Assembly: GCF_014874065.1 (NCBI RefSeq) | Contig: NZ_JADBEE010000002.1 | Coordinates: forward strand, 667,166-731,165 | DNA length: 64,000 nt | DNA from: Nesterenkonia halotolerans | GTDB lineage: Bacteria; Actinomycetota; Actinomycetes; Actinomycetales; Micrococcaceae | Reading direction: 5' to 3' | Part shown: positions 1-64,000 of the stretch, piece after piece | Layout: each line of letters begins with the position of its first letter | How positions within the stretch are numbered: position 1 is the stretch's first letter | Position numbers and translations under genes: made by a program | Notes under the pieces: model-generated | What the model was told of the DNA's origin: nothing | The model's input: only the letters and a program-made list of their open reading frames with translations | Database searches by the model: none

Positions 1-31
1 TGGTGACACTTCCCAAGGAGGGCGATGCCCC

Positions 32-658
32 ATGATGGAGAACTTCCTGCGCCGCCCGCAGACCCCCGCCGAGCTGATCGCCGATGTGCTGCGCGCGTTC
101 GGGGTGTTCAGCGTCATCTTTGCCGCGGTGGTCTTCGACCTCACCGACGCCGGCATACTCGCCTTCGTCCTGCCGGCCGTCTTCGCCCCACGGTTCCTCG
201 GGACCAGGGCCGGGGCAGACATCACCTTGTCGTTGACGGTGCTCATCGCTGGATGGAGCAACGTGTGGGGGCTCTACGAGAGCGTCCCCGGGTGGGATCT
301 TGCCGTGCACTTCGTCTGCACCGGTGTCCTCGCGGCGAGTCTGTGCCTGTTGCTGGGCCGGGTGCAGACGCTGCCTGCCCCGCGCAGCGCCCTGGCGACG
401 ACGACGCTCGGCATCACGCTGACCACCGCATTCGGGCTCGCGCTGAGCGCGATCTGGGAGATGGTGGAATGGGTCGGCTTCGTCTATGTCACCCAGGGGA
501 TCAACGTCGATTACACAGACACCATCGGTGACATGGCCGCCGGGGGACTCGGAGCCCTGTGCGCCGGACTGTTCCTGACCTTCTTCGGCCGCTTCGACGG
601 GGAGCGGGACACCCCGCACCGGAGGCCCCGCACAGTACCCCGCGCCACGTCCACCTAG
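32..658 (+). CDS. Polytopic membrane protein, YjdF/DUF2238-like
   Basis: This 208-residue protein has about six hydrophobic segments and no signal peptide. Polar motifs inside the membrane regions are GWDLAVH (about residues 89-95), IWEMVEW (about 141-147) and DTIGDMAAGGLGAL (about 166-179). This W-D-x3-H, E-x2-E and D-x3-D pattern resembles the YjdF/DUF2238 membrane family, whose biochemical role is unknown. The ATG at 32 follows AAGGAGGG at 15-22; the next codon is also ATG. The gene is followed by an FAD oxidoreductase and a photolyase-like gene on the same strand, so a shared light or redox role is possible but only inferred. Confidence 0.75.
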   Translation: MMENFLRRPQTPAELIADVLRAFGVFSVIFAAVVFDLTDAGILAFVLPAVFAPRFLGTRAGADITLSLTVLIAGWSNVWGLYESVPGWDLAVHFVCTGVLAASLCLLLGRVQTLPAPRSALATTTLGITLTTAFGLALSAIWEMVEWVGFVYVTQGINVDYTDTIGDMAAGGLGALCAGLFLTFFGRFDGERDTPHRRPRTVPRATST

Positions 659-661
659 AAT
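656..661 (+). promoter_or_regulatory. Candidate -10 element overlapping a stop codon
   Basis: TAGAAT lies 27 bases before the oxidoreductase start at 689. Its first three bases are the stop codon of the preceding membrane-protein gene. It would give a short leader carrying the GGAGGG ribosome site just before 689. No clear -35 is visible. Confidence 0.35.
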
Positions 662-688
662 GACCACCACGCCACCGGAGGGAGCGTC

Positions 689-1966
689 ATGGACGCTGAC
701 GTCATCGTGATCGGAGCCGGACTCGCCGGCCTGCAGGCTGCTCGACGCCTCCAACGTCTGGGCCACGCCGTCGCGGTGCTCGAAGCCGGAGACGCCGTGG
801 GCGGCCGGGTGCGCACCGACGTCGTCGACGGCTTCCGCTGCGACCGAGGCTTTCAGGTGTTGAACCCCGCCTACTCCGCCGTGCGGGAATGGATCGACGT
901 CCCGGCGCTGGGGCTGCAGCGGTTCGGCGTCGGCGCCGTCATCCGGAACGGGCGGCGCACCACCACCCTGGCGCATCCGCTGCGCCATCCCCAGCACGCC
1001 TTGGCCACCCTGCGCAGCCGCCACACCCCGACCACAGACCTGCTCGCCCTGGCACGCTGGATCGCCCCGGGCCTTCCCCGCCTCCCGGGGGTCCGCGGCT
1101 CCTCGACCCAGGACCTGGACCGGACGCTCGATGCCTCGCTGGACGCGGTGGGCCTGACGGGCCGGCTGCGCCGCGACGTGCTCGACACCTTCCTGGCCGG
1201 GGTCCTCGCCGACAGCACCGGAGAGAACTCCGCGGCCTACGTGCGCATGCTGGTCCGCTACTTCGCCCTGGGCACGCCCGGGCTGCCCCAGGAGGGCATG
1301 CAGGCGCTGCCCGAACAGATGGCCGGATCGCTGGGGGACTCGGTGCGACTGCGCACCGCCGCCAGGGACCTGCGGCACAGCGGCACTGGCGTCGAGGTCA
1401 GCACCGACAGTGGCACGCTTCGTGCACGCGCCGCCGTCGTCGCGGTCGGGGTGGAGCAGCTGGGGGAACTGGGCGGAGACCTCGCCGATCACCCGGCCGG
1501 GGAGACCCATGGCCTGACCACCTGGTGGTTCCGCGCCCCAGAGCTGCCTCGGTCCGGACCGTTCCTGATGCTCGACGCCTCGCGCCCAGGCGGCGGACCC
1601 GCGGGGCCGATCTGGAACACCGCTGTGGTCTCCCAGGCAGCGCCCTCCTACGCCCCGGCGGGAGAGCACCTCATCCAGGCGACCACGCTGCTGGACCGTC
1701 CCGACGGGCTCGCGGAAGAGGCCGCCGTGCGCCGTGACCTCGAACGGCTCTACCAGACCTCCACCCGGGACTGGGAGATGCTCATCCATCACGTGGTCCC
1801 GCACACGCTGCCCGCGATGCCTCCGCCGCTGGTGGACCAGGGGCCGGAACGCATCGGGCAGCGCATCCTGGTGGCCGGAGATCACCGGGAGAACGGCTCC
1901 ATCCAAGGGGCGATGGTCTCGGGCGACCGGGCCGCACGGACCGTGTCGAGGCTCCTCGCGGCGTGA
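689..1966 (+). CDS. FAD-dependent amine-oxidase-type oxidoreductase
   Basis: This 425-residue flavoprotein belongs to the amine oxidase/phytoene desaturase superfamily. The N-terminal dinucleotide-binding motif VIVIGAGLAGLQAARRL starts at residue 5, followed by an acidic beta-2 end (LEAGDAVGGRVRT). A C-terminal FAD motif reads ILVAGDHRENGSIQGAMVSG near residue 395-415. The substrate cannot be read from sequence. The ATG has GGAGGGAG just upstream. Its stop overlaps the photolyase-like start by four bases (GTGA), so the two are translationally coupled. Flavin oxidoreductases of this kind next to photolyase/cryptochrome genes suggest a common light-related module, which is inference. Confidence 0.85.
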   Translation: MDADVIVIGAGLAGLQAARRLQRLGHAVAVLEAGDAVGGRVRTDVVDGFRCDRGFQVLNPAYSAVREWIDVPALGLQRFGVGAVIRNGRRTTTLAHPLRHPQHALATLRSRHTPTTDLLALARWIAPGLPRLPGVRGSSTQDLDRTLDASLDAVGLTGRLRRDVLDTFLAGVLADSTGENSAAYVRMLVRYFALGTPGLPQEGMQALPEQMAGSLGDSVRLRTAARDLRHSGTGVEVSTDSGTLRARAAVVAVGVEQLGELGGDLADHPAGETHGLTTWWFRAPELPRSGPFLMLDASRPGGGPAGPIWNTAVVSQAAPSYAPAGEHLIQATTLLDRPDGLAEEAAVRRDLERLYQTSTRDWEMLIHHVVPHTLPAMPPPLVDQGPERIGQRILVAGDHRENGSIQGAMVSGDRAARTVSRLLAA

Positions 1967-3606
1967 CCGGGCCTGAGCTGCGCCTGGTCCTGCCGCACCA
2001 GCTCTTCGCAGAGCATCTCCAGGCCCCGGCGGACACCGCGTTCGTGCTCCTCGAGCATGATCTGCTGTTCCGGCAATACCGCTTCCACGCCCAGAAGCTG
2101 GTGCTGCACCGAGCCTCGATGGCCCACTTCGCGCGCAGCCTGCGCCGGCGCGGGTTCGCGGTGGAGGTCCTGGGCAGCGAGGCTTCGCGCAGCTCGCATG
2201 AGCAGCTGGCCGCCCTGATCGCGGAGCTGCGCCCCGCGCGCGTGACTCTCTTCGACGTGGTCGATGACTGGTTGGAGCAGCAGCTGTTCGCGGCGCTCGC
2301 GGAGGGTGGCTGCCAGCTCCGTGCGGAAGACGTCCTGGAGACCCCGAACTTCCTCACCAGCCGGGCGCAGATCCAGGAGTGGTTCGCCCAGCACGACAGC
2401 CGCATGCATGACTTCTATGTGTGGCAGCGTCGGCGGCTGAACCTCCTGGTGGACGCTGAGGGGGAACCGGTGGGTGGTAGATGGTCCTTCGACTCCGAGA
2501 ACCGCAAGAAGCTTCCACGCGGCTACACCCCTGCTGTGGTGAGTCGCTTCGCGGACCACTCGGTGGTGCAGCGGGAGCCGATGTTCGACCTCGAAGCCCT
2601 CATGGGTCAGCCCGAGAAGAACGACGACGGCGGCGCTGCCAGCGGCCAGGCGGCCGACAGTCCTGACGCCGGCCAGAGCGACGACGACGGCGCGGCGGAG
2701 GACGTCGCTGCCGCCATCGCCTGGGTGACCGAGGAGTTCCCCGACGCCCCGGGCGACCCGACGCAGTTCGCCTGGCCGATCACCGCCGAGGACGCCCGCG
2801 CGCACCTGCAGGAGTTCGTCCGTGACCGGCTCGATGACTTCGGACCCTATGAGGACGCGATCTCCGCGGAGCACCCGTTCATCGCGCACGGCCTGCTGAC
2901 ACCGCCGCTGAACATCGGGCTGCTGGACCCGCGGGAGGTGGTCCAGGCCGTGCTCGATGGCGCCCGAAAGGACACCCCGCTGGCCTCCGTGGAGGGTTTC
3001 CTGCGGCAGGTCATCGGCTGGCGAGAATACATGCGGGCCACCTACCGGGTCCGTGGCCGCGGACTGCGCAGCGCCAATCGGCTCAGCCACCACAACAGGC
3101 TGGGGGAGGGGTGGTGGGACGCGAGCACCGGCCTGGCGCCCGTGGACCTGGTGATCTCACGGGTGCTGGCCACCGGGTATGCCCACCACATCGAGCGGCT
3201 CATGGTGCTCGGCAATGCGATGTCCCTGCTGCGGATCGACCCGGAGCAGGTCTACGAATGGTTCATGGAGCTCTTCGTCGACGCCTATGACTGGGTCATG
3301 GTCCCCAACGTCTACGCGATGAGCCAGTTCGCCGCCGGTGAGGCGATCACCACCAAGCCCTATGTCTCCGGCAGCAACTACCTTCGCAAGATGTCAGACC
3401 TGTCCTCCGGAGACTGGACGGCCGACTGGGACGGGCTCTACTGGACCTTCATCCGGGATCACCGTGAGATCTTCGCCGCCAATCCGCGCGCGAAGATGGT
3501 CGTGTCCCTGCTGGAGCGGATGGAGCAGGACACGCGAGCAGACCACCATCGCCGAGCGGGCGCGCTGCTGGAGCCCTCCCAGCCGACGCGGCTGCTGCGC
3601 CCCTAA
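1963..3606 (+). CDS. Photolyase/cryptochrome of the FeS-BCP (PhrB) family, lacking the Fe-S cysteines
   Basis: This 547-residue protein has the deoxyribodipyrimidine photolyase-related fold: an N-terminal antenna domain (about 1-130) and a C-terminal FAD domain with IGWREYMRATYR, YAHHIERLMVLGNAM and VDAYDWVMVPNVYAMSQFA. Known family members bind FAD and repair (6-4) photoproducts or act as light receptors. Two oddities are visible. The protein has a single cysteine (about residue 117), so the four cysteines that bind the 4Fe-4S cluster in PhrB/CryB are absent; the usual C-x2-C segment is replaced by LSSGDWTADWDG at about 480-491. Residues 215-247 form a Gly/Asp/Ala-rich low-complexity insert, which explains the extra length. 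The GTG start overlaps the upstream stop. Confidence 0.88.
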   Translation: MTGPELRLVLPHQLFAEHLQAPADTAFVLLEHDLLFRQYRFHAQKLVLHRASMAHFARSLRRRGFAVEVLGSEASRSSHEQLAALIAELRPARVTLFDVVDDWLEQQLFAALAEGGCQLRAEDVLETPNFLTSRAQIQEWFAQHDSRMHDFYVWQRRRLNLLVDAEGEPVGGRWSFDSENRKKLPRGYTPAVVSRFADHSVVQREPMFDLEALMGQPEKNDDGGAASGQAADSPDAGQSDDDGAAEDVAAAIAWVTEEFPDAPGDPTQFAWPITAEDARAHLQEFVRDRLDDFGPYEDAISAEHPFIAHGLLTPPLNIGLLDPREVVQAVLDGARKDTPLASVEGFLRQVIGWREYMRATYRVRGRGLRSANRLSHHNRLGEGWWDASTGLAPVDLVISRVLATGYAHHIERLMVLGNAMSLLRIDPEQVYEWFMELFVDAYDWVMVPNVYAMSQFAAGEAITTKPYVSGSNYLRKMSDLSSGDWTADWDGLYWTFIRDHREIFAANPRAKMVVSLLERMEQDTRADHHRRAGALLEPSQPTRLLRP

Positions 3607-3629
3607 GTGACCAAGGCCGACACCACCCC

Positions 3630-3659
3630 TTGACATGCAAGCAGCGACTTGCCTATGTT
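3630..3659 (+). promoter_or_regulatory. Promoter with embedded palindromic operator for the ArsR-type regulator
   Basis: TTGACA (3630-3635) and TATGTT (3654-3659) are separated by 18 bases. The start codon at 3666 lies at the expected transcription start, so the message is probably leaderless. Between the boxes is an inverted repeat, GCAAG (3637-3641) and CTTGC (3648-3652), placed where a bound repressor would block RNA polymerase. Autoregulation by the ArsR-type product is inferred. Confidence 0.6.
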
Positions 3660-3665
3660 GTGGCT

Positions 3666-3947
3666 GTGACCGACGTCTATAAGGCTCTCGCTGACGAGAC
3701 GCGGCGCGTACTGCTCGATGAGCTGCTCACGCGCGAGGAGCAGACGCTGTTCGAGCTGTGCACGAGGCTCGCGATGAATCACGATCTCACACCCTCCCGC
3801 CAGGCGATCTCCCAGCACCTGGACGTCCTCGAGGCGGCTGACCTCGTGCGCACCGAGCGCCGGGGCCGCTACAAACTCCACACGATCAACACGGCGCCAC
3901 TTGCCGAGATCCCCCAGCGGTGGCCCCAGCGAAAGGCCGCATCATGA
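3666..3947 (+). CDS. ArsR-family winged-helix transcriptional regulator
   Basis: The protein is about 93 residues when started at the GTG at 3666 (MTDVYKALADETRR), which matches the family N-terminus and a leaderless promoter. An upstream in-frame start at 3630 would fall inside the promoter and is rejected. The winged helix covers nearly the whole protein, with recognition region SRQAISQHLDVLEAADLV and wing RTERRGRYKLH. No metal-binding Cys-x-Cys pair is seen, so it is probably not an arsenic or metal sensor. It overlaps the glyoxalase-fold gene by ATGA, and together they form a small autoregulated operon. Confidence 0.85.
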   Translation: MTDVYKALADETRRVLLDELLTREEQTLFELCTRLAMNHDLTPSRQAISQHLDVLEAADLVRTERRGRYKLHTINTAPLAEIPQRWPQRKAAS

Positions 3948-4333
3948 AACTGCAGACCATCAGCATCTTCGTCGATGACCAGCAGCATGCGCTTGACTTC
4001 TACACCCACACCCTCGGTTTCACCGTCACCGCGGATGTGCCGATCGGTGAGCACCGTTGGCTGACCGTCGTGGATCCCGACCGGCCTGACGCCACAGAGA
4101 TCTCGCTCGAACCCAAGTCACACCCCGCCGCAGTGGCGTTCACCGCCGCGCTGGCGGCAGACGGCATCCCCATGTGCGTGCTCGGCGTCGAGAACGTGCA
4201 AGAGGTCCACGACCGGCTGAGCGCGCAGGGGGTCACCTTCACCCAACCGCCGACCGAGATGGGCCCCGTCACCATCGCCGTATTCGACGACACCTGCGGC
4301 AACTTCCTGCAGATCGCCCAGTACAACGGCTGA
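3944..4333 (+). CDS. VOC (glyoxalase/bleomycin-resistance fold) protein
   Basis: The protein is about 129 residues from the ATG at 3944, which overlaps the regulator stop. It has one vicinal-oxygen-chelate fold with the usual paired beta-alpha-beta-beta-beta modules: QTISIFVDDQQHALDFYTHTLGF at the start, a conserved GEHRWLTVVDP strand, and the end IAVFDDTCGNFLQIAQ. Such proteins may be metalloenzymes or drug- or metabolite-binding proteins; the substrate cannot be assigned. Coupling to an ArsR-type repressor implies induction by a small molecule. An upstream in-frame ATG at 3920 is less likely because it lies within the regulator gene. Confidence 0.85.
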   Translation: MKLQTISIFVDDQQHALDFYTHTLGFTVTADVPIGEHRWLTVVDPDRPDATEISLEPKSHPAAVAFTAALAADGIPMCVLGVENVQEVHDRLSAQGVTFTQPPTEMGPVTIAVFDDTCGNFLQIAQYNG

Positions 4334-4360
4334 GAAAACGCGAGAGGGGACCCGGCGTCC

Positions 4361-5035
4361 CTAGACCTGTCGGGCCGGCGTCGTTCCAGACCCGGGGGTC
4401 AATCCAGCATCCGGTGTCTGGTCCTCCACGTCCTGCAGGGCGGCGCTCCAGCTGCCGTAGCTTTTGCGCAGGCTCGGTCCCGACGGCAGGTCGCTGCGAC
4501 CCTCCTCCTGGCTGCGCCTCCGCCAGGCCAGATAGTTCTGGTAGCTCGTGCTGCCGCCCTTCCGCGCGGCGGCCCGGGCGAAGTCGCGGACCGCGGTGCG
4601 GTACTGCTCGGCGGTGAACCGGGCCCGGCCGAAACCTGAGGCCTGCGTCTTCGTGGAGGCGACCAGACCGGTTCGGACCAGTGCGCTGTTCCACGACCCC
4701 CCGGCGCGTTTCAGGATCGTCGTGGAACCCACCGGCCAGACGACTCGGCCTGCTGCGGAGCCGGTCTCGGCCAGGAACTCTCGACGCAGCGTGTCGTAGC
4801 GCTGCGCGGAGAGGGTCAGCGAAGAGTCCGCGTTCACCGCCTCCAGACCGGCTCGCACAACCTCCACCACGCGGGCCACGTGGTTTTCGGCGCCCTGGTG
4901 CGCCAGCAGCTTCGCCAGGGTCTCCGTCATCTCGGCCGGCAGCTCGGGGGCCTCGTTGCTCGGCACCCGGCCCGAGCCCACGGCGAAGAGCAGGCTTGCG
5001 GTGATGGCGCTCTCGGGGGCGGCTGGTGCAGCCAT
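4361..5035 (-). CDS. Protein with two homing-endonuclease-associated (HNH-repeat-like) motifs
   Basis: This 224-residue protein belongs to no functional family I can name. Two segments share the pattern seen in homing-endonuclease-associated repeats: GSTTILKRAGGSWNSALVR around residues 102-120 and GPSLRKSYGSWSAAL around 184-198, each preceded by a basic helix (YDTLRREF; YLAWRRRSQ). Such repeats bind DNA next to HNH nuclease domains, but no HNH motif is visible here, so a stand-alone DNA-binding role is plausible. The ATG at 5035 follows a GGAG-type ribosome site. Confidence 0.65.
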   Translation of the reverse strand: MAAPAAPESAITASLLFAVGSGRVPSNEAPELPAEMTETLAKLLAHQGAENHVARVVEVVRAGLEAVNADSSLTLSAQRYDTLRREFLAETGSAAGRVVWPVGSTTILKRAGGSWNSALVRTGLVASTKTQASGFGRARFTAEQYRTAVRDFARAAARKGGSTSYQNYLAWRRRSQEEGRSDLPSGPSLRKSYGSWSAALQDVEDQTPDAGLTPGSGTTPARQV

Positions 5036-5096
5036 GATCTCTCACTCTCCGGTCGGGGAAGGGGCGGGGGGCGGCGGCTATATCGAGGGTCACTTC

Positions 5097-5813
5097 TCAG
5101 GGGGTCAGTGACCCGGCCAGAGCGGATTCCACCGCGGCCGGGTCTCCGCTGACCTGAAGGCCCGGAAGGCTTCGACGGCCCCAGAGCAGCAGAGCCAGCT
5201 CCTGAGCGGGCCCCGTGACCAGGCTGGACTCCGCGGTGCCGGTCTGACCGGGGATGACCCAGCGCCGTTCGGCATTCTCGGCGTGGAGCGCGAATCCCTG
5301 CATGGGCGGCTCGGCGCGGCCCAGCCGGAGCTGGCGCGGGTGCATCACCTGCACCACCTCGTCCACACAGTCGGCCCAGGTCGCAGCAGACACCGGCGGC
5401 GGCTGTACCCCCGCCGCCTGGCCGAGGTCCCACAGGTGGATGAGCGTCTCATGGGCCTGACGACGGTGCCAGAACGACGCCGGCCCCTCCTCTTCGAAAG
5501 TCCGACACCGGTGATCCGGAGGCACCTCGCTGAACGCAGACCGAAGCGCCTCCGCGCAGGCGGCGTAGCGCCAGACCAGAGTCTCGGAGTCGGGGAGCTC
5601 AGCGGGCGTGGCGGGAGGATTCTGCTTCTCGCCGCGGACTCGACCGGCTGCCCAGAGGTGCACCGAACCCAGATGTTCCGCGAGTTCACGGACGGTCCAG
5701 TCCCCGCACCCCGGCACAGGCGCCGCAGGGTCGGTGGTGCCGAGAAGGCGCGCGAAGGCTTCCTGCAGCGCGCTCAGGCGAGCGCGATGGTCGGGCTCCT
5801 CGAAATCGTCCAT
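5097..5813 (-). CDS. DinB/MDMPI-fold protein (maleylpyruvate isomerase family)
   Basis: This 238-residue protein resembles the mycothiol-dependent maleylpyruvate isomerase N-terminal domain family, which is abundant in actinobacteria. The features are WTVRELAEHLGSVHLWAAGR near residue 43-62 and RRQAHETLIHLWDLG near 118-132. The histidines in these helices are the expected metal ligands of the four-helix bundle. A beta-rich C-terminal segment follows. Mycothiol dependence is inferred from the family only. The start codon lies 24 bases from that of the divergent TSUP permease, and both appear to use one shared -10 element. Confidence 0.75.
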   Translation of the reverse strand: MDDFEEPDHRARLSALQEAFARLLGTTDPAAPVPGCGDWTVRELAEHLGSVHLWAAGRVRGEKQNPPATPAELPDSETLVWRYAACAEALRSAFSEVPPDHRCRTFEEEGPASFWHRRQAHETLIHLWDLGQAAGVQPPPVSAATWADCVDEVVQVMHPRQLRLGRAEPPMQGFALHAENAERRWVIPGQTGTAESSLVTGPAQELALLLWGRRSLPGLQVSGDPAAVESALAGSLTP

Positions 5814-5821
5814 GCGCGGAG

Positions 5822-5829
5822 TCTATAGG
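5822..5829. promoter_or_regulatory. Shared symmetric -10 for two divergent leaderless genes
   Basis: TCTATAGG contains the palindrome CTATAG at 5823-5828. Read on the plus strand, TATAGG (5824-5829) is 8 bases before the ATG at 5838. Read on the minus strand, TATAGA (5827-5822) is 8 bases before the ATG at 5813. The layout is exactly symmetric about 5825.5, so both genes should be transcribed leaderless from overlapping -10 elements and should compete for polymerase. Confidence 0.6.
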
Positions 5830-5837
5830 CTGGCCCG

Positions 5838-6605
5838 ATGGTCGAATTGGATGCGCTCAGCTGGGTGCTGCTCGGGCTGGGTGCCCTGGTGGTGGGCCTG
5901 TCCAAGACTGCGCTGCCCGGAGGCGGCACCCTCGCCGTCGTCCTCTTCGCCATGGCGCTGCCGGCCAGGGAGTCCACGGCCGCGCTGCTGGTGCTGCTGC
6001 TGGTCGGAGACCTGTTCGCCGTCTGGATGTACCGGCGCACCGTGGACTGGGCGATCCTGCGTCGCCTGATCTGGCCGGTGCTCCTAGGCGTCGCCGTCGG
6101 CACGGTCTTTCTCGGTCTGGCCTCGGACGGAGCGGTGCGGCGGGTGATCGGCGCGATCCTGCTGGGACTGCTCCTGCTCACGCTGCTGCGCCGACGCGGG
6201 CAGTCCAAGGCCCATGCTCCGGCAACGGGCGAGGCAAGCGGCCCGGCGAAGCCTGGGCGGATCGCGGGTTATGGCTACGGCTGGCTCGGCGGGTTCACCA
6301 CGATGGTGGCCAACGCCGGCGGCCCCGTGATGAGCATGTACATGCTGGCGATGCGACTGGAGGTGAAGACCTTCCTCGGCACGGCCGCCTACTTCTTCTT
6401 CGTGGTGAACCTGGTGAAGGTCCCCTTCCAGGTCGGCCTCGGTCTGCTGGATTGGGACACGCTGAGGATCGTCGGGGTGCTGGTGCCGCTGGTGGTGCTG
6501 GCGGCCTTCATCGGGCGGTGGGTGGCCGAGCGCATCTCGCAGACGCTCTTTGAACGCCTGGTCCTGGTGCTCACAGCCATCGGTGCGGTGAACCTGCTGC
6601 TCTGA
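5838..6605 (+). CDS. TSUP (TauE/SafE) family permease
   Basis: This 255-residue protein has about eight hydrophobic segments and the N-terminal TSUP repeat feature GLSKTALPGGGTLAV near residue 20-34. The second repeat begins near GYGWLGGFTTMVANAGGPVMS (about 149-169). TSUP proteins export or import small organic sulfur or carboxylate anions such as sulfite or sulfoacetate; the substrate here is unknown. The start is leaderless from the shared -10 element with the divergent MDMPI-fold gene. Confidence 0.85.
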   Translation: MVELDALSWVLLGLGALVVGLSKTALPGGGTLAVVLFAMALPARESTAALLVLLLVGDLFAVWMYRRTVDWAILRRLIWPVLLGVAVGTVFLGLASDGAVRRVIGAILLGLLLLTLLRRRGQSKAHAPATGEASGPAKPGRIAGYGYGWLGGFTTMVANAGGPVMSMYMLAMRLEVKTFLGTAAYFFFVVNLVKVPFQVGLGLLDWDTLRIVGVLVPLVVLAAFIGRWVAERISQTLFERLVLVLTAIGAVNLLL

Positions 6606-6647
6606 CGCGGGGCCAGCCGAACCGGGGTGAGGCATAGGATCGGAGCC

Positions 6648-7583
6648 ATGACTTCTCTCACCGGCACCGACATCTTTGAACTCTGCCTGGGTGGAAACAC
6701 CTTCGGCTGGACCAGCGACCGGGACGCCTCCTTCCAGGTGCTCGACTCCTTCACCGCCGCGGGCGGGAACTTCATCGACACCGCCGACAGCTATTCGGCC
6801 TGGGTGGAGGGCAACAGCGGGGGAGAGTCTGAGACCATCATCGGGCAGTGGCTGGCGGCCCGGGGCGGGCGGGACGACGTCGTCCTGGCCACCAAGGTCA
6901 GTCAGCATCCGGAGTTCAAGGGACTGTCGGGGTCAAACGTGAAGGCCGCCGCCGAGGCGTCGCTGCGCCGTCTGGGCACCGACCACATCGACCTCTACTA
7001 CGCGCACTTCGACGACGCGGACACCCCGCTCGAGGAGACCGTCGGCGCCTTCGAGGAGCTCGTCGCGGCCGGCACGATCCGCGCCGTCGGAATCTCGAAC
7101 TACAGCGCCGCGCGTGTACGTGAATGGTTCGAGATCGCGCGGCGGGAAGGCTTCACGCTGCCCGTGGCGCTGCAGCCGCACTACAACCTCGTGAACCGCA
7201 GTGACTACGAGTCTGAGCTGGACGCGGTGGCTCGCACCGAAGACCTGGCCGTGGTGCCGTACTTCTCACTGGCAGCGGGCTTCCTGACCGGGAAGTACCG
7301 CACCCGAGAGGACCTGGAAGGTGCTGCCCGGGCAGGCATGGCGGGCAAGTACGTCTCTGCTGAAGGCATCGCCGTGCTGGAGACCCTGGACGAGATCGCC
7401 CACCGCCACGATGTTGCGATCCCCACCGTGGCGCTGGCCTGGCTGCGTTCCCGGGATCAGATCGCAGCGCCCATCGCCAGTGCGCGCACGCCCGAGCAGC
7501 TCACGGCCCTGCTGGCCGGCGCCCGGCTCGAGCTCTCAGCGGAGGACGCGGAGCAGCTCAGCAGAGTCTCCGCCGGCTTCTAG
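6648..7583 (+). CDS. Aldo/keto reductase, about 311 residues
   Basis: This is an NADPH-dependent TIM-barrel oxidoreductase of the aldo/keto reductase superfamily. Catalytic-tetrad positions are visible: Asp and Tyr in FIDTADSYSAW (about residues 44-54), Lys in VLATKVSQH, and His in YYAHFDD. The cofactor-binding end is APIASARTPEQL. I chose the ATG at 6648 over the upstream in-frame GTG at 6627 because TAGGAT at 6635-6640 forms a leaderless -10 seven bases before it. Its stop overlaps the convergent YbdK-type gene by four bases. The substrate is unknown. Confidence 0.85.
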   Translation: MTSLTGTDIFELCLGGNTFGWTSDRDASFQVLDSFTAAGGNFIDTADSYSAWVEGNSGGESETIIGQWLAARGGRDDVVLATKVSQHPEFKGLSGSNVKAAAEASLRRLGTDHIDLYYAHFDDADTPLEETVGAFEELVAAGTIRAVGISNYSAARVREWFEIARREGFTLPVALQPHYNLVNRSDYESELDAVARTEDLAVVPYFSLAAGFLTGKYRTREDLEGAARAGMAGKYVSAEGIAVLETLDEIAHRHDVAIPTVALAWLRSRDQIAAPIASARTPEQLTALLAGARLELSAEDAEQLSRVSAGF

Positions 7584-8704
7584 TCCTCTCCGACGTTCAC
7601 CGGGGTCTTGTCGCTGACCTCGTGCGTCGCATACAGGGCCGCGGCGACGACGTCATGGACGTCCCCGGCATTGACATAGGCCTCGCGCTGGTGCTGCGCG
7701 CCGTTGCCGGTGCGCAGGATCTCGGCGACCATGCCGGTGACCTGCTCGAGCTCGCCGTACTCGACGAGCACCGGGGTCACCATCTCCAGCAGCTCGGAGA
7801 CCACCTCCGCGGCCGGCCCGGGAAACCCGGTGTGGGGGCTCACCAGAGCTCTCCCCAGACCGCAGCGGCTGGCCCGCCACGTCCAGGCGCGGAGCACGGC
7901 CGTCTCCACCTGCAGCGGCGGGGCACCGGCACTCCATTGGCGTGCTGCGGTCTCGACCAGCGCGCGGATCAGCGCGGCGAGCACCGCTGCGTGGGTCGCG
8001 TAGAGGCAGACGTCGGTGACGCGGATCTCCAGTGTGGAGTGGGGATCGCAGAGCCGGGCGTCGGAGTAGAGCATCCCTTCATCCAGCGGCACCCCGGATC
8101 TCAACAGCGACTCTCGCTGGCGGTCATAGCTCTCGATGCTGCCGAAGGCGTCCGGAGGGCCTGTGTTGGGCCACCTGCTCCAGAGCTGGTTGCGGTAGCT
8201 GTGGAAGGCGGTGTCGCTGCCGTTCCAGAAGGGGGAGTTGCTGCTCAGGGCGAGCAGTGTGGGCAGCCAGACGCGAATGCGGTCCAGCACCGCCACCGCT
8301 TCCGCGCGTGATGCCACATCCACATGGACGTGCATCCCACCGGTGAGCTGCTGGACGGCGGTGATCCCCGTCCACTCTGCGATCCGTTGGAAGCGCGGGT
8401 TCGGGACCAGGTGAGGTGTCACGGCGCCCGGTGTCGTAGCGAGCGCCACTGCGCGCGCACCGAAGGCCGAAGCCGCGTCATCGGCCCAGCTCCGTCCCAC
8501 CCGGAGGCACTCGAGCTGATCATCCAAGGTGAGCTGGGGAGGGTAGACGATCTCGAGCTGCTCCTGCTGGAACTCGGCCGTCATCTCATGGCCGGTCTCG
8601 GGTCGCGGACCGTGACGCTGCGCCACCTTCCAGCCCCACGGCACTGGTTCCAGCTCGGAGGCATCCACCAGCAGCAGTTCTTCTTCAACGCCAAACATCC
8701 GCAC
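7580..8704 (-). CDS. YbdK-type carboxylate-amine ligase (glutamate-cysteine ligase 2 superfamily)
   Basis: About 374 residues. The diagnostic start GVEEELLLVD is followed by QQEQLEIVYPPQ, GGMHVHVDVASR (about residues 123-134) and WSRWPNTGPP, all typical of ATP-dependent carboxylate-amine ligases of the GCS2 fold. Whether it makes gamma-glutamylcysteine or another amide cannot be told. A GTG at 8704 is favoured because GAAGGA sits 7 bases upstream and the family usually starts just before GVEEE; a GTG at 8719 and an ATG at 8698 are alternatives. A possible -10, TACAGT, lies on the minus strand at 8749-8744. Confidence 0.82.
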   Translation of the reverse strand: MRMFGVEEELLLVDASELEPVPWGWKVAQRHGPRPETGHEMTAEFQQEQLEIVYPPQLTLDDQLECLRVGRSWADDAASAFGARAVALATTPGAVTPHLVPNPRFQRIAEWTGITAVQQLTGGMHVHVDVASRAEAVAVLDRIRVWLPTLLALSSNSPFWNGSDTAFHSYRNQLWSRWPNTGPPDAFGSIESYDRQRESLLRSGVPLDEGMLYSDARLCDPHSTLEIRVTDVCLYATHAAVLAALIRALVETAARQWSAGAPPLQVETAVLRAWTWRASRCGLGRALVSPHTGFPGPAAEVVSELLEMVTPVLVEYGELEQVTGMVAEILRTGNGAQHQREAYVNAGDVHDVVAAALYATHEVSDKTPVNVGED

Positions 8705-8775
8705 GGGCCGTTCCTTCACCCTTGAAAGTGGTTCGATGCGCTGACTGTACTCCGGATCCCTGAGACGCAGAAGGG

Positions 8776-9585
8776 TCAGCCGCGGAAACTGTCCGGGTGC
8801 CCGCCGCGGCGTCCTTCCTCACCCTTGTCGAGGCTGGCGATGCCGGTCATATCCTGCGGGCTGAGCTCGAAGCTGTAGATCTCACGGTTGCTCGCAATCC
8901 GCTCCGGGGTGTTGCTCTTCGGGATGGCCACCACCCCGCGCTGCAGGTGCCAGCGCAGCATCACCTGTGCCGGGGTGACGCCGAGGCGCTGGGCGATCTC
9001 CGTCAGGATCGGTTCCCCGAACTGATCCGTGCGCGCCAGCGGGCTCCACGCCTGGACCGCGATCCCGTGATCCTGGCAGTACTGGAGGACCTCGTCATTG
9101 GGGAAGTAGGGGTGCATCTCGATCTGGTTGACCGCCGGCGCCACCCCGGTGGCGTCGATCAGGCGCTGCAGGTGCTCGGGCTGGAAGTTCGAGACGCCGA
9201 CGGCGCGGGCCCGGCCCGACTCGGCCAGTTCCAGCATGGCCTTCCAGGTGTCCACGTAGTCGATCTCCAGCATGGGCATCGGCCAGTGGATCAGGAACAG
9301 ATCGACGTAGTCGAAGCCGAGGCGCTCCAGCGAGGCCGCGAAGGTCTCCTGCACGGCCGCGGGGGCATGGTGGCCATTGTTGAGCTTGGTGGTCACGAAG
9401 ACCTCTTCGCGGGGGACCTCCGAGAGCCTGACCGCTTCCCCGACCTCGGCCTCATTGCCGTACATCTGTGCGGTGTCCAGGAGCCGGTAGCCGGCCTGAA
9501 GGGCGTGCACCACGGCCTCGGTGCTGGTCTTGCCGGTGCCGAAACCGATCTCGGGCATCTGCGTTCCTGAGTTGAGCTGGATCAT
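8776..9585 (-). CDS. Aldo/keto reductase, 2,5-diketo-gluconate reductase type
   Basis: This 269-residue protein has the classic AKR layout: GFGTGKT at the start, LDTAQMYGNEAEVG carrying catalytic Asp and Tyr (about residues 36-49), VTTKLNN with Lys, DLFLIHWP with His, VNQIEMHPY, and the cofactor motif VAIPKSNTPERIASN near the end. The family reduces small aldehydes and ketones with NADPH. The ATG at 9585 is preceded six bases upstream by a minus-strand TAGGAT (9597-9592), so it is probably leaderless. It is the second of three AKR genes within 7.5 kb, and they are not close copies of each other. Confidence 0.87.
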   Translation of the reverse strand: MIQLNSGTQMPEIGFGTGKTSTEAVVHALQAGYRLLDTAQMYGNEAEVGEAVRLSEVPREEVFVTTKLNNGHHAPAAVQETFAASLERLGFDYVDLFLIHWPMPMLEIDYVDTWKAMLELAESGRARAVGVSNFQPEHLQRLIDATGVAPAVNQIEMHPYFPNDEVLQYCQDHGIAVQAWSPLARTDQFGEPILTEIAQRLGVTPAQVMLRWHLQRGVVAIPKSNTPERIASNREIYSFELSPQDMTGIASLDKGEEGRRGGHPDSFRG

Positions 9586-9651
9586 GCCGCGATCCTACGC
9601 GGATCGCCGAGCTGTGGAATAGATGATGCTCTTCTGGAGGTTGCCAGAAGT

Positions 9652-10572
9652 ATGCGTGCAATGACTTATTCAGAATATGGCGAACCGAACACCCTTGAAC
9701 TGAGCGAGCTTGATCTGCCGAAGGTGGGCCCCGGGGCCGTGCTGATCAAGATCGAGCGCGCCTCCGTGAACCCGGTGGACTGGAAGGTCATGTCCGGTGG
9801 CCTCGACGGGCTCATGGACGTGGTCTTCCCCGCCATCCCCGGCTGGGACGTCTCCGGCGTGATCGAGCAGCTCGGTCCAGATGTGCCGGAGTTCTCCGTG
9901 GGTGACCGTGTGGCCTCCTACGCCCGCAAGGAATTCATCCATGGCGGCACCTACGCCGAGTATGTCGCCGTGCCGGCGGATTCGGTGGCCAAGATCCCCG
10001 ATGGCGTGGACTTCGATTCCGCCGCGGGCCTGCCGCTGGCCGGGCTGACCGCCCTGCGCGCGCTGGAGACCCTCGAGGTCACCTCGGCGGACACGCTGCT
10101 GATCCACGCTGCCTCCGGCGGCGTGGGCCACCTCGCGGCTCAGCTGGCCGTGGAGCGCGGGGCCACGGTCCTGGGCACCGCCTCAGAGAAGAACCACGCG
10201 AAGCTCCGCGAACTGGGCGTGACCCCGCTGACCTACGGCGAGGGCCTCACCGACCGGGTGCGCGAGGCGGCCCCGAACGGCGTCACCGCAGTGGCCGACT
10301 TCGTCGGCGGCGTCCTTGAGGACACGCTGGCAGTCCTCGACGACGGCGGCCGGCACGTCTCGGTCGCCGATCCCTCCGTGCTGGAGCACGGCGGCCAGTG
10401 GCTCTGGGTCCGCCCCGACGGGCCACGACTGCGGACCCTGCTCGAGAAGGTCGCGGCCGACACCCTCCGCGTGGACGTGGATCGCGTCTTCCCGCTCGAG
10501 GAGTCCGCCGCGGCGATGGAGGCCAACCAGTCCGGCTCCAATGGCAAGATACTCATCGACACCACCCGCTGA
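9652..10572 (+). CDS. Zinc-independent NADP-dependent quinone-oxidoreductase-type MDR protein
   Basis: This 306-residue medium-chain dehydrogenase/reductase has an N-terminal GroES-like domain (VNPVDWKVMSG; PGWDVSGVIEQLG) and a Rossmann domain with LLIHAASGGVGHLAAQLA near residue 148-165. The structural-zinc cysteines of alcohol dehydrogenases are absent, as expected for the quinone oxidoreductase branch. It ends with the usual AAAMEANQSGSNGKILI. The start ATG at 9652 has GGAGG at 9636-9640, somewhat far upstream. The substrate is unknown; quinones or enones are typical. Confidence 0.86.
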   Translation: MRAMTYSEYGEPNTLELSELDLPKVGPGAVLIKIERASVNPVDWKVMSGGLDGLMDVVFPAIPGWDVSGVIEQLGPDVPEFSVGDRVASYARKEFIHGGTYAEYVAVPADSVAKIPDGVDFDSAAGLPLAGLTALRALETLEVTSADTLLIHAASGGVGHLAAQLAVERGATVLGTASEKNHAKLRELGVTPLTYGEGLTDRVREAAPNGVTAVADFVGGVLEDTLAVLDDGGRHVSVADPSVLEHGGQWLWVRPDGPRLRTLLEKVAADTLRVDVDRVFPLEESAAAMEANQSGSNGKILIDTTR

Positions 10573-10723
10573 GCATGAACATCCGGTGGACCACCTTGTG
10601 TGAACTACCGCTGAGACGCCAGCAGTACTAGCCTGACCACGTGAGGTCTCATCCCAGGGGGAGAGGACCAACCGGTTCTTCTGTGAGGCCAGCCATGGTC
10701 GCCAACCACAGAGAAGAGTTGCG

Positions 10724-12934
10724 ATGAACGACATCCACATCCCAGGAGCACCCCAGGCCGAACCGCCGGCCGCAGAGCAGCCGGTGAAGCCCCGTGGACC
10801 GCTGCCTCCGAAGCAGGATCAGCGTGCTGCAGCGCCGGTCAGCCCGACCGGCGCCGAGGTGCCCGGCAGCGACGCGGGCCGGGCCCAGCAGGGCGAGTAC
10901 CTGACCACCGCCCAGGGTGCCCGAGTCCGCGACACCGACCACTCGCTGAAGGCCGGCAGCCGAGGCCCGGTCCTGCTGCAGGACCACCACCTGCGCGAGA
11001 AGATCATGCATTTCGACCATGAGCGCATCCCGGAGCGCGTGGTCCACGCTCGTGGTGCCGCGGCGCACGGAATCTTCGAGTCCTACGGCACCGCTGGCCA
11101 CCTCACCCAGGCGAAGTTCCTGGCAGAGAAGACCACCACCAAGGTGTTCACCCGGTTCTCCACGGTGCTGGGCAGCCGCGGCTCCGCGGACACGGTCCGC
11201 GACACCCGTGGCTTCTCCACCAAGTTCTACACCGAAGAGGGCAACTACGACCTCGTCGGCAACAACATCCCGGTGTTCTTCATCCAGGACGCGATCAAGT
11301 TCCCCGACATCATCCACGCGGGCAAGCCGCATCCGGACCGGGAGATCCCGCAGGCCCAGAGCGCCCACGACACCTTCTGGGACTTCGTCTCGCTGCACAC
11401 CGAAGCGCAGCATCACACCATTTGGAACATGTCCGACCGCGGCATCCCGCGCTCGCTGCGCATGATGGAAGGCTTCGGGGTCCACACCTTCCGGCTGGTC
11501 AACGCCGAGGGTGGGTCCTCGCTGGTGAAGTTCCACTGGAAGCCCAAGCTCGGCGTGCACTCCATCACCTGGGAAGAGGCGCTGATGACCAACGGCGTGG
11601 ACCCGGACTTCCACCGCCGGGACCTCGCCGACGCCATCGAGGCCGGAGCGTTCCCGGAATGGGAGCTCGGCGTGCAGGTCTTCCCGGACAGCGAAGATCA
11701 GATGTTCCATGGCATCGACCTGCTCGACCCCACCAAGTTCGTGCCCGAGGAGCTCGCCGAGGTGCAGATGCTCGGCAAGATGACCCTGAACGCCAATCCG
11801 CAGAACTACTTCGCGGAGACCGAGCAGGTGGCCTTTCACCCCGGCCACCTGGTTCCCGGCATCGAGGTCACCAACGATCCGCTGCTGCAGGGCCGGCTCT
11901 TCTCCTACCTGGACACGCAGATCACCCGTCTGGGGGGCCCGAACTTCGCCCAGATCCCGATCAACCGGCCGCACGCACCGGTCAACGACATGCTCCGCGA
12001 CGGCTACCACCAGACCGCGGACCATGCCGGCGTCGCCCCGTACCACCCGAACTCCTTCGACGGGGGCAACCCGTACCCGGTCAAGGACATCGAGGAGTCC
12101 GCAAGTGCGCCCAGCGCGCTGATCGACTTCCCGGAGCCGGTGTCCGAGAGCGTGAAGATCCGCGAGAGCCCGCAGAGCTTCGATGACCACTACACCCAGG
12201 TCACGATGTTCTACCGCAGCCTCACGCGCACCGAGCAGCTGCACGTGATCCAGGCGTACACCTTCGAGCTCGGCAAGTGCTACGAGCCGGTGATCAAGGA
12301 GCGCCAGCTGCAGCAGCTCACGCACATCGATGCAGACCTCGCGGCGGGCGTGGCCGAGGGTCTCGGGCTTCCCGTGCCGGAGCCGCTGCAGGCGCCGGTC
12401 GAGCCCGAGGTGCTCAGCCCCGTGCTCTCCCAGCTGGGCCAGACCTGGCCCATCGAGGGTCGGCTGGTCGGCGTCGTCGTCGATGAGTCCACCGACGTCG
12501 CAGCGGTCCAGAAGGTCCGCAAGGCCATCGACGGGCAGGACATGGTGCCGCTGGTGGTCGCCCCCACCGGTGCGCCGCTCTCCGACGGCACGCCGCCGCA
12601 GCGCACGTACCTGACCGCACGCTCGATCGAGTTCGACGCGATCGTGTTCCTCACCGCCTCTGCTGCCGGCGCCGCCGGGGACTCGCCCGACGGCGATCAC
12701 AAGCTCGGCGATCCGACCGGGGATCCGCAGGTCGATCCACGGCTGACGCTGATGGCGGCTGAGGCCTACCGGCACGGCAAGGCAGTGGTCTTCACCGATG
12801 GCTCCCCGCTGCTGAGCGCGAGCGGCGTCTCCACCAGTGCGCCGGGCGTGCTCGTCGGCACACCGGAGAAGCTCACGGATGAGCTGTTCACGCTCATGGG
12901 CGCGCACCGCGCCTGGGAGCGCTTCGCCGCCTGA
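10724..12934 (+). CDS. katE: Large-subunit (clade 2) catalase
   Basis: This 736-residue cytoplasmic catalase disproportionates hydrogen peroxide. The N-terminal arm is Pro-rich. The core has [16 protein letters not shown] with the distal catalytic His, [27 protein letters not shown] substrate-channel sequence, [11 protein letters not shown] with the catalytic Asn, and the proximal haem tyrosine in [11 protein letters not shown]-terminal DJ-1/class I amidotransferase-like domain (about 580-736) marks the large-subunit clade. A possible -10, TACTAG, lies at 10626-10631, which would give a leader of nearly 90 bases. The length is normal for HPII-type enzymes. Confidence 0.95.
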
Positions 12935-12961
12935 TCCGCGCGGTGTGATCCGCGCTGGTTG

Positions 12962-13019
12962 ACGCGCATCGGCCCCTTCACGAGACGCCTCGGCGTCTTG
13001 CGGAGGGGCCGATGCGCGT
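12962..13019 (+). terminator. Long hairpin terminator after the catalase gene
   Basis: A perfect 16-bp inverted repeat, ACGCGCATCGGCCCCT at 12962-12977 and its complement at 13004-13019, encloses a second hairpin (AGACGC/GCGTCT around 12983-12998). There is no T-tract, which is common for terminators in high-GC actinobacteria. It separates the catalase gene from the next reductase. Confidence 0.75.
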
Positions 13020-13066
13020 GGCCATGACAACGCCCAGTTCAGGCCGCAGCGCAGTATCCTGCTCAG

Positions 13067-13996
13067 ATGAGAACCCTCGAGCTTCCCGCCGCCGGACTGA
13101 CCGCCTCCCAGCTGGTGCTGGGGCTCATGCGGATCAATGACAAGACCGATGCCCAGATCCGTGAGCTCTACACCCGCGCCCGCGAGGCAGGTGTGGACCT
13201 GCTCGATCATGCCGACATCTACGGGGACGGCCCGCACCACTGCGAACGCCGCTTCGCCGAGGCCGTGCAGCTCTCCAGCGCTGAGCGGGAGCAGGTGATG
13301 ATCCAGTCCAAGGTCGGCATCATCAAGGACGGCCCCAGCTACGACTTCTCCTACGAGCACATCATGACCGAGGTGGAGGGCTCCCTGCAGGCGCTGCAGA
13401 CCGACTACCTCGACATTCTGCTGCTGCACCGGCCTGATCCACTGGTCGAGCCCGAAGAGGTCGCCCGCGCGTTCGAGGAGCTCCATGCCGCCGGCAAGGT
13501 GCGTCACTTCGGCGTCTCGAACCATACGGTGGGGCAGATCGAGCTGCTCCGCACCGCCGTGCAGCAGCCGCTGGTGGCGAATCAGGTGCAGCTCTCCGTG
13601 GTGCACGCCCCGATCCTCACCGAGGGGATGCAGGCCAACACGCTGGCCCAGACCGAGCAGAGCACCCCCGCCGGGTCCGACATCGTGGAGTACTGCCGAC
13701 GCAACGGCATCACCCTTCAGGCCTGGTCCCCGTATCAGTCACCCCACGGGGTCTTCATCGACAACCCTGCGTACCCCGAGCTCAACACCACGCTCGCCCG
13801 GCTGGCGGAGAAATACTCCGTGACGCCCACGGGCATCGCCACCGCGTGGCTGACCCGTCACCCGGCAGGCATCCAGGTCGTGCTCGGCACCACGCAGGGC
13901 GGCCGGGTCGAGGAGGCCGCGGCCGGGGCCGAGCTCAGACTGACCCGTGCTGAGTGGTACGAGCTCCTCCGCGCGGCCGGGCACAAGCTGCCCTGA
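13067..13996 (+). CDS. Aldo/keto reductase, YdhF-like
   Basis: This 309-residue AKR has VDLLDHADIYGDG with catalytic Asp and Tyr (about residues 44-56), IQSKVGI with Lys, DILLLHRPDPL with His, and GVSNHTVGQIELL. It resembles the YdhF group of oxidoreductases whose physiological substrates are unknown. TATCCT at 13055-13060, six bases before the ATG, indicates a leaderless transcript. It converges on the YitT-type gene with only 16 bases between stops. Confidence 0.85.
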   Translation: MRTLELPAAGLTASQLVLGLMRINDKTDAQIRELYTRAREAGVDLLDHADIYGDGPHHCERRFAEAVQLSSAEREQVMIQSKVGIIKDGPSYDFSYEHIMTEVEGSLQALQTDYLDILLLHRPDPLVEPEEVARAFEELHAAGKVRHFGVSNHTVGQIELLRTAVQQPLVANQVQLSVVHAPILTEGMQANTLAQTEQSTPAGSDIVEYCRRNGITLQAWSPYQSPHGVFIDNPAYPELNTTLARLAEKYSVTPTGIATAWLTRHPAGIQVVLGTTQGGRVEEAAAGAELRLTRAEWYELLRAAGHKLP

Positions 13997-14012
13997 CCCT
14001 CGGGTGACCTGC

Positions 14013-14645
14013 TCAGGCGCGGTAGCGCTCCGGGCGGTGGTTCAGCGCCAGGACCAGGTTCAGCAGCACCGCTCCCAGGGCGGAGTACAGCACGTTCAGC
14101 GGGGGGACGACGGTCAGGGCGAGCAGGATGACGACGACGTCGAGGCCCATCTGCACGTATCCGGCGCGCAGTCCGAGGCGCTCTTGCGCCACCAGAGCCA
14201 CGATGTTGAACCCACCCAGGCTGGCGCCGTGGCGGAAGACGGCTAGCAGTCCCATGCCGACCAGGACGTTGCCGGCCGGCACGCCGTAGAGCGGGTTGAG
14301 TTCAGGCAGCGAGAGCATCGGGCCGTGCAGCAGCGCGTAGCCGGAGACGATGGCCACCGCGGCGACTGTCTTCAGCGTGAAGGTCCAGCCCTTCTTCCAG
14401 ATCGCCAGGGCGAAGAACGGCAGGTTCACCAGCAGGAACAGCCAGGAGAAGTTCAACGGGGTGGCGTAGGTCAGCAGCAGCGCGAGTCCGGCGGTGCCTC
14501 CGGTCACGGCCTCGGACTGCTGGAGCACGTAGAGCCCCAGCGAGGCGAGAAACGTGCCGATCAGCACCCCGAAGACATCTTCCGCCGGAGAATGCGGGAT
14601 GGTGGTGTCCTCGGGCCATGGGGGGATGTTCTTGGATCCGGACAT
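14013..14645 (-). CDS. YitT-family membrane protein
   Basis: The protein is about 210 residues with five or six hydrophobic segments; the pattern GVLIGTFLASLGLYVLQQ, then VTGGTAGLALLL and HGASLGGFNIVALV, is typical of the YitT/YczE membrane family of unknown transport function. I chose the ATG at 14645 because minus-strand TATAAG (14660-14655) lies nine bases upstream. An in-frame ATG at 14690 would add 15 residues that look non-conserved. A strong palindrome at 14692-14712 lies just upstream and may be an operator. Confidence 0.8.
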   Translation of the reverse strand: MSGSKNIPPWPEDTTIPHSPAEDVFGVLIGTFLASLGLYVLQQSEAVTGGTAGLALLLTYATPLNFSWLFLLVNLPFFALAIWKKGWTFTLKTVAAVAIVSGYALLHGPMLSLPELNPLYGVPAGNVLVGMGLLAVFRHGASLGGFNIVALVAQERLGLRAGYVQMGLDVVVILLALTVVPPLNVLYSALGAVLLNLVLALNHRPERYRA

Positions 14646-14691
14646 GAGCGTCAGCTTATAGCCGCGCCATCCCGCGGCCTTCCGGTCCACC

Positions 14692-14712
14692 GTGAGAAGT
14701 GATCACTCTCAC
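14692..14712. promoter_or_regulatory. Near-perfect palindrome, probable operator
   Basis: The 21-base site has a perfect 10-bp core AGTGATCACT flanked by GTGAG and CTCAC, with one unpaired A in the left arm. It lies between the divergent YitT-type and SRPBCC genes, about 32 bases upstream of the inferred YitT -10 element. No T-tract follows. A dimeric regulator site (GntR- or TetR-like) is more likely than a terminator, but its regulator is unknown. Confidence 0.5.
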
Positions 14713-14811
14713 GCCGCGCCGAACTGGACCTGGAGGCACCGACATGCTGGACGCACCGGCACTTCTCCGGCGTAAGCTGAAGCTTCCAGACTTCGAATCG
14801 AGGACAGCGCC

Positions 14812-15333
14812 ATGGCTCCTATGACTCCTGCCCACGCGGCTCAGTTCGGTGAGAACGGCGCCGAAGACCTCGCCTATGACCCCGAGCACTGCGGACGCGT
14901 GGTCTGCTCCCGGGATGTCATCCGGGCGATCCCTGCGGTGGTCTTCGAGTTCCTCGCCGATCCTGCCCTGCAGGTCGAGTTCGACGGCAATGACAATCTC
15001 TCGGCCGCCGAGCAGGGGCAGCGCGTCCATGGCGTCGGGGACATCTTCACCATGGCGCTGACCAACGGCAAGGTTCGGGAGAACCATGTGGTGGAGTTCC
15101 TGGAGGGAGAGCTCATTGCGTGGAAGCCCTCGACCATGGGCGAAGCCCCCGCCGGGCACCTGTGGCGCTGGGCGCTGGCAGCCACTGAGGATGGCGCCAC
15201 CGAGGTCACCCACACCTATGACTGGTCCCAGCTCCATGATCAGGAGCGCATGGCGCGGGCGAAGTCCACGACCTCAGCGATGCTGGCTCGCTCCGTCGCG
15301 CGCCTGAAGGCTGTGGTGGAGGCCTCCGCCTAA
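14812..15333 (+). CDS. SRPBCC (START-like fold) protein
   Basis: This 173-residue soluble protein has the helix-grip fold signature: VCSRDVIRAIPAVVFEFLADPALQ near residues 31-54, a strand ENHVVEFLEGELIAWKPS, the TEVTHTYDWSQL strand, and a long C-terminal helix. Members bind hydrophobic ligands or act as cyclases; the ligand is unknown here. The ATG is preceded by a GAGGA ribosome site. A palindrome at 14692-14712 may control it or its divergent neighbour. Confidence 0.78.
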   Translation: MAPMTPAHAAQFGENGAEDLAYDPEHCGRVVCSRDVIRAIPAVVFEFLADPALQVEFDGNDNLSAAEQGQRVHGVGDIFTMALTNGKVRENHVVEFLEGELIAWKPSTMGEAPAGHLWRWALAATEDGATEVTHTYDWSQLHDQERMARAKSTTSAMLARSVARLKAVVEASA

Positions 15334-15344
15334 GCTTGTGCTCC

Positions 15345-15806
15345 ATGGAGAGCCAGACCACCACCGAATTCACCAAGACCGTCGTCGCGGCCGCTCTGCT
15401 GCGCCGTCGCCCGGGATGTCAGGTCGAGCTCTTCATCGCCCGCCGCACCTCCCCGGAGTCGGTGGCGGGGATGTGGGAGTTTCCGGGCGGCAAGCTCGAA
15501 CCGGGGGAGACCCTGCATGAGGGTCTGCACCGTGAGCTTCTCGAGGAGCTGGGCGTCACGGTGGACCTCCATGAGGAGGTCAGTGCCGCTGGTCATCCCC
15601 AATTCCACCCGGAGGCAGGGTGGCGGCTGAAGGAGACGACGGCGATGCGGCTGTTCCGCGGGCAGGTGCTCGAGGGCGAGCCGTTCCCGCTGCAGGACCA
15701 TGATCGCGTGGACTGGGTGCCGGTGACGGATCGTCTCCGGGACTACCCCTGGATTCCCGCCGATCGACCGATCGTGGAACAGATTCTCAAAGACACGACC
15801 GCCTGA
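15345..15806 (+). CDS. NUDIX hydrolase, MutT-like
   Basis: About 153 residues. The complete NUDIX box G-x5-E-x7-RE-x2-EE-x-G is visible as GKLEPGE, then TLHEGLH, then RELLEELGV (about residues 46-69). It fits 8-oxo-dGTP or similar nucleotide diphosphatases of the MutT type that clean the nucleotide pool. I chose the ATG at 15345, with TAAGCT seven bases upstream, over a GTG at 15336. Downstream there is a hairpin and two LexA-like sites in a convergent gap. Confidence 0.82.
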   Translation: MESQTTTEFTKTVVAAALLRRRPGCQVELFIARRTSPESVAGMWEFPGGKLEPGETLHEGLHRELLEELGVTVDLHEEVSAAGHPQFHPEAGWRLKETTAMRLFRGQVLEGEPFPLQDHDRVDWVPVTDRLRDYPWIPADRPIVEQILKDTTA

Positions 15807-15836
15807 GCGACGACCCTGAGCTATGAGCATGGGGGA

Positions 15837-15876
15837 GATGCGCGCAGAAGCAGTGAGGAGGGCCTCCGCGCGCATC
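15837..15876. terminator. Hairpin after the NUDIX gene
   Basis: GATGCGCGC at 15837-15845 pairs perfectly with GCGCGCATC at 15868-15876, with a GC-rich interior that can pair further. It lies between convergent genes and could terminate either. No T-tract is present. Confidence 0.5.
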
Positions 15877-15900
15877 GCGCTTCCCATCGCGCAAAGCTAT

Positions 15901-15960
15901 TAGAACACCTATTCTACGCACCTGCAAGTGTCCAGACTTGTTTATCGAAGCTATGTTCTA
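15901..15960. promoter_or_regulatory. Two LexA (SOS) box-like palindromes
   Basis: TAGAACACCTATTCTA (15901-15916) and TCGAAGCTATGTTCTA (15945-15960) each resemble the actinobacterial LexA consensus with core GAAC-N4-GTTC, with one core mismatch each. They lie 28 bases apart in the gap between convergent genes, so no obvious downstream gene explains them. They could control an undetected small RNA or be degenerate. Confidence 0.35.
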
Positions 15961-15984
15961 GTCCTGATTCCTGTGAGAAAACTG

Positions 15985-16941
15985 TCAGAACGCAGGTTCG
16001 ATGGGCTCGTGCTTCGCTGCCTGCCGCGAGTGACGCTCCGCTCTGGCACGCCGCGCCTGGTTCACCCGGGGAAGCGCCCGCAGCGCCAGGATCACGGCGC
16101 CGGGAAGGGTGGAGGCCAGCGCCAGCAGCCCGTAGCTGACCGACGCCGTGACTCCCAGATGGGGCGCGAGTCCGGCGAGGGAGAAGGCCCAGGCGGCCGC
16201 GGCCTCGCGGGGCCCCCAGCCGCCGAAGCCCAGCGGCACTGACATGCCGGCGATGGCAATGGCTGCCAGTCCCGGAGCCCATGCGAGCGGAACGCTGGGG
16301 GAGACGGCGCCGATGGTGAGCGTGAACAGCGCCGCGAAGGCGGCCCAGCCCACCGCTGAGAGCAGCACGACCTGGGTGAGCTCCCCGCGCGAGAGCGGCC
16401 TCAGCCACCGCCAAGCGATGGCGACCGCGAGCGCCGCGACACCGAGCGCGGCCACCCCGAAGAGCGGAGCCACGGCCAGCAGGGCCAGCCCGGCGGCGCC
16501 GAAGGCCACCGCGGTGCCGGTGAGTCGCTCGGCGGCCATCGAGGCGAAAGCTCGGCCCAGCGCGCTGCGGCCCGCTGCGACATCCGCGTCGCTGCTGTCA
16601 TCGGCGGCGCGCAGCGCATCCCCGGCGAGACCACCGGGCAGCACGCCGTTGAGGAACGCAGCCTGCCAGCACCGTGCGACCGCGGGACCGAGACTCACGA
16701 CGATGTCGTGGTGCCCGGCGATCACGCGCCACCGAAGGGCCTGGGTCAGCACCCCGAGGCCGCCCAGGACAGCGGCGGCGGGGAAGCTCCACCAGGGAAG
16801 CATCCGGAACGCGTCGATGAACGGCGTGATGCCCCAGGCGTTGGCGAGGATCGCGAAGATTCCGACGGTCACCGCCACCTGCAGCACGGCGAAGAAGGCC
16901 ACGCGGCTCCGTGGTGCGCGGGTGGCGGCGGGGCTGCTCAC
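15985..16941 (-). CDS. UPF0104 (lysylphosphatidylglycerol synthase TM-like) membrane protein, flippase-like
   Basis: About 318 residues with eight or so hydrophobic segments. Conserved UPF0104 motifs are visible: FLNGVLPGGLAGDALRA and GFGGWGPREAAAAWAFS. The family is thought to flip or handle lipids and lipid-linked sugars. The GTG at 16941 begins five bases after the upstream methyltransferase stop; a longer frame to 17328 runs antiparallel through that gene's coding sequence and is rejected. It is the last gene of a five-gene coupled operon, so it may translocate the operon's product. Confidence 0.8.
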   Translation of the reverse strand: MSSPAATRAPRSRVAFFAVLQVAVTVGIFAILANAWGITPFIDAFRMLPWWSFPAAAVLGGLGVLTQALRWRVIAGHHDIVVSLGPAVARCWQAAFLNGVLPGGLAGDALRAADDSSDADVAAGRSALGRAFASMAAERLTGTAVAFGAAGLALLAVAPLFGVAALGVAALAVAIAWRWLRPLSRGELTQVVLLSAVGWAAFAALFTLTIGAVSPSVPLAWAPGLAAIAIAGMSVPLGFGGWGPREAAAAWAFSLAGLAPHLGVTASVSYGLLALASTLPGAVILALRALPRVNQARRARAERHSRQAAKHEPIEPAF

Positions 16942-16945
16942 GGTG

Positions 16946-17830
16946 TCATCCGATCGGTGCGGCAGAGCTCGGCTCAGCCGTCGGGGCGGGCTCACCTGAG
17001 GCGGCGGGAAGAGCAAGCAGATCCATATGTCCCACGCTGACCTGCAGCTCGCCGCGACGGAGCTGCTGTCTCCGGGTGGCCAGCCAGTTGGCGGCGATGT
17101 CCGAGAGGGTCGGGTCACTCTCGACCGCCACGTCGGCGCGGTCACTGAGGTAGCGGGTGATGAGCGCGGCGTCGTCCTCGCCCAGGGTCCAGTCAGTGGC
17201 GCTGAGGTGCACCTCAGCTCGGCGCTGGCGCAGCAGATCGGCCAGGATGCCCACGGCATCGGGGCCGAGGAGGTGATCGCGGCGCTGGTGGGCGTCGAAG
17301 GCGGCAGAGATGGTGGCGTCGTGCTCATGAGCGGGGTGGATCTCCACCGCTCCGGTGACGCTGAGGCTCAACAGGGCGGTCACACGGGCGCTCGCCTGCG
17401 GGCCGGCGATCACATCTGCGAGCGTCTCCGCCTCGGCCAGCGTGAGCAGGTCCAGCAGCGCCGAGCAGGTCACCAGTCGGACTTCCTGGCCCTCCGTCAG
17501 GCCGGGGAGATCCTCGAGGGTGCCGAGCACGCGGGTGGTCTCTTCCACCTCGGAGTCCGCAGGTGCCTGGGAGGCCACATCGAGCAGCTCTGCGTCGTGG
17601 TCCAACAGCGTCCAGCGCTGGGGCACGGCGAGGCGCGGCGCCAACCAGGCCTGGTTCGATCCGGTGCCGGCACCCACATCGATCACGCTGACGGCATCGT
17701 CGTCGTGCTCAGCGAGGAGATCGCGGAGCCGCCGTGTCAGGTCCTCGAGCAGCCCAGAGGCCTTCTCGCGTGCCACGTGGTCGGCGCGCCGGCGCTGTTC
17801 CAGCCAGTCGGCGGGCACCGGTCGTGTCAC
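16946..17830 (-). CDS. Class I SAM-dependent methyltransferase
   Basis: About 294 residues. Motif I is VIDVGAGTGSNQAWL, followed by the acidic LLDHDAELLD that contacts SAM ribose and the post-II region VRLVTCSALLDLL. The substrate is not evident. I chose the GTG at 17830, which overlaps the glycosyltransferase stop as GTGA. An ATG at 17872 would overlap by 46 bases and is less likely. Operon position between a glycosyltransferase and a flippase-like protein suggests that it methylates a glycan or lipid intermediate, which is inference. Confidence 0.8.
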   Translation of the reverse strand: MTRPVPADWLEQRRRADHVAREKASGLLEDLTRRLRDLLAEHDDDAVSVIDVGAGTGSNQAWLAPRLAVPQRWTLLDHDAELLDVASQAPADSEVEETTRVLGTLEDLPGLTEGQEVRLVTCSALLDLLTLAEAETLADVIAGPQASARVTALLSLSVTGAVEIHPAHEHDATISAAFDAHQRRDHLLGPDAVGILADLLRQRRAEVHLSATDWTLGEDDAALITRYLSDRADVAVESDPTLSDIAANWLATRRQQLRRGELQVSVGHMDLLALPAASGEPAPTAEPSSAAPIG

Positions 17831-18936
17831 CAATGGATCGCCGTCTTGAGATCCTGCGCTGCGTCTGACCATGCTCGCATTCTAGCCCGGTGCGCCTGCG
17901 CGGCGGACTTCCAGCGCTGCCGCAGTGCGTCATCTTCGAGCCAGTGGCGCAGGGTACGCGCCCAGGTCGCGGCGTCATCGGGGTCCAGCGCGGGCCCCGG
18001 CGGTGCCAGTTCGGCGCGGTCTCCGGTGCCGGCTCCGTGCAGGGCCTCCTCGGCTCCGGTGCCGGCGCCGACCACCGCGGGGATGCCGCGGGCGAGCGCC
18101 TCGGTCACCACCATTCCGTAGGTCTCGGCGACCGAGGGCAGGACCAGCAGGTCGGTGCTGTGCCAGAGCGTGCTCAGGTCCTGGCCCGCGACAGCCCCGG
18201 GGAAGGAGACGCGCCCCTCGGGGAGCTCGGCGGTGGCCCGGCGCAGCTGCTCGGCGTACCCCGGATCCTGCCCGTCCGGACCGGCGATGACGGCGTCCCA
18301 GGTGAGGTCCTGCAACTCGGTCAGCGCCTGGAGGAGCAGCAGGGCGTTCTTGCGTGGAGTGAGAGCTCCCAGCAGGAGCAGACGTGGCGGTGTGCTGCCC
18401 TCCGCCAGGTCGGCTGTGTCGACTCCTGGTTCTGCGACGGCGACCCCGCCGAGCTGGTACCGGGCTGCCAGGTCATCCCTTGCCCAGGCGCTGGTGGCGA
18501 CGACGGTGTCCGCAGCCGCCAGGGCGGCATGCTCGTTGGCCGCCAGACGTTCACGCTGTGCCGGGCTGAGGCCGGATTCCGCGGGCAGCGGCAGGTGCAC
18601 CAGCACCGAGATCTCCGTGCCCGCCGCGGCAGCCTGCGCGAGCTCGGTCGGTGCCGCGGAGGCGATGATTCCGTCGATGAGGACCCGCGGGTGCTGCCGC
18701 AGCGTCTCGCCCAGCGCCCGGCGGTCCTCCTCACGGGGATGCGGCCAGCTGCCCGGCACGGCGACCTCGGTGACTGCGAGCCCTGCGGCGCGCCAGGCTG
18801 CCAGGACCCGCGTGTTGTAGGTGATGCCACCACTGGGGCCGGGCAGATCGCGGGGAACGAGCATCGCGCGCGGGCTCTGCGTTGCACCCGGTGCGGGGTC
18901 TGAGCTCGGGGCTGAGCCCACCGGGCCAGACCTCAC
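17827..18936 (-). CDS. GT4-type glycosyltransferase
   Basis: About 369 residues. The N-terminal domain has LPGPSGGITYNTRVLAAW, the usual acceptor-domain glycine loop. The C-terminal domain has LLLLGALTPRKNALLLLQAL and the donor-binding E-x7-E in ETYGMVVTEALARGIPAVVG, typical of retaining GT-B family 4 enzymes. The sugar donor is unknown. The GTG at 18936 overlaps the DUF2231 stop (GTGA); an ATG at 18864 just before LVPRDLPG is the alternative. It is the third gene of the minus-strand operon. Confidence 0.83.
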   Translation of the reverse strand: MRSGPVGSAPSSDPAPGATQSPRAMLVPRDLPGPSGGITYNTRVLAAWRAAGLAVTEVAVPGSWPHPREEDRRALGETLRQHPRVLIDGIIASAAPTELAQAAAAGTEISVLVHLPLPAESGLSPAQRERLAANEHAALAAADTVVATSAWARDDLAARYQLGGVAVAEPGVDTADLAEGSTPPRLLLLGALTPRKNALLLLQALTELQDLTWDAVIAGPDGQDPGYAEQLRRATAELPEGRVSFPGAVAGQDLSTLWHSTDLLVLPSVAETYGMVVTEALARGIPAVVGAGTGAEEALHGAGTGDRAELAPPGPALDPDDAATWARTLRHWLEDDALRQRWKSAAQAHRARMRAWSDAAQDLKTAIHW

Positions 18937-19409
18937 AGGGAGCGCCACAGGCTCGGCGCTGTGGGCACGTTGGACCACACGGCCTCCCCGCCGGAGTGCC
19001 CCAGCAGCACCGTGAACACGCAGGCGGCGATCCCGCTGGCCAGCGCGAGCAGGCCGAGGGTGGTGGTCGCGGTGCGCAGGCCGGACTGTGAGCGGCGGCT
19101 GGGTCGGCGCAGCAGCAGCCACAGGATGTACCAGATGGCCGTCAGGCTGCCGAAGACGATGGTCACTGCCAGCGCAGGGTCCGCCCAGCGCATGTGCTCG
19201 TGCGGGACGCCGACCAGTCCCGCCAGCTCGGTTCCGGAGCGGTGCGCCAGCACGAAGGCCCCGATCCCCAGCAGCGCGAGCACTGCGGCGAGGGCGCCGA
19301 TCTGGTCACGCAGGCGCGGAATGAAGACCGCGAGTCCCAGCAGGATGGTGGCCAGCGGCACGAGCACCACCGCGAGGTGCACGATCAGCGGGTGCAGGGG
19401 CAGGTCCAT
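18933..19409 (-). CDS. DUF2231-type membrane protein
   Basis: This 158-residue protein has four hydrophobic segments, starts LHPLIVHLAVVLVPLA and ends with VLLGHSGGEAVWSN, the paired His-containing motifs of the DUF2231 family. Known members are small integral membrane proteins of unknown role, sometimes haem-linked. It starts five bases after the phosphatidyltransferase stop and overlaps the glycosyltransferase start, so it is locked into the operon. Confidence 0.78.
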   Translation of the reverse strand: MDLPLHPLIVHLAVVLVPLATILLGLAVFIPRLRDQIGALAAVLALLGIGAFVLAHRSGTELAGLVGVPHEHMRWADPALAVTIVFGSLTAIWYILWLLLRRPSRRSQSGLRTATTTLGLLALASGIAACVFTVLLGHSGGEAVWSNVPTAPSLWRSL

Positions 19410-19414
19410 GAGGC

Positions 19415-20143
19415 TCAGCTCTCTGTTCGTTCAAGGGTCAGGGCGTCGCGGCCGAAGGAGGCCACCAGCAGGGTCAGCGCGATCGCCAGGATCACTCCGG
19501 ACATCCACGCCGGGACCACCGGCAGCAGCGCCAGGAAGAGGGCCACGGCCTGGGTTGCGGCCACACTGCGGCGGAAGAGGCTGTAGTTGAGCTCGCCGCG
19601 CAGGGCGGGGCGCACCCAGCTGGCCGCCACGAACAGGTAGCGCATGAGCCCGATCGCCACCGCCCACCAGCCCACGGTCGCCGCTGCGATGATTGAGACG
19701 ATGAGCAGCGCCGCGGCGTCGGCCTCCATGTCGAGGCGAGCCCCAGCAGTGCTGGAGCTGCGCGTGTACCGGGCCACCGCGCCGTCGACGGCATCCAGCA
19801 CCAGCGCGAGCCCGATCACCACGGCGAGGGTCCAGGTCCTGGGCGGCAGCGCCTCGGCATGGATGAGCACGGCCGTCGCCGCGAGCACCCCGGTCAGCGC
19901 GACGCGAAAGAGAGTGACCCGGTCAGCCGTGGTCACTCGCCGAGGTCGGCGGCGCAGCACCGAGACCGCCGCGATCGCGGGGGCCAGCAGCCCGGCGGCG
20001 AGCAGGGCAAGAGCCACCGGCGCACTCGGGGCCACCGTCACGGCGAGCACGACGGCGACCACGCCGGGAATCAGCAGCAGCACGACGACGTCGCGCCACA
20101 CCTGGCCCGTGGAGGCGGCGGGACGGCGGACAGACTCAGTCAT
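19415..20143 (-). CDS. CDP-alcohol phosphatidyltransferase
   Basis: About 242 residues with six membrane segments. The catalytic motif D-x2-DG-x2-AR-x8-G-x3-D-x3-D is complete: DAVDGAVAR, YTRSSSTA, GARLDMEAD. These enzymes transfer a phosphatidyl group from a CDP-linked donor to an alcohol such as glycerol phosphate or inositol phosphate. An N-terminal membrane extension of about 70 residues precedes the catalytic domain. The ATG at 20143 follows minus-strand TAGATT (20156-20151) by seven bases, so the operon message is probably leaderless. It heads the five-gene operon. Confidence 0.87.
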   Translation of the reverse strand: MTESVRRPAASTGQVWRDVVVLLLIPGVVAVVLAVTVAPSAPVALALLAAGLLAPAIAAVSVLRRRPRRVTTADRVTLFRVALTGVLAATAVLIHAEALPPRTWTLAVVIGLALVLDAVDGAVARYTRSSSTAGARLDMEADAAALLIVSIIAAATVGWWAVAIGLMRYLFVAASWVRPALRGELNYSLFRRSVAATQAVALFLALLPVVPAWMSGVILAIALTLLVASFGRDALTLERTES

Positions 20144-20210
20144 GGGAGTCAATCTAACCGTGCTCCGGTGGATCGCGCGGATCTGCCGCCGCCATGAGTC
20201 TTCACCGTTG

Positions 20211-21488
20211 TCACTCGGGCGGAGCCGCGTCCAGCGCCTGCGCCTTGATGCGGTCCACGGCGAGCCGAAGCGCCCCGCGCCGCACGGCGTCCGCCCCGAG
20301 TGTCGAGACGTTGATCTCCAGCCATGGCGCATAGAGGTAGTGGGTGAGCTTCTCCCGCGCCGCTTCCACCACGCCGGTCAGGGCGGGGGCGATGGCTCCG
20401 GAGACCAGGATGCGATCCAGGTCCAGCAGTCCCGCGATGACCACGCAGATCCGGGCAAGCCGGTCCGCGATCTGATCGACGATCTCCAGGGCGAGGGCAT
20501 CACCGCCGCGGGCTGCCGCGAAGACGTGCTCCGAGGTGACCTCCTCCGCGGTGAGCGCCCCCAGCGGGCCCTGCGGCGCCTGGTCCGTCCGCAGCGCTTC
20601 TCGGGCAAGGTGTCGAGCCCACCAACCGAGCCCATGAGAGGAGCCGACCCCGGTGACGTGTTCGAGCATTCCGAGCTCGCCCGCTCCGCCGCGCGGCTGG
20701 TGCAGCAGATCTCCGCCCAGCACCAGGCCAGCACCCAGGCGCTCACCGGAGAGGATCACGGCGAAGGATTCGGTGTTGGAGGACTGCTGAAGATCCAGCT
20801 CGGCCAGGGCCGCGAGATCCGCATCATTCGCCACGGCGCTGTCCCAGCCGCGGTCGGTGCCCAGCGAGATCAGATCCGGGTTCATCTGACTCCAGAACGG
20901 GTTGAGGCCCTCGGGGGAGGCGCCGGCGTCGTCCACGGGTGCGGGAACAGCGATGACCATGCAGGCGACCTGTGCGGGATCCAGGCCGGCCTGTTCCAGC
21001 GCGGTGTCCACCGTCTGCAGGATCTGAGCTCTGCGCAGCGGCGCCGTCTCCGCAGGGGAGTCCGCCGGCTCCGGGTCGAGGGTCAGCTGCGCGGTGCCGA
21101 GCTCGGTTCCGCGCAGGTCTGCCACGGAGGCGGTGATCCGATGCTGCCCCGCATCGACCCCCACCACATGGCTGGCGCCGGCTCTGAAGGCATACCTCAG
21201 CGCCGGACGCCCCTTCGAGTACTGGCCCGCCTGGCGGGAGTTCTCCGAGACCTCAAGCCATCCCTGGTCGGTGAGCTCCCGGCACAGCGCCAGCACGGTC
21301 GCGCGGGTCAGTCCCGTGGCGTGCATCAGCTCCGTGGCGGTGCTCGGGTCTCGCCCCCACATGCAGCTGAGCACTCGGGCGGAGTTCAACTGTCGAATGA
21401 GCTGGGATGAGCCTGCGGTGGGGCGCGTCTGACTCAAGGGTGACCTGCTTCCGGTCGGGAGGCTCGTGGTGAAAAAGTTCTTCGACAT
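20211..21488 (-). CDS. ROK-family transcriptional regulator
   Basis: This 425-residue protein has an N-terminal winged helix (about residues 28-95, with TELMHATGLTRATVLALCREL) and a sugar-kinase-like ROK domain with the phosphate loop VVGVDAGQHRITA. It is divergent from a sugar ABC importer and is probably its sugar-responsive repressor. The ROK zinc motif (C-x-C-G-x2-G-C) after GELG is missing: the segment reads GELGMLEHVTGVGSSHGLG. The ATG at 21488 is 78 bases from the binding-protein start. Palindromes lie in the gap between. Confidence 0.88.
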   Translation of the reverse strand: MSKNFFTTSLPTGSRSPLSQTRPTAGSSQLIRQLNSARVLSCMWGRDPSTATELMHATGLTRATVLALCRELTDQGWLEVSENSRQAGQYSKGRPALRYAFRAGASHVVGVDAGQHRITASVADLRGTELGTAQLTLDPEPADSPAETAPLRRAQILQTVDTALEQAGLDPAQVACMVIAVPAPVDDAGASPEGLNPFWSQMNPDLISLGTDRGWDSAVANDADLAALAELDLQQSSNTESFAVILSGERLGAGLVLGGDLLHQPRGGAGELGMLEHVTGVGSSHGLGWWARHLAREALRTDQAPQGPLGALTAEEVTSEHVFAAARGGDALALEIVDQIADRLARICVVIAGLLDLDRILVSGAIAPALTGVVEAAREKLTHYLYAPWLEINVSTLGADAVRRGALRLAVDRIKAQALDAAPPE

Positions 21489-21497
21489 TATTGCATC

Positions 21498-21522
21498 GCT
21501 TATATTAAGCCTCTATATTTAG
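21498..21522. promoter_or_regulatory. Candidate ROK operator in the divergent promoter region
   Basis: GCTTATATTAAGC (21498-21510) is a perfect 5-3-5 inverted repeat. A similar AT-rich element, CTATATTTAG (21513-21522), follows at once. Both are A/T-rich in a GC-rich genome and lie between the ROK regulator and the sugar importer operon. Binding by the ROK protein is inferred. Confidence 0.5.
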
Positions 21523-21566
21523 TCGGGAAATCAAGTAATTGTGTTCCACATCACAGAAGGGGGCGC

Positions 21567-22832
21567 GTGGTGGCCCACTCGACACCGACACCCTCCCGCA
21601 GGGCCTTTCTGGGCGGCGTGATCGGCACCGCGCTGGCAGCGGGGCTCACGAGCTGCGCCGGCGGAGGAGGCACCCGAGAGGTCTCCTTCCACCAGTCGAA
21701 GCCGGAGGCGATTCCCTATTTCGGCGACCTGCTGGCGGACTTCAACCAGCAGGCCCCGTCCATCCGTGCCGTGCACGACACCTCCTCGGGACTCTCTGCG
21801 GGATTCGCGCGCGGCAACCCGCCAGACCTGGGCTGCCTGAACTACAACTACGAGATCGTGCGCTTCCAGGAGCGCGGGGCCTTCTCGGACCTTGCGAATA
21901 TCGCGGGAGAGGCCCGCATCGATCCGAGCATCCAGAACCTGATCGATCAGTACCCGACCTACCCGGGACGCACCAGCGTCATTCCGTACTCGATGATGGC
22001 GGCCGCGGTGCTCTATAACCAGGAGATCTTCGCCGAGCACGATCTGGAGGTCCCCACCACCTACTCCGAGCTTCTGGAGGTCTGCGGAACCCTCGAAGAG
22101 GCCGGCGTGACCCCCATCTACTCCACCTTCGCCGACCCCTGGACGGTGTCGCAGGGGCTGGTCGACTACAGCGTGGGAGGCACCGTCGAGGTCGCGGAGT
22201 TCTTTGAAGAGCTGCGCGCGCTCGGCCCCGATGCCGGCCCCGACGCTGAAGTCTCCTTCTCCCGCACGCTGCGGGAGCCGCTGGAGCAGATGCTCGAGAT
22301 CGCCGCCTACTCCCAGCCCGGCGCGGCCAGCAGAGGCTACGGGGACGGCAACGTCGCCTTCGCCCGGGGGGAGGCCGCGATGTATCTCCAAGGCCCCTGG
22401 GCGCTGGGCGAGATCACCACGATCAACCCCGACGCGCAGATCGGGATCTTCCCGCTGCCGATGACCGAGAACCCTGAGGACCTGAAGGTGCGGGTGAACC
22501 TCGACCTCGCCCTCTGGGTGCCGGAAGCCTCGAATGCGCAGGAGCCCGCGCGGGAGCTGCTGCGGTACCTGATCCAGCCCGAGATCGCCGATGCCTACAA
22601 CAGGGACAACCTGGCGTTCGGAGTCCGTGAGGATGCGCCGGCGGTCGAGGATCCTCGGCTTCAGGACCTGCAGAGCTACGTGGACCGGGCCGCCTTCTAC
22701 CAGGGAGTCTCCCAGGCCATTCCACGCACCATCCCATTCGAGAACTACGCCCAGGGCATCGTCACCGGTCAGAGTCTGGAAGCAACATTGCGGACTCTCG
22801 ACGAGGACTGGGCCCGTCTGGCTCGACGCTGA
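21567..22832 (+). CDS. Sugar ABC transporter substrate-binding lipoprotein
   Basis: This 421-residue family 1 extracellular solute-binding protein has a Tat-type twin-arginine start (SRRAFLGGVIG) with a lipobox LTSC at about residues 27-30, so it is exported and anchored on the outer face of the membrane. The mature part has the usual PYSMMAAAVLYNQEIFAEH hinge region and AAMYLQGPWALGEI. The ligand is probably an alpha-glucoside, because an alpha-glucosidase ends the operon. The GTG at 21567 follows GAAGGGGG. The gene divergent from it encodes the likely regulator. Confidence 0.9.
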   Translation: MVAHSTPTPSRRAFLGGVIGTALAAGLTSCAGGGGTREVSFHQSKPEAIPYFGDLLADFNQQAPSIRAVHDTSSGLSAGFARGNPPDLGCLNYNYEIVRFQERGAFSDLANIAGEARIDPSIQNLIDQYPTYPGRTSVIPYSMMAAAVLYNQEIFAEHDLEVPTTYSELLEVCGTLEEAGVTPIYSTFADPWTVSQGLVDYSVGGTVEVAEFFEELRALGPDAGPDAEVSFSRTLREPLEQMLEIAAYSQPGAASRGYGDGNVAFARGEAAMYLQGPWALGEITTINPDAQIGIFPLPMTENPEDLKVRVNLDLALWVPEASNAQEPARELLRYLIQPEIADAYNRDNLAFGVREDAPAVEDPRLQDLQSYVDRAAFYQGVSQAIPRTIPFENYAQGIVTGQSLEATLRTLDEDWARLARR

Positions 22833-22849
22833 GAGACCGAGGCATATCC

Positions 22850-23788
22850 ATGACTGCTGCTCCCACCACCCCTCGCAGAACCGCGGCGCCAGCCCCGGCG
22901 GACTCGCGGACCCAGACTGCAGGTCGACGTCGACCCCGCCCGGATCGCGTCTACCTCTGGTTCCTGCTGCCCACGCTGGTGCTCTTCACGCTGAGCATCA
23001 CCACCCCCGCCGCCATGGGGATCTTCTACAGCTTCACCGACTCGGTGGGTTTCGGCGAGTTCGAATTCGTCGGGCTGAACAACTATCTGGTGATGTTCAG
23101 CGATCCGGCGATTCTCTCCGCCTATGGGTTCACCATCGGGGTGGCCCTGGCCACCGTGGTCCTGGTCAACGTGGTGGCGCTTGCGCTGGCCATCGGACTC
23201 ACCGCCAAGATCCGGGCGAAGACCGCGCTGCGCACGATCTTCGTGATGCCGATGGTGGTCTCCGGGATCATCATCGCCTTCGTGTTCCAGTTCATCTTCG
23301 CCAACACGGTCCCGGCGGCAGCACAGGCGCTGCAGCTCGGGGTCCTGGAGGAGTCCATCCTGGCGAATCCGGATCTCGCCTGGATCTCCATCGTGCTGGT
23401 CACCGCATGGCAGGCCGTCCCGCAGGCGATGCTGATCTACATCGCCGGGCTGATGACGGTGCCGCAGGACGTCTATGAGGCCTCCGCGATCGACGGCGCC
23501 TCCGCGTGGAAGCAGCTGCGCAGCATCACGCTGCCGCTGATCTCAGGGTTCGTGCTGATCAACGTGATCATCGGGTTCAAGGACTTCCTGGGCACCTACG
23601 AGATCATCGTCGGCCTGACCGACGGCGGCCCGGGAACCTCCACCCGCTCGGTGGCCATGGCGATCTTCTCCGGCTTCGACAACGGGGACTACGCCTACCA
23701 GATGGCGAACTCCACGATCTTCTTCCTGATCACGCTGACCATCGCACTGATCCAGCTGCGTCTGACCCGAGGAAACGCGAGAATCTGA
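22850..23788 (+). CDS. Sugar ABC transporter permease, MalF type
   Basis: This 312-residue inner-membrane permease has six predicted membrane helices. It carries the EAA loop for ATPase contact: YEASAIDGASAWKQLRSITLPLI near residue 208-230. The start ATG has an upstream purine-rich site in the 17-base gap after the binding protein. It pairs with the following MalG-type permease. No ATPase gene is present, so a shared MsiK-like ATPase elsewhere is likely. Confidence 0.92.
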   Translation: MTAAPTTPRRTAAPAPADSRTQTAGRRRPRPDRVYLWFLLPTLVLFTLSITTPAAMGIFYSFTDSVGFGEFEFVGLNNYLVMFSDPAILSAYGFTIGVALATVVLVNVVALALAIGLTAKIRAKTALRTIFVMPMVVSGIIIAFVFQFIFANTVPAAAQALQLGVLEESILANPDLAWISIVLVTAWQAVPQAMLIYIAGLMTVPQDVYEASAIDGASAWKQLRSITLPLISGFVLINVIIGFKDFLGTYEIIVGLTDGGPGTSTRSVAMAIFSGFDNGDYAYQMANSTIFFLITLTIALIQLRLTRGNARI

Positions 23789-24708
23789 TGACTCTGCCCA
23801 CGACCACCATTCCCGGCGGCGCTGCAAGCACCACACCGCGTCGCTCCACCGCGAGCCCTGGGGCCTCCACGCTGCCGACCTCGCGTCGCTCCGATCGCTC
23901 CCGATGGGGCACCACGCTGCTGCTGATCCTGTGCGCCGTCACAGTGATCCTGCCCTTCTACGTGACCGTCTCCATGGCGTTCAAGTCGGGCGAACAGGCA
24001 GTGGAGGGTGAGGCCTTCGCCTGGCCGGCCCCGTTCAGCCTCGAAGGTTTCGCCACGGCATGGGAGCTGACCGACTTCCCGCGCGCGTTCACCATCTCGA
24101 TCCTGATCACGCTGGCGACGGTGATCGGCACGATCCTGCTCAGCGCGATGGCCTCCTATGCGATCTCGCGGAACTGGGAGAAGCGGGCCTACCGGTGGGC
24201 GTTCTACTACCTGCTGGCGGCGATGTTCCTACCGTTCCCGGTGCTGGCACTCTCCCAGGTCAAGCTCACTGGGATGGTCGAGCTGGCCAACCCTGTGGGG
24301 GTGGCCCTGCTGCACATCATGTTCCAGATCTCCTTCAGCACGCTGCTCTTCACCGCATTCCTGCGCTCGCTGCCGGCTGAGCTGGAAGAGTCCGCGCGGA
24401 TGGACGGAGCGTCCACCGCAGGAGCCTTCTGGCGGATCGTCTTCCCGCTGATGGCACCGATGAGCGCCACTGTTGGGATCTTCGCGTTCCTGAAATCATG
24501 GAACGACTTCATGATGCCCTCGCTGATCATCGCGGACCCCACGCTGCAGACGCTGCCGGTGATCCAGGAGATCTTCCAGACCCAGTTCAGCAACAACTAC
24601 CACGTCTCCTTCGCCTCCTACCTGATGGCGATGGCTCCGGCGATCATCGCCTACGTGATCTCCCAGCGCTGGGTGCTCTCCGGGCTCACCCAGGGCGCGG
24701 TCAAATGA
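23788..24708 (+). CDS. Sugar ABC transporter permease, MalG type
   Basis: About 306 residues with a Ser/Thr/Arg-rich cytoplasmic start and six membrane helices. The EAA loop reads LEESARMDGASTAGAFWRIVFPLM near residue 195-218. I chose the ATG at 23788, whose first base is the last base of the preceding stop (TGATG), giving translational coupling. A longer frame upstream lies within the other permease gene and is rejected. Confidence 0.92.
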   Translation: MTLPTTTIPGGAASTTPRRSTASPGASTLPTSRRSDRSRWGTTLLLILCAVTVILPFYVTVSMAFKSGEQAVEGEAFAWPAPFSLEGFATAWELTDFPRAFTISILITLATVIGTILLSAMASYAISRNWEKRAYRWAFYYLLAAMFLPFPVLALSQVKLTGMVELANPVGVALLHIMFQISFSTLLFTAFLRSLPAELEESARMDGASTAGAFWRIVFPLMAPMSATVGIFAFLKSWNDFMMPSLIIADPTLQTLPVIQEIFQTQFSNNYHVSFASYLMAMAPAIIAYVISQRWVLSGLTQGAVK

Positions 24709-24854
24709 CCAGCCCGAGCCGGCCTGCCGGTCCCGAGACCGCGGGGGAAGACCTTCCAGATCACCCTCCAGAACACCCCCGAGAGCCCCACACAGCACTC
24801 CCTGCAGATCCTCAACCGAAACATCGAACAGAACACCGAAAGGATGACCGTCCC

Positions 24855-26552
24855 TTGTCATTCACCTCCACCGCCCAAGCACCTGCACACTCCGCCGCAC
24901 TGGGCACCGACCCCCAGTGGTGGCGCCAGGCCGCGGTCTATCAGATCTATCCCCGCTCCTTCGCCGACGCCGATGCCAACGGTATCGGTGACCTGCGCGG
25001 GATCACCTCACGCGTGCAGTACCTGCAGGACCTGGGGATCGACGCCGTGTGGCTCAGCCCGTTCTACCCCTCGGCGCTCGCCGACGGCGGCTACGACGTC
25101 GACGACTACCGCGACGTCGACCCCAAGATCGGCACGCTGGAGGACTTCGACGCCATGATCGAGGCTCTGCACCGTGCGGGGATCCGACTGATCGTCGACA
25201 TCGTGCCCAACCACACCTCCGACCGGCACGAATGGTTCCTCGAGGCGCTCGCCTCGCCCAAGGGCTCCGCTGCACGGGATCGCTACATCTTCCGCGATGG
25301 CACCGGACCCGGGGGAGACCAGCCGCCATCGGACTGGACCTCGATCTTCGGCGGCCCCGCCTGGACCAGGATCACCGAGCCCGACGGCAGCCCGGGACAG
25401 TGGTTCCTGCACAGCTTCGCCAAGGAACAGCCGGATCTGAACTGGCACAACCGCGAGGTGCACGAGGACTTCCTGCACACGCTGCGCTTCTGGTCCGACC
25501 GCGGAGTGGACGGGTTCCGGGTCGACGTCGCCCATGGACTCTCCAAGGACCTGCCGGCGAATCTGCCGAGTCAGGCCGAGCTGGACGCCACACCGAAGGA
25601 CGGGTCCCACCCGATCTGGGACCGGGATGAGGTCCATGAGATCTACCGGGAATGGCGCGGTGTCTTCAACGAATACGATCCGCCCAAGATCGGTGTGGCC
25701 GAAGCATGGGTGGACTCCTCGCGGCGCCCGAAGTACGCCTCCGCAGAGGGGCTGGGTCAGGCGTTCAACTTCGACCTGCTCGAGGCCAGCTTCGACGCCG
25801 AACAGTTCCGCGAGACGGTGACCTTCAACCTCGAGCTTGCGGCACAGTCCGGGTCCTCGAGCACCTGGGTGCTCTCCAACCATGACGTGGTCCGCCATGC
25901 CACCCGCTACGGGCTCCCTCCCAAGGCCGACGGTGAGGACAAGGCCGGGACGCACTGGCTGCTCAGCGGCGGCAGCTCCCCGGAGCTGCAGGCCGAGGAG
26001 GGGCTGCGCCGGGCGCGGGCAGCGACCCTCTTCGAGCTCGCGCTGCCCGGCAGCGCCTACCTGTACCAGGGCGAGGAGCTGGGCCTGCATGAGGTCGCCG
26101 AGATCTCCGACTCCGACCGTCAGGACCCGACCTTCTTCCGCAGCCCCGGATTCAGCGTGGGCCGCGACGGCTGCCGGGTCCCGCTGCCCTGGTCCAGCAC
26201 CGGCGCGGCGTTCGGCTTCGGCGACGGCGCGGCACACCTGCCGCAGCCCGAGTGGTTCGCGGACTTCAGCGTGGAGGCCCAGGACGGTGCGGCAGATTCC
26301 ACGCTGAGCCTCTACCGGCGCGCGCTGCAGCTGCGCCGTGAGCTGCAGGGTGCCGACACGCTGGAATGGGTCGAGCTGCCCGGCGCGGGCAGCGACGTGC
26401 TGGCCTTCAGCCGTCCCGGCGGGTGGGTCTGCGTGACGAACTTCGGTAAGTCGGCGGTGGCGCTGCCCGCCGGTGAGGTGCTCGTCAGCTCACAGCCGCT
26501 GAGCACAGGGGAGCTTCCTGCCGAGACCACGGTCTGGCTGCGTCAGCACTGA
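24855..26552 (+). CDS. GH13 alpha-glucosidase / oligo-1,6-glucosidase type
   Basis: About 565 residues. The protein hydrolyses alpha-glucosidic bonds of imported oligosaccharides in the cytoplasm. GH13 regions are complete: IVDIVPNHTSDRH (region I), GFRVDVAHG with nucleophile D224, GVAEAW with acid/base E283, and SNHDVVR with D344. The start is a TTG at 24855 after GAAAGGA. An in-frame ATG at 24705 overlaps the permease stop as ATGA, but the extra 50 residues are Pro/His-rich, and their codons lack the G/C third-base bias of the gene, so the TTG is preferred. It is last in the sugar-uptake operon. Confidence 0.9.
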   Translation: MSFTSTAQAPAHSAALGTDPQWWRQAAVYQIYPRSFADADANGIGDLRGITSRVQYLQDLGIDAVWLSPFYPSALADGGYDVDDYRDVDPKIGTLEDFDAMIEALHRAGIRLIVDIVPNHTSDRHEWFLEALASPKGSAARDRYIFRDGTGPGGDQPPSDWTSIFGGPAWTRITEPDGSPGQWFLHSFAKEQPDLNWHNREVHEDFLHTLRFWSDRGVDGFRVDVAHGLSKDLPANLPSQAELDATPKDGSHPIWDRDEVHEIYREWRGVFNEYDPPKIGVAEAWVDSSRRPKYASAEGLGQAFNFDLLEASFDAEQFRETVTFNLELAAQSGSSSTWVLSNHDVVRHATRYGLPPKADGEDKAGTHWLLSGGSSPELQAEEGLRRARAATLFELALPGSAYLYQGEELGLHEVAEISDSDRQDPTFFRSPGFSVGRDGCRVPLPWSSTGAAFGFGDGAAHLPQPEWFADFSVEAQDGAADSTLSLYRRALQLRRELQGADTLEWVELPGAGSDVLAFSRPGGWVCVTNFGKSAVALPAGEVLVSSQPLSTGELPAETTVWLRQH

Positions 26553-26626
26553 CCCGGTGGGGTGGGGGCGGGGCGCTCTCTCTGCGCCCCGCCCTCGCCG
26601 CCTCCTCACCCCGTCCGTCGCATGTC

Positions 26627-26676
26627 TGTGCCATGTCCCATCGCTGTTTCCGTCCATAGCGATGGGACATGGCACA
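26627..26676. terminator. 19-bp hairpin after the sugar operon
   Basis: A perfect inverted repeat has its left arm at 26627-26645 (TGTGCCATGTCCCATCGCT) and its right arm at 26658-26676, with a 12-base loop. It lies 75 bases after the alpha-glucosidase stop. It is the most stable structure in the gap, but no T-tract follows. Confidence 0.7.
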
Positions 26677-26725
26677 GGGGTGCGACACACATACCGAACG
26701 CCCGCCGCGCGCGACACACGTGCCC

Positions 26726-26779
26726 ATGGCACGCATGGCACGCATGGCACGCATGGCACGCATGGCACGCACGGCACGC
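26726..26779. repeat. Tandem 9-bp repeat (ATGGCACGC)
   Basis: Five perfect copies of ATGGCACGC run from 26726 to 26770. A sixth copy with one change (ACGGCACGC) ends at 26779, and a more degraded unit follows. The array lies 40-94 bases before the lipoprotein start. The right arm of the nearby hairpin contains CATGGCAC, so the array may have grown from that sequence. Confidence 0.9.
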
Positions 26780-26819
26780 GTGGCGGCGGCGCGCCCGAGT
26801 GCCGGTAGCGTGGTCTCCC

Positions 26820-27887
26820 ATGAAGACCACAGCTGCCGCCGCCCCGAAGCTGCGCCCCGCGATGACGTTCAGCGCCCTGGCCCTCGCCCTGACCCTGACG
26901 GCCTGCGGGGCCGAGAACGCCGACGACGACGCGGCCGGCGCGGGAGAGACCGCTGGGACCGCCGGGGCGTCGGCCGAGGGCACGGCCACCGACGATTCGG
27001 CGGATTCGGAGGCTCCGGAGGAGAACGCGGAAGAATCCGAGGCGGCCCCGGAAGAATCTGAGCCAGCAGACGAGGAGCCTGAAGCCGAGCCGGCGGAGCT
27101 TCCCGGCGGCGGACAGACGCTGTTCCCGGATCGGCGCTTCGCCGCCGCCTACGGCTCGCCAGGGATCCCCGGGCTGGGGGTCCTCGGGGAGACCGAGGCG
27201 GAAGACACCGCCGAGCGGGTCAAGTTCTACGCCGAGCAGTACCAGAAGCACTCGGAGGAGCCGGTGCAGCCGGCCTTCGAGATCATCACCTCCGTGGCGA
27301 CCGGCGAACCCGGTGCCGACGGCGACTACTCCAACGCCCTGGACCCCGAGGTCATCGAACCCTGGGTGGAGCTCGCCGCAGACGAGGACATCTACGTGGT
27401 GCTGGACCTCCAGCCCGGACTCTCCACCTTCCTGGACCAGGCCAAGCTGTATGAGGACCTGTTGGCGCAGCCGCACGTCGGACTCGCGCTGGACTCGGAA
27501 TGGCGGCTGCGCGAAGGCCAGCGGCACATGCAGCAGATCGGCTCCGTCACCGCCGAGGAGATCAACGAGGTCTCTGACTGGCTGGCGCAGCTGACCGCGG
27601 AGGAGGAGCTGCCGCAGAAGATGCTGATGCTGCACCAGTTCAAGCACACGATGATCCAGAACCGCGAGGCGGTGGACACCTCCCATGACGAGCTGGCGAT
27701 CGTGCTGCACGCGGACGGGCACGGCACCCCGGATCTGAAGCTGGGCACCTACGACACCTTGCAGGAGGGGCTCAGCGAGGACATCTGGCTCGGGTGGAAG
27801 AACTTCTATGACGAGGATTCCCCGACCTTCACCTCGGAGCAGACCTATGAGGTCGACCCGAAACCGTGGTTCGTCTCCTATCAGTGA
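26820..27887 (+). CDS. Uncharacterised secreted lipoprotein
   Basis: About 355 residues with no family I can name. A signal peptide ends in the lipobox LTAC at about residues 32-35, giving an outer-face lipoprotein. Residues 38-98 are a Glu/Asp/Ala-rich acidic linker. The folded part (about 99-355) alternates strands and helices (RFAAAYGSPGIPGLGVLGE; FEIITSVAT; DIYVVLDLQPGLSTFLDQA; HVGLALDSEWRL; QKMLMLHQFKHTMI; ELAIVLHADGHG), which suggests a TIM-barrel or glycoside-hydrolase-like domain. The ATG has TAGCGT eight bases upstream, so it may be leaderless. Confidence 0.8.
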   Translation: MKTTAAAAPKLRPAMTFSALALALTLTACGAENADDDAAGAGETAGTAGASAEGTATDDSADSEAPEENAEESEAAPEESEPADEEPEAEPAELPGGGQTLFPDRRFAAAYGSPGIPGLGVLGETEAEDTAERVKFYAEQYQKHSEEPVQPAFEIITSVATGEPGADGDYSNALDPEVIEPWVELAADEDIYVVLDLQPGLSTFLDQAKLYEDLLAQPHVGLALDSEWRLREGQRHMQQIGSVTAEEINEVSDWLAQLTAEEELPQKMLMLHQFKHTMIQNREAVDTSHDELAIVLHADGHGTPDLKLGTYDTLQEGLSEDIWLGWKNFYDEDSPTFTSEQTYEVDPKPWFVSYQ

Positions 27888-27937
27888 CCCGCATAAACTA
27901 ACCGAGATTGTTCATACCCTTCTGACCCGGGAGCAGC

Positions 27938-28987
<1,050 letters not shown>

Positions 28988-28990
28988 GAC

Positions 28991-31537
28991 ATGCGCATTC
29001 CGCTTTCTTGGATTCGTGAGTACACCCAGTTCCCCGCCGAGGGCACCGCAGAAGATCTGATGGCCGAGCTGGTCAAGGTCGGACTCGAGGAAGAGGACGT
29101 CCACCGTCCCACCGACTTCCTCAGCGGCCCGATCGTCGTCGGCGAGGTGCTGGAGAAGATCCTCGAGCCGCAGTCCAACGGCAAGACCATCAACTGGTGC
29201 CAGGTCCGCGTGGTGCCCGAGGGCTCCGCCCAGACCCTGACCCAGGAGGGCATCGACCCCTCCGGCGTGCAGGGCATCGTCTGCGGCGCGCACAACTTCG
29301 AGGTCGGGGACAAGGTCGTGGTCACCCTTCCCGGCGCCGTGCTGCCCGGTGACTTCCGCATCGCCGCGCGCAAGACCTACGGGCACGTCTCCGCCGGGAT
29401 GATCGCCTCGGTGCGCGAGCTCGGCATCGGCGAGGACCATGACGGCATCCTGGTGCTCTCCACGCTGGGCCTCGACCCCGCGGTCGGCGCCGACGCCATG
29501 GAGCTGCTGGGTCTCTACGACTCCGCCGCCGAGATCAACGTGACCCCGGACCGCGGCTATGCGTTCTCGCTGCGCGGCGTGGCTCGCGAATACTCCCACG
29601 CCACCGGCACGCCGTTCATCGATCCTGCCGAGCAGATCACCACCGACGACGACGCCGCCCGGCCCGGTCTCGAGGTCAGCCTCAGCGATCAGGCCCCGAT
29701 CTACGGGGTGGACGGCTGCACCCGGTTCGTCACCCGCAAGGTCACCGGCATCGACCCGGAGGCGCCCACCCCGCCGTGGATGGCTTCACGGCTCCGGCTG
29801 GCCGGGATGCGTTCGATCAGCATCGCGGTGGACGTGTCCAACTACGTGATGCTCGAACTGGGTCAGCCCAACCACTGCTACGACGCGGCCAAGCTCGACG
29901 GCGGCATCCAGGTCCGCCGTGCCGCGGCAGGGGAGAAGCTCATCACCCTGGATGAGAAGGAACGCAGCCTGCACGCCGAGGATCTGGTGATCGCCGATGC
30001 GCGCGGTGCCATCGGGATCGCCGGAGTCATGGGCGGTGCGCGCACCGAGGTGGACGACACCACCTCCGCGGTGATCGTGGAGGCGGCGTACTTCGATCCG
30101 ATCAGCGTCAGCCGCAGCAAGCGCCGGCACAAGCTCCCCTCCGAGGCCTCCAAGCGCTTCGAGCGCGGCGTGGACCCGCAGCTTGCCCCGCTCGCGGCAC
30201 AGCGGGTCGTGGACCTGCTGGTCCAGCTCGCGGGCGGCACCGACGCGGCTGAGCTCACCGACGCCGGCACTCCGGTCCTGCCCGAGCCGATTGCGCTGGA
30301 CCCCGCTCTGCCGGAGAAGCTCACCGGCGTGGCGTACACGCAGGAGCAGATCCAGGCGACGCTGACCGCCATCGGAGCCGAGGTGACCCAGTCCGGGGAC
30401 CAGCTGCTGGTCACCCCGCCCAGCTGGCGCCCCGACCTGAGCATCCCTGCCTCCCTGGTGGAAGAGATCGCGCGGCTCATCGGCTATGACCAGATCCCCT
30501 CGCGGCTTCCCGTGCCTCCAGCAGGCAGGGGACTGACCGTCTCACAGCAGCGCCGTCGCAGCGTCTACGCCGGGCTGGCCGCCGCCGGGTTCACCGAGGT
30601 GCTCAGCTACCCGTTCTACTCCGAGGCGGCGAACACGCTGTTCGGCCGCGCGGAGGACACCGGCGAGCCGATGCCGATGCTCCGACTGGCCAACCCCATC
30701 GCGAGCCAGCATCCCGCGCTGCGGACCACGGTGCTGCCGGGGCTGCTGGAGGCCGTGCGCCGCAACGTCTCACGCGGCTTCACCGATCTCGCGCTCTTCG
30801 AGGCTGGACTGGTCTTCCTGCCCAAGGGGCAGCTGGGATCCGCGACGATTCCCGCGCTCGGCGCCTACCCCGGCGAGGACGTGCTGGCGGACCTGGATGC
30901 AGGCATCCCGGAGCAGCCGCTGCACATCGCCGCGGTGGTCTCCGGCGCAGAACCGGCCGAGCTGCCAGGTGTGGCGGGCCGGCGTCGAGACTGGGCGGAC
31001 GCCGTCGACGCCGCAGAGAAGGTTGCGGACCTGCTGCGGGTCCAGCTCGAGGTCACCCAGGGACGCCACCAGGCCTTCCACCCCGGACGGACCGCTGAAC
31101 TGCGGCTGAACGGCGTCAGGGTCGGCTACGCGGGTGAGCTGCACCCGAAGGTGATCGAGGATCAGGACCTCCCTGCCCGCACCTCGGTGATGGAGCTGGA
31201 TCTCTCCGCCCTGATCGCCGCCGCACCCGAGCAGGTCAGCGCGGCATCGATCTCGACCTTCCCGCCCACCACCCAGGATGTCTCGCTGATCGTGGCGCAG
31301 ACGCTGCCCGCGACGACCCTCGAATCCACGCTGGCCGAGGGCGCCGGGTCGCTGCTGGAGGACATCGAGCTCTTCGACGTCTACTCCGGGGAACACATCG
31401 GGGAGGGCAAGAAGTCACTCGCCTATGGTCTGCGCTTCCGCGCCAAGGACCGGACGCTCACCGCAGAGGAGGCATCCGAGGCTCGGGCCTCAGCCGTGGC
31501 GCTGGCCGTTCAGCGTCACGGGGCCGTGCAGCGCTGA
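28991..31537 (+). CDS. pheT: Phenylalanyl-tRNA synthetase beta subunit
   Basis: This 848-residue subunit contains the N-terminal tRNA-binding OB domain (IVCGAHNFEVGDKVVV near residue 96-111), the B3/B4 editing domain, the B5 domain, the catalytic-like core, and a C-terminal ferredoxin-fold anticodon-binding domain (FPPTTQDVSLIV). It edits Tyr-tRNAPhe and completes the heterotetramer with PheS. It converges on nagA, with 25 bases between stops. Confidence 0.97.
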   Translation: MRIPLSWIREYTQFPAEGTAEDLMAELVKVGLEEEDVHRPTDFLSGPIVVGEVLEKILEPQSNGKTINWCQVRVVPEGSAQTLTQEGIDPSGVQGIVCGAHNFEVGDKVVVTLPGAVLPGDFRIAARKTYGHVSAGMIASVRELGIGEDHDGILVLSTLGLDPAVGADAMELLGLYDSAAEINVTPDRGYAFSLRGVAREYSHATGTPFIDPAEQITTDDDAARPGLEVSLSDQAPIYGVDGCTRFVTRKVTGIDPEAPTPPWMASRLRLAGMRSISIAVDVSNYVMLELGQPNHCYDAAKLDGGIQVRRAAAGEKLITLDEKERSLHAEDLVIADARGAIGIAGVMGGARTEVDDTTSAVIVEAAYFDPISVSRSKRRHKLPSEASKRFERGVDPQLAPLAAQRVVDLLVQLAGGTDAAELTDAGTPVLPEPIALDPALPEKLTGVAYTQEQIQATLTAIGAEVTQSGDQLLVTPPSWRPDLSIPASLVEEIARLIGYDQIPSRLPVPPAGRGLTVSQQRRRSVYAGLAAAGFTEVLSYPFYSEAANTLFGRAEDTGEPMPMLRLANPIASQHPALRTTVLPGLLEAVRRNVSRGFTDLALFEAGLVFLPKGQLGSATIPALGAYPGEDVLADLDAGIPEQPLHIAAVVSGAEPAELPGVAGRRRDWADAVDAAEKVADLLRVQLEVTQGRHQAFHPGRTAELRLNGVRVGYAGELHPKVIEDQDLPARTSVMELDLSALIAAAPEQVSAASISTFPPTTQDVSLIVAQTLPATTLESTLAEGAGSLLEDIELFDVYSGEHIGEGKKSLAYGLRFRAKDRTLTAEEASEARASAVALAVQRHGAVQR

Positions 31538-31562
31538 CGCTGCGCAGGCGCATCCCTCCGCG

Positions 31563-32729
31563 TCATGCCCGCGCGTCATCGATCCACCCACCGCGGTGCA
31601 TCACCCGGCTCACATTCCAGGCGGAGTCCAGCAGCACCAGATCCGCACGCCCGCCCGGGAGCAGTCTGCCGGCGTCGTCGATCCCGATCATCTCGGCAGG
31701 GTTGGAGGTTGCAGCCATCAGCGCGAGCGCGGGGTCAATGCTCGAACGAAGAATGCTCTCGCGCACGGCAGCCGAGAGGGTGAGGGTAGAGCCAGCAATA
31801 GCGCCGAGGGTTCCGTCGGGCGTGACTCGTCGCGCTACGCTGTCGCGGACCTCAACATCGACCGTTCCGAGCCTGTAACGGCCGTCCGGGGCGGCGGCTC
31901 CGGGCATGGCGTCTGACACCAAGACGGGGCGCTGGGGGCCACCGTTGCGCGTCGCGTAGTCCCAGACGAAGCGGACCATCTCGGCGTCCAGGTGAACGCC
32001 GTCGCTGATCAGCTCCAGGAAAGCAGTGGGATCCTCCAGCAGGGCCAGCGCCGGGCCGGGATCTCGATGATGAAGACCCTTCATTCCGTTGAACAGATGG
32101 GTGGCAGCAGTAGCTCCCGCGGCGATCGCTTCTCGCGTCTGATCGCAGCTGGCGCCGGTGTGACCGACTCCCAGCGTGAACCCGGCGGCGCGCATCCGTG
32201 CGATCGCCTCTCCTGCCCCGTCGCGCTCGGGTGCGAGTGTCACGTACCGGATCAGGTCTCTTGCTGGGTGTCCGAGCAGAGTGGAAACGGCGTCGGGGGT
32301 CGGGGCGCTCAGCATGTCGGTCTCATGCGCCCCGCGGTGCTCCTGACTCAGCCACGGCCCTTCCAGGTGAACCCCCGCGAGTTCGCCGGAGTCCACCAGG
32401 GGGCGCAGCTCTTCGGCCTGTTCCAGGAGCACGGACACCGGAGCGCTGACCAGGGAGGCCAGCATGGTGGTCGTACCTCTTCGGCGATGAGCGGCCAGCG
32501 CCCGCTCCCCGGAAGCCGCGCCATCCGTGAAGGCGGCAGCCCCGCCACCATGAGCATGCACATCGACGAAACCAGGGGCCACCACCGCATCCGTGACGTG
32601 TTCGTCAGGACCCCGCGGAGGTCTGCCGTGCCCAGCCTCGACGATCCTCTCGTCCACGAGGCGAAGCCAATAGGGCCCCAGCGTCCCTTCGGGGGTCAGG
32701 GCAGCGTCAGCGAAGAGCACGTGATCCAT
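31563..32729 (-). CDS. nagA: N-acetylglucosamine-6-phosphate deacetylase
   Basis: This 388-residue amidohydrolase converts GlcNAc-6-P to GlcN-6-P. Metal and catalytic motifs are visible: FVDVHAHGGGAAAFTDG (HxH), GVHLEGPWLS, LGVGHTGASCD, ATHLFNGMKGLHH and VLVSDAMPG with the catalytic Asp. The ATG at 32729 has GGGAGG upstream. It is divergent from the GntR regulator and the amino-sugar operon, and the regulator probably controls both through sites in the shared gap. Confidence 0.94.
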   Translation of the reverse strand: MDHVLFADAALTPEGTLGPYWLRLVDERIVEAGHGRPPRGPDEHVTDAVVAPGFVDVHAHGGGAAAFTDGAASGERALAAHRRRGTTTMLASLVSAPVSVLLEQAEELRPLVDSGELAGVHLEGPWLSQEHRGAHETDMLSAPTPDAVSTLLGHPARDLIRYVTLAPERDGAGEAIARMRAAGFTLGVGHTGASCDQTREAIAAGATAATHLFNGMKGLHHRDPGPALALLEDPTAFLELISDGVHLDAEMVRFVWDYATRNGGPQRPVLVSDAMPGAAAPDGRYRLGTVDVEVRDSVARRVTPDGTLGAIAGSTLTLSAAVRESILRSSIDPALALMAATSNPAEMIGIDDAGRLLPGGRADLVLLDSAWNVSRVMHRGGWIDDARA

Positions 32730-32744
32730 CGGGCCTCCCGGGGC

Positions 32745-32816
32745 AGTGGTTCTTGAAGGTGTGACTCCTCACATCATCACAGCACACACAAAGTTAGTCC
32801 AGTGGTCTTGATTCTT
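32745..32816. promoter_or_regulatory. Candidate GntR (DasR/NagR-like) operators
   Basis: Two copies of a dre-like half-site occur: AGTGGTTCTTGA (32745-32756) and AGTGGTCTTGATTCTT (32801-32816). The DasR/NagR consensus is close to ACTGGTCTAGACCAGT, so only the left half matches well. Between them is a palindrome TGTGACTCCTCACA (32760-32773). The region separates nagA from the GntR operon. Confidence 0.45.
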
Positions 32817-32842
32817 GGAGTGGGCTGTGTCTCAATAGTGGC

Positions 32843-33565
32843 GTGACCAAATACCACGATGTGCGCAATCAGCTCCTGGATCGCCTGGACCAGATGTCTG
32901 CAGGAGACCCGTTCCCCCCTGAGCGAGATCTCGCTCAAGAGCTCGGTGTGTCCCGGATGACGCTTCGGCGCGCGATCGATGAGCTTGTGGCTCGTGGCGC
33001 CGTGCGTCGCCGCCACGGAGCCGGAGTTTTCGCGCTGGGCCCCAAGTTGGACCAGCCGCTGCTTGCCAGCTCATTTTCTGAGGACATGCGAGCACGGGGG
33101 CTGCGTCCAGGTGCTCGGACTCTCGCATTCGAGGTGCTGCCTGCTGGAGCTCGTTTCGGTCGTCGGCTGAACATCGAACCGTCGGACGAGATCACCCGGG
33201 TGACGCGCCTCAGGCTCGCCGATGACGAGCCCATCGCCGTGGAGGAGCTCAACGTTCCTCGACACCTGATGCCAGATCTCCTGGCAGCAGACCTGGAGGA
33301 TCGTTCCTTCTACGACCTGCTCCGCGAGCGACTGGGCATCAGCGTGCGGCGCAGCGTCCAGACCATCGAGCCCACCGTTCTCGACAGTGACGAGGCGAAA
33401 GACCTGCACGTGCCGCTGCATTCCCCCGCGTTGATGTTTGAACGCACCTCATGGGGCCCCGAAGGCCAGCCCATCGAGTTTGTGCGTTCCCTCTATCGCG
33501 GGGACCGCTACAAGATCCGGACTGAACTGAGCGTGCCGGCGATGAACGTGGAGGAGACCTCATGA
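32843..33565 (+). CDS. GntR-family (HutC subfamily) regulator of amino-sugar genes
   Basis: This 240-residue protein has an N-terminal winged helix (FPPERDLAQELGVSRMTLRRAIDELVARG, residues about 24-52) and a C-terminal UTRA effector domain. The HutC subfamily includes DasR and NagR, which respond to GlcN-6-P or GlcNAc-6-P; that effector is inferred from context. The GTG at 32843 has only the weak AATAGT (32834-32839) upstream and may be leaderless. It overlaps anmK by four bases (ATGA) and heads the operon. Confidence 0.88.
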   Translation: MTKYHDVRNQLLDRLDQMSAGDPFPPERDLAQELGVSRMTLRRAIDELVARGAVRRRHGAGVFALGPKLDQPLLASSFSEDMRARGLRPGARTLAFEVLPAGARFGRRLNIEPSDEITRVTRLRLADDEPIAVEELNVPRHLMPDLLAADLEDRSFYDLLRERLGISVRRSVQTIEPTVLDSDEAKDLHVPLHSPALMFERTSWGPEGQPIEFVRSLYRGDRYKIRTELSVPAMNVEETS

Positions 33566-34746
33566 TCGTCGCAGGACTGATGACCGGAACATCCGCTGAC
33601 GCCCTCGACGTCGCTCTGGTGGAGTTTCATCTCGACGGCCCGGCCGATCAGCCCGCCCTGAAGATGGACCTTCGTGCGTTTCAAGAAGTGCCCTTCGCCT
33701 CGGACCTCGCTCTGGACATCCTGCGCCTGTTGGAGCCCGATCCGGTGCCACTCTCGCTCGTGAGCAGCGTGGACCGCAGGCTCGGCCAGCTCTGCGCCGA
33801 TGCAGTTGCCGCGGCATGTGGACAGACGGGTCTCGAGTGTGACCTGGTCGTGTCGCACGGGCAGACCGTCCGGCACGACGTGCACGAGGGCACCGTCGAG
33901 TCGACCCTGCAGCTGGGGCAGCCGGCGTGGATCGCGGAGAGACTGGGGGTGCCAGTCCTCTCGGACCTCCGGGCTCGCGATGTGGCCGCGGGAGGCCAGG
34001 GCGCACCGCTCGCAGGGATGTTGGACCACCTTCTGCTGGTCGGTGGAGACGAGCCACGGGCGATGCTCAACCTGGGCGGCATCGCCAACGTCACCGTCGT
34101 CTCACCTCGCACCGACACCGTCGCCTTCGACACCGGCCCGGCCAACGCCCTGATCGACGTGATGGCGCGCAGAATCACCGGTGACCCCCGAGCCTTCGAT
34201 CGGGACGGCGCGATGGCAGCCCGGGGGCAGGTCGACGAGGCGCTGCTGGCAGATCTCCTGGCGGATCCCTACTACGCCCGACCGGCTCCCAAGTCCACCG
34301 GCAAGGAGCTGTTCCACGGCCCCTACCTGGACGTCCACCTCACGCGTCATCCAGGGCTGGACCCCTATGACGTGATCGCCACGCTGACCCGACTCACCGC
34401 GCGCACGGTCGCGCAGGCATGCCTCCCCCTGGGGGTGAGTGGGATCGCCGTCTCGGGAGGCGGAACGCGGAACCCGACCCTGATGGCGGAGCTGCGCGCG
34501 GAACTCGGCGCAGGGGTTCCAGTCAGCACGACCGATGAGGCCTTCGGCCTGCCCTCTGAGGCCAAGGAGGGATGCCTCATGGCGCTGCTGGGCTGGCTCA
34601 GCTGGCACGGCCTGCCGGCAACGGTTCCACGTGTCACCGGAGCAACCCACGGGACGCTCGCAGGCCGGTTCACCCCAGGGGCGGAGCCGCTCCGGCTGCC
34701 CGAACCGCTGAGCACAGGACCAGCACGGCTGAATGTCGTCAGCTGA
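33562..34746 (+). CDS. anmK: Anhydro-N-acetylmuramic acid kinase
   Basis: This 394-residue ASKHA-fold kinase both opens the 1,6-anhydro ring and phosphorylates, giving MurNAc-6-P. The motif GLMTGTSADALDVALV opens the protein, with VVSHGQTVRHD, LNLGGIANVTVVS, FDTGPANALIDVM and ISGGG-type ATP site (IAVSGGGTRNPTLM) in order. AnmK implies that anhydro-sugars from lytic transglycosylases are used. Its product feeds MurQ, encoded two genes downstream. Confidence 0.95.
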   Translation: MIVAGLMTGTSADALDVALVEFHLDGPADQPALKMDLRAFQEVPFASDLALDILRLLEPDPVPLSLVSSVDRRLGQLCADAVAAACGQTGLECDLVVSHGQTVRHDVHEGTVESTLQLGQPAWIAERLGVPVLSDLRARDVAAGGQGAPLAGMLDHLLLVGGDEPRAMLNLGGIANVTVVSPRTDTVAFDTGPANALIDVMARRITGDPRAFDRDGAMAARGQVDEALLADLLADPYYARPAPKSTGKELFHGPYLDVHLTRHPGLDPYDVIATLTRLTARTVAQACLPLGVSGIAVSGGGTRNPTLMAELRAELGAGVPVSTTDEAFGLPSEAKEGCLMALLGWLSWHGLPATVPRVTGATHGTLAGRFTPGAEPLRLPEPLSTGPARLNVVS

Positions 34747-34794
34747 GGCCACACCACTGGAAAAAAGCACCCTGATGATGGAAAGAGGAACGAC

Positions 34795-36291
34795 GTGCAG
34801 ACCATAGACCTTCTGGTGATAGTGGCGTATCTCGCCGCCACCGCCTGGCTGGGCATCAAACTGAGCGGTCGGCAGACCGGTCTCAAGGACTATTTCCTCG
34901 GGGGGCGCAACCTGCCCTGGTGGGCGGTGTGTCTCTCCGTCGTCGCAACCGAGACAAGCGCGCTCACTGTGATCGGCATCCCCGTCATGAGCTACCTGGG
35001 GGACATCTCCTACCTTCAGCTGGGACTCGGCTACATCCTGGGACGCGTGGTCGTCGCGTTCTTCATGCTGCCGCGCTACTACGACGGCGAGATGGTCACC
35101 GCCTACGCCTACCTCGGCAAGCGCTTCGGACAGAGCACACAGACCACCGCCGGCGTGACATTCCTGATCACGCGGCTCCTGGCAGACGGCATCCGCGTGC
35201 TGGCCGCCGCGATTCCACTGAAGATCATCCTCGACGGAATCGGCATCAACGCCAACTACTTCACGATCATCGTGGTGCTCGCAGTGGTCACCATCCTCTA
35301 CACCTTCATCGGCGGCATCAAGGCCGTCGTCTGGGTCGATGTGGCGCAGATGTTCCTCTACGTCGGTGGTGGCATCCTCTCCATCATCGTGATCACCTCA
35401 GCCACCGGCGGAGGCTGGTTCACAGAGGCCGCCGAGGCCGGCAAGCTGAGCCTGTTCATCTTCGAGGGCAACCCGATCTCCACCAGCGGCTCCTTCATCG
35501 CATCGCTGCTCGGCGGCGCTGTCTTCGCCATGGCCTCGCACGGTTCCGACCAGCTTGTCGTCCAGCGGCTCCTGGCCTGCCGCACCAAGGCGGAGGCACA
35601 GAAGGCCATCATCGTCTCCGGCGTCATCGTGCTGTTCCAGTTCGCCATCTTCCTGCTGGTGGGACTCGCGCTGTGGGGCTACTACGATCAGGCGACTCCT
35701 GACTCGCTGGGACTGACCCGCGATGACGAGATCTTCCCGATGTTCATCGTGGAGGGTCTGCCACCAGGCGTGACTGGACTGCTGCTCGCCGGAATCCTGG
35801 CGGCCGCCATGTCAACACTGTCCTCCTCGCTCTCCGCGCTTTCCTCCTCCACGGTCACGGACGTCTACGCGCGGCTGAAGAAGACCCCCCTCACCGACGA
35901 GCAGGGCCTCCGCGCAGGTCGCTGGGCCACCATCGGCTGGGGACTCGCGTTCATCGCTCCGGCGATGGTGTTCCGCTCCGACGAAGGCAACATCGTCGTC
36001 CTCGCGCTGGGAGTCGCCGGAATCACCTACGGCGGACTGCTGGGAGCCTTCATGTTCGGCATCATCAACAAGCGGGCCCGCGCGGCCGACGCGAACATCG
36101 CGTTCGTCTTCGCGGTCGCCGTCAATGCGTTCTTCTTCGTGATGGAGAAATATGTGGTGGGAGAAGTCTGGGTGGCGTGGCAGTGGTACCCGCTGATGGG
36201 TGTCCTGGTGACATTCGCCGTCGGGGGACTGCTCTCGCTGCGCCACTCCACCCCCGCAGCGCCGGTCCAGCTCACGGAGATGCAGCGATGA
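34795..36291 (+). CDS. Sodium:solute symporter (SSS family)
   Basis: This 498-residue membrane protein has about 13 hydrophobic segments. SSS features include DYFLGGRNLPWWAVCLSVVATE near residues 31-52, YTFIGGIKAVVWVDVAQM near 162-179, and FAMASHGSDQLVVQRLLACR. The substrate is not readable, but its place between anmK and murQ makes a free cell-wall amino sugar (MurNAc, anhMurNAc or GlcNAc) likely. The GTG at 34795 follows AAGAGGAA. It overlaps murQ by ATGA. Confidence 0.88.
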   Translation: MQTIDLLVIVAYLAATAWLGIKLSGRQTGLKDYFLGGRNLPWWAVCLSVVATETSALTVIGIPVMSYLGDISYLQLGLGYILGRVVVAFFMLPRYYDGEMVTAYAYLGKRFGQSTQTTAGVTFLITRLLADGIRVLAAAIPLKIILDGIGINANYFTIIVVLAVVTILYTFIGGIKAVVWVDVAQMFLYVGGGILSIIVITSATGGGWFTEAAEAGKLSLFIFEGNPISTSGSFIASLLGGAVFAMASHGSDQLVVQRLLACRTKAEAQKAIIVSGVIVLFQFAIFLLVGLALWGYYDQATPDSLGLTRDDEIFPMFIVEGLPPGVTGLLLAGILAAAMSTLSSSLSALSSSTVTDVYARLKKTPLTDEQGLRAGRWATIGWGLAFIAPAMVFRSDEGNIVVLALGVAGITYGGLLGAFMFGIINKRARAADANIAFVFAVAVNAFFFVMEKYVVGEVWVAWQWYPLMGVLVTFAVGGLLSLRHSTPAAPVQLTEMQR

Positions 36292-37220
36292 GCCCCAGTC
36301 CGGGGTTCACCCCCGGCGCCCTGCCCCCGACCGAGCAGCGCAATCCGCGCAGCATGAACCTCGATGACCTCCACACTCTGGAGGTCCTGCAGCTGCTCAA
36401 CACCGAGGATCGCGTGGCGGTGGATGCGGTTGCTGCGGTGCTGCCCGAGCTTACCCCCGTGGTGCACGAGGCTGCGCGGCGGCTTCGCCGAGGAGGGACG
36501 GTGCATTACTTCGGGGCAGGGACCTCGGGTCGGCTGGGAGTCCTCGACGCCAGCGAACTGATGCCCACCTTCAACCTCGAACCAGGTCGCGTCGTAGGAC
36601 ATATAGCCGGTGGATCCCAGGCCCTCGTGGAAGCCGTCGAGAATGCAGAAGACTCCATCGAATCTGGACGCGCCGATGCGAGCGGGCTGAGTTCCGATGA
36701 CCTCGCGATCGGCATCGCCTCAAGCGGCAACACTCCCTATGTGGCAGGTGCGCTGAAGGCGGCACGGGGTGCTGGCGCGTACACCGTGCTCATCTCCAGC
36801 AACCCGGATGCTCGAGTGGCGGGCCACGCGGACCAGCACCTTCTCCTGAACACCGGCCCGGAGGTCGTCACCGGCTCCACTCGGATGAAAGCAGGCACCG
36901 CGCAGAAGTTGGTGCTCAATGGATTCTCCACCGCGCTGATGATCGAACTTGGTCGCACCTGGCAGAACCTGATGGTCTCGGTGGTGGCGACCAACGCGAA
37001 ACTCCGCGAGAGGACGACCCGCATCCTGTGCGAAGCGGCGGATCTCGATGAGGCCGAGGCCGGGGCCCTGCTTGAAAGAACCGGAGGAGACCTCAAGGTG
37101 GGCATCCTCTCCGCGCTGGGGGACCTGCCCGTTGAACAAGCGGCCGAGCTGTTGGACCAGCATGCAGGTTCCGTGCGCGAGGCTCTCCGAGACCCCAGAA
37201 GTGCTGTGAGCCGTCCATGA
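36288..37220 (+). CDS. murQ: N-acetylmuramic acid 6-phosphate etherase
   Basis: About 310 residues. MurQ cleaves the lactyl ether of MurNAc-6-P to GlcNAc-6-P and D-lactate. The SIS domain shows YFGAGTSGRLGVLDASELMP (about residues 69-88) and GSTRMKAGTAQKLVLNGFST. The ATG at 36288 overlaps the symporter stop, and its own stop overlaps the kinase start (ATGA). The two products match the later genes of the operon: nagA and nagB handle GlcNAc-6-P, and the flavin dehydrogenase handles D-lactate. Confidence 0.95.
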   Translation: MSPSPGFTPGALPPTEQRNPRSMNLDDLHTLEVLQLLNTEDRVAVDAVAAVLPELTPVVHEAARRLRRGGTVHYFGAGTSGRLGVLDASELMPTFNLEPGRVVGHIAGGSQALVEAVENAEDSIESGRADASGLSSDDLAIGIASSGNTPYVAGALKAARGAGAYTVLISSNPDARVAGHADQHLLLNTGPEVVTGSTRMKAGTAQKLVLNGFSTALMIELGRTWQNLMVSVVATNAKLRERTTRILCEAADLDEAEAGALLERTGGDLKVGILSALGDLPVEQAAELLDQHAGSVREALRDPRSAVSRP

Positions 37221-38212
37221 TCCACACGGCAGAAGATCCCCGGGAGCGGCAGCTTCCTGGGGCCTTGGTGGGCCTCGACCTGGGAGGTTCGGGGAGCCGT
37301 CTTGCGGTACTGCCCTCAGGCGGAGGCCGCCGCAGAGTGTTGGACGGGCCTCGAATCGAGGTGCGTGCCGGCGGGTCCTCCGCCCCGCAGGTGATCCGCG
37401 AGATGCTCTCTCATGCCATGACGTCCTGGCCAGAGGAGACCTCGCGCCTGAGCGGAGTCGGTATCGGAGCCTCAGGGCTGGCGTCCCTGGTGCAGGACCC
37501 TCAAGAGCTGGCCGTGCAGCTGCGCGCCGAACTCGGGACGCCAACTGCCATCGCCATCGATGCAGTCACGGCCCATCTCGGCGCGCTCGGCGAGGCGGGA
37601 GGAGCAGTGGTGGCGCTGGGCACAGGTGCCATCGCGATCAGCCATCCCGGCATGGAGGCGGCGGTGGATGATCACGCCTGGCGTCGAGTCGATGGGTGGG
37701 GACACCTTCTGGGTGATCGTGGCGGTGGGGCATGGTTGGGGCGGTATGGCCTGGAAGCGGCCATGCGGGCCTACGACGGCGTCGATCCCCGTGGTCATGC
37801 TCTGCTGGCGACTGCTCGTCACCGGTTCGGTGAGCCCGAATCCTGGCCTGCTCAGCTCTACACGCGGCACGATCGGGCGGGTGTACTCGCCGAATTCGCC
37901 GCCGAGGTGGTCGCCGTCGCCGTGCGCGGCGACGAGACCGCCCGTGACCTGGTCCGTGCTGCGGGCCGCGAGGCCGCGAAGAGTGGTCTCGCGGCGCTGG
38001 GGGAGGACGTCCCAGCACAACTCGTGCTCACCGGTGGACTCGTAGGTGCCGGACCGCTGCTCAGCGAGGCCTTTGCCGAGGAAGTCGCCCACCAGCGGGC
38101 GGACGTCTTGATCGGCGAAGCCCTGGGAGATCCGTTGGAAGGCTCATTGTCTCTGGCGCGACTCCACGCAAGAGGCGTGCTGAAACCACAGGAAGGGTAC
38201 GTATGGAGCTGA
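37217..38212 (+). CDS. BadF/BadG-type amino-sugar kinase (GlcNAc or MurNAc kinase)
   Basis: This 331-residue ASKHA-fold kinase has phosphate-1 motif LVGLDLGGSGSRLAVL near residue 18-33, phosphate-2 GAVVALGTGAIAI, GWGHLLGDRGGGAWLG and adenosine motif VLTGGLVGAGPLL. It resembles N-acetylglucosamine kinases and clostridial-type MurK. With AnmK dealing with anhydro-sugar, this enzyme would phosphorylate free GlcNAc or MurNAc. It overlaps murQ by four bases and the dehydrogenase by ten. Confidence 0.85.
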   Translation: MIHTAEDPRERQLPGALVGLDLGGSGSRLAVLPSGGGRRRVLDGPRIEVRAGGSSAPQVIREMLSHAMTSWPEETSRLSGVGIGASGLASLVQDPQELAVQLRAELGTPTAIAIDAVTAHLGALGEAGGAVVALGTGAIAISHPGMEAAVDDHAWRRVDGWGHLLGDRGGGAWLGRYGLEAAMRAYDGVDPRGHALLATARHRFGEPESWPAQLYTRHDRAGVLAEFAAEVVAVAVRGDETARDLVRAAGREAAKSGLAALGEDVPAQLVLTGGLVGAGPLLSEAFAEEVAHQRADVLIGEALGDPLEGSLSLARLHARGVLKPQEGYVWS

Positions 38213-41091
38213 GAACCACCGCACCCCTGATCGACGAGCTTCGCCGTGAGCTGGGCGCCGAAAACGTGCTCGACCGTGCGATCGACCTGTATTCACGTGC
38301 TCACGATGCCTCGCACTATCTGCTGATTCCACAGGTGGTCGTGATCGCGGAGGACATCGCTTCGGTGAGCGCCGTGCTTCACCTGGCGGCCAAGCATGAC
38401 ACCTCGGTGACCTTCAGATCGGGAGGGACGAGTCTGTCCGGACAGTCCTGCGGGGCGGGCATCCAGGTCGACACCAGGCGAGGCTTTCGCGCGATCGAGG
38501 TGCTTGATGAGGGGCGCCGCGTTCGGGTCCAGCCAGGCGCCACGCTTCGCGCTGCCAACATCCGCCTGGCGCGTCATGGCCGTGCGCTAGGACCGGACCC
38601 GGCGAGCGAGGCGGCCTGCACCGTGGGCGGAGTGATCGCGAACAACTCTTCGGGCATGGCCGCGGGGATCGAGCACAACAGTGCAAAGACCCTGGAATCC
38701 ATGACGCTCGTGCTGCCCTCCGGGACAGTCGTGGACACCTCCAGAGGCGACGCCCTGGAGACTCTTCGTACGGAGGAGCCCGGACTCGTCACCGAACTTG
38801 AGGCCCTCAGGGATCAGGTTCGAGCAGATCCGTCCGCCATGACCGAGATCGCTGAACGATTCTCGATGAAGAACACGATGGGATACTCCCTCGACGCCTT
38901 CTGCCGCTGCGACGATCCGGTCCAGATGCTCCTGCAGCTCATGATCGGTTCCGAGGGGACCCTGGGATTCGTGGCCGAAGCGGTGTTCCGCACCGTGCCG
39001 GTCCACTCCCACTGTGCGACCGGACTCATGGTCTTCGACTCGCTCGACGTCGCGGCTCGTGCACTGCCCGAACTGGTCAGCACCGGGGCCAAGGCCCTGG
39101 AGCTGATGGACGCCACTTCCTTGAAGGTGGCGAGTCGAAGCCCCGAGGTCCCCGCCGTCATCGCGGACCTCACGGTAGAGGCTCACGCCGCCATTCTCGT
39201 CGAGTATCGCGCCGATTCAGCGCTCGAACTCGACCAACACCTCGCGCAAGTGGCCTCGACCCTGGAGCAGGCGACGACGACGCATCCGGTGGAGCTGACT
39301 CGAGACGCGAGTCACCGCGCGCAGCTGTGGGCAGTCCGGAAGGGACTCTACGCGGCGGTCGCGGGTGCACGCCCGCCCGGGACCATGGCTCTCCTGGAGG
39401 ACGTGGTGGTGCCCGTTCAGCACCTCGCCCGGACCTGCGAGGAGCTCTCTGCGCTGCTGGCAGACCACGGATATGTGGATCCAGTGATCTTCGGTCATGC
39501 GAAGGACGGCAACATCCACTTCATGCTGACAGAGGACACCGAAGACCCCGCGGCGCTGGAGCGATTGGCCGCCTTCACCGAGGATCTCGTGGAGCTGATT
39601 CTTCGGCAGGGGGGCAACCTCAAGGCGGAGCACGGCACGGGACGGGCAATGGCGCCGTTCATCGATCGTCAATATTCCCCGAACCTGGTCCAGGTTCTCC
39701 ACAGGATCAAGTCAGCCTGTGATCCATCGGGGGTCCTCAATCCAGGCGTGGTGCTCACTGCGGATGACAAGGCACATCTGAATCACCTCAAGCCGGTGGA
39801 TCGAGTCGATGCTGAGGTGGATCGCTGCGTCGAGTGTGGCTACTGCGAGCCGGTCTGCCCCAGCCGGGATCTCACGCTCACCCCTCGGCAGCGGATCGTC
39901 GTGCGCCGGGAGCGCGAGCGTGCGCTGGCGCGAGGGGATCGCACCCTCGTCGCCGAGCTGGATTCGCAGCAGGAGTACGACAGTCTTCAGACCTGTGCCG
40001 CCGATGGCATGTGCGCGACCGCATGCCCCGTAGGCATCGACACCGGCGCACTGGTCAAACGGCTGCGCGAGGAGAACAGGGGCCCCGCGCAGCAGCGCCT
40101 GGGGAGAATGGCTGCCCAACGATGGTCAGCCGTCACGCAGGCCGCCGGTCGTGGGCTTGATGCCGCATCGCGCATGCCGGACGCCGCCATCGCCTGGCCG
40201 AACGCCTCCGCGCGCTCGCTGTTGGGGGCCGAGACGGTGCCGCTGTGGACATCGGACCTTCCCTCCGGCGGGCGGCGCCGCAGCCGCGCGAGCGATGCCG
40301 GGGATGCTGGGCAACCTGTGTCTGCCATATTCCTGCCGAGCTGTCAGGGTGCGATGTTCGCCGCCCCGGACGGATCGCGAGGGGCGCAGTCCTCGGTCGT
40401 CGAGCTGTGCAGCATCGCGGGTCTCAACATGGTCATGCCGGAGCGGGTTGATTCACTGTGCTGCGGCACCCCATGGTCCTCCAAGGGACTTGCCGCGGGT
40501 CATGAGGCGATGGCCGAGCAGGTCCTCGACGCGGTGGATCGAACCAGGCGACTCCTCGATGATCGGGGCGATGGCCTGCTGCCCGTCGTCGTGGACGCAA
40601 GCTCCTGCGCAGAAGGTGTGGCAGCGATCATGGCTGCTGCACAGGCGGCGGGAGATCCGCGAGCAGGCCGGGTCATCGACGCCGTGAATTTCGTGGCCGA
40701 GCGCGTGCTGCCGCAGCTGGAGATCGAGCCTGGACAGCGTATCGAGTCGCTGACGCTGCATCCCACCTGCTCCACATCGAAGACTGGTGGGGAAGCAGAT
40801 CTGCTTCGTATTGCGCGGGCCGTCGCGCACCAGGTGCACGTGCCCGATGACTGGGCCTGCTGCGGGTTCGCCGGAGACCGCGGAATGCTGCATCCCGAGC
40901 TGACCGCCTCCGCGACAGCGGCCGAAGCACGCGAAGTCCAGCAGATCGATGCTGCCGCTCACGCCTCGTCCAATCGCGCGTGCGAGATCGCCATGACCCG
41001 CGCGACCGGACGCACCTACCGTCACGTGCTGGAGGTCGCCGCCGACGTCGCTGCACGGCGAACGGAACGAAGCACCCCGGCAGGACGCTGA
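38203..41091 (+). CDS. FAD- and Fe-S-dependent D-lactate dehydrogenase (Dld-II type)
   Basis: This 962-residue fused enzyme has an N-terminal FAD-binding type 4 domain (VTFRSGGTSLSGQSCG, about 68-83; TVGGVIANNSSGMAAG), an FAD-linked oxidase C-terminal domain (HAKDGNIHFMLTED; LKAEHGTGRAMAPFIDRQY), two 4Fe-4S motifs (CVECGYCEPVCP near 542; CAADGMCATACPVG near 598), and two CCG-type heterodisulfide-reductase-like modules (SLCCGTPWSS; WACCGFAGDRGML). D-2-hydroxyacid oxidation to a membrane quinone is known for the family. Placement between the amino-sugar kinase and nagB strongly suggests D-lactate from MurQ as substrate. The upstream gene overlaps it by ten bases. Confidence 0.9.
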   Translation: MELRTTAPLIDELRRELGAENVLDRAIDLYSRAHDASHYLLIPQVVVIAEDIASVSAVLHLAAKHDTSVTFRSGGTSLSGQSCGAGIQVDTRRGFRAIEVLDEGRRVRVQPGATLRAANIRLARHGRALGPDPASEAACTVGGVIANNSSGMAAGIEHNSAKTLESMTLVLPSGTVVDTSRGDALETLRTEEPGLVTELEALRDQVRADPSAMTEIAERFSMKNTMGYSLDAFCRCDDPVQMLLQLMIGSEGTLGFVAEAVFRTVPVHSHCATGLMVFDSLDVAARALPELVSTGAKALELMDATSLKVASRSPEVPAVIADLTVEAHAAILVEYRADSALELDQHLAQVASTLEQATTTHPVELTRDASHRAQLWAVRKGLYAAVAGARPPGTMALLEDVVVPVQHLARTCEELSALLADHGYVDPVIFGHAKDGNIHFMLTEDTEDPAALERLAAFTEDLVELILRQGGNLKAEHGTGRAMAPFIDRQYSPNLVQVLHRIKSACDPSGVLNPGVVLTADDKAHLNHLKPVDRVDAEVDRCVECGYCEPVCPSRDLTLTPRQRIVVRRERERALARGDRTLVAELDSQQEYDSLQTCAADGMCATACPVGIDTGALVKRLREENRGPAQQRLGRMAAQRWSAVTQAAGRGLDAASRMPDAAIAWPNASARSLLGAETVPLWTSDLPSGGRRRSRASDAGDAGQPVSAIFLPSCQGAMFAAPDGSRGAQSSVVELCSIAGLNMVMPERVDSLCCGTPWSSKGLAAGHEAMAEQVLDAVDRTRRLLDDRGDGLLPVVVDASSCAEGVAAIMAAAQAAGDPRAGRVIDAVNFVAERVLPQLEIEPGQRIESLTLHPTCSTSKTGGEADLLRIARAVAHQVHVPDDWACCGFAGDRGMLHPELTASATAAEAREVQQIDAAAHASSNRACEIAMTRATGRTYRHVLEVAADVAARRTERSTPAGR

Positions 41092-41144
41092 ATGGGACGA
41101 CTTTCACACTGCAGATCCGAAACGAGAAAAGGACGTGATTGGTG

Positions 41145-41927
41145 ATGGAGGTCATCATTGCCTCAGGTGAGCAACAGGCGAAGCTCGCCGCAGACGCGAT
41201 AGAGAAGCTGCTGCGTCGCGAGACAGACTCCACCCTTGGCCTTGCCACCGGATCGAGTCCGCTGGCGGTCTACGGGGAGCTGATTCGTCGGCATGAGCAC
41301 GAGGGGTTGTCCTTCGCGCGCGCGCGGGGCTTCATGCTGGATGAATACGTGGGGCTCCCCGCGGATCACCCGCAGCGGTATCGCAATGTGATCGCGGCGG
41401 AACTGGTGGATCGGGTGCACTGGGACGGTGAGCGGGTCCACGGTCCGGACGGGCTCGCGGCTGACATCCCAGCCGCCTGCGCAGAGTATGAGCAGGCTAT
41501 CGCTGAGGCCGGGGGAGTGGACCTCCAGCTGCTCGGCATTGGAACCGATGGTCACATCGGCTTCAACGAACCGGGCTCATCGCTGAGCTCGCGCACTCGG
41601 ATCAAGTCGCTTGCTCCGCAGACTCGCTCAGACAATGCGCGATTCTTCGGCGGTGAGCTGGACCAGGTTCCGGTGCACTGTGTGACCCAGGGGCTGGGCA
41701 CGATATCCGAGGCTCGACACCTGGTGCTCCTTGCCACCGGCAGGCACAAGGCGGAAGCCGTTCACCAGCTCGTGGAGGGCCCGATCTCGGCTCTGTGGCC
41801 GGCCACTGTGATGCAGCTGCACCCCCATGCCACGGTGCTCGTCGACGAGGCAGCGGCGTCACGGCTGCAGCTTGCCGACTATTACCGACAGACCTACGCG
41901 TCAAAACCTGGCTGGCAGGGGCTCTGA
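41145..41927 (+). CDS. nagB: Glucosamine-6-phosphate deaminase
   Basis: About 260 residues. NagB isomerises and deaminates GlcN-6-P to fructose-6-P and ammonia. Motifs are LGLATGSSPLAVYGELI, FMLDEYVGLPADHPQRYRN with catalytic Asp, and GIGTDGHIGFNEP. The start is ATG 41145 or the adjacent GTG 41142, both served by AAAAGGA at 41127-41133. It closes the amino-sugar operon and is followed by a weak hairpin. Confidence 0.94.
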   Translation: MEVIIASGEQQAKLAADAIEKLLRRETDSTLGLATGSSPLAVYGELIRRHEHEGLSFARARGFMLDEYVGLPADHPQRYRNVIAAELVDRVHWDGERVHGPDGLAADIPAACAEYEQAIAEAGGVDLQLLGIGTDGHIGFNEPGSSLSSRTRIKSLAPQTRSDNARFFGGELDQVPVHCVTQGLGTISEARHLVLLATGRHKAEAVHQLVEGPISALWPATVMQLHPHATVLVDEAAASRLQLADYYRQTYASKPGWQGL

Positions 41928-41944
41928 GCTGTTCGTCTCAGCTC
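41926..41944 (+). terminator. Short hairpin after nagB
   Basis: GAGCTG (41926-41931) pairs with CAGCTC (41939-41944) around a seven-base loop, beginning at the nagB stop codon. The stem is short and lacks a T-tract, so this is a weak call. Confidence 0.35.
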
Positions 41945-41982
41945 TCACCTGCCCCGGTCCCAGCGAGGCACGGCGGCAACCC

Positions 41983-42990
41983 TCAGGGGGTGAGCACCAG
42001 TTTTCCGGTGGTGCGCCGGTTCTCCAGGTCATCGTGCGCGCGGCCTGCGTCTTCCAGCGGGTAGCTCGCCCCGATGCTGAGCTTCAGGTCCCCGCTGGTG
42101 AGTGATTCGAAGAGCTCTGCGTAGCGCCAGGACCGCTCCTCGGCGTTGCGCAGGTACCAGTGCGTGGAGGGCCGGGTGAGGTAGAGGCCTCCCCGGCGAT
42201 TGAGATCCTGCGGATCCAGCGGGGGCACCTGACCTGATGCGCCGCCGTAGAGCACGAAGGTGCCACGGACTGCCAAGGACTCCAACGAGCCCAGGTAGGT
42301 CTCCTTGCCCACGCCGTCGAACACGGCCGCGACGCCCTCGCCCTTGGTGATCTCGTGAACCTTCTCGGCGAAGTTCTCGTAGCCGAGCACGTAGTCGGCT
42401 CCCGCAGCCTGCGCGATCTGGGCCTTCTCCTCGGTGGAGCAGGTGGTGATGACTCGGGCTCCCTTGGCCTTGAGCAGCTGGGTCAGGATCTGACCGACCC
42501 CGCCGGCTCCGGCGTGGGTCAGCACGGTCTGCCCGGGGGCGACCCGATAGGTGGAGTTCATCAGGTAGTGGGCGGTGATGCCCTGCAGCGGCAGTGCGGC
42601 GGCCTGCTCATCGGTGACCTCATCGGGCACCGCCACCGCCTTGGAGGCGTCGACCAGGAAATGCGAGGCATAGGTGCCGGTGGCGGCCTCCATGGTGGTC
42701 ACGCGCTGGCCTGCGGAGAGGCTCTCCACGGACTCGCCGACGGCAAGCACCGTTCCGGTGGCCTCGGTGCCAGGGACGAAGGGATACTCCATCGGGTAGA
42801 CGCCGCTGCGCTGGTAGGTCTCAAGGAAGTTCACACCCGCGGCGGCAGTCTCCACCAGCACCTGGTGGGGGCCGGGCTCAGGCAGGGCCACCTCGGCCGG
42901 GACGAGAACCTCTGTCCCCCCGGCCTGCGCGGCGTGCACCACTCGTGCTCTGTCCGGCAGATCCTCTGGGAAAACGCTCTGTTCATTCAT
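41983..42990 (-). CDS. NADPH:quinone reductase, zeta-crystallin type
   Basis: About 335 residues. The MDR fold without zinc cysteines shows [17 protein letters not shown] near residue 48-64, [12 protein letters not shown], and the NADPH-binding [20 protein letters not shown] near 151-170. It is a quinone oxidoreductase (QorA) type enzyme. I chose the ATG at 42990, seven bases after minus-strand TACGCT (43003-42998); the extra 35 residues of a longer frame overlap the argC promoter and look non-coding. It is divergent from argC. Confidence 0.88.
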
Positions 42991-43045
42991 GGCGGCAAGC
43001 GTACCCAACACAGGCCTGCAAGGACGAAGTTCACTGGCCAACCGA

Positions 43046-43086
43046 GTGCATAAATATTGGAGAAGCCGCATATATCCGATTAGACT
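43046..43086 (+). promoter_or_regulatory. argC promoter with two ArgR-box-like elements
   Basis: GTGCATAAATATTGG (43046-43060) and CCGCATATATCCGAT (43066-43080) are AT-rich imperfect ArgR boxes. Their GCATA cores are 20 bases apart, close to the 21-base tandem spacing known for ArgR. TAGACT (43081-43086) is a -10 seven bases before the ATG at 43094. Repression by the ArgR encoded downstream is inferred. Confidence 0.55.
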
Positions 43087-43093
43087 GCTGCCC

Positions 43094-44125
43094 ATGACCT
43101 ATAAGATCGCCGTCTCCGGAGCCTCGGGCTATGCCGGGGGAGAAGTTCTGCGACTGCTGGCGGGCCACCCAGAGGTGGAGATCGGTGCCGTCACCGCACA
43201 TTCCAGCGCCGGTGAGCGGCTGGGAACCCTGCAGCCCCAGCTGATCCCGCTGGCCGATCGGGTGCTCAGCGACACGACGGCGGAGAACCTCTCCGGCCAC
43301 GACGTCGTGTTCCTCACGCTTCCGCACGGCGCCTCTGCGGAGATCGCAGCCCAGCTCGGCGAGGACACCATCGTCATCGATGCCGCGGCGGATCACCGGC
43401 TGGAATCCGCCTCCGCCTGGGAGCAGTTCTACGGCTCCGCCCACCAGGGCACCTGGCCCTACGGACTCCCTGAGCTGCGGGGTCAGCGGGCCAAGCTCGC
43501 CGGTGCACGGCGGATCGCCGTGCCCGGCTGCTACCCAACCACGATCATGCTCGGACTGGCACCTGCGCTGGCAGAAGGCCTGGTGCAGCCCACCGACATC
43601 GTCATCGTCGCCGCCACCGGCACCTCGGGCGCGGGCAAGTCCTTGAAGCCGCATCTGCTCAGCGCCGAGGTCATCGGCGGGATGAGTCCCTACGGGGTCG
43701 GGGGAGTGCACCGGCACACCCCAGAGATCGAGCAGGGCCTCGGCCATGCCGCCGGGGTTCCGGTCCAGATCTCCTTCACCCCGACCCTGGCGCCGATGTC
43801 CCGCGGCATCCTCGCGACCTCCACGGCCAAGCTCGCCCCTGGCACCACCGAGGCGCAGCTGCGCGCCGCCTACCACCAGCAGTACGACGCCGAGCCCTTC
43901 GTCCACCTGCTGCCCGAGGGCCAGTGGCCGGTCACCAAGCAGGTCATCGGCTCCAACCACGTGACCATGCAGCTGGCCGTCGACTTGCACGCCGGGCGAG
44001 CCGTCATCGTCTCCGCCGCCGACAACCTGACCAAGGGCACGGCGGGCGGCGCCGTGCAATCGATGAACATCGCCCTGGGTCTCGAGGAGGCCACCGGGCT
44101 CAACCTGTTGGGAGTCACCCCATGA
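43094..44125 (+). CDS. argC: N-acetyl-gamma-glutamyl-phosphate reductase
   Basis: About 343 residues. ArgC reduces N-acetylglutamyl phosphate with NADPH. The Rossmann motif [16 protein letters not shown] starts at residue 7, and the catalytic cysteine is C146 in VPGCYPTT. I chose the ATG at 43094, seven bases after TAGACT; a longer frame would run through the ArgR-box region. Its stop overlaps argJ (ATGA). Confidence 0.95.
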
Positions 44126-45321
44126 GCGTCACCGCTGCCCGAGGATTCACCGCCGCCGGAGTCGCTGCCGGTCTCAAGTCGGCCGCCGCCGACGGCACCC
44201 TGCCCCGCGACGTCGCGGTGGTGCGCAATGAGGGTCCCGATAAGCACGCAGCGGCAGTCTTCACCACCAACCGGGTCGCCGCGGCGCCGGTGCTGTGGTC
44301 CCAGCAGGCCATCGCCGATGGCCGCGCCGACGTCGTCGTGCTGAACTCCGGAGGCGCCAACGCATGCACCGGAGCCCCGGGCTTCGCCGATACGCATCAG
44401 ACTGCCGAGGTGGTGGCGGAGAAGCTGCAGGCCGGCGGCGCGGACGTCTCCGCCGGGGACGTGCTGGTCTGCTCCACCGGACTCATCGGGGAGCGGCTGG
44501 ACATGCCCGCCCTGCTGAGCGGCATCGACACCGCCGTGGCTCAGCTCGACCCCCAGGAGACCGCAGGGCACCAGGCTGCTCAGGCGATCATGACCACGGA
44601 CTCGGTCATGAAGGTCTCCACAGCCGACGGCGCCGGGTTCACCGTGGGAGGCATGGCCAAGGGTGCGGGAATGCTTGCCCCCGGCATGGCCACGATGCTT
44701 TCCGTGGTCACCACCGACGCGGTCATCCCCCAGCCTGACCTCGACGCCGCGCTGCGCGAAGCCGTGCGGATCAGCTTCAACCGGGCAGACTCGGACGGCT
44801 GCATGTCCACCAACGACACCGTGATCGCGATGGCCTCCGGGGCGCACCCGGACGCCGACCCCTCCGGCGTAGACCTGGAGGAGTTCCAGGCCGCGCTGAA
44901 CCAGGTGTGCCAGGACCTCGCCACACAGCTCATCGCCGACGCCGAGGGCGCCCACCACGAGATCGCGATCTCCACGATCAACGCGGCCACCGAGGAGCAG
45001 GCCGAGACCGCCGGGCGCTCCGTGGCGCGGTCCAACCTCTTCAAGACCGCGATCTTCGGCCAGGACCCGAACTGGGGCCGGATCCTCTCCGCCGTCGGCA
45101 CCACCGACGTGGACTTCGATCCCACCACCATCGACGTCGCCGTCAACGGCGTCTGGATCTGCCAGGCCGGCGGGATCGGAGACGATCGCTCCCTCGTGGA
45201 CCTCAGCGGTCGCCACGTGAAGGTGGTCATCGACCTCAAAGCAGGAGATCGGGAGGCCACGATCCTGACCAATGATCTGACTCATGACTACGTCCATGAG
45301 AACTCCGCCTACTCCACCTGA
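44122..45321 (+). CDS. argJ: Glutamate N-acetyltransferase / amino-acid N-acetyltransferase
   Basis: About 399 residues. ArgJ transfers the acetyl group from N-acetylornithine to glutamate, recycling it. It is made as a precursor that cleaves itself before the threonine of [14 protein letters not shown]; that residue is T191. With argA not seen here, ArgJ may also use acetyl-CoA (bifunctional type), which sequence alone cannot settle. The ATG overlaps the argC stop. Confidence 0.95.
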
Positions 45322-45351
45322 TCCCCTTCAGCCCAGCACGCAGAGGACCCG

Positions 45352-46296
45352 ATGACATCCACCCTGAAACCCCGCGACGCCGGAAGCCTCAGCGCTGCCG
45401 GTGACAAGGCCGCCGTCCTGGTCGAGGCCCTGCCGTGGATCCAGAAGTTCGCCGGCGAGACCATCGTCATCAAATACGGTGGAAACGCCATGGTCAACGA
45501 GGAGCTGCGCCGCGCCTTCGCCGAGGACGTGGTGTTTCTGCGCCACGTCGGCGTCAACCCTGTGGTCGTCCACGGCGGGGGACCGCAGATCAACGCGATG
45601 CTGCAGACCCTGGGCATCGAGTCGGAGTTCCGCGCCGGCCAGCGGGTGACCACTCCAGAGGCCATGGACGTGGTCCGCATGGTGCTCACCGGCCAGGTCG
45701 GACGCCAGCTCATCGGGCTGATCAACAGCCACGGCCCCTATGCCGTGGGACTCTCCGGTGAGGACGCCGCCCTGCTGCAGGCCGTGCGAACCAGCGTCGA
45801 GGTCGACGGGGAGACGGTCGACCTGGGACTGGTCGGAGAGGTCACCGGCGTGAACCCGGACGCGATCAAGGACCTGCTGGCAGCTGGGCGCATCCCCGTC
45901 ATCTCCACCATCGCCCCGGAGTTCGACTCTGACCAGCCGGACGCGCAGCCCACCGGCGAGGTGCTCAACGTCAACGCCGACCTTGCTGCCGCCGCCGTCG
46001 CCTCCGCCCTGGGAGCAGCGAAGCTGGTGATGCTCACCGACGTGGAGGGCCTCTACGCGAACTGGCCCGACAAGTCCTCGCTGATCTCCTCGCTCAGCGC
46101 GAGCGACCTGCGAGCCATGCTGCCCAGCCTCGAGTCCGGCATGATCCCGAAGATGACGGCTGCGCTGAAGGCCGTGGAGGCCGGCGTGCCGCGCGCCCAC
46201 GTGGTGGACGGACGCGAGCCGCATTCGATGCTGCTGGAGATCGTCACCACCGAGGGTGTCGGCACCCAGATCGTGCCCGATGAGGAGACCGCATGA
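45352..46296 (+). CDS. argB: Acetylglutamate kinase
   Basis: This 314-residue amino-acid kinase phosphorylates N-acetylglutamate. Motifs are [11 protein letters not shown] near residues 39-49, [13 protein letters not shown] near 73-85, and [15 protein letters not shown]. An N-terminal helix before the kinase fold suits the hexameric, arginine-inhibited form, which is inference. There is a 30-base gap after argJ. Its stop overlaps argD (ATGA). Confidence 0.95.
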
Positions 46297-47507
46297 GCGG
46301 CCACGGCGAGGGTCTGCTCAGCCGTTACACCGATTCGCTGCTCGGGGTCTTCGGCACTCCGCAGAAGGTGCTGGTCCGCGGCTCCGGGGTCACCGTCTGG
46401 GACGCGGATGGACGCGAGTACCTGGACCTGCTGGCCGGGATCGCGGTCAACGCGCTGGGTCATGCGCACCCAGGGCTCACCCGCGCCGTCGCGGAACAGC
46501 TGAACACGCTGGGGCACATCTCGAACTTCTTCACCAGCCCCACGCAGATCGGACTGGCCGAGAAGCTGCTGGAGCTGGCCCACGCGCCGTCGGGCTCCAA
46601 GGCCTTCTTCACCAACTCCGGCACCGAGGCCAACGAGGCCGCGTTCAAACTTGCTCGCCGGCACGGCGGTGGATCCAGGCCGCGCATCATCGCGCTGGAG
46701 CACGGCTTCCACGGACGGACCATGGGTGCGCTGGCCATGACCCATAAGCCCAGTTATCGCGAGCCGTTCGAACCGCTTCCCGGCGGAGTGGAATGGGTCC
46801 CCGCCGGAGATGCCGAGGCGCTGAGTGCCGCTGTGGATGAGACCGTGGCGGCCGTCATCATCGAACCCGTCCAGGGGGAGGCCGGAGTGCGCGGGCACCC
46901 GGCCGGATACCTGGAGCAGGCCCGGGAGATCACCCGGGCCGCCGGGGCGCTGCTGATCTTCGACGAGGTCCAGACCGGCGTCGGCCGCACCGGCACCTGG
47001 TTCGCCTCTGCGCCGGCGCAGAGCGCTGCCGTGATCCCTGATGCGATGACGCTCGCCAAGGGGCTCGGCGGCGGATTCCCCATCGGCGCGATGCTGACCT
47101 TCGGCGAGCACACGAGTTCGCTGCTCAACCCGGGACAGCACGGCACGACCTTCGGCGGAAACCCCGCCGCCACCGCGGCCGCCCTGGCCACGCTGGAGGT
47201 GATCGAGTCCCAGAACCTGCTCGCCCACGTGCGCGAGGTCAGCGCGTATGCCCGAGAGCGGCTCGAGGAGCTGGACTTCGTCACGGAGGTCCGCGCCCAC
47301 GGCCTGCTGATCGGCCTCGAGATCGCCGCAGGAGCAGCCAGCGCGCCGGCGCCAGCCATGGTGGCCGCCGCCCTGGAGGCCGGATTCATCATCAACGCGA
47401 CCGGCCCCACCACGCTGCGCCTGGCCCCTCCGCTGATCATCACCACCGAGCAGATCCAGCGCTTCATCGACGCCCTTCCCGAGATCCACCGCAGGAGCAC
47501 CTCATGA
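46293..47507 (+). CDS. argD: Acetylornithine transaminase
   Basis: This 404-residue class III PLP aminotransferase has [18 protein letters not shown] near residue 107-124, [27 protein letters not shown], and the PLP lysine K256 in [12 protein letters not shown]. It makes N-acetylornithine. It overlaps argB upstream and argF downstream by four bases each. Confidence 0.95.
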
Positions 47508-48478
47508 CCGTCCGCCATTTCCTCACCGATCTCGACCTCAGCCCGGCCGAGCTGGATCAGGTGCTCACCCTCGCTGCCACGATGAAGGCGGACCCCTACG
47601 CCATCACACCGCTGGCAGGACCGCAGACCGCCGCGGTGTTCTTCGACAAGACCTCCACGCGCACCCGGTTCTCCTTCGCCGCAGGCATCTCCGCCCTGGG
47701 CGGCGCTCCGCTGGTGGTCAATCCCGGAGAATCCCAGCTCGGACACAAGGAGACCATCGCGGACACCGCCCGGGTGCTGGACCGGATGGTCAGCCTGATC
47801 ATCTGGCGCACCTACGCGCAGTCGGGACTCGAGGAGATGGCCGCCTACAGCAGCGTCCCGGTGATCAACGCGCTCTCGGATGACTACCACCCGTGCCAGC
47901 TGTTGGCCGATCTGCTCACCGTGCGCGAGCAGCTCGGCGCCACGCAGGGCCGCTCCCTGGCTTACCTGGGCGACGCGGCCAACAACATGGCCAACTCCTA
48001 TCTCCTCGCCGGGGTCAACGCCGGCATGGACGTCCGCATCGCCGGACCGGAGGGTTACCTGCCGGAACAGCGCATCATCGACGCCGCCCAGGAGCGCGCC
48101 GCACAGACCGGCGGCAGCGTGCTGATCACCAGTGACCCCGCCGAGGCGCTGCGCGGAGCCGATGTGGTCGCGACCGACACCTGGATCTCCATGGGCCAGG
48201 AACAGGAGAAGGAGGCCCGGCTGGCGCTCTTCGGCGACTACCGGGTGGATGCCGCCGCCATGGCACAGGCAGCACCCGGCGCCGTCGTCCTGCACTGCCT
48301 GCCTGCTTACCGCGGGGTGGAGATCAGTGCCGAGGTCCTCGATGGTCCGCAGTCGATGGTCTGGGACGAGGCCGAGAACCGGCTGCACGCGCAGAAGGCG
48401 CTGATGGCCTGGCTGCTGGTGGAGTCCGGGCTCGCCGACGCCGAGACCGAGCGGCTCGTCCGCGCCGGGCTGCGCTGA
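47504..48478 (+). CDS. argF: Ornithine carbamoyltransferase
   Basis: This 324-residue enzyme makes citrulline from ornithine and carbamoyl phosphate. The carbamoyl-phosphate loop FDKTSTRTRFSF (about residues 47-58), the DDYHPCQLLADL motif, and the ornithine-binding VLHCLPAYRG loop are present. The ATG overlaps the argD stop (ATGA). The acetyl steps upstream yield ornithine through ArgJ. Confidence 0.95.
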   Translation: MTVRHFLTDLDLSPAELDQVLTLAATMKADPYAITPLAGPQTAAVFFDKTSTRTRFSFAAGISALGGAPLVVNPGESQLGHKETIADTARVLDRMVSLIIWRTYAQSGLEEMAAYSSVPVINALSDDYHPCQLLADLLTVREQLGATQGRSLAYLGDAANNMANSYLLAGVNAGMDVRIAGPEGYLPEQRIIDAAQERAAQTGGSVLITSDPAEALRGADVVATDTWISMGQEQEKEARLALFGDYRVDAAAMAQAAPGAVVLHCLPAYRGVEISAEVLDGPQSMVWDEAENRLHAQKALMAWLLVESGLADAETERLVRAGLR

Positions 48479-48479
48479 G

Positions 48480-48980
48480 ATGACCCCGACCACGAAGACC
48501 GCGCGGCACGCCAAGATCCGCGAGCTGATCACCCGGTCCTCGGTGCGCTCCCAGGCCGAGCTCGCCCAGCGCCTGGCCGACGCCGGGGTCACGGTCACCC
48601 AGGGCACGCTGTCCCGGGATCTGGAGGAGATCGGTGCCGCGCGGGTGCGCGGGGCGCAGGGTTCGCTGATCTACGCGGTGCCCTCCGACGGGCATGACCG
48701 GGAGCTCCAGGCGGATCAGACCGAGGCGACGACGACGGCGCGGCTGATCGCGCTGTGCAAGGACCTGCTGGTCTCGGCCGAGCCCAGTGCGAACCTGGTC
48801 ATCCTGCGCACCCCTCCGGGAGCCGCACAGTTCCTGGCCAGCGCCGTGGATCACGCCGGCCTGGCCGAGGTGCTCGGCTGCATCGCCGGTGATGACACGA
48901 TCATGGTGGTCACCACCAGCCCGACCGGGGGAGCCGCCGTCGCCGACAGGTTCACCGGATTCGCCGAGGGGCGCAGCTAA
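48480..48980 (+). CDS. argR: Arginine repressor
   Basis: This 166-residue regulator has an N-terminal winged helix (SQAELAQRLADAGVTVTQGT, then LSRDLEEIGAARVR) and a C-terminal hexamerisation and arginine-binding domain with GDDTIMVV. It represses arg genes when arginine is plentiful. The ATG at 48480 begins one base after the argF stop. Its likely sites are the AT-rich boxes before argC and argG. Confidence 0.95.
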   Translation: MTPTTKTARHAKIRELITRSSVRSQAELAQRLADAGVTVTQGTLSRDLEEIGAARVRGAQGSLIYAVPSDGHDRELQADQTEATTTARLIALCKDLLVSAEPSANLVILRTPPGAAQFLASAVDHAGLAEVLGCIAGDDTIMVVTTSPTGGAAVADRFTGFAEGRS

Positions 48981-49069
48981 CTCAGCTCTGGTGCGCGGCT
49001 CAGCCGGGCGCGCCGCCCCATCCCGGCGCGCGGCTCAGCCCTGGTGCGCGGCTCAGCTCTGGTGCGCGT
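48981..49069. repeat. Duplicated 18-bp repeats that copy the end of the ankyrin gene
   Basis: CTCAGCYCTGGTGCGCGG occurs at 48981-48998 and 49034-49051, and a third copy with one end change at 49052-49069. The third copy contains the last codons and stop of the minus-strand ankyrin gene (D-A-H-Q-S-stop). The other two are duplicates of that gene tail in the convergent gap after argR. Confidence 0.8.
49008..49031. terminator. GC-rich hairpin between argR and the ankyrin gene
   Basis: GCGCGCC (49008-49014) pairs with GGCGCGC (49025-49031) around a ten-base loop. It lies between the repeat copies in the convergent gap and could act in both directions. No T-tract is present. Confidence 0.45.
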
Positions 49070-49511
49070 CGAGGACGGCGCGCATGGCATCAAGGCCGAA
49101 GATCTCTGCCACGGCGTAGGCGCTCTGCCGCCCCAGGTGCGGGTCGGAACCGGCCTCCAGCAGCGCCTTCGTGGCTTCCTCGTTCTGCCGGAAGACGGCA
49201 CAGCCCAGGGCCGTCTGCCCGCGATCATTGATCCGGTGCACATCAGCGCCGCGGGCGAGCAGGCCCTTCGCGAGGTCCGTGTGGTCGTTGTAGACCGAGA
49301 GGATGAGCAGTGAATCGCCCTTGTCGTTGGTCAGATTCACCGGCAGGCCCCGATCGACCAGGTCCAGAAGCTCCTCGGACTTGCCCGAGCGCGCGACATC
49401 GAACATCGAGGCAAGAAACTCCATCTGCTCCTCGGTCAGCTCAGGGGCGCCGCCGTCGATGGGCTGCTGGTTCTCCGGGGCATCGGCCGAGTGGTGGGAG
49501 TCTTGTGACAT
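49053..49511 (-). CDS. Ankyrin-repeat protein
   Basis: This 152-residue cytoplasmic protein carries two or three ankyrin repeats: LLDLVDRGLPVNLTNDKGDS (about 44-63), LLILSVYNDHTDLAKGLLARG (about 64-84), ADVHRINDRGQTALGCAVF (85-103), and EEATKALLEAGSDPHLG (107-123). Such proteins mediate protein contacts; the partner is unknown. The Gln/Asp-rich N-terminus is disordered-looking. It sits convergent to argR, splitting the arg genes. In other bacteria this family often accompanies catalase genes, but the catalase here is far away. Confidence 0.85.
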   Translation of the reverse strand: MSQDSHHSADAPENQQPIDGGAPELTEEQMEFLASMFDVARSGKSEELLDLVDRGLPVNLTNDKGDSLLILSVYNDHTDLAKGLLARGADVHRINDRGQTALGCAVFRQNEEATKALLEAGSDPHLGRQSAYAVAEIFGLDAMRAVLDAHQS

Positions 49512-49604
49512 GGCCGCAAGTCTATCTGAGCCCGTGCCGGGGGCACCGACGGGATTGTCGTGGAACGGATAGCCTGGCAGCGAGTCCCGCTCGCCGATCT
49601 CGAG

Positions 49605-49632
49605 TTTATGCAGACATGCGAATAATTATGTA
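49605..49632 (+). promoter_or_regulatory. argG promoter region with ArgR-box-like sites
   Basis: TTTATGCAGACATGCG (49605-49620) and TGCGAATAATTATG (49617-49630) resemble ArgR boxes; the second contains GAATAATTAT, close to the TGAAT-N4-ATTCA core. A -10-like TATGTA (49627-49632) overlaps, so bound ArgR would block polymerase. AAGGAGA at 49663-49669 then serves the GTG at 49676. Confidence 0.55.
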
Positions 49633-49675
49633 GAGTGTTCCCGAGCCAAAATTCCGTTCTTCAAGGAGATCCGCT

Positions 49676-52392
<2,717 letters not shown>

Positions 52393-52409
52393 GCGATGAG
52401 TCCCAGCGC

Positions 52410-53159
52410 ATGAGCGCGATCCGAACCGCCCTGGCCGTGTTGGCCGGGGCGGTTCTGCTCATGAGCAGCGGCTGCGCGCAGCCACGAGAGTCCCCGGCAC
52501 CGGATTACCCGGACGCCCCGGATCAGCGGACCCCCGAACCTGCCGAGCCCGCGCAGGTGCCCGAAGCAGGGGAGCCGTGGGTTCCGATCGCCGAGCTCGC
52601 CGACGAGGAGTGGCTCGCTGCGGTGGCCGAGCGCACGGGCATCCCGGAGCGTGCCCTGGCCGCCTACAGCGGAGCCGCCCTACTGGTGGGCCAGACGCGG
52701 CCGGACTGCGGACTCGGCTGGAACACCCTCGCAGGCATCGGTCAGGTCGAGTCCCAGCACGGCACCTACGCGGACTCACAGGTCCAGCAGGATGGTCAGG
52801 TCTCCCCGCAGATCATCGGTGTCCCGCTGGACGGCGGCCCCGGATTCGCGGAGATCCCCGACACCGACGGAGGCGCCCTAGACGGGGACTCCGAGTGGGA
52901 CCGCGCGGTGGGGCCGATGCAGTTCATTCCGGTGACCTGGGAGCTTTACGCCCAGGACGGCAATCGCGACGGCCAGGCTGATCCCCACCAGTTCGACGAC
53001 GCCGCGCTCACCGCCGCGGTCTACCTGTGCGAAAGCGGCGGAGAGCTGACCACGGACGAAGGCTGGGTGGACGCCGTCGTCGCGTATAACCAGTCGGTGG
53101 AATACGTCAACGACGTCGCCGCCTACGCGCAGGACTACGTCAGCCCGAACGAGTCCTGA
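52410..53159 (+). CDS. Lytic murein transglycosylase lipoprotein (SLT2 type)
   Basis: This 249-residue protein has a signal peptide ending in the lipobox SSGC (about residues 19-22), then a Pro-rich linker. The catalytic domain has GIGQVESQHG with the catalytic Glu (about residue 115), VGPMQFIPVTWELYAQDGN, DAALTAAVYLC and VVAYNQSVEYVNDV. It would cleave peptidoglycan to 1,6-anhydro products outside the cell. It starts 17 bases after argH. Its products match the AnmK pathway encoded at 33.5 kb, though the genes are unlinked. Confidence 0.88.
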   Translation: MSAIRTALAVLAGAVLLMSSGCAQPRESPAPDYPDAPDQRTPEPAEPAQVPEAGEPWVPIAELADEEWLAAVAERTGIPERALAAYSGAALLVGQTRPDCGLGWNTLAGIGQVESQHGTYADSQVQQDGQVSPQIIGVPLDGGPGFAEIPDTDGGALDGDSEWDRAVGPMQFIPVTWELYAQDGNRDGQADPHQFDDAALTAAVYLCESGGELTTDEGWVDAVVAYNQSVEYVNDVAAYAQDYVSPNES

Positions 53160-53238
53160 GCCTTCCGCCTCCCTAGGCACGCCTGGGCCCGGGTGCGGTC
53201 CGGTCGGCCGCAGAGTGGTCCTCTGCCATCATGGATGG

Positions 53239-53952
53239 ATGGATTCTGCGCAGCTGAGCTCTCTGTTCGACGCCCACGCCACCGTGCTGGCGCCGGCCCT
53301 GCTGGGCTGTGAGCTCACCGTCGCCACGGCTGACGGGACGGTCCGCGTGCGGCTGACCGAGGTGGAGGCCTACGGGGACCAGGGAGAAGATCCGGGTGCG
53401 CACAGCTACAACGGCAAGACCGCCCGCAACGCGGCGCTGTTCGGACCGCCGCGGCACACCTACGTCTACCTCAACTACGGAATCCACCGCTGTCTGAACC
53501 TGGCCTGCAACAGCGAAGGGACCGCGGGCGGGGTCCTGCTGCGTGCCGGCGAGGTGCTGCAGGGACGCGAACTGGCCATCGAACGGCGGGGTGGCCGCGA
53601 CACCGGGGCAAAGCTGCTCTCGGGCCCCGGACGGCTGGGGCAGGGGCTCGGGATCACCTTGCGCATGGATGCCCAGGCCGTGGACATCCCACACACCGGA
53701 GACCCTGCGGACAAACCAGCTGGCGCAGCCCCGGTGGGTTCCGGAGTCCCGGCCGGTCTCGACGCGGTGGACTTCACGCTGGTCCCGCCGGCCGCCCCGG
53801 TCGCTTCGCAGCAGGTCCGCAGCGGACCCCGGGTCGGCGTCTCCGGAGCCGGCGGCAGCACGCGCTATCCATGGCGCTATTGGCTCGATGCCGACCCCAC
53901 GGTCTCGGCCTACCGCGCCGGACGTGACGTCCCGGTGGAGATCAGCACCTAG
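53239..53952 (+). CDS. 3-methyladenine DNA glycosylase (AAG/MPG family)
   Basis: About 237 residues. The enzyme excises alkylated and deaminated purines from DNA. Motifs are RLTEVEAYGDQGEDPGAHS with the catalytic Glu, TARNAALFGPPRHTYVYLNYG, and LLSGPGRLGQGLGIT. I chose the third ATG of a run (53231, 53235, 53239) because only 53239 is in frame and matches the family start. A longer frame to 53215 lacks support. It belongs to a typical actinobacterial order between argH and tyrS. Confidence 0.9.
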   Translation: MDSAQLSSLFDAHATVLAPALLGCELTVATADGTVRVRLTEVEAYGDQGEDPGAHSYNGKTARNAALFGPPRHTYVYLNYGIHRCLNLACNSEGTAGGVLLRAGEVLQGRELAIERRGGRDTGAKLLSGPGRLGQGLGITLRMDAQAVDIPHTGDPADKPAGAAPVGSGVPAGLDAVDFTLVPPAAPVASQQVRSGPRVGVSGAGGSTRYPWRYWLDADPTVSAYRAGRDVPVEIST

Positions 53953-54013
53953 CGGGGGACACCGGCTGACAGTCGCTGAGAAGCACGTCACCTCCGGTTC
54001 ACCCGAATAGAGG

Positions 54014-54019
54014 TATGAT
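54014..54019 (+). promoter_or_regulatory. -10 element of the HelD-type gene
   Basis: TATGAT matches the consensus well and gives a transcript starting near 54026, with a leader of about 34 bases containing GGAGAG before the ATG at 54060. No convincing -35 is visible at the usual spacing. Confidence 0.5.
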
Positions 54020-54059
54020 CGATGGTCAGCAAATTCGCGACGGAGAGCTGCGCTGCTTG

Positions 54060-56360
54060 ATGAGTGACTCACATTCCTCGACCACGGCCGAGATGATGCC
54101 CGAAGACAACGACATCCCTGTGCCCGGCCTCGAAGCCGGAGTGGAGGAGGAGCGGGAGTACGTCGGCCTGCTCTACTCCCGCCTCGATGAGCTGCGCGCC
54201 GAGAAAGAGGTCCAGCTCGCAAAGGTGCGCAGCGTGGGATCCAGCGGCACCATGCAGAACGCCTCCGAACGCGACGCGTTCGCCGCGATGTATGAGGACC
54301 GTCTGGCACAGCTCAACGCCGTGGACGATCGCCTGGTCTTCGGACGGCTCGACCACGACTCCGGAGAATGCCGGTACATCGGACGCATCGGCCTCACCGC
54401 CGCCAATCACCAGCGGCTGATGCTCGATTGGCGTGCCCCCGAGGCCGGAGTCTTCTACCAGGCCACCGCCTTCGAACGGCAGGGGGTCCGACGTCGTCGT
54501 CATCTGCTGCTGAAGCGGCGCGAGGTCCATGGTGTGGAAGACGATGTGCTGGATGCCTCCATGCTGGAAGAAGACAGCCACAACCACGGCGACGGCGCGC
54601 TGCTCGCCGCGCTGACTGCTCGGCGCACCGGACAGATGGGCGACATCGTCGCCACCATCCAGTCCGAGCAGGACCGGATCATCCGCGCCGGCATGCCCGG
54701 GGTCATGGTGGTCCAGGGCGGGCCCGGCACCGGCAAGACCGCCGTCGCGCTGCACCGCGCCGCCTACCTGCTCTACAGCAACCGCGACCGGCTGAAGTCT
54801 GCCGGCGTGCTGATCGTGGGTCCCAACTCCACGTTCATGTCTTACATCGACCGCGTCCTGCCCTCGCTGGGTGAGACCGGTGTGGTGCTGTCCTCGCTCT
54901 CCGAGCTCTTTCCCGGGGTGCGCGGCATCGAGGAGAAGGACCCCTCGGTCGAAGAGCTCAAGGGACGGCTGGACTGGGTGCAGATCATCGCCGCGGCGGT
55001 GAGGCACCGGCAGCGCACCATCCCCGACGTCCGCGATGTCACCGTGGACGGCACCCGAGTGGGCGTCACCCCCAAGATGGTCAACCGGGCGCTGGAGCGG
55101 GCACGGGCCACCGGCAAGCCTTACAACGAAGCACGCACCACCTTCGTCAAGGTCCTGGTCAAAGAGATCGCCGAGAAGCTCGAGCGCATCATCGAAAAGC
55201 GCTCCGAGGGCAATGAGGCCGACCGGTCCTATCTGACCGAGGATGTGCGCAGCGCCCGGGACGTGCGGGTGCTGCTGAACCTGTGCTGGATGCCGCGCAG
55301 CCCGCAGGGTCTCCTGGAGGACCTCTTCGCGAAGCCCGACTACCTCGCCGATGTGGCCCCGCAGCTGAGCCCGGCGCAGCGCGAGCGGCTGCGGCGCGAG
55401 CCCGGTGCCGACTTCACCACCGCCGATGTGCCGCTGCTCGATGAAGCAGCCGAACTCCTCGGTGCCCTCGACGTCACCGCAGGGCGCGAGGCCGCACGGC
55501 AGAAGGCCGCCCAGGCCCGCTCACTGGAGAACGCGCAGCGCGCGGTGGAGAACGCCACCCCGCAGCTGGAGGAGATGGGCATCGAGGGCTTCCTCGACGC
55601 CCAGGCCGTGGTGGACATGAACACCGAGACCGGGCCCCGGCTCACCGCCGCGGAACGGGCGCAGGTCGACCGCACCTGGACCTATGGCCATGTCGTGGTC
55701 GACGAGGCGCAGGAGCTCTCGCCCATGCAATGGCACGTGCTGATGCGCCGCTGCCCGCTGAAGTCCTTCACCATCGTCGGGGACATCGCCCAGGGCTCCT
55801 CGCCCTCCGCGGCCTCGAGCTGGCAGGAGGCCATGGAGCCGTTCGTGGGGGAGCGGATGCGCGTGGAGGAGCTCACCGTCAACTACCGCACCCCCGGCAC
55901 CATCGTGGAGCTGGCGGAGCGGGTGGCCGCGGCCAATGGGCTCACCACCACCTCGTTGCGCACGGTCCGTGAAGGCGACTACCCGCCGGTGGTGGAGAAG
56001 GTCGAGACCGATCAGCTGATCTCCGCCGCGACGGCAGCCGTGGGCGCCGAGCACGAGCGTGTGGGGGAGGGCCTGGTCGCCGCGATCGTCCCGGAGCGTC
56101 TGCTCGGTGCGACCCGTCGGGCGCTGGTGAGCCAGTTCGGTTCTCGAGTGGGCAGGGGAGCGGGCTCACTGACCGAGGACATCCTCGCCCTCTCTGCCGA
56201 CGAGGCCAAGGGCCTGGAGTTCGACGCCGTGGTCCTGGTCGAGCCCGCCGAGATCCTTGAGGAGACGGCCGGTCGAGTCGGCAGCCTCTACGTCGCGCTC
56301 ACCCGTCCCACTCATGCGCTGCACGTCGTGGCGGCGCGGGAGCTTCCCGCCGGGTTCTAG
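54060..56360 (+). CDS. HelD/HelR-type RNA polymerase recycling motor ATPase
   Basis: About 766 residues. This UvrD-like superfamily 1 ATPase has an N-terminal antiparallel coiled coil (about residues 28-80, EREYVGLLYSRLDELRAEKE) as in HelD, a Walker A GGPGTGKTAVAL near residue 220-231, Walker B VVVDEAQELSPMQW, and C-terminal motifs GLEFDAVVLVEP and YVALTRPTHALHVV. Known HelD/HelR proteins push RNA polymerase off DNA and can displace rifamycin. I chose ATG 54060 because TATGAT (54014-54019) is a good -10, making a start at 54015 impossible. No rifamycin-associated element was seen upstream. Confidence 0.85.
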   Translation: MSDSHSSTTAEMMPEDNDIPVPGLEAGVEEEREYVGLLYSRLDELRAEKEVQLAKVRSVGSSGTMQNASERDAFAAMYEDRLAQLNAVDDRLVFGRLDHDSGECRYIGRIGLTAANHQRLMLDWRAPEAGVFYQATAFERQGVRRRRHLLLKRREVHGVEDDVLDASMLEEDSHNHGDGALLAALTARRTGQMGDIVATIQSEQDRIIRAGMPGVMVVQGGPGTGKTAVALHRAAYLLYSNRDRLKSAGVLIVGPNSTFMSYIDRVLPSLGETGVVLSSLSELFPGVRGIEEKDPSVEELKGRLDWVQIIAAAVRHRQRTIPDVRDVTVDGTRVGVTPKMVNRALERARATGKPYNEARTTFVKVLVKEIAEKLERIIEKRSEGNEADRSYLTEDVRSARDVRVLLNLCWMPRSPQGLLEDLFAKPDYLADVAPQLSPAQRERLRREPGADFTTADVPLLDEAAELLGALDVTAGREAARQKAAQARSLENAQRAVENATPQLEEMGIEGFLDAQAVVDMNTETGPRLTAAERAQVDRTWTYGHVVVDEAQELSPMQWHVLMRRCPLKSFTIVGDIAQGSSPSAASSWQEAMEPFVGERMRVEELTVNYRTPGTIVELAERVAAANGLTTTSLRTVREGDYPPVVEKVETDQLISAATAAVGAEHERVGEGLVAAIVPERLLGATRRALVSQFGSRVGRGAGSLTEDILALSADEAKGLEFDAVVLVEPAEILEETAGRVGSLYVALTRPTHALHVVAARELPAGF

Positions 56361-56397
56361 CGCAACTCAGCCCGAGATGATTGGTAACGTACCTGCT

Positions 56398-57723
56398 GTG
56401 ACCCAGACGAGCCTCGAATCCACGAACCCGGCGCTGGCCGACCAGCGCAACGACGCAAGCTTCGAGAATGTCTGGCAGGAGCTGAACTGGCGCGGGCTGG
56501 TCCAGGTCTCCACGGATGAAGAGGCTCTGGAGCGGGCCCTCTCGGGAGAGCCGATCGTGTACTACTGCGGCTTTGATCCCACGGCTGCCTCTTTGCACCT
56601 GGGTCATCTGGTGCAGCTGCTGACCATGCGTCGCATCCAGCTCGCCGGGCACCGGCCGCTGGCGCTCGTGGGCGGATCCACCGGGCTCATCGGGGACCCG
56701 CGCCCCTCGAGTGAACGCACCCTGAACACCCCGGAGGTCGTTGCTGAGTGGGTGGATTCGCTGCGCACGCAGATCAAGCACTACATCTCCTTCGACGGGG
56801 AGAGCGGTGCGACCATGGTCAACAACCTGGACTGGACCCAGGGCGTCACCGCCATTGAGTTCCTCCGCGACATCGGGAGGTATTTCAGGGTCGGCACCAT
56901 GATCAAGAAGGACATCGTGGCGAAGCGGCTGAACTCCGACGAGGGCATCTCCTACACGGAGTTCAGCTACCAGATCCTGCAGGGCTTCGACTACCTGCAG
57001 CTGTTCCGCCAGTACAGCTGCACGCTGCAGTTCGGCGGATCGGACCAGTGGGGCAATCTGACCTCCGGCACCGAGCTGGTCCGCCGTGCGGAGAACGCGC
57101 AGGTCCATGCACTCGGCACCCCGCTGATCACCAACTCTGACGGGACCAAGTTCGGCAAGTCCGAGGGCAACGCCATCTGGCTGGACTCCGAGCTCTGCTC
57201 GCCGTATGCGTTCTACCAGTTCTGGCTCAACCAGTCCGATGCCGATGTCATCGATCGGCTCAAGGTCTTCACCTTCCGCACCCGCGAACAGATCGCGGAG
57301 CTCGAGCGGGCCGTGGAGGAAGAACCCTTCAAGCGCGAGGCCCAGCGCGCTCTGGCCTGGGATGTCACCTCCCTGGTGCACGGAGAAGACGCCACCCGCA
57401 AAGTCATCGACGCTTCGGCGGCGATCTTCGGTCGCGGAGAGCTGGGGGAGATTGATGAACCCACGCTGCACGCGGTCTCCGCGGAGCTGCCCAGCGCGAC
57501 CGTGCCCGCAGACGAAGCCACTGCCGTGCGGCTGCTGGTCGACACCGGACTGGTCAAGTCCAATGGTGAAGCGCGCCGGGCCATCAAGGATGGCGGGGCC
57601 TACATCAACAACGAAAAGATCGACGACGGCGACGCCGTGCTGGACAGTTCGAGCTGGTTGCACGGGAAGTTCCTGCTGGTCCGTCGGGGCAAGAAGAACC
57701 TCGCACTCGTCCACCGCTCCTGA
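56398..57723 (+). CDS. tyrS: Tyrosyl-tRNA synthetase
   Basis: About 441 residues. This class I synthetase has YYCGFDPTAASLHLGHLVQLL with the HIGH-like HLGH near residue 66, the tyrosine site YQILQGFDYLQL and SDQWGN, the KMSKS-like KFGKSEG near 249, and a C-terminal S4 RNA-binding domain (VDTGLVKSNGEARRAIKDGG). The start is a GTG at 56398, seven bases after TAACGT (56385-56390), so it is probably leaderless. It precedes the rRNA operon on the same strand. Confidence 0.95.
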   Translation: MTQTSLESTNPALADQRNDASFENVWQELNWRGLVQVSTDEEALERALSGEPIVYYCGFDPTAASLHLGHLVQLLTMRRIQLAGHRPLALVGGSTGLIGDPRPSSERTLNTPEVVAEWVDSLRTQIKHYISFDGESGATMVNNLDWTQGVTAIEFLRDIGRYFRVGTMIKKDIVAKRLNSDEGISYTEFSYQILQGFDYLQLFRQYSCTLQFGGSDQWGNLTSGTELVRRAENAQVHALGTPLITNSDGTKFGKSEGNAIWLDSELCSPYAFYQFWLNQSDADVIDRLKVFTFRTREQIAELERAVEEEPFKREAQRALAWDVTSLVHGEDATRKVIDASAAIFGRGELGEIDEPTLHAVSAELPSATVPADEATAVRLLVDTGLVKSNGEARRAIKDGGAYINNEKIDDGDAVLDSSSWLHGKFLLVRRGKKNLALVHRS

Positions 57724-57747
57724 GCGGCAGGACCTCAAAACCCCCAG

Positions 57748-57771
57748 GTCACAGGCATCCAGGCGTGTGAC
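57748..57771 (+). terminator. Possible hairpin after tyrS
   Basis: GTCACA (57748-57753) pairs with TGTGAC (57766-57771), lying just before the first rRNA promoter. A smaller GACCT/AGGTC pair overlaps it. The stems are short, so the call is weak. Confidence 0.35.
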
Positions 57772-57791
57772 GGAGGTCGCACCGGATTTGG

Positions 57792-57821
57792 TTTGCACGG
57801 CCCGATGAGTCTGTGTAAAGT
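57792..57821 (+). promoter_or_regulatory. rRNA operon promoter P1
   Basis: TTGCAC (57793-57798) and TAAAGT (57816-57821) are 17 bases apart. It is 620 bases before the 16S gene and just after tyrS. The -10 form TAAAGT is usual for actinobacterial rRNA promoters. Confidence 0.6.
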
Positions 57822-57828
57822 TCTATCT

Positions 57829-58440
57829 CGTGCTTAAGGGCGCAGCGGAAAAGCGTGAAGCGGACCGCAGCGGCCGAGCAGATATTGAAAACCACATAGC
57901 TTTCCTTCACCGATTCGTTCGGGGAAGGGTTCGAAACTCCGGTGAAACGGTGTGGAACCTGGGTCAGCCTCGAGTTGACTCAGTCAGACACCAGGACGTA
58001 GAGTTGAGAACCGCGCAGACGACGAGTTCGGCTTCGCTCCAGCAGCTCTTGCAGGAACGAAGATCAAGGAACGGTCTGGCGTCAAAGATTCTGATGCGTT
58101 CATCGAGAAACTCGATGGAAATATCGAATTGACGAAGCGAAAGCTTGTTGGTAAGCTTGAAAAGTTGCTTCGGAGCGATTCAGGAAAACATATTCTTCTT
58201 GATGGTGCCGGTAGCGGTTGTTGTTTGAGAACTCAATAGTGTGCCAAGTTTGTTGATACCAAATTATTTATTTGGTTATAACAGCGACATTACCACCCCC
58301 GTGGTGATGATCGCAAATTTAGCCAAGGATTCATTCCGGTGTCTGTGATCAATGATGGTGGAATCGTGAGGGCCTTGTTTTTCTGGCAAGGTCTGGTTCT
58401 TCTTATTGTTGGGTGTGGATGCTGATCTCTTATTAATTTT
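57829..58440 (+). other. rRNA leader region with antitermination and processing sequences
   Basis: No gene is supported in this stretch; a 100-codon frame at 57830-58132 lacks any family match and contains promoter P2. It holds the actinobacterial leader box TTTGAGAACTCAATAGTGTG near 58223-58242, probably for antitermination. GTGCCAAGT (58241-58249) is exactly complementary to ACTTGGCAC (60065-60073) after the 16S gene, giving part of the 16S processing stem. An AT-rich TTGATA-N17-TTATAA pair (58253-58281) could be a third promoter but lies after the processing site. Confidence 0.6.
57975..58004 (+). promoter_or_regulatory. rRNA operon promoter P2
   Basis: TTGACT (57975-57980) and TAGAGT (57999-58004) are 18 bases apart. 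It lies between P1 and the 16S gene and would give a second rRNA transcript start near 58011. Confidence 0.5.
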
Positions 58441-63538
<5,098 letters not shown>

Positions 63539-63820
63539 ACACATCAATTTGTGGTGCTCGGTGAAGTTTCATTGGAACACTGCGTGTTCGCGTCCACTAG
63601 GCGGTTCTCTGCCAACAACCCCATAACACCTGGGGGCTCTTTGATGAGCCCGTGGGTGGTGTGGGTCAGGTCAGACCACACCCCCCGGCAAGTGATTGTT
63701 GGGGTGTGTATAAGTGAAGAGTGTTGTTGTGAGTTTAGGTTTACGACATCGTGGTACCCCACCACAGTAAGCACCAGTAGTGGTGTGTGTGGTGGTGTGG
63801 GATGCGGTGTTGTTCTAGAG
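63539..63820 (+). other. 23S-5S spacer
   Basis: This 282-base spacer is GT-rich and holds no gene that I can support. TCGCGTCCACTA (63588-63599) is the exact complement of TAGTGGACGCGA in the 16S-23S spacer, and pairing extends to 63608, forming the stalk that encloses pre-23S RNA. Confidence 0.8.
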
Positions 63821-63937
63821 TTACGGCGGTCATAGCGTGGGGGAAACGCCCGGTCCCATCCCGAACCCGGAAGCTAAGGCCCACTGCGCCGATGGTACTG
63901 CACACTGGAGTGTGTGGGAGAGTAGGTCGCCGCCGGA
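63821..63937 (+). rRNA. rrf: 5S ribosomal RNA
   Basis: About 117 bases. The terminal stem is TTACGGCGGT at the 5' end with CGCCGCCGGAC at the 3' end. The conserved CCCATCCCGAACCCGGAAG loop region is present at about 63855. It is the last gene of the rRNA operon. Confidence 0.96.
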
Positions 63938-63951
63938 CACAATTTAAGGGT

Positions 63952-63986
63952 TGAAGCCCGGTCCCCATTCGTGGGACCGGGCTTCA
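63952..63986 (+). terminator. rRNA operon terminator
   Basis: TGAAGCCCGGTCCC (63952-63965) pairs perfectly with GGGACCGGGCTTCA (63973-63986) around a seven-base loop, 15 bases after 5S. The 14-bp GC-rich stem is strong; no T-tract follows before the window ends. Confidence 0.85.
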
Positions 63987-64000
63987 CCTGTACCCAGACA

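Follow-up and report, generated by a model that had tools for sequence, protein, structure and literature searches.

The window analysed here, a stretch of 64,000 nucleotides from Nesterenkonia halotolerans, carries at positions 31563-41927 eight genes, delimited by open reading frames and profile searches, in which nagA on the minus strand diverges from a plus-strand series running gntR-anmK-SSS symporter-murQ-BadF-type kinase-dld-nagB, just as the first-pass annotation of this DNA had placed them. The unit is flanked by what we take to be pheT on one side and, on the other, a quinone oxidoreductase gene beside argC. The divergent nagA (31563-32729) encodes a GlcNAc-6-phosphate deacetylase whose top match, TIGR00221, falls below the NCBIfam cut-off (186.9 against 225.65), and Amidohydro_1 scores above cut-off. 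The plus-strand series opens with a regulator of the DasR/NagR (YvoA) type (gntR, 32843-33565), comprising a GntR HTH and a UTRA domain, followed by anmK for an anhydro-MurNAc kinase (33562-34746; NF007146, 491 bits, cut-off 440) and by an SSS sodium symporter (34795-36291; sss above the superfamily cut-off), presumably for uptake of MurNAc or anhydro-MurNAc, whose nearest solved structure by sequence is 5nv9. The MurNAc-6-phosphate etherase gene murQ (36288-37220) is identified by TIGR00274 (306 bits, cut-off 302), and its product matches the solved structure 4s12 with an E-value of 1.3e-76. The BadF/BcrA-type amino-sugar kinase (37217-38212; BcrAD_BadFG above the Pfam cut-off), presumed to act on MurNAc or GlcNAc, scores 49 bits against the NagK model (cut-off 370) and matches solved structures weakly, namely NagK 1zc6 (E = 2.5e-11) and the MurNAc/GlcNAc kinase 8zo3 (E = 1.5e-8). 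Assigning this kinase to MurNAc specifically by means of the MurK positions given in the accessible part of one study (PMC10465942) was dropped, since the positions did not decide. The series ends with dld (38203-41091), which encodes a putative FAD/Fe-S D-lactate dehydrogenase of 962 amino acids, and with nagB for glucosamine-6-phosphate deaminase (41145-41927; above cut-off, with a possible alternative TTG start at 41139).

The junctions, which had been said to overlap nearly throughout, do so in four of six cases between gntR and nagB. ATGA overlaps are present at all three junctions for which they had been claimed, gntR/anmK (33562), SSS/murQ (36288) and murQ/kinase (37217), whereas the ten bases described as lying between kinase and dld are in fact shared by the two genes (38203-38212). 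Gaps of 48 bases and of 47-53 bases separate anmK from the symporter gene and dld from nagB, respectively. The symporter and kinase genes are co-directional with murQ, and the unit contains enzymes for both MurQ products, as the first reading had it, with NagA and NagB for GlcNAc-6-P and Dld as the candidate for D-lactate. Neither a sigma-70-like promoter nor a terminator was found in 31530-42100, a result of low weight in this bacterial group. The gene order goes beyond chance, since other genera likewise have dld placed behind the kinase gene in this series.

Operator and regulator

Upstream of gntR lies the operator-like sequence AGTCCAGTGGTCTTGAT (32795-32812, plus strand), an inverted repeat around a G (GWCCA-n-TGGTC) placed 46-47 bases before the gene. 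In an ungapped search, the motif AG[TA]CCAnTGGTCTTGA[TA] was found at this distance from gntR in 37 of 37 loci, that is, the window itself and 36 named loci in which gntR was detected and the symporter is more than 75% identical, which belong to Nesterenkonia, Isoptericola, Paraoerskovia, Brachybacterium, Brevibacterium and a Corynebacterium MAG. The site occurs once in the window and once exactly in the whole genome, where the sole copy with one mismatch sits inside a long ORF. At up to two mismatches 0.23 occurrences are expected per window by chance, and such a match is present in 22 of 100 shuffled sequences, so that the weight of the operator comes from its conservation across loci and not from window statistics.

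Among solved structures, the GntR protein is closest to DasR (9i0v, E = 6e-42) and YvoA (2wv0, E = 7e-38), regulators whose effectors are amino-sugar phosphates. The canonical DasR dre operator has the consensus TGGTCTAGACCA, which is absent from the window (best match 8 of 12 positions). The conserved site here, AGWCCAnTGGTCT, is a different motif, with its half-sites reversed relative to the dre consensus. As dld has no operator copy of its own in front and shares bases with the kinase gene, the D-lactate step is probably regulated together with the sugar steps, from what would be a common transcript.

Domain structure and predicted specificity of Dld

Dld combines FAD_binding_4, FAD-oxidase_C, 4Fe-4S and CCG domains in one chain, the last of them scoring weakly (24.3 bits, cut-off 20.6). 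The Fe-S part comprises the motifs CxxCxxCxxxCP and CxxDxxCxxxCP as well as CCG-type cysteines; among 61 relatives, seven Fe-S cysteines are present in all 61, and Asp601 replaces one Cys in 60. Such a module appears suited to passing electrons onward. By description, the FAD and Fe-S multidomain architecture resembles that of a Pseudomonas putida D-lactate dehydrogenase, which is reportedly NAD-independent and uses a quinone acceptor (attributed to Jiang et al., 2017).

The best NCBIfam match of Dld is YdiJ, a D-2-hydroxyglutarate (D-2-HG) dehydrogenase, at 202.8 bits against an equivalog cut-off of 1350. When a profile of the 61 relatives was compared with solved structures, mouse LDHD came first (1.8e-45), glycolate oxidase second (1.1e-44) and human D-2-HG dehydrogenase sixth (3.1e-26). 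In the alignment, R379, H432, H439, E476 and H477 of Dld correspond to R347, H398, H405, E442 and H443 of LDHD, which form the metal and substrate site (subsite A), while L398 and M441 align with S365 and I407 of the side-chain pocket and A396 with A363, so that the catalytic and metal residues and the hydrophobic subsite B of D-lactate enzymes are present by sequence alignment. In the HMMER alignment the helix is interrupted by a single-residue gap, and Y383 falls opposite Y352 of LDHD, not W351; in our own reading, Y383 would stand at R+4 just as W351 does. Y383, A396 and L398 are found in 61 of 61 relatives, and position 441 is Met in 55 and Leu in six. In human D-2-HG dehydrogenase, K401 and N443 bind the C5 carboxylate, and the position of LDHD A363 is a Tyr in GlcD, according to the available portions of two structural papers (PMC10589216; PMC7801405). 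The putative oxidoreductase 3pm9 has Lys and Asn in the columns of Dld 398 and 441, and E. coli YdiJ has Arg in the latter; as read from the 3pm9 columns, the Lys and Asn of the D-2-HG type are replaced by L398 and M441 in Dld. The predicted pocket thus resembles that of a D-lactate dehydrogenase and not that of a D-2-hydroxyglutarate dehydrogenase. Some Dld relatives bear the name D-lactate dehydrogenase in databases, which is annotation only. Around other Dlds, lactate permease ranks second among the gene families of 34 scanned flanking ORFs (five), which speaks for a lactate function, whereas the family ranking first, GMC oxidoreductase (six), is no lactate gene and speaks against it.

Distribution of the unit and linkage of murQ and dld

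A search through the symporter yielded 80 named loci, 44 of them with murQ in the locus DNA examined. Operon gene counts rest on tblastn, and gene calls were scored on third-position GC, by which some genes are missed; calling the longest ORF was rejected, as it chose wrong-strand ORFs in this GC-rich DNA. Eleven of the 44 murQ-bearing loci have dld behind the kinase gene, distributed over four genera: Nesterenkonia (5/7), Isoptericola (4/6), Paraoerskovia (1/1) and Brachybacterium squillarum (1/1). The gene dld was not found in the locus DNA of the other 33, which comprise all 24 loci titled Brevibacterium (one of which, L045, groups with Nesterenkonia), N. cremea and a Nesterenkonia MAG, in which the kinase gene runs directly into nagB, two Isoptericola loci with a different gene order, and five others. 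A replacement lactate gene after the kinase in Brevibacterium was considered and discarded: of two recurrent downstream genes that were scanned, one has no Pfam match and the other matches FAD_binding_3. On the symporter tree the distribution of dld requires six changes, three of them forced by starred branches. dld is therefore an optional module of the operon, and since it is missing from 33 of 44 murQ loci, the MurNAc pathway presumably works without it. Five Brachybacterium loci have the symporter and no murQ in the locus DNA examined, which makes the substrate of the symporter uncertain.

Viewed from the side of Dld, proteins with about 58-100% identity form one clade of 16 rows, with a support of 100 under both LG+G4 and LG+C20. 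Fifteen of the 16 lie in murQ islands, representing four families and three uptake architectures; the sixteenth is on a 5.7 kb contig, too short to tell its context. Twelve adjoin a murQ of the SSS type, and three are located in other murQ islands. Two of these (L157, from Agromyces, and L158) include a sugar ABC transporter. The third (L163) is a second kind of Nesterenkonia island, in which dld is followed by anmK and a NagZ-like GH3 gene on the other strand and then by a kinase, a NamZ exo-muramidase, a dipeptide-type ABC transporter, a different murQ and an RpiR-type regulator, with a beta-lactamase-fold protein encoded on the opposite strand at the end. One Dld lineage is thus seen to accompany MurNAc genes even where murQ, transporter and regulator are of other kinds. 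Linkage to murQ requires five gains or losses on the Dld tree, and four of these are forced by starred branches; how many of the five are gains is not told by this tree alone. The rows of the tree are a subset of the loci plus those near murQ, and not the Dlds of all 112 Dld-bearing genomes of the order-wide sample described below, so that unlinked Dlds are under-sampled. The trees do not include the dld of Nesterenkonia PF2B19 (L102), whose reading is spread over three frames, and they use L160 in trimmed form.

In an order-wide sample of 396 genomes (Dld at E <= 1e-100, murQ at E <= 1e-40, one Dld listed per genome), 112 genomes had Dld, 146 had murQ and 79 had both. The two genes lie within 10 kb of each other in at least 17 of these 79, compared with about 0.5 expected by random placement; 17 is a lower bound, with one extra murQ copy each in G152, G208, G233 and G278 unplaced, and the Fisher and binomial figures treat related genomes as independent and so overstate the significance. 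Only the kinase gene stands between dld and murQ in seven of the close pairs, whereas two are 4.3-4.5 kb and eight 5-10 kb apart; one further genome has them at 17 kb, and L163, with murQ 11 kb from dld, is likewise outside the 17. Both genes are on the same strand in 11 pairs and on opposite strands in six (G226, G205, G410, G310, G264 and G305), the latter being neighbourhoods and not operons. In the remaining 62 genomes with both, dld and murQ are farther apart or on separate contigs. NamZ is found beside dld in some genomes, e.g. L159. A phylum-wide sample of 396 genomes, with thresholds of E <= 1e-150 for Dld and 1e-60 for murQ, gave ten genomes with both genes, three of them within 10 kb, of which two were already in the order-wide set. 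The new case, L186, comes from another order and shows a dld-murQ-PTS run on one strand; the best match of its PTS protein is the MurNAc transporter MurP (5e-102; 342 bits, below the cut-off of 516). Only the seven adjacent pairs and L186 look for sure like one operon.

The first-pass annotation had suggested a search for murQ and dld in the operons of relatives, and the linkage proves to be conserved: within one Dld clade it occurs in Nesterenkonia, Isoptericola, Paraoerskovia, Brachybacterium squillarum and an Agromyces genome, and the two genes are neighbours in lineages outside that clade too. The link to D-lactate that had been proposed from the window draws support from the Dld clade, from the order-wide proximity and from the L186 run. 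That related bacteria retain this enzyme pair in gene sets of different construction suggests a functional association and not an accident.

Within Nesterenkonia, the symporter is found in 10 of 30 genomes; the closest named relative by operon is Nesterenkonia sp. Act20, with a 99% identical symporter. The genome from which the window derives has a size of 2.97 Mb. The entire nagA-nagB block is missing between pheT and the oxidoreductase gene in G011 and G022 and present there in G027 and G020, and G012 has nagA-like DNA alone at this position. The pheT of G011 is nearer to the window in DNA identity (97%) than that of G027 (94%) or G020 (84%), which would favour loss of the unit in G011. Recombination at the locus may nevertheless have occurred, since argC (93.3% for G011, 93.0% for G027) and the oxidoreductase gene (91.9 and 93.2%) do not support the pheT pattern. 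In G020 the genes of the unit are about as diverged as the flanks (80-93 versus 84%), and in G027 they are somewhat more diverged (87-95 versus 93-94%). Within the operon, it is the symporter gene that most resembles its counterparts in both genomes at the DNA level; in G020 its identity is 92.7%, while the remaining operon genes reach 79.8-87.6% and the flanks 83.7-84.4%. Transfer of the symporter gene, whose protein is 99% identical to that of G020, was not adopted as an explanation, as strong conservation fits equally well.

A probable catabolic unit for both halves of MurNAc

The locus is very probably a catabolic unit, governed by one operator, for the amino sugars of peptidoglycan, in which Dld takes care of the D-lactate half. 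In this scheme MurNAc or anhydro-MurNAc would enter through the symporter and be phosphorylated by AnmK or the BadF-type kinase, and MurQ would cleave the MurNAc-6-P to GlcNAc-6-P and D-lactate. The sugar half would then pass by way of NagA and NagB to fructose-6-P, while Dld would oxidise D-lactate to pyruvate with transfer of the electrons most likely to quinone. Both halves would be turned on together when the regulator of the DasR/NagR type leaves its site, probably in response to an amino-sugar phosphate. The coupling of MurNAc catabolism to a D-lactate dehydrogenase gene appears real and is well supported by comparison, and the respiratory acceptor and D-lactate oxidation by Dld are predicted from the protein sequence.

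Two other readings of Dld are both very unlikely in our view. In one, Dld acts on a different D-2-hydroxyacid, such as D-2-hydroxyglutarate, D-malate or glycolate, and the proximity of murQ is incidental. Its top NCBIfam match points this way, as YdiJ is described, in the part of the report available, as strictly specific for D-2-HG and inactive on D-lactate (PMC9504171). However, Dld is just 25% identical to YdiJ, the invariable Leu at 398 and Met or Leu at 441 in all 61 relatives are set against Lys and Asn in 3pm9 and Arg in YdiJ at 441, and Dld is associated with MurQ, the one operon enzyme known as a D-lactate producer. Glycolate, with glycolate oxidase as the second-best solved match to the Dld profile, is less well excluded, and here it is the Ala396 of the aligned pocket, where GlcD reportedly has Tyr, that would argue against it. 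Marginally less probable still is a general role of Dld in oxidising D-lactate from outside the cell, its place in the island being due to the joint movement of sugar-gene islands. The unit is indeed present or absent as a block, and a scan of 34 of 100 ORFs flanking other Dlds (32 loci, of which one, L149, is near murQ) found five lactate permeases and three FCD-type GntR regulators, besides six GMC oxidoreductases. Yet the operon itself has no lactate permease, the pairing is seen again beside other transporters and regulators and requires at least four gains or losses, and dld shares the common operator and the ten-base overlap with the kinase gene.

A third possibility, unlikely but deserving far more weight than these two, is that the main role of the unit is recycling of the cell's own wall and not feeding on the walls of others, which would be compatible with Dld acting on D-lactate derived from MurQ. 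MurNAc recycling has been reported in Gram-positive bacteria, as far as the accessible text goes (PMC5061867), and the regulator is of the DasR/NagR type. By contrast, NagB channels the sugar into glycolysis, the lactate would be burnt by Dld, and the unit is dispensable, given its patchy presence in the genus and the absence of the whole block from G011 and G022. Because of this dispensability, feeding on walls fits better than essential recycling.

A broader proposal, for which the case seems to us evenly balanced, is that the Dld clade is a dedicated muramate-lactate dehydrogenase lineage, and that actinobacteria have more than once brought a respiratory FAD/Fe-S D-lactate dehydrogenase into MurNAc units with SSS, ABC or PTS uptake. 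The lactyl ether of peptidoglycan would thereby become respiratory fuel, and removal of D-lactate on its formation would pull the reversible MurQ reaction forward.

Parts of this system have known counterparts. To our knowledge, the E. coli MurP-MurQ operon lacks a D-lactate dehydrogenase, and the fate of the D-lactate released by MurQ has seldom been followed. E. coli-type MurP-MurQ shares the MurQ chemistry, with release of GlcNAc-6-P and D-lactate, but differs in its PTS uptake with phosphorylation. In the MurNAc auxotroph Tannerella forsythia, a MurNAc transporter of the sodium symporter superfamily, a PF01869 kinase and MurQ form one operon, murT-murK-murQ, in the accessible part of the report (PMC5790795). 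The presumed use of an SSS symporter in place of a PTS, which had been singled out as notable, is thus not new in itself, being already represented by Tannerella MurT. The locus contains the same MurTKQ module of SSS, PF01869 kinase and MurQ in one operon, in the order SSS-murQ-kinase, whereas just three genes are named for Tannerella in that part of the text, with no AnmK, NagA, NagB, GntR or Dld alongside (PMC5790795). In Corynebacterium glutamicum, Dld (Cg1027) carries out quinone-dependent D-lactate oxidation, a step that an engineered strain fed with MurNAc would require, and MurNAc use is engineered; when murQ was introduced, lactate accumulated on MurNAc, and the authors, in the available text, propose raising dld (PMC6165865). 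By analogy, the Nesterenkonia operon looks like the natural form of that remedy. No report of a murQ-dld operon was found in the open-licence literature searched. The chemistry of the steps is known, and what is new is their combination, in which the breakdown of MurNAc comes with a putative respiratory D-lactate dehydrogenase of its own.

The operon thus offers a natural answer to the question of MurQ's D-lactate, with the lactate enzyme placed inside the sugar operon and behind one operator. The pair of murQ and dld would be a natural gene pair for engineered strains growing on MurNAc, in which, by the accessible account, lactate build-up occurred (PMC6165865), and operons with and without dld provide matched natural pairs for measuring the benefit of dld. 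The presence of dld would predict which bacteria burn all of MurNAc and which may excrete D-lactate.

Presence of the nagA-nagB unit between pheT and argC

Two of the compared genomes, G011 and G022, lack the entire nagA-nagB unit (window 31553-41981) as a block at the site flanked by pheT on one side and by the quinone oxidoreductase and argC genes on the other; the pheT of G011 shares 97% DNA identity with that of the window. In G027 and G020 the unit is present at this locus, as in the window, while only nagA-like DNA was found at the same spot in G012.

The D-lactate dehydrogenase and its genomic settings

The second Fe-S motif of the predicted Dld, CxxDxxCxxxCP (39994-40026, residues 598-608), carries Asp601 in place of a cysteine, and this replacement is seen in 60 of the 61 aligned relatives, whereas YdiJ of E. 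coli has a cysteine at the matching position of the alignment. Aspartate has a precedent as a cluster ligand in Pyrococcus ferredoxin. A MurNAc island of a second kind is found in another Nesterenkonia genome (L163:2979-19699). It includes NamZ, a NagZ-like GH3 and an ABC transporter of the dipeptide type; its murQ is a different one, and its Dld belongs to the same clade as that of the window. An actinobacterium of another order (8.9 Mb genome) has a run of dld, murQ and a MurP-like PTS (L186:5877-11490). In Nesterenkonia PF2B19 dld is spread over three frames (L102:8243-11252), which may reflect draft error or decay.

The symporter and the operator-like site

Five Brachybacterium loci (L065, L075, L080, L083 and L090) encode close SSS orthologues (80-84%, near 10001-11500), beside which neither murQ nor anmK was found in the locus DNA examined. 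An operator-like site, AGWCCA-n-TGGTCT (32795-32812), with half-sites of the DasR type but in reversed order, is present in all 37 loci with a detected gntR and a close SSS, the window included, across several genera.
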